DNA of 20,804 nt. It comes from a virus. Below the pieces are notes generated by a model that searched no databases, was not told where the DNA came from, and saw only the letters and a program-made list of their open reading frames with translations. The stretch spans positions 1 to 20,804 of IMG/VR virus record IMGVR_UViG_3300007538_000241; one strand, 5' to 3'. Shown one piece after another: positions 1 to 20,804 of this stretch. Each line of letters starts with the position of its first letter. Position 1 is the first letter of the stretch. The translations under genes were made by a program, and so were the position numbers.

Positions 1-3000
1 CAATCTTGTGCCTGTACTACCATTGAATACCGCAATTTCAACCGGACTTTCAACAACTCCATCAAAACTAAAACCTAATCTGCCGTCGGCTACATAAGCA
101 ACGCTACTTACTTGGAAGCCATGCCCGTCATTATTATAATCATGCCCAGGTTGGGTATACACAGTCATATCTAATGTATCAAAAATTGCTCCTGGCACCA
201 GTTCCTCTGGAGCGTGGGAATTATAAACATCGATGAAATCAGCACCGTCGGCAATAACAGATTCTACATTTGTGTTTGGAGGCGCACCGTCATAAGCAGC
301 AGCTGGCAATGTTCCAAAATAGCTATCGGTAAAGTTAGAAACATACTCAGCATCTAATATTTCTGGACTGTATGTTGGCAATCCTTCTGGGCCAAAATCA
401 ATATTATCCCACGGGTTTACATCAAAGTTACCAACATCAAACCCAGTGTTTTGATCAAATAATGGACCTTTAACTTGTACTCCAGGATAATCAATACCAT
501 CAATTAACAATGCTATATCTAACCCTGGATTGTTTACGTCTGCTACATATAATCCTGAGGTACGGTCTATCCCGCTAAGTGTGTCGGCTGCTACTAACTC
601 ATATAATGCTGGATCAAATTCGGATTCGCTTGCTGTACTACCGTCAGCATTAATAGCACGGTACACCTTATTATTATAACGTACCAATTGATTTTCGTTA
701 TATACTGTATTCGCTTCCCAATCTAAAACTTGCGATTCATATTCATACCGATCGTATCTTAGAACAGTCTTAATACTTCTGACTAATTCGTTTGACATGT
801 ACGCTGTAGCAGTTGCTCCTGTGCCATTTCCTCCAACAAGAGTTACTGTAGGAGTTTCTCTATATCCAATTCCGTCAACCGTTATTTGTATATCAATAAC
901 TTGTCCAACGGAGTTGATTAATGCGATTGCTTCGGCTGCCTGGTCGGCAGTACCGCTAATTACTACACGTGGCGCAACGGTGTAATTTGAACCACTATCT
1001 GTAACTACAATACTGTCTACATTAAGTTTATGGTTATTATACCATGTTGACCACGGACGTACTGCCCATACTGCGTCAGTATCCTGTCTGTTACTAACGT
1101 CGGTTTCTAACAACGCGATGCCGTCGTCTAATATCGGGCTTACAAATTTTTCATATGTTGAATCAAATGCTGCTGGACAATCGTAATCGTATACATTACC
1201 AGATATTGTGTCTAGACCTTCATACGATAACAAAAACTCTTTAACTTTAGTATGATATGGTTTAGATTCGTTGATATAATCTTCGACGAATGTTTGATTA
1301 TCTTTTCTATAAACGTTATACTGTATAAGCTCGCGGACTCGATGTTTAACATCAATTAGTGATGTTTTATACAACCAATCAACTGCCCCGTGCTCTGCTA
1401 GAATGTAGTTAAACACACTGATTAATAATTGATTACGATGGTCTAGAAAATCGCCTACAAATATTTCTTCGTTAATTGCTCGAATAATCTGTCTTGTTTC
1501 GATAACAGGCTGTTGATCAAAATATTGAGCGTCAAATACTTCCGAATCGAATCCGTAACGTCCTGCTGAATAATTCCACAGTTCTTGTTTAAATTCAATT
1601 GTTCCGTCTTCGAGGCCTACACGGGTCCATTCTATATTATTACTCGAATAAACATAAAGTTCCCATTTACCATTACTGTTTAACCTAACCTTAGCTAATG
1701 TACCATCACTAACTGATAACGACAATAATTCACTATAAGTATCGACTGTTAATGATGGTTTTGATAAGTTGGTATACCCTGCTTCATACCAATCAATGTA
1801 GTTCCAATAGTTTGGTGTATTATAATTTTGTACTCTTATTAGTTGTAATGTTTTGTTGTTTTGTACTTCGTAAATTGTCCAGCGACCGTTGTTGTCGCTA
1901 TCTACTCTAACAAGATACTTGTAACCAACATCTACTGTCAATAAATCTTGATAATTTAATTCTTCGAGATCATCAACTCTGGCGTCCCATGCGCCACTTG
2001 CTGCCACTGGTTCTTCTTCTTTACTGGCTAAAATATTAAACGTTCTTAATTCAGCCAATGGGTGGTCAGTTATTAAGCTGTTTGCTTTGTTTATATAAGA
2101 TTTTAACGCAGCATAGCGATCACGGAATAGGCTCTTTCTTGGGCGGAAATCAATCCCATAACGGTCAGTTGGACTCAGTGTTACATCTGGTACTAGATTG
2201 CCAACTGTGTCCGCTCCACAGAAACTATCTTGTAATTTTCTATACAATCCTTCAGGTAAGAAGTCTCTAGAATAATTTTCTCTGATTAAATCATATTCAA
2301 CAAAAATCTTATTGTCTGAGTATGATTGGTTATATTCTACGTGAAGAATGCTTTCATTATTATCGACAATATAATCAGCAGTATTGTATAAAGCGATTAC
2401 ATTTTTTCTAATAAGCGCAGCATACGGAATTCCTGATTGTTGTGGATATTCAATATACGAAGCAATCGTGCTTGGACTTAAAGTTTTTCCTGCGGTTTTA
2501 TTTACAGTTGTATTATTTTTAACCCAGAAATAATACTTAGTAATTACAGTATTTGTTCGATCTACACCCGAAAGTGTTGAATAATTAGTTGTACTTCTAA
2601 CGGTACCCGGTCCAGAATACTGTGATGGCGGTACTAAACTCTCAACCCACTCGTATACTTCAATGATGCTATCTGTAGCAAAAGTACCCCAATTTTTAGC
2701 ACTATATACGATATCGGACTGATTATAATTTATATAACGAGTGTTTGTAGTATCCCACCATAACTTACCAACATGAGCTGAGCTCCAAGTGATGTCTTTA
2801 TTAACAGTTTGGTTATTATATCTAGCTGGGTCATTGGCTCCAGTGTAGTCTAAGTTTTGTTGTACTACTCCTAATAGTTTATTGTTAATCGGATCAATGA
2901 AATCTAAATAAGTGGTTAATTGCGAGTCTGCTGAATTATAAAGATATATAGAGCCGATTAAATCCGTGTCAACAGAATCAGGCTGTTGTTGAATTATTTT

Positions 3001-6000
3001 CCAGGCCTGCTCACGTGTTGGGTTTTCGTAAATAACAATCTCGCCAACATTTTTGGTGTTTGCGTCAGCGCCTGGGCTAGTAATAATTAATAAGTTATCT
3101 GTAAAGTTTACACATTTTCCAAACTTGTCAAGTGGGTCAACTGTTGAATTAATTATTTGCTGTCCAAACACAAATTTGCCTGGAACAGCATAACTTGAAC
3201 TTGGTAATAAATCAAAAGTATATACAGCCCCTGCTTCAACAACGCGATCAATTAGTTTAGTAGCATCGCTATCAAATTCCGTTTCGTCATTGTCAAATGT
3301 TGTTGGTAGATACGACGTTGCTTGCTCAGACCCAACAACTAGATTAGTTGCCGAATAATCAACATGAACGCTACTACCAAATCTACTATACTCTTCTGGT
3401 CGTGGACTTCTAATCACTTGTACATTTACAAATGGTTCCAACCCTAAATCATTGAACGCTGTTCCAATACCTGGCATAACAGTCATTTTACTTAAAGATG
3501 GAGCTTCCTGAGCATTAATTACACTAATTACTAGTTTATTATTAGCTGTTGTTGCGTGTACGTTCGGAATAATAGAGTTATTAATATCATCTACAACTTG
3601 GGATAATGTAGTATTTGTAAAAACTACATCAACATTATTAATACGAATACTATGTCCAACTGTTACAGTTGGGTTTTCGACGGTGCCTGTTATCAACCCA
3701 AACACTCGTGCGCCATTTAAGTAACGAGTTACGCTACCTGCTTCTGGTAATATGTGATGATCGCGAGGAGCACTTACATATAATGAACAATCTGTTCTAC
3801 AAACACTAAGTTGAGATCCAAAGTACGCACCCTGGTTATTATTTAATAGTGTTAATGTTTGTACTAGATTGTAATTGTTAATATCAATATCAATTTTGTC
3901 GCCAACATTTAAATTAACTTCACTGGCAATTTCAACTGAATTTGTTACAGTATTAATAGAATAACTATATCCAATATTATTGATGTTAATCAGTTGTTTT
4001 GTTCCATTTATGTAAACGGAATTTTTATTTGATAAATTTCGCAATGCGGAATAATTTCTTGTTAATGAATCTTCAACTATGCGGCGTTCTACAACCCTTT
4101 CGTATATGAATGTTTTACCTGCGTTGTTTAAACCGTCAAATGATGCTTCTGGCGCAGCAATAATAACTTGTTGTCCATCGCTGGTAGTTGCTACTTTCTC
4201 GCCAAATCTATTAGACCCTAACAACGGACTTGATATTGTGTTTTTGAACATCCAATGATCAGTTGCTCTGAATGATACAGTATCACCATTTGCTGGAGCA
4301 GTGACAAATGTTACATATTGAGTTGCGGTATCAAATGTGTAATCATAATATGGACGTTGTAGTACACCGCCAACATACACACTAAACATTTCAATTGTTT
4401 GCGCTGTGTATAATGTCGATGGGTGTGTATAAACTGTTGTTGATCCATCGCCAGTGGTTTCTACTGCGCTCTTTCTTGTTACTTCAACAATTGATCCAAC
4501 GTCAAGCGAACCAAAGATTTGTAAATTAGTGCCGGTTAACGCATATTCCGACGATGCTTGTATTACGTCGTCAACTGTAACAGTAATTTGTGTAGCGTTA
4601 TTAACTTCTATCAATCCGTCAATATTGTAAATATCAATGCCACCGGTGCTAGTAAAAGTAGCTGTTTGATCTTGATATGTTATTCTTTCATATGCAAAAA
4701 CTTTTTCTGCTGCTGGTGCGCCAACATAAATCCAATTTTCATTTTCGCTAACAACAACGTCAGATCCAAATTGATCTGCTCCTGAAATACTGATTCCATT
4801 TGGGGTAGTTAGGTATTGCCAGGATTGGAATAAATTCTGTGCTGGATTTCTATAAATTACTACAGCAAGACCTTGATTGCTAATGCTTTCATTTGCTCCA
4901 ACCACTGCCCAATTAGTGGACATTGACGCAGAATTACCAAACCCAGCTGCTTTATTTGCCCCTTGCGTGATTAATGCCGAGAATACATATGTATTTTTAT
5001 CTTTGTTGTAGCAGTAAATCGCGCCATCTGCCGATCCTGAGGCATAATCTGGAGCCCCTACTATAAGTCCAGAATCATTAAACCCTTGCGCCAAACTAGC
5101 ACCAAAATTATAGTTTCCAGTTGCGCCTGGAGCGTACTGACGGGTAACTAAATCAAAAGGTGTTGTTTTTTCGTATACTTCCCATTTTCCGTCAATATTA
5201 CCATTGACCCATACACGATCGCCAGCAAGAATATTATTATTATATTCTGTATCAGCAATATCGCTAGGTTGAGAAACCTTAGCTGTTAATAATTTAAATA
5301 CAATCCCCGAGCCTGTAAGTTCAGACACATCTCCATCAAGTGATCCCGAAACTGTAATTGTTTTAACATCAAGAACATCGATTACTCTATGAGTGCCATT
5401 TATTTCTGAATTAAAATATTTGGCAATAATCAAATCATTTTTTACTAAGTTAGTAGTAGCGTCAAATTCTAATGTTAATGTGTTGTTAAGGTTGTCAATC
5501 ACACTAATCAAGGTCGGATCAATAACACTACAACGATAAACATTCCAATTATATTTGTTTTCCTTAGCTACCCATACATAGGCTCCGTCACGAATTAAAT
5601 TTAAATTATTGTTTATTTCTGTTAAATCATTAAGATCATATAGGCTAATGTCAATGTCGTCTTTGTTAACAAACCCAGCAGTCGGTAGTGTTGCGTCAGT
5701 AACTACTTTATTTAAAGTTGGGAAAATATTAATAGTAGAATTTTTAACACTTTGTTTGTAAATACTATTAATGTCTACAAATTGATCAGCATCAGATTCA
5801 GTTCCAAACGCATTAATTTCAATCACCGTTGGATTTGAACTTGTTGAATCCTTATCCAGCGCAACCTCAATGAATCGTTTGTTATCGCTAGCGCCATATG
5901 TAGCACGCCTAACTGCCCAATTTTCATAAATGTCGTATTCTGATGTTTCTTTATCAAATTCAACGCCTTTAAATAGATTTGCGTTCAGTACAGTGCCTTT

Positions 6001-9000
6001 GCCTTCGATTAGATCGCTATACACACTAACCTGACTTATATCGTCGAGGTTTAGACTTTCTAAATATCCTCTTGGTCTAAATCCAATAATACCTAATGCT
6101 AACAAGTCAACATCTGTCTCAAGATTAGCAACACTACTATTGTAGAACTTCGTAATTTGATCTGCTTTAGAGTTGATGTTTGGTAGTAAGCCTTTATTAA
6201 CTAGCTGATAATCAATTTTAGTCCATTGGTCAAAATCAAATTGTTCTTCTGGTTGTATCTTTTTGGCTGCGGTCCAGTATGAATTTTTATACCTAACCAT
6301 ATCGCCTTTGTTATAAGCGTTATTTTGATTCCACTGCGGAACGTTATCTTGGTTTAAGATAAATCCTTGCGCATCAAGCTGTCCGTTCCATTCAAATGTT
6401 GTAAAGCCGTTTATTTTAATACGCTGTTGTCTTAGACCGGTAACTGGTTGATACATCAAGTCATTGAAGATACTAACATTATCTACTACCAGTAAATGTT
6501 CGTAACTGGTATTTCTTAATCGTAGATAACTTAACGACTTGTCTGCCAGTATTGTGATTTTAAAGTTGTTGTCTAGACGTGTAATAGCGTAATCTTTCTT
6601 CTGGAGAACCTGACGATTCTGATCTAACATTTGATCATTTACATCTAAGTCGTTGATATTATCAACCACACTAAATTCTCTATTGTATTGAAGTACATTA
6701 GCAGCAGCATTAAGATTAATTAGACTTCCAACTGTCCAATTCTGGTTGGCCCAGTAAACAAATTCTTGTGCCATACGGCCCCAATCAAGCACGTAATTGT
6801 TCTCTGTATCTTCAAACACAAACCCTGCGGTTTCTAAGAACTTACCATAACTTATTAAGAAATCAACAACACTATTAATGTTCTTAAATGTATACCCGTA
6901 TGGTACCCTTACAACTCGATTAGTAAAACTGTTAGGAATACGAATAGTTGTGCTGCCCACAGTGGCTGTGGTGTAATCACCATTTGTTGTACTTTGTAAT
7001 ATGCGAAAGTATGCTTGAGTGCTGCTATTTCCATAAACAGCAAATCCGTCAACTGTTCGTTGAACCATTACGCTTGAATATTGTACGTCCCCAAATGGTT
7101 GATTTTTATATAATAATAAGCTATAACTTTCATCTGGAATCAATAGGCTTGTATTTGAGCTGTTTGGTGAACTTTTATCAGTGAATATTTTTAAGTAGTT
7201 CTTATCTGTAAATCCAGCCATACGATAACATAGTTTTACATCAACTGAGTTAATGCTATCAATCAATGATTGGCCAGACAGTATGCCTTTGCTTCTATTA
7301 TATTCAATTATCCAATTAATATAACTATTTTTTGGTGTAGTGTCTGAATAAATTTCCGTATTTCTAAAATCTAATCTATAGCGGTTGTCGTAAACATATT
7401 CATTAACTAATGTATTATAGCGGTACCGATCCAGGTCTATGTTTAGAGCGAAGAATTCAGCAGGTTTAGTCAAAGCAAATAATTTTTGTACAACAAACGG
7501 CCAGACACTTGAACGACGCCAAGCTGATTCCACTGGTCCAACATCACCAACTACCCAACTTTTTACAAAGTCTGTTTCATTGTAACTAGAAACTAAGAAC
7601 TCAAAGGGATTGCGTAACTTGCCTGAGCTGGTTACTGGAATAATATTGCTTAAACCTGGTCGAGCATATCGAGCATCATATGTTTCGTCATTTCGATTAT
7701 AGCCGGCTTCCAGGTCGTCCCAGAGAATTTCGTTGCCAGATGTATATGGAGCTGGTCCGTAACGATCTTCCCACCAAGATGGTTTAATAGCAAATCCTAA
7801 CATTTCCCATGGATGCGTATGAGGGCGGTCGGTATCATAATAATATTTGTAAATACCTCTCCAGTGTCCTTTTAAAGGAGTGCTGTCTAACGCACTACCT
7901 GTAGTACTATAATTCCATGTAAACGAGTTATTCGCTCTGTATTCTTGTGTTTTATAATCAATTTTATTCCATCCACACCAATCAAGCATTTCAGCTGACA
8001 GTAACTCAGTTATTTCTACATCCGTGTAATCGGTAGCACGGAATTTACCTGGAATAACATCAGCTAATTTCAACGGAATACTGTCATTTGACAAACTTTT
8101 TAGATTATTGTAAATTCTGCGTTCAAATTCAAGCAATACATAATCTCTAACATCATTGAACCCAATGGTAATACTACCGTCATGCCCTTGTATTACTGTT
8201 TGAGGGGTAACATACGTATCATCGACATATATCTTTGGTTCAAAACGAGCGTATGATCCAATTTTAGTTGGTGTAGGTGGAACAAAATTACCATATGTTG
8301 ACGAGTATTCTCTGACTCTAATTGTATCGCCAACAGAAGGAGTAAACAGTAAGGTGAATCTTGGGCCGTCTGTTGCTACTGTATAATCAAGATCCTTAGT
8401 AAGAATTTCGTTATTATAATAAATTAATAATGCTGAACTATTAGATTTAGTAAAATCATATACATTAATGGTATTAAATGTATCTGTACTTATTGGATTA
8501 ATTGTGTATACAGTTTCTTGATAATCGCCACCAAATGGCACCATGTCACTCCAATAGAAGGCTGTGTCTTTGGTTTTGCCGTGGTTAATACTAGCAAGAG
8601 CAGCATCAAGAATATCGTAATATTCCATGCCATAAGTGTCGTTATTTGCAATCCAGTCAATTATTTGATGCTTAAACTTTTCATATTGTTTTGCACTGTA
8701 TTCCAACGACGCAAAAAAGTCATATTTCTTTTTACGCAAGAAATGTGCCATCGGCGCAACTGGAGCACTATGTTGTACAATAACATCACCATATTTCGCT
8801 ACCGGTCCGAGTTCTTTTAAATTGTTTATTCCGTTAACTTCGCCAGTGAACTCGGTGACATTTTCAATCAATCTGTTATAGTGATTTCTAATAGTTCCTA
8901 ACGTAAATGTGTTTGTATTTTCATTAAAAATATTGCTTTCTAGGTTGCTTGGTATTTCATAATACCCAACACCGCTGGCGGTATCACTAATAACCTTGAT

Positions 9001-11637
9001 TTGTACTGTACTTCCTGTTGCTATTGTAGAATCAAAAGAAATTGTTGTTTTGCCATTGGTAACCGCTGCGGTATAATGAGATGGTAATACAAATTTATTA
9101 TTAGCATATACTTTGATTGCTGGTATAAGCAGGTCAATCTTAGGTGCTATATCAATTACCAATGGGTCACCATTGTAAGTTAACGTAAATACTTGTCTTG
9201 ACCAGTTGCGATCAGCACTGGCTGTCCAGCCAGTTTCTAACGTATAATTGGTTCTAGTAGAATATTGTCTTATAAACCCGGCGCTTACATTTTTGGTAAC
9301 GCTGCTTCCGTCACTGACATAAATGAAATCATCAACATATAGGTTATTTTCAAAAACAATGTCACCTAAGTTATCAATATTAAGATATGTTAAAGGAAAC
9401 TCTAAGACGTAATCATTAATGCCAGTTCCTCTTTTATATGAGAAAAGTTTAGTGCCAGCAAATGTGGTACTCGGATAAACAGAAATGTCACTATAACTAT
9501 AACCATCTGAATCGAATACATCAAATAATGGTTCTTGATTAAGGCTAGTTTTTTGTTGCGCTTCGGCCCACGCAGAACCGGTATATCTATATACTTTTCC
9601 TTGTAGCGTAGCACCGTTAATACAAACTACCGTTTGATCTTCAAGCACAGCAGCGTCCGCTGCTGGAATTAAATTTATAATTTGTCCGTATTCAGTACTA
9701 GCATCATCTGGATCAACAATTTGTACTTCGTAAATCCGATTTCTAACTGTTAGATCATTATCAGCAGCAAAAATAATTCTAGATCCATTGATCAGTTCGT
9801 ACCCATCAACATTGTATCTGGTACTGCCATGTACATTTGACAAAGCATCTGTTTGTGCTAGATCAATGATATCAATAGGACCTTTGCTTTCAGTTCCGTA
9901 ATTATATAAACGTAGTCCTGAATCAAATTCGATAATTGGTCGTTTTGCTCTATTATTGTTATCTAACTCTGCTACTGTGTTATTGTATTCAGCGGTAGCG
10001 TTTAAAACATCAATATGGAACCACCGGTTACTCCTATTCCAAGCATTGTGATCAGTAGCAGAACGCTTAATTGTAATGTAATCTAACCCAGTTGGACTAT
10101 TTAAATTAGCATCATACCCACTGGTGTCAAATGGGCTTAAATCATATTGCTCAGTATCTGTCCGAATGTAATCTTCAGGAGTTACTAAATCAGGAATATA
10201 AACTAATTCAATCGCTGCCCCTACCCCTTCAACGATATATTCTTGATCTTTATATGTGGTTGGGACAGTATCGCTAGCAAATCTAATTCTTAAGCCGTTG
10301 ATAAATGTTACGCCATTGGGACTTGTATAATTTTGTTTACCTACAATATCTTCATCAACATTAATTGCTGGAGTGGTTTCTGAATCAATTAGTCGGATGA
10401 TACCAAACTTTGCAGGATCATTGCCATCTTGATAATATAGTGTATCTTCTATTGCTGTTAATGCTGGTACTTCTTCAAAGAAACCTGAAGCATTCTTAAA
10501 GAATTTCTTGTTAGCGTTTTCTGTACCGTATCCAACTTTAAACACATCGTTAATTTCAATATCGCCAATATTAATTAATTCAATGTAAGCATCGTCATCT
10601 GTGCTACCGTCTGGGCGATAATATGTGATTCTAAACTTAGCATATCGTTGTGCTTTTGTATCTAAATAAGTTGTAGGATCAAACGACTGGTCATCATAAC
10701 TGGATTGCGAATCGTCAAACTTTCCTTCGCGTTGCCAACCTAATTCGGCGCTGTCGCCTTCTTGTGTACTAACAAATACTAGCGTTCTATTTTCTAAATC
10801 TTTGATTCCATCAATGCCGCCAAATTGACTAATATGTTTTCCGTTAATATTGTCAAAACGTTCTGTAGTTACAAAGTCAATAATACCAATATCGTTTAAT
10901 CCGTAATAAAAACTTTGTGCAGTGTTTGTTGGCACGTTAAATGTTATAGTACCAACATCATCACCATTGTTAACAACACCAAGTACATTTCTACTGCTTA
11001 GATTTGGTGAGTAATCAATTGTACCTGATACTCCTGGCTGTGTTTGGATCCAGAAAGGATTTCCTAGTTGGTTAACATTAAACGTATAACTTCCACCTCT
11101 TACTAATGTAATACTTGGATTATCGCCAGCTACTCCACTTAGTTCGTAATAATCACCACTACGATCTACATTAAAAGAATCAACGGTAGCAACTGTGCCT
11201 GATTGTACATCAACTGCTGTTGGTGATGCCGGCACCCAATAATACTGGCTGTAGTTAATAAACTTATCAAAATCAATATGCGGATCCCAACTATATGTTT
11301 CGCTGGCAAATAAGCGATCAGCACGAGTTACATTAGCACCTTCGACAGCTAATCCGTCGACCATACCTACGTATGTAATAGCATCTTCTGTTTTATTATC
11401 GCTGTTATTGAATACAACGCCTGGCTCAAATTGATAATTTGCTCTCGATAGTGTTGGTTCTATTAGATAACCGTCGGTATAATTGGTACCTGGCCCAAAT
11501 CTACGGCCAATATATCCTTCGGTACGTTTTAGTTTTGGTGCTTGTATTAATTGATCAAGTGTCGCGCTGAAAAATTCACGGTTAATGTCAGTTTTAAAAA
11601 TTTCTGGTAAAAAATCTATTGAACGAATACGTGCCAT
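1..11637 (-). CDS. Giant modular baseplate/tail structural protein (C-terminus outside window)
   Basis: The frame opens at ATG 11637 and has no stop down to base 1, giving at least 3879 codons. The ATG lies 6 nt after the gp6 stop, with only a weak G-rich Shine-Dalgarno (GGGGTATAACAATAA before ATG). The N-terminus (MARIRSIDFLPEIFKTDI, then GYIGRRFGP, EPGVVF and DFDKFINYSQYYW by about residue 130) matches my recollection of large virion proteins encoded near gp6 in marine T4-like phages. Domains in order: cupredoxin-like (158-238), three tail-fibre-type beta modules (840-1150), a conserved aromatic block (1260-1313), a CBM5/12-like motif (1766-1791), two WxVY modules (2017-2158), seven FG-GAP-like repeats (2178-2870), two more WxVY-type modules (3236-3330), KPYHTKVKEF (3459-3468), GxGY repeats (3538-3605), a second CBM-like motif (3640-3662) and SHAPEELVPG (3807-3816). 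No signal peptide or membrane segment is evident. Position suggests an outer wedge component replacing T4 gp7/gp8/gp10 functions plus receptor contact; that is inference. The gene is certain, the virion role very likely, the precise role unknown. Confidence 0.9.
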   Translation of the reverse strand, partial: MARIRSIDFLPEIFKTDINREFFSATLDQLIQAPKLKRTEGYIGRRFGPGTNYTDGYLIEPTLSRANYQFEPGVVFNNSDNKTEDAITYVGMVDGLAVEGANVTRADRLFASETYSWDPHIDFDKFINYSQYYWVPASPTAVDVQSGTVATVDSFNVDRSGDYYELSGVAGDNPSITLVRGGSYTFNVNQLGNPFWIQTQPGVSGTIDYSPNLSSRNVLGVVNNGDDVGTITFNVPTNTAQSFYYGLNDIGIIDFVTTERFDNINGKHISQFGGIDGIKDLENRTLVFVSTQEGDSAELGWQREGKFDDSQSSYDDQSFDPTTYLDTKAQRYAKFRITYYRPDGSTDDDAYIELINIGDIEINDVFKVGYGTENANKKFFKNASGFFEEVPALTAIEDTLYYQDGNDPAKFGIIRLIDSETTPAINVDEDIVGKQNYTSPNGVTFINGLRIRFASDTVPTTYKDQEYIVEGVGAAIELVYIPDLVTPEDYIRTDTEQYDLSPFDTSGYDANLNSPTGLDYITIKRSATDHNAWNRSNRWFHIDVLNATAEYNNTVAELDNNNRAKRPIIEFDSGLRLYNYGTESKGPIDIIDLAQTDALSNVHGSTRYNVDGYELINGSRIIFAADNDLTVRNRIYEVQIVDPDDASTEYGQIINLIPAADAAVLEDQTVVCINGATLQGKVYRYTGSAWAEAQQKTSLNQEPLFDVFDSDGYSYSDISVYPSTTFAGTKLFSYKRGTGINDYVLEFPLTYLNIDNLGDIVFENNLYVDDFIYVSDGSSVTKNVSAGFIRQYSTRTNYTLETGWTASADRNWSRQVFTLTYNGDPLVIDIAPKIDLLIPAIKVYANNKFVLPSHYTAAVTNGKTTISFDSTIATGSTVQIKVISDTASGVGYYEIPSNLESNIFNENTNTFTLGTIRNHYNRLIENVTEFTGEVNGINNLKELGPVAKYGDVIVQHSAPVAPMAHFLRKKKYDFFASLEYSAKQYEKFKHQIIDWIANNDTYGMEYYDILDAALASINHGKTKDTAFYWSDMVPFGGDYQETVYTINPISTDTFNTINVYDFTKSNSSALLIYYNNEILTKDLDYTVATDGPRFTLLFTPSVGDTIRVREYSSTYGNFVPPTPTKIGSYARFEPKIYVDDTYVTPQTVIQGHDGSITIGFNDVRDYVLLEFERRIYNNLKSLSNDSIPLKLADVIPGKFRATDYTDVEITELLSAEMLDWCGWNKIDYKTQEYRANNSFTWNYSTTGSALDSTPLKGHWRGIYKYYYDTDRPHTHPWEMLGFAIKPSWWEDRYGPAPYTSGNEILWDDLEAGYNRNDETYDARYARPGLSNIIPVTSSGKLRNPFEFLVSSYNETDFVKSWVVGDVGPVESAWRRSSVWPFVVQKLFALTKPAEFFALNIDLDRYRYNTLVNEYVYDNRYRLDFRNTEIYSDTTPKNSYINWIIEYNRSKGILSGQSLIDSINSVDVKLCYRMAGFTDKNYLKIFTDKSSPNSSNTSLLIPDESYSLLLYKNQPFGDVQYSSVMVQRTVDGFAVYGNSSTQAYFRILQSTTNGDYTTATVGSTTIRIPNSFTNRVVRVPYGYTFKNINSVVDFLISYGKFLETAGFVFEDTENNYVLDWGRMAQEFVYWANQNWTVGSLINLNAAANVLQYNREFSVVDNINDLDVNDQMLDQNRQVLQKKDYAITRLDNNFKITILADKSLSYLRLRNTSYEHLLVVDNVSIFNDLMYQPVTGLRQQRIKINGFTTFEWNGQLDAQGFILNQDNVPQWNQNNAYNKGDMVRYKNSYWTAAKKIQPEEQFDFDQWTKIDYQLVNKGLLPNINSKADQITKFYNSSVANLETDVDLLALGIIGFRPRGYLESLNLDDISQVSVYSDLIEGKGTVLNANLFKGVEFDKETSEYDIYENWAVRRATYGASDNKRFIEVALDKDSTSSNPTVIEINAFGTESDADQFVDINSIYKQSVKNSTINIFPTLNKVVTDATLPTAGFVNKDDIDISLYDLNDLTEINNNLNLIRDGAYVWVAKENKYNWNVYRCSVIDPTLISVIDNLNNTLTLEFDATTNLVKNDLIIAKYFNSEINGTHRVIDVLDVKTITVSGSLDGDVSELTGSGIVFKLLTAKVSQPSDIADTEYNNNILAGDRVWVNGNIDGKWEVYEKTTPFDLVTRQYAPGATGNYNFGASLAQGFNDSGLIVGAPDYASGSADGAIYCYNKDKNTYVFSALITQGANKAAGFGNSASMSTNWAVVGANESISNQGLAVVIYRNPAQNLFQSWQYLTTPNGISISGADQFGSDVVVSENENWIYVGAPAAEKVFAYERITYQDQTATFTSTGGIDIYNIDGLIEVNNATQITVTVDDVIQASSEYALTGTNLQIFGSLDVGSIVEVTRKSAVETTGDGSTTVYTHPSTLYTAQTIEMFSVYVGGVLQRPYYDYTFDTATQYVTFVTAPANGDTVSFRATDHWMFKNTISSPLLGSNRFGEKVATTSDGQQVIIAAPEASFDGLNNAGKTFIYERVVERRIVEDSLTRNYSALRNLSNKNSVYINGTKQLININNIGYSYSINTVTNSVEIASEVNLNVGDKIDIDINNYNLVQTLTLLNNNQGAYFGSQLSVCRTDCSLYVSAPRDHHILPEAGSVTRYLNGARVFGLITGTVENPTVTVGHSIRINNVDVVFTNTTLSQVVDDINNSIIPNVHATTANNKLVISVINAQEAPSLSKMTVMPGIGTAFNDLGLEPFVNVQVIRSPRPEEYSRFGSSVHVDYSATNLVVGSEQATSYLPTTFDNDETEFDSDATKLIDRVVEAGAVYTFDLLPSSSYAVPGKFVFGQQIINSTVDPLDKFGKCVNFTDNLLIITSPGADANTKNVGEIVIYENPTREQAWKIIQQQPDSVDTDLIGSIYLYNSADSQLTTYLDFIDPINNKLLGVVQQNLDYTGANDPARYNNQTVNKDITWSSAHVGKLWWDTTNTRYINYNQSDIVYSAKNWGTFATDSIIEVYEWVESLVPPSQYSGPGTVRSTTNYSTLSGVDRTNTVITKYYFWVKNNTTVNKTAGKTLSPSTIASYIEYPQQSGIPYAALIRKNVIALYNTADYIVDNNESILHVEYNQSYSDNKIFVEYDLIRENYSRDFLPEGLYRKLQDSFCGADTVGNLVPDVTLSPTDRYGIDFRPRKSLFRDRYAALKSYINKANSLITDHPLAELRTFNILASKEEEPVAASGAWDARVDDLEELNYQDLLTVDVGYKYLVRVDSDNNGRWTIYEVQNNKTLQLIRVQNYNTPNYWNYIDWYEAGYTNLSKPSLTVDTYSELLSLSVSDGTLAKVRLNSNGKWELYVYSSNNIEWTRVGLEDGTIEFKQELWNYSAGRYGFDSEVFDAQYFDQQPVIETRQIIRAINEEIFVGDFLDHRNQLLISVFNYILAEHGAVDWLYKTSLIDVKHRVRELIQYNVYRKDNQTFVEDYINESKPYHTKVKEFLLSYEGLDTISGNVYDYDCPAAFDSTYEKFVSPILDDGIALLETDVSNRQDTDAVWAVRPWSTWYNNHKLNVDSIVVTDSGSNYTVAPRVVISGTADQAAEAIALINSVGQVIDIQITVDGIGYRETPTVTLVGGNGTGATATAYMSNELVRSIKTVLRYDRYEYESQVLDWEANTVYNENQLVRYNNKVYRAINADGSTASESEFDPALYELVAADTLSGIDRTSGLYVADVNNPGLDIALLIDGIDYPGVQVKGPLFDQNTGFDVGNFDVNPWDNIDFGPEGLPTYSPEILDAEYVSNFTDSYFGTLPAAAYDGAPPNTNVESVIADGADFIDVYNSHAPEELVPGAIFDTLDMTVYTQPGHDYNNDGHGFQVSSVAYVADGRLGFSFDGVVESPVEIAVFNGSTGTRL
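190..219 (-). other. SHAPEELVPG motif near the left edge
   Basis: Residues 3807-3816 (SHAPEELVPG), followed by FDTLDMTVYT. From memory this is a recurrent motif of phage giant structural proteins and usually lies inside, not at the end of, the polypeptide. That agrees with the frame staying open at base 1. Confidence 0.45.
652..720 (-). other. CBM5/12-like aromatic motif, copy 2
   Basis: Residues 3640-3662: W-E-x(4)-Y-N-E-N-Q-L-V-R-Y-N-N-K-V-Y-R-A (W3640, Y3646, Y3659). It has the same layout as the motif at 6265-6342, about 1870 residues apart, except that the glycine of GD is replaced. This too suggests a surface glycan contact. Confidence 0.5.
823..1026 (-). repeat. Two GxGY/GxNY beta repeats in the giant protein
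   Basis: Residues 3538-3605 hold two copies of V-x-[VI]-x(3)-G-x-[GN]-Y-x(3)-P-x-V-x-[IL]-x-G: VVTDSGSNYTVAPRVVISG and ITVDGIGYRETPTVTLVGG. The second is followed by NGTGATATA. This pattern is common in phage and bacterial surface proteins as paired beta hairpins. No specific function is assigned. Confidence 0.55.
1234..1380 (-). other. Conserved DWLYKTSLIDV ... KPYHTKVKEF block
   Basis: Residues about 3420-3468 hold DWLYKTSLIDV, a polar helical stretch, then YINESKPYHTKVKEF. From memory this pairing recurs near the C-terminal part of giant structural proteins in marine T4-like phages, so it probably marks a shared structural domain. Function unknown. Confidence 0.45.
1648..1707 (-). repeat. 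W-x-V-Y module, copy 4 (WELY)
   Basis: Residues 3311-3330: DGTLAKVRLNSNGKWELYVY. It is the fourth copy, about 75 residues after copy 3, and is followed by a second W (IEWTRVG) like the copy-3 tail (LQLIRVQ). Confidence 0.5.
1864..1932 (-). repeat. W-x-V-Y module, copy 3 (WTIY)
   Basis: Residues 3236-3258: VGYKYLVRVDSDNNGRWTIY followed by EVQ. It matches the copies at 5530-5589 and 5164-5226, but lies about 370 residues after the last propeller blade. Confidence 0.5.
3463..3675 (-). other. Insertion between blades 5 and 6 with FliD-like IN motif
   Basis: Residues about 2655-2725 read TVTVGHSIRINNVDVVFT, then VVDDINNSIIPNVHATT and NKLVISV, and end at GTAFNDLGL. The pattern (IxINxxxVxF, a D-I-N helix, V-x-A, a K-L-x-I-S strand) resembles the IN-motif repeats of flagellar cap and hook-associated proteins, and similar segments occur in phage tail proteins. 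Likely a surface-exposed insertion domain; assigned by pattern only. Confidence 0.4.
3874..4584 (-). repeat. Three tail-fibre-type modules inserted between propeller blades
   Basis: Residues 2352-2388 (ITVTVDDVIQASSEYALTG ... VGSIVEVT) and 2420-2458 (VYVGGVLQRPYYDYTFDT ... VTFVTAPANGDTVSFRA) lie between blades 3 and 4. Residues 2540-2587 (VYINGTKQ ... VNLNVGDKIDIDI) lie between blades 4 and 5. They share the pattern of the copies at 8080-9120. The second copy is nearest the classical tail-fibre form (GVLQxPxxDYT ... APAxGDTV). Insertion into blade loops would place them on one face of the propeller. Confidence 0.55.
5164..5226 (-). repeat. W-x-V-Y module, copy 2
   Basis: Residues 2138-2158: AGDRVWVNGNIDGKWEVYEK. 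Same pattern as the copy at 5530-5589, about 120 residues further on, and immediately upstream of the first FG-GAP-like repeat (residue 2178). The pair may form a lead-in domain to the propeller; that is inference. Confidence 0.5.
5530..5589 (-). repeat. W-x-V-Y module, copy 1
   Basis: Residues 2017-2036: DGAYVWVAKENKYNWNVYR. The pattern is [DA]G-x(1,4)-[VA]-x-V-x(4,8)-W-x-[VIL]-Y. It is one of four protein-level copies in the giant protein and lies ahead of the propeller. Confidence 0.5.
6265..6342 (-). other. CBM5/12-like aromatic motif, copy 1
   Basis: Residues 1766-1791 read as W-N-x(4)-Y-N-x-GD-x-V-x-Y-x-N-x-Y-W-x-A (W1769, Y1775, GDMVRYKNSYW ending at W1788). This is the spacing of chitin/carbohydrate-binding modules of families 5 and 12 (W....Y..GD.V.Y.G..Y.A). 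Such modules in tail proteins usually contact surface glycans. It is short and assigned by motif only. Confidence 0.5.
7699..7860 (-). other. Conserved aromatic block (HPWEMLGF ... PSWWEDRYGPAPYTSG)
   Basis: Residues 1260-1313 contain YYYDTDRPHTHPWEMLGF, KPSWWEDRYGPAPYTSG and NEILWDDLEAG. The density of Trp, Tyr, His and Pro is much above that of the surroundings and suggests a tightly conserved surface or structural core. From memory, similar blocks occur in large structural proteins of marine T4-like phages. It matches no enzyme motif I know. Confidence 0.5.
8080..9120 (-). repeat. Three tail-fibre-type beta modules in the giant protein
   Basis: Three protein-level copies of a module of about 40 residues lie at residues 840-883 (IKVYANNKFVLPSHYT ... 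TTISFDST ... GSTVQIKV), 1070-1113 (LLIYYNNEILTKDLDYT ... FTLLFTPSVGDTIRV) and about 1130-1170 (KIYVDDTYVTPQTVIQG ... SITIGFND). The pattern is a strand, an N/D-rich turn, [DS]xYT, a strand, then GDxIxV. It resembles the small beta domain of phage tail-fibre proteins (VYxNGxLLxxGxDYT ... APAAGDxI). Copies are diverged, with no obvious DNA-level repeat. Role as spacer or attachment module is inference. Confidence 0.5.
10924..11166 (-). other. Degenerate cupredoxin-like beta-sandwich in the giant protein
   Basis: Residues about 158-238 show the pattern SITLVRGGSYTFNV, NPFWIQT, VLGVVNNGDDVGTITFNVP and SFYYGLN. This is the strand order of the plastocyanin-like domains often found in marine phage structural proteins (YTFxV, HPFxIxT, GVxNNGxxxGTITFxVP, YYxCxxH). 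Here the usual histidine is replaced (NPF for HPF) and YYGLN stands where a YYxCxxH ligand loop would be. The fold may be kept without copper binding. Assigned by pattern only. Confidence 0.5.
11188..11637 (-). other. Conserved N-terminal domain of the giant protein
   Basis: Residues 1-150 carry closely spaced motifs: DFLPEIFKTDINREFF, ATLDQLIQAP, GYIGRRFGPG, DGYLIEP, RANYQFEPGVVF and WDPHIDFDKFINYSQYYW. From memory, this arrangement recurs at the start of large structural proteins of marine T4-like phages, so it is probably the part that docks to gp6 and the wedge. The docking role is inference from gene order; no catalytic motif is seen. Confidence 0.6.
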
Positions 11638-11643
11638 TTATTG

Positions 11644-14600
11644 TTATACCCCGTTAGAAAGTCTTAGTTGGCTTGCGGTTAGCGAGTCGATTACTTGTAC
11701 ATCGTTAACTGTTGCGGCACTAACGAAAATTTCGTTAGGTGCTGATTTAATTTCATATAAGTCACCAAAGTTCTTTGATGTATCCTTTGGAAGGATCACA
11801 ACAGATCCTAAGATACTACCAAGTTGTTCATGAATGTAAGCTGATAGCTCTGAGAAGTAGAAAGTATCACCAAAATCCCAATTATCAATGTCAAAATAAT
11901 TATTAATAGCTTCAATTACACGACTTTTAATCTCGCTGGTACTTACTACACTATTTTGTAACTTAACTACTTTAATATAAGCTCTTAATGAGCTGTCGGC
12001 TTTGTCGCCAAACAATGGCTTAAACTTAACACTATTAAAAATAATATTATCGCTGATCATTTTATAATCATTGAGTGTTTCATATAGCTCAGATAATTCA
12101 TCAGTTGTAGGTTGATCCGGTTCTGTGATGCTACCAGTGGTATCTTGAACATAGCGTCTGTATGACTCATAATACGTTGAAGTCGCAACAAACAGATCAA
12201 CAATATTTGTTGACCCTGGGTTGATACGGCGTGTTTCAGGACTGTTATGTTTATATTGGAACTGTAGACCACCACGACCAGTATGTGTTCTATAGTCAGT
12301 AACAGCACTTACTGTTCTAACATTACTTGCGCTAACTGATAATACATAAAAAGCGTCTTCTGTTGAAGCATAAAACACCTGTCCATCTGGATACTCGTCT
12401 TTGACAAGATTAATATCGCTTAGTGAACCATAATTTGAATTAATAACTCCTACCGCTAACGGAAGATATCTTTCAAGATTATCAAAATCAACGGTTCTTT
12501 GAAAGAAAACCAACTTTGATGTAGGATTCGTAGTTGGATTAACTATAGCATTAAAAAAGTCTGGATCGTCAGGAACATTATCATTATCTGAATCTGCCCA
12601 ACTAACTTCTACATTAAAATCATTTACAAATCCATCGGTTTCAACAGTTTGTCCTATAATATCAAGCGCAACATCTCCAATTAACGGAGAATTACTATCG
12701 GCTTGACTATTTGTTTTTAATACTTTGACAAAATCGTTAACTGTGCGGCCTGTTTTTGGATCGTAAATTGCTCTATTGCCATCATAAAAGAATCGAGTTT
12801 CTTGTACGCTTGAAAAATAATAAGATAACCCTCTAACAGTTACAGTATATACTGATCCATCGTTGACAAATTTAACCAGCCAACTAGCATCTAAATTAGT
12901 GTTTGAAGTATCTCCGGCATAAGCGAACGAAAAATCACTGTCGGCATCTAAATTGTTTGAACTAATAATATGCCATGTTCCGTTTTCGTTATCGAATCTT
13001 AATCCAAATGATCTATATAGCTCAATTTGTTCAAGCATACTTTGTTCTAAAGTAACAGGTAAATCAGAATTTAAAATCGGAATAACCTGATTAGCTATTG
13101 CTCCTGTTGGAACGTAATTATTAATAGTAACAGGACCGATACCGTTGACGTCGTTTCCTGCGCCAGCATTCGTTCCGTCATTGAGCAAACCTTGAATACT
13201 AGCCCAGATATAACTTCTTTCTTCTGGACCAGTTGGTGTTCCTGTTTGTAATCTGTTATCTTTATCAAAATACTGTCCTGCTGGAGCAGTAAATTTAACC
13301 AAACACCCAGATACTAAATGTTGTCTGGCATCGCCTAACCCGGCACCAATGGAAACAGTTGCTCCAATATCGTTTTTAAAGTACCCGGTAGTTTCGTTAA
13401 CTAGTGTTGTACTGCGTTCCCAATACATTCCTAGGCTTAATAAGCTGTAACGTGTAAATTTATTGTAGTAAAAATGTAATATGCTTCTGTCAGCTAACAA
13501 AGGTTCTAATTGATTTCTAATGGCGCTTTCGATATCATTACTATCAACAAAAGTAAAATTAAAATTTCTTTCTTTTATTTCTTCATATAAAATACCATCA
13601 CTGGCAAACGAATTAACACTTGAATATTTTCCAGTTGGATCTACTAGATCAATATATCTACTGGTTCCAATATTGGTGCGATTAACTGCTTTACTTTTAA
13701 TGATACTGGTAAATTGGCTGTATGGGAAATTATTATAATCTTCGCCATTGACCATTCTATTCTGTGTGTAAAAGCGAGCTGGTGCGCGGCGTTTGATGTC
13801 TGCTAGCGTTTCTCTAGCACGACTGTTGCTTACATTTTCTTGCAATCCTAATGTGAATATAAGATTTTCAATGCGGCCTTTGCGACTTACATAAGAGACA
13901 GTAACGTCGACACTTTGAATTTCGTTTGGGTTAATTATATATTCCAGACCATTTGAGCTGCGAACATACACACGGAATGTGCCCACTGGAATTTCAGAAA
14001 ACACTCCGTCACCAAAATTTAATGTAATTTGATCTAATGATCTGCTGGATACACTAAACAACTTTCTGTTTGCCCCAACCTCTTGAACTCGGCTACTTCC
14101 GTAGATATTACTAACTTCTGTCCATACTTCTTCGATATCGCCAGTTGTAGAATTGACTTTGTATAACCAAATATCGGTACTATTAATTCCGTCGATATTA
14201 ATATCAACAGTTCTATTAGAAATCTTTTCGTTTAGATTAAAGTCTCTTGATTGTAACGCACCTTGTTTAAAACTAAAAAAGTAGCCGGTGTTAGTACTTC
14301 CAAACCCTAACCCATCATCTCTATATAATAGATTCAAGTCACCATTGATCTTTGGTGCTGGCTCGTATACATAAGTCTTATTAACACTGGTTGCGCTTAT
14401 TACTTCAAACGACATTGGAATTCCATCAACAGTCGCGTTAAATGGAATGGCTGGAACAACCCCAGATGCTAAATTAATGGTATATTCACTGGTATTGATA
14501 TCTAGAATGGATGCTTTGTTTCCAGGATTTCCTACGGTCTGACTATTAACCAGCGCAGCATTAATGATAGCTTTAAATTGTTCTTGCCAGTCTGGATTAG

Positions 14601-15042
14601 TACGATCGTTCCATTTGATAGTTACATTTGAAAGATTATTTCTATTGTAATCAAGAACTCCTTCGGTTGTTCTAACAGCAGTTACTTTTAAATAACCTTT
14701 AGCAGTTTGGTTACGTTTTGGTGTGTATCCAATTAATTTTGATAGATTAACTACGGAATCACGACGTTCTGCTGTATCTAAAAAGTTTTCGCGGCTATTT
14801 AAGTCTACACGAAATGACAATGACTGGCCCATAAAAGCCATTAGGTCAAGCAATGCTACAAATTCACTAGATTCAACAAAGTCGTTAAAACTTTCTGGAT
14901 AATATTGGCGCAGATAATCTACGAATGTTTTACGTAATGTTTCAAAGTTGTAACTTTGAAAGTCTGCTTCTCTATAAGTTTGATAGATTCGTTTCCAATC
15001 TTCAATACCAAAAATAGTAGTCTGACGTGAAGTTGTAGCCAT
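11644..15042 (-). CDS. 6: Baseplate wedge protein gp6 (T4-like, enlarged)
   Basis: This 1132-residue protein is the gp6 wedge subunit, which forms the inner ring of the T4-type baseplate and binds gp25 and gp53. The first 110 residues give the assignment: an aromatic start (WKRIYQTY), then LRKTFVDYLRQYYPESFNDF, SSEFVALLDLMAFMGQSLSF, RVDLNSRENFLDTAERRDS and LSKLIGYTPKR, all typical of gp6. A baseplate J-like core follows at about 410-460 (DIKRRAPARFYTQNRMVNGE). The C-terminus keeps the usual RVIEAINNYFDIDN, WDFGDTFYFSELSAYIHEQL and a late VVILP strand (about 1041-1085). T4 gp6 is about 660 residues, so roughly 470 extra residues lie in the middle, with many beta-rich stretches such as the region near 700-850. 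The start has AAGAG 9 nt upstream and follows a candidate late promoter. Gp25 lies immediately upstream, the usual T4-like neighbour. Confidence 0.95.
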   Translation of the reverse strand: MATTSRQTTIFGIEDWKRIYQTYREADFQSYNFETLRKTFVDYLRQYYPESFNDFVESSEFVALLDLMAFMGQSLSFRVDLNSRENFLDTAERRDSVVNLSKLIGYTPKRNQTAKGYLKVTAVRTTEGVLDYNRNNLSNVTIKWNDRTNPDWQEQFKAIINAALVNSQTVGNPGNKASILDINTSEYTINLASGVVPAIPFNATVDGIPMSFEVISATSVNKTYVYEPAPKINGDLNLLYRDDGLGFGSTNTGYFFSFKQGALQSRDFNLNEKISNRTVDINIDGINSTDIWLYKVNSTTGDIEEVWTEVSNIYGSSRVQEVGANRKLFSVSSRSLDQITLNFGDGVFSEIPVGTFRVYVRSSNGLEYIINPNEIQSVDVTVSYVSRKGRIENLIFTLGLQENVSNSRARETLADIKRRAPARFYTQNRMVNGEDYNNFPYSQFTSIIKSKAVNRTNIGTSRYIDLVDPTGKYSSVNSFASDGILYEEIKERNFNFTFVDSNDIESAIRNQLEPLLADRSILHFYYNKFTRYSLLSLGMYWERSTTLVNETTGYFKNDIGATVSIGAGLGDARQHLVSGCLVKFTAPAGQYFDKDNRLQTGTPTGPEERSYIWASIQGLLNDGTNAGAGNDVNGIGPVTINNYVPTGAIANQVIPILNSDLPVTLEQSMLEQIELYRSFGLRFDNENGTWHIISSNNLDADSDFSFAYAGDTSNTNLDASWLVKFVNDGSVYTVTVRGLSYYFSSVQETRFFYDGNRAIYDPKTGRTVNDFVKVLKTNSQADSNSPLIGDVALDIIGQTVETDGFVNDFNVEVSWADSDNDNVPDDPDFFNAIVNPTTNPTSKLVFFQRTVDFDNLERYLPLAVGVINSNYGSLSDINLVKDEYPDGQVFYASTEDAFYVLSVSASNVRTVSAVTDYRTHTGRGGLQFQYKHNSPETRRINPGSTNIVDLFVATSTYYESYRRYVQDTTGSITEPDQPTTDELSELYETLNDYKMISDNIIFNSVKFKPLFGDKADSSLRAYIKVVKLQNSVVSTSEIKSRVIEAINNYFDIDNWDFGDTFYFSELSAYIHEQLGSILGSVVILPKDTSKNFGDLYEIKSAPNEIFVSAATVNDVQVIDSLTASQLRLSNGV

Positions 15043-15099
15043 GTTATAATACTCTTACTTTATAATCGTATTATTTATGGAAGTTATAAACGGCGTAGT
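15043..15099 (-). promoter_or_regulatory. 57-nt intergenic region with late-promoter-like CATAAATA before gp6
   Basis: This is the only real gap in the window. On the minus strand, 15079-15072 reads CATAAATA, matching the T4 late consensus TATAAATA in 7 of 8 bases and the looser NATAAATA form I recall for marine T4-like phages. It ends 29 nt before the gp6 ATG, which would give a leader of about 20 nt. An AAGAG ribosome-binding site follows at 15052-15056. No hairpin with a U-tract is seen, so gp25 read-through is likely. The promoter call rests on one short AT-rich motif. Confidence 0.45.
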
Positions 15100-15474
15100 T
15101 TATACAATATTTACTGTGTTGGTTTCTTCGTTAAATTCTACCCAGACCGTTTCAGGATTTCTATTTGGATTAATAGTTACATTTAATTCTAGTACGACTG
15201 TGTGTTCATCAGTTGTTACTACCACATCATTTAACGTAAGACGTAAATCATATCGTGTAACACGTTCTAGCTCTTTAGTTATTTTTCTAATTAAATCTGG
15301 AGTTCTGGCTTCAAAGATAAAGTTCCAAATACGGGTACCTACATCAGGCTTACCTGGTAGTTCTCCTTCTCTAATAGACAACAGATTAAGAAGATTACGT
15401 TTAACTAACTCGTTGTCAGTTACTGTAAACTTTTTATATCTGTCGATTGTACTAAATCCTTTAAAGCGTGCCAT
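15100..15474 (-). CDS. 25: Baseplate wedge / sheath-initiation protein gp25
   Basis: This 124-residue protein has the size and motif of gp25, the small conserved wedge protein that starts sheath polymerisation; its relatives include TssE of type VI secretion. The signature loop is at residues 35-50 (REGELPGKPDVGTRIW), corresponding to the family's GE-x(2)-xP-x-FGT stretch. A helix (PDLIRKITKELERVTRYD, 59-76) and beta strands (DVVVTTDEHTVVLELNVT) follow, as in the family fold. The start codon lies 5 nt after the previous stop and has no recognisable Shine-Dalgarno (TTGGTATAAAAATT before ATG), so translation is probably coupled to the upstream gene. The short C-terminal tail ends in NTVNIV. Confidence 0.93.
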   Translation of the reverse strand: MARFKGFSTIDRYKKFTVTDNELVKRNLLNLLSIREGELPGKPDVGTRIWNFIFEARTPDLIRKITKELERVTRYDLRLTLNDVVVTTDEHTVVLELNVTINPNRNPETVWVEFNEETNTVNIV

Positions 15475-15479
15475 AATTT

Positions 15480-16691
15480 TTATACCAATGTTAGACCATT
15501 ACTATTATTTACTGTTTTACAGGTCCAAGTTCCGCCGGCGTCTTCGCATTCTGCTTTTGTTGGTCCAATAAGTGTTGGATCAGAACACGAACATACTTCA
15601 ATTGAACCTGTTGTTCCAGAAAAAGAATCTTTTAAATTACTTAATGACGGTAGTTGGAAATTAGTAGCACTTACAATACCTGTATAGTTAGGAGCTGCTA
15701 CTTTACTGTTTCCAATTAAACTGTTCACTACAGTATCAATGCCGTCTCTTTTAACGGTTTGTGTTACCGCTGGTGGTGTTACTGTTGTTGGCCCACCACC
15801 ACCGCCAAATAATCCACCTAATCCGCCAAGGAGGCCACCAAGCGCACCACCGAGAGCCCCTAACGCACCTCCTAGCACACTGCTTAATGCATCTGAAACA
15901 CCACCGATTAAATTACCAGCAACATCACTAACAGCACTAATACCACCAATGCTTCCTGCTATTTCACTTAAACTACCACTTAATGTTCCAGACACGTTTC
16001 CTAATAGATCACCAGTTCCAGATGTAAACATACTTGTTAGTTTAGTATCAACAAAATCCACAGAAAAGCCGGCGCCACGTGCGACTGTATCTAAACTTAG
16101 AGAATTTACTGCGCTTAATCCCTCGCCTAATACATTTCCAGCGGCTGACCCTCCAGGAACAGTTCCTAACCAATCAGCAGTGGTACCAACTCCAAAATCA
16201 GAAGCTACGCTTGTAATACTCGCAACTACGTTTGGCGATTCAAATCCTGAAATAATGTTTGATGATTTAAGATCAGCTAAGCTATTTCCCATTATTTCTG
16301 TGGACATTGTTGTTTGGACCGCGCTATTGCCGAGAACATCGTTAACAGAATTAATAGCATCTTTTCCGGTCCAAACACTAGAACTGTTTAGTACATTAGA
16401 AATTTGTCCTGGGTCATCCAAAAATCTATCTACTGTTCCAGCCTTTAAAAAGCCAGCATTTTCAAGTGCGCTAGGAGTTAAATTATATTTTCCAACTCCA
16501 CCAGTAAGTAAATTATTTGGAGCGTTAATTCTACTAGTCATTTCGTCGATTGAAAGACTGTTAGAACTAGCTACTGTTTTGGCTTTTTGCGCAAGTACTG
16601 TACCAAGCTGGTCGGTGCTCATTGAACCAACAGTCGATGTTACTCGATCTTGTATCGCTAAATCGTTGACATTAACTCCTAAGATAGCCAT
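15480..16691 (-). CDS. Unknown baseplate-module protein with glycine-zipper segment and four-Cys tail
   Basis: I do not recognise a named family for this 403-residue protein. Its ATG overlaps the gp5 stop (TAATG), with AGGAG 13 nt upstream, so it is co-translated with gp5. Residues about 66-115 contain GKYNLTPSALENAGFLKAGT and WTGKDAINSVNDVL; from memory, similar LExxGxLKPGT ... WTGK patterns occur in other marine phage tail proteins. Residues 130-270 are rich in Ser, Gly, Val and Leu. Residues 272-300 are a Gly/Leu/Ala run (GGALGALGGALGGLLGGLGG) with GxxxG spacing. The only four cysteines are at the end (367, 369, 382, 391): CSCSDP, then AECEDAGGTWTC, which could bind a metal or form disulfides. 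No PAAR repeat or enzyme motif is seen. Its place between spike and gp25 suggests a virion role, possibly spike tip, plug or wedge accessory; this is inference. Confidence 0.8.
   Translation of the reverse strand: MAILGVNVNDLAIQDRVTSTVGSMSTDQLGTVLAQKAKTVASSNSLSIDEMTSRINAPNNLLTGGVGKYNLTPSALENAGFLKAGTVDRFLDDPGQISNVLNSSSVWTGKDAINSVNDVLGNSAVQTTMSTEIMGNSLADLKSSNIISGFESPNVVASITSVASDFGVGTTADWLGTVPGGSAAGNVLGEGLSAVNSLSLDTVARGAGFSVDFVDTKLTSMFTSGTGDLLGNVSGTLSGSLSEIAGSIGGISAVSDVAGNLIGGVSDALSSVLGGALGALGGALGGLLGGLGGLFGGGGGPTTVTPPAVTQTVKRDGIDTVVNSLIGNSKVAAPNYTGIVSATNFQLPSLSNLKDSFSGTTGSIEVCSCSDPTLIGPTKAECEDAGGTWTCKTVNNSNGLTLV
15792..15878 (-). repeat. Glycine-zipper-like low-complexity stretch
   Basis: Codons for residues 272-300 encode an almost unbroken alternation of Gly pairs with Leu, Ala and Phe, ending in GGLFGGGGG and then P-T-T-V-T-P-P. 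Codon choice varies between units, so this is a protein-level repeat and not a simple DNA tandem repeat. GxxxGxxxG spacing is typical of tightly packed or membrane-active helices. Confidence 0.6.
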
Positions 16692-18199
16692 TACTCTTTT
16701 TTCACTCCTATGTTAGAAATTGAATTAAGTTTGTTGGTCACTGATTCGCTCGCTTCTGCAGTTCCACCAGTTTCATATTCTACTTGTACAATAACACCTT
16801 TATTATGATGTATGTAAGGCTCGTGAGTTGGAGCTCTCGAAACAATACTTTCAAGTTCGCCTTCGGTGCTTTCCCACCCAGCATCACCGTGCTTGGTATC
16901 TGGCAATTTCGTTCGTGTTCCATATACAGGAGGGCTATTAGGAATGCTTGGACCAGTGTTTAATAACACAAATGATCCATTGACTAGAGTTGGTCCTGTT
17001 GAATCCAAACTTGTTGACACAGTACCCGACAAAGCTAACGTGCCATCAGCTTTAACACTGATTCCTTTTGTGCTATACATGTTAATACTTTTTTCACCGA
17101 TTAAACTTAACACTTCTTCGCCTTCAACAAATGTTGCTTTTTTACCGTGTAAACTAGCCGCAACACCGCCGTATAAATTTAGATTCTGATCGGCGTGAAT
17201 ATTTACATCGCCTTGCGAACGTAGGTTAATAGAATTAGCAGCATACATATCAATTGTGCCTTCTTTTCCTAATTCAACCCAAGACTGCCCATTGGCATGT
17301 ATAATATGAATACAATTTCCATCATCGCTCAGAAGGATTTGATGGCCTTTGCCTGTTCTGATTCTAATTAAATTATCATTGCCGGTTAAATCTCCGTCAT
17401 CTAAAATCAACGAATGTCCACCACGTCTTCCAATAACTTTGAAATCGTCTTTGGTAACATCTGTGTTTAAACTTTGTTTAATGTTATATTCGGTGGCACC
17501 ACTTTCATAAATTGGTCTGCCTGGTGTATTGACTCCAAATGTAGCACTTGGCGATTCTCTGTATGCCGACGAGCCAATTGGCCCACGCTGAGGATCTTTA
17601 ATTAGTCCTTGTTGGTACATAACTGCCGCAACATAACTGTGTACCGGGCGTGGCTGGTCAAAACTACGATCATTTTCTCTAATAGATGTATCTTGATTGT
17701 TAATTTCTGCGACCGGTAATCTAGACGCACCAGAGTAGCGTTTAGATTCTTCGTCGTTGTTAAATTCAAACTTAGAGCTGGCTCCAATACCTGGAACCAT
17801 ATGCATTAAGTCTGGGTCAGGAATACTGCCAACATAATATCCTTGGTTAGCATCACCTGCTACAAAAAAGCAAAGAACTTTAGTACCAATATCTGGAATT
17901 GTAAACCACATGCCATAACTGTGTGGATTTCCAACATATTGTCCTGTACCTTCACTATTGCCCGAAGGCATTGTACTACCAAAGAAAGGACTTAGATAAC
18001 GAACCGTGCGCCAGGTGCTGGAATCACTTTTATCATTGGACCCAAATTCTGGAATGTATACCTGAACACGTCCAATACGTGCCGGGTCATGATTTCCCAT
18101 TACTTCGCCAACAAAAGGTCCTGACTCAGCCGGATACCCACCACGGTCAAGTTTGTAGTTTCCAGGACGTCCTCTATTTCTTGCTAAATTTTCAGCCAT
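16691..18199 (-). CDS. 5: Central spike / baseplate hub protein gp5-like, no lysozyme domain
   Basis: This 502-residue protein is the cell-puncturing spike subunit of the gp5/VgrG type. Residues 28-130 form the OB-fold: GPFVGEVMGNHDPARIGRVQ and VYIPEFG, then the closing MWFTIPDIGTKVLCFFVAGD and GYYVGSIPDP. A linker follows. From residue 257 (GRRGGHSLILDDGD), repeating strands such as LIRIRTGKGHQILL, SWVELGKEGTIDMYA, SINLRSQGDVNIHAD and SINMYSTKGISVKAD look like a trimeric beta-helix needle. T4 gp5 (575 residues) has a lysozyme domain between these parts; here about 125 linker residues replace it and no catalytic lysozyme motif is visible. Residues 451-470 hold SIVSRAPTHEPYIHHN, a motif I associate with gp5 of marine T4-like phages. 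The start follows AAGAGG by 6 nt. Confidence 0.9.
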   Translation of the reverse strand: MAENLARNRGRPGNYKLDRGGYPAESGPFVGEVMGNHDPARIGRVQVYIPEFGSNDKSDSSTWRTVRYLSPFFGSTMPSGNSEGTGQYVGNPHSYGMWFTIPDIGTKVLCFFVAGDANQGYYVGSIPDPDLMHMVPGIGASSKFEFNNDEESKRYSGASRLPVAEINNQDTSIRENDRSFDQPRPVHSYVAAVMYQQGLIKDPQRGPIGSSAYRESPSATFGVNTPGRPIYESGATEYNIKQSLNTDVTKDDFKVIGRRGGHSLILDDGDLTGNDNLIRIRTGKGHQILLSDDGNCIHIIHANGQSWVELGKEGTIDMYAANSINLRSQGDVNIHADQNLNLYGGVAASLHGKKATFVEGEEVLSLIGEKSINMYSTKGISVKADGTLALSGTVSTSLDSTGPTLVNGSFVLLNTGPSIPNSPPVYGTRTKLPDTKHGDAGWESTEGELESIVSRAPTHEPYIHHNKGVIVQVEYETGGTAEASESVTNKLNSISNIGVKKE

Positions 18200-18205
18200 T
18201 TCTTA

Positions 18206-18211
18206 CCTCTT
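18206..18211 (-). promoter_or_regulatory. Shine-Dalgarno of gp5 inside the upstream stop region
   Basis: Minus-strand AAGAGG sits 6 nt before ATG 18199 and overlaps the TAA stop of the hub gene (18212-18210). This arrangement supports the chosen gp5 start and translational coupling with the hub gene. Confidence 0.6.
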
Positions 18212-20786
18212 ACAACGGTTTGAATTTTGCCCATTTTCCTGTATCATTATCGTAATATTCTGTTTCTTCGTATTGTTTTAAGTCCGGGCGCCATGTGTAT
18301 CTAACACGTGTTCCATAAAGAGCAACATAATCTTCATAAGGTTCGTATATACCTTGATCAATTGCTTTTATTTGTTTATCTAGCGCATTTTTACTACTGG
18401 CTCCAATTTCTTGTCCTTTATATGTAAAGTATTGCTGCCCTTCTTCGTCAGTATCAGTTAAAGTAACACCTTCTGGTAAACTTGACGTTGGTATTGTTTC
18501 AGGCTCTGTCCATCCTGTACCTGTATTAATCTTAGGCGGTAGTTGGAAATCAGTATTGGCTCGTTCAATTGGAATGTCAGCTTCAGTTGGCGGTATTGTT
18601 TGTGTTCCTTGAGAAGGTGTATACTCGGTATCATTGCTAGTTTTGGGTTGTGTACTAACATTAGCAACTTCTGGACTAGGATCTTGTGCGATTGGTTGAT
18701 CTGCTAGGAATCGAACATCGTCTTCACCAACATAATATTCAGCGGCGGCGGTTTCATCGCCATCAAAAAAGTCAGCTAACTCGTCATCAATTTGTTGTAC
18801 TCCAAGTTCTTCCGGGGTGTATGCCTTTCTAGGTGCGTTAATATCGCTTTCTGTAATTCTTCCACCACCGAGACCAGCTGATATATCTGATATTGTACTT
18901 TGACTTCCAGTGACATTAGCTGCTTCAATTTGTGATTTTCTTCTTGGGTTATAGAATACACCTTCGCGACCGTCAAGTGTTCCTTTGTAAGCAGCTTCTG
19001 TATCGTAGTATTGTAACAAAGTTCCTTTAAGAACTTGTTTAAACTCTCCACGTGACAATATAGTCTTGATTTCATTAGCTCTATAATTTAAACTTACAGT
19101 ACCACTTCCATAATTTTCTATACTGGTTGTATCTTTTTGATCAATATCCATTAGTCCGTTTTGCGCATAGTCTGATGGCGTTTTATATCTAACGTTAAAC
19201 ACAACTTCGCTAGAATCATAGTTAATCGAGCCGTCTTTCATAAACGGCGAAACACCTACATCTCTGACAGAGACACTTGGACTATAAAATACTTCGCTTT
19301 GTGCCATCCAGTCTGGGTCACCTAAAATAGTTAACTCAATTTGCGCAGTATCGGCTGGACTGTATAATAAATCAGCAGCATACGCTACAGGTTCATTGCT
19401 TCGACTACCACTGGAACCAACGGCACTTTGATTTGAGCGTGGCATATAAAATTTATTGGCTACGTGTATTGTATTAGTTACTGGCAAATCTATTCCAACA
19501 TTTGGCTCGGGCCCAAATTGCTGAAAATACAAATAATTAAAATCTTGCTTAAAGTCTAACACTTCAGTGTTTTTTCCTGTAAACCAGTAGTCATATTCTT
19601 TATGCGCACCTAAGAAAAGTGATGGCGGGAAATAACGACTCTGAACGTCGTTGACTCTGTATGTACTGATTAGATAGCGAATTTCATATGCGTAATTGTT
19701 AGTTTTATTATCGTAGTTTGTAGGTTTAACTTCAGATCTAATCTTATACCAAACAAATGCTTCGTTTTCACCAGTGGTAGATGATATTTGATTTTTCTTT
19801 TCGGGATTAATCTTTGCCTTTCCGGTTACTTCGTCAATTATAACATTCTGCTGTGAACTTAAATAGGTACTATTTTTTAATACAGTTTCAATAGCTTGTA
19901 TAATACTAGTACCTGCCGGTATAGAATAGGATTTATTATCTTTGTCCACTACATTTTTGTTTCCGTCAAGTTGAGTTGATGGATTAGATGTGGCTGTTGG
20001 CATGGCCGTTTTTTCTTTGGTTACACTACCTGGCTTCCGGGTCAATGCGTCACTAATGCCTGATCCTGGCTCAAATTCAATTTTATATACACAGGGATAA
20101 TCAATTATGCCTGAGTTTTGTAGTTTTATTTGTTCTTTGTTTAATGCTGCTGTTAATCCAGTGAACACAGTATTAGTAGCGGTCGTAGAAGCTGTTGCTT
20201 CGCCAGCGAGAACTTCTTTTACGGTACCGCCAGTGATTTCCATATTAAACGGAATACGCGAATGTGTGTCATTAAGTGGCCAAAAACTCTGGGGGCATAC
20301 TGCTTCGCAATTATATTGAATTACATCATTTACGACGCTAAATGAAATCCCAGTAAACTTAAATGGTATGAATTTTTCTGTAACAGATTTTGTATCGCTT
20401 GTAGTTTCTTGTTTTCCAATGGTATTACCGTCAAGAATGTTTCCGTATTCATCATACCCATAAAATCTAACAACCATTAAAAACATAGCCGCAGCGTAAT
20501 TAATGTTACTAGCAGAAGCTCCTTCACTGAGCATGTAGTCTTTGATTGATGCGTGTAATCTGTTTAAAAAACTTAATCCGTTTGGTTCAATAATTTTAAA
20601 TTTTAAATCAAAAATGTTGTGTGCGGCTTGAGCACTAGTACCAGAAACAATGCCATTAAATTCAATATCGTCGATATAAAAATCTAAATTAAAGTGTGGG
20701 CTTCTACGGGCGCCATAATTTCCGGTGTTTTGTTGCGAATTTCCACTGGATGAATTTGCTCCAGCACTTTGTATCAAAAGAGTCAT
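18210..20786 (-). CDS. Probable baseplate hub-associated structural protein (gp27-like by position)
   Basis: This protein of 858 residues (from ATG 20786) lies directly before the gp5 spike, where gp27-type hub genes are common in contractile systems. Pattern evidence: HFNLDFYIDDIEFNGIV and FKIIEPNGLSFLNRLHA near 31-79, FIPFKFTGISFSVVNDVIQY near 139-158, AGTSIIQAIETVLKNSTYL near 291-309, YDYWFTGKNTEVLDFKQDFN near 398-417, and AQIELTILGDPDWMAQSEVF near 481-500. From memory, motifs like these occur in hub or virion proteins of marine T4-like phages. Residues about 690-790 are Pro/Thr/Glu-rich and probably flexible, and the C-terminus is aromatic (YEPYEDYVALYGTRVRYTWR). No enzyme motif. The frame has no stop between ATG 20786 and base 20804 and the ATG lacks a clear ribosome-binding site, so the true start may lie beyond the window. 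T4 gp27 is about 390 residues, so homology is uncertain. Confidence 0.8.
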   Translation of the reverse strand: MTLLIQSAGANSSSGNSQQNTGNYGARRSPHFNLDFYIDDIEFNGIVSGTSAQAAHNIFDLKFKIIEPNGLSFLNRLHASIKDYMLSEGASASNINYAAAMFLMVVRFYGYDEYGNILDGNTIGKQETTSDTKSVTEKFIPFKFTGISFSVVNDVIQYNCEAVCPQSFWPLNDTHSRIPFNMEITGGTVKEVLAGEATASTTATNTVFTGLTAALNKEQIKLQNSGIIDYPCVYKIEFEPGSGISDALTRKPGSVTKEKTAMPTATSNPSTQLDGNKNVVDKDNKSYSIPAGTSIIQAIETVLKNSTYLSSQQNVIIDEVTGKAKINPEKKNQISSTTGENEAFVWYKIRSEVKPTNYDNKTNNYAYEIRYLISTYRVNDVQSRYFPPSLFLGAHKEYDYWFTGKNTEVLDFKQDFNYLYFQQFGPEPNVGIDLPVTNTIHVANKFYMPRSNQSAVGSSGSRSNEPVAYAADLLYSPADTAQIELTILGDPDWMAQSEVFYSPSVSVRDVGVSPFMKDGSINYDSSEVVFNVRYKTPSDYAQNGLMDIDQKDTTSIENYGSGTVSLNYRANEIKTILSRGEFKQVLKGTLLQYYDTEAAYKGTLDGREGVFYNPRRKSQIEAANVTGSQSTISDISAGLGGGRITESDINAPRKAYTPEELGVQQIDDELADFFDGDETAAAEYYVGEDDVRFLADQPIAQDPSPEVANVSTQPKTSNDTEYTPSQGTQTIPPTEADIPIERANTDFQLPPKINTGTGWTEPETIPTSSLPEGVTLTDTDEEGQQYFTYKGQEIGASSKNALDKQIKAIDQGIYEPYEDYVALYGTRVRYTWRPDLKQYEETEYYDNDTGKWAKFKPL

Positions 20787-20804
20787 TCCGTTAACGCTCT
20801 TAAC

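Follow-up and report, generated by a model that had tools for sequence, protein, structure and literature searches.

The 20,804-nt stretch of viral DNA analysed here (the window) carries on its minus strand, beside genes of baseplate type, a giant open frame with seven FG-GAP-like repeats. This raises two questions: whether the repeats close a single propeller and, if so, what such a propeller would do on the virion. A sequence-only reading had placed FG units at residues 2178, 2233, 2290, 2478, 2606, 2753 and 2839, within positions 3028-5115 of the window (residues 2175-2870 of the protein), and all seven are found exactly there. All features of the window described below lie on this strand.

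The FG units and their predicted fold

With the motif FG-x(8-15)-hydrophobic pair-[VIASTG][GSA][AVSEP], seven units are counted in residues 2150-2900 and none in the remaining 3128 residues of the giant protein, while in 20,000 shuffles of the propeller region the count averages 0.11, with a maximum of 3. As this motif was composed after the repeats had been seen, the independent tests, namely Pfam FG-GAP_2 and conservation, weigh more. Against an FG-GAP_2 (PF14312) cut-off of 23 bits, the complete protein reaches 33.9 bits and residues 2110-2960 alone reach 46.9 bits; 18 of the 19 homologues scanned match the family. At each of the seven FG positions, at least 65 of 72 homologues have F or Y in the first column, and at least 65 have G in the second. 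The profiles of the seven units also align with one another, nearly all in register, the pairs 2-4 and 2-5 being weak. The GxP ending ascribed to the units turns out to be loose: the seven read GAP, GAN, GAP, AAP, SAP, GSE and TSP.

Calcium loops (DxDxDGxxD) are found in none of the 72 homologues. The sequence-only reading was thus right about their absence, but its corollary, that the ring would be stabilised differently, describes no peculiarity: we take units of the PF14312 type to be free of calcium loops as a rule, and since this is normal for the subtype, a special replacement need not be assumed. The repeats are of this calcium-loop-free FG-GAP_2 type, an already known subtype. Lacking these loops, the propeller does not strictly qualify as a homologue of integrin alpha, yet it belongs to the same fold class.

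The AlphaFold2 model of the window propeller, built on a 72-sequence alignment, has a pLDDT of 90.5 and a pTM of 0.88. Each FG opens an A-B-C-D set of strands, giving seven four-stranded blades, and residues 2162-2168, a strand that precedes the first FG, stand where blade 7 would have its outer strand. A second model, of homologue L031, which has smaller inserts, shows the identical seven strand sets (pLDDT 88.4, pTM 0.89); the alignments behind the two models share most rows, so they are not fully independent. The closure of the ring by the N-terminal strand is read from the strand order, the confidence scores and the seven-bladed targets, and both the strand order and the alignment with integrins are compatible with it.

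When the L031 model is compared with the PDB by Foldseek, the best 20 matches belong without exception to integrin alpha (lowest E 2.4e-11), and the alignments with chains of 440-452 aa span the whole model at a TMt of about 0.54-0.60. Integrin alpha chains also rank first among solved structures for the window model, and nearly all of the best solved matches are propellers of this type. The TM-scores do not rise beyond about 0.6 even for the propeller part, for which the inserts are partly responsible. A profile search of PDB sequences leads to the same family, with integrin alpha-4 as the best match (E=0.0037); a single-sequence search of the PDB gives no match. An enzymatic propeller of the sialidase type was considered and dropped, as integrins come out on top in Foldseek and no match to an enzyme family exceeds its cut-off.

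The spacing of the FG units in the window is irregular (55 to 188 aa), which would suit a protein with separate or fewer blades, some FG turns in non-equivalent positions and no single ring. We regard such an arrangement as very improbable. Among the 72 homologues, the spacing is near-constant for the pairs 1-2 (median 55 aa), 2-3 (median 56 aa) and 6-7 (median 88 aa), and it varies widely for 3-4 (52-409 aa), 4-5 (115-223 aa) and 5-6 (145-269 aa). This irregularity is accounted for by inserts between strands C and D, and in L099, which lacks the insert, the distance is reduced to 52 aa. Moreover, both models give the same seven A-B-C-D sets, with the FG turns in equivalent blade positions. 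All together, two high-confidence models, the strand order, the Foldseek matches and the unit-to-unit profile matches uphold the single seven-bladed integrin-type propeller first suggested from the repeats, and we predict with high confidence that residues 2158-2877 fold as one seven-bladed FG-GAP_2 (integrin-alpha-type) beta-propeller, most probably a closed one.

The best solved structural match of the phage propeller is thus the integrin alpha propeller (alpha-5, alpha-V, alpha-4), with which it has in common seven FG-GAP blades and, as far as the strand order predicts, an N-terminal strand closing blade 7. It differs in being without DxDxDGxxD loops, at 10-13% identity, in bearing domains in the C-D loops of blades 3-5, and in sitting inside a phage structural protein. 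Compared with the Pfam FG-GAP_2 family as such, the phage units are arranged as a ring, bear large inserts and belong to a protein of more than 4400 aa.

Blades, inserts and loops

The propeller cassette (residues 2158-2877) occupies positions 3007-5166; its junctions were read from homologue comparison, and the AlphaFold2 model and module lengths are further evidence for it. The N-terminal 'velcro' strand (5134-5154), found by DSSP in the models, is assigned to blade 7 by analogy with integrin alpha. The blades were placed from the FG positions and the AlphaFold2 model. Blades 1 (4969-5106) and 2 (4810-4941) are plain four-stranded units, the latter containing the best Pfam FG-GAP_2 stretch, and blade 7 (3025-3123), seen in both models, provides strands A-C, while its outer strand would be contributed by the N-terminus of the cassette.

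Blades 3 (4231-4770), 4 (3853-4206) and 5 (3412-3822) each carry an insert between strands C and D. The insert of blade 3 (residues 2320-2460; 4258-4680), delimited by the model, a Pfam scan and homologue comparison, comprises two apparent beta domains of the phage-fibre 'V.VNG..Q...DY' type; the inserts of blades 4 (residues 2521-2580; 3898-4077) and 5 (residues 2642-2735; 3433-3714) were delimited from the model. Among relatives, neither the number nor the kind of the inserts in blades 3-5 is constant. L099 has a bare blade 3, with its FG units 52 aa apart, and L103 and L109 have other sequences in this blade. Phage_T7_tail (PF03906, the N-terminal domain of the T7 tail fibre) matches the inserts of three members (best E=4.3e-7). 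The insert of blade 5 is weakly like the flagellin hook IN motif (PF07196, E=0.0048 in L029, below the curated cut-off). Judged from these sequence comparisons, the blades are sockets for exchangeable domains.

Two loop regions are conserved. In the A-B hairpin of blade 5, a C-x3-C motif (residues 2613-2617; 3787-3801), each Cys of which is present in 88% of the 72 homologues, is possibly a disulfide or a metal site. Blade 6 (3154-3381) has an enlarged B-C loop that holds three T-x-F-D repeats (residues 2779-2797; 3247-3303; consensus TTFDxxTTxFDxxSTxFxD), with D2789 invariant in the 72 homologues. This likely represents a fixed contact or a metal site. It is the most conserved loop of the propeller and resembles a constant internal contact more than a site for a receptor. 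Variability is higher in the D-A loops than in the A-B loops (entropy 2.70 versus 1.97, p=6e-5 with neighbouring columns counted as independent). Integrins bind their ligands with the D-A loop face.

A cassette in a giant virion protein

The propeller sits in an open frame of 3879 aa (1-11637) that runs off the end of the window; in longer copies of the same contig (L003/L008) it reaches 4414 aa. The protein matches the virion structural protein family PHROG 10938 (E=1.8e-303), and on the minus strand it follows genes for a gp5-like hub or tail lysozyme-family protein (16691-18199; PHROG 13211, E=5.5e-33), a gp25-like baseplate wedge subunit (15100-15474; PHROG 43, E=1.4e-12) and a gp6-like baseplate wedge subunit (11644-15042; PHROG 10646, E=3.4e-282). 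Its gene lies directly downstream of the gp6-like gene, which is the position of gp7 in T4. The scaffold profile shows no similarity to T4 gp6, gp7, gp8, gp9 or gp10 (hhalign probabilities of at most 4.3%, with single sequences on the T4 side) and no meaningful match in the PDB. The assignment to the wedge region is thus sustained by gene order, that is, by the adjoining gp6-, gp25- and gp5-like genes, but finds no echo in profile likeness to T4 gp6-gp10.

Two further features were observed in this region. A chitin-binding type CBM_5_12 match lies towards the C-terminus of the giant protein (residues 3640-3669; 631-720), with two stretches giving 35.8 bits against a Pfam cut-off of 26.2. Between the gp25-like and gp5-like genes, a 403-aa tail protein (15480-16691) contains a long stretch of Gly, Leu and Ala (GGALGALGGALGGLLGGLGGLFGGGGG) and is rich in Cys at its C-terminus (CSCSDPT...CEDAGGTWTC).

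Searches with the conserved scaffold (residues 854-1764) found 29 homologous loci at first and then at least 596, all in viral contigs, several of them on contigs of about 340 kb, which indicates jumbo phages. The propeller module is present in 85 of the 88 homologues that could be measured, a sample that favours near relatives. In the other three (L009, L035 and L038), a short linker replaces residues 2158-2877; L035 and L038 run across it from the conserved '..VYQK' to '..W....EE..VDV', and L009 does so less tightly. Members L097-L109, which appeared propeller-less by phmmer, were counted as propeller-bearing, as their sequences show the FG units in the same order. In L009, L035 and L038 the propeller is absent as a whole, with clean junctions, as befits a self-contained cassette. 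In a tree built on a strict alignment of residues 854-1764, the three form one clade (100/100) nested among propeller-bearing phages (nodes 95/81 and 100/99), for which one loss is the simplest reading, and we consider that the propeller was probably lost in this clade.

Of 81 comparisons with the window as reference, 74 show lower conservation in the cassette than in either flank; identity to the window is 37% for the cassette and 41% and 46% for the flanks, a modest gap measured against one reference only.

The giant virion proteins of Paride/PA5oct, RaK2, SCTP-2 and Atu_ph07 have a scaffold homologous to that of the window protein, and those of Paride, RaK2 and Atu_ph07 adjoin baseplate wedge genes as well. 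Here the likeness ends: the propeller profile has no match at E<=10 in Paride, Atu_ph07, SCTP-2 or RaK2, whose branches are long. The window propeller has no match in cultured phage records, and the module of one homologue matches them solely through its C-terminal flank. In the Atu_ph07 protein (L111, 10072-23418), about 870 aa (residues ~2298-3168) lie between two flank matches; a Pfam scan of this stretch finds no FG-GAP, and another module may occupy the propeller's site.

A possible host-contact head

Although the fold is predicted with confidence, several roles could be served by it. The main rival to a host-contact head is a structural job for the same propeller, as a docking platform holding the tail fibres or linking neighbouring wedges. 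The strong conservation of the T-x-F-D loop in blade 6 and of the module termini, the resemblance of some members' inserts to the virion-attachment domain of the T7 tail fibre, and the position of the gene beside wedge genes would all suit such a platform. Yet the whole propeller is missing in the nested sister clade while the flanks are still conserved, it goes undetected in four cultured relatives, and its inserts vary in number and kind between relatives. The baseplate thus works without the propeller, and we hold a docking platform to be unlikely, if a serious competitor. That loss leaves the flanking scaffold visibly unchanged could also be expected if the propeller were a spacer or a decoration that binds nothing in particular and, for instance, stabilises the giant protein; its retention in 85 of 88 homologues across deep branches points to selection, and makes this quite unlikely.

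A dispensable module of conserved fold and variable decoration, in a protein of the baseplate side, is best fitted by an accessory host-contact head. A predicted receptor-binding head is made plausible by the loss of the cassette, the exchangeable inserts and the variable loops of the top face, and a receptor- or surface-binding head is the role that we infer as the best supported. We therefore propose a model in which the cassette, inserted in one loop of a giant virion protein whose gene adjoins jumbo myophage wedge genes, would be sealed as a ring by its N-terminal strand in blade 7, would carry small beta-domains in the C-D loops of blades 3, 4 and 5, and would project from the rim of the baseplate, an accessory head touching a glycan or a protein of the host surface, its specificity being supplied by the inserted domains and the D-A loops. 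As a whole, this model is our best explanation, with a probability of roughly 0.6. For its adhesive part the chances would be about even. The repeats, the fold with its blade count, the cassette character, the loss in one clade and the variable inserts are computational results, and exposure on the virion, binding and the nature of the ligand are inferred.

Related folds have been known in phages. In jumbo phages of the Atu_ph07 type, integrin-like propellers make up 'hemagglutinin' proteins of their own, and other propellers are found in phage nozzles. The stand-alone Atu_ph07 'hemagglutinin' is likewise a predicted integrin-like propeller (BFVD match A0A2L0UZX4, 393 aa, TMt 0.71), and gp213 of Sinorhizobium phage AP-J-162 has been likened to human integrin 3VI3 (PMC11242549); these are separate small proteins, whereas here the propeller is a cassette within a giant baseplate-adjacent protein. 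Beta-propellers have also been reported in the nozzle proteins of T7 and SU10 and in a structural protein of phAss-1; in the available part of that source they are located in the nozzle and in a capsid-annotated protein, and are not described as FG-GAP (PMC10607447). A limited full-text search of open-licence papers found no description of an FG-GAP propeller in a phage baseplate protein.

More generally, many uncultured jumbo phages might bear, within the giant protein encoded next to their wedge genes, an integrin-like host-contact head with exchangeable blade-plugged domains, which would bind receptors separately from the tail fibres, a proposal that we advance tentatively. Residues 2158-2877 make up a defined, expressible cassette, and natural propeller-less relatives exist for testing its binding. 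If the proposal is true, a large group of environmental jumbo phages would have, besides any fibres, an integrin-like module for adhesion at the baseplate side of the virion.
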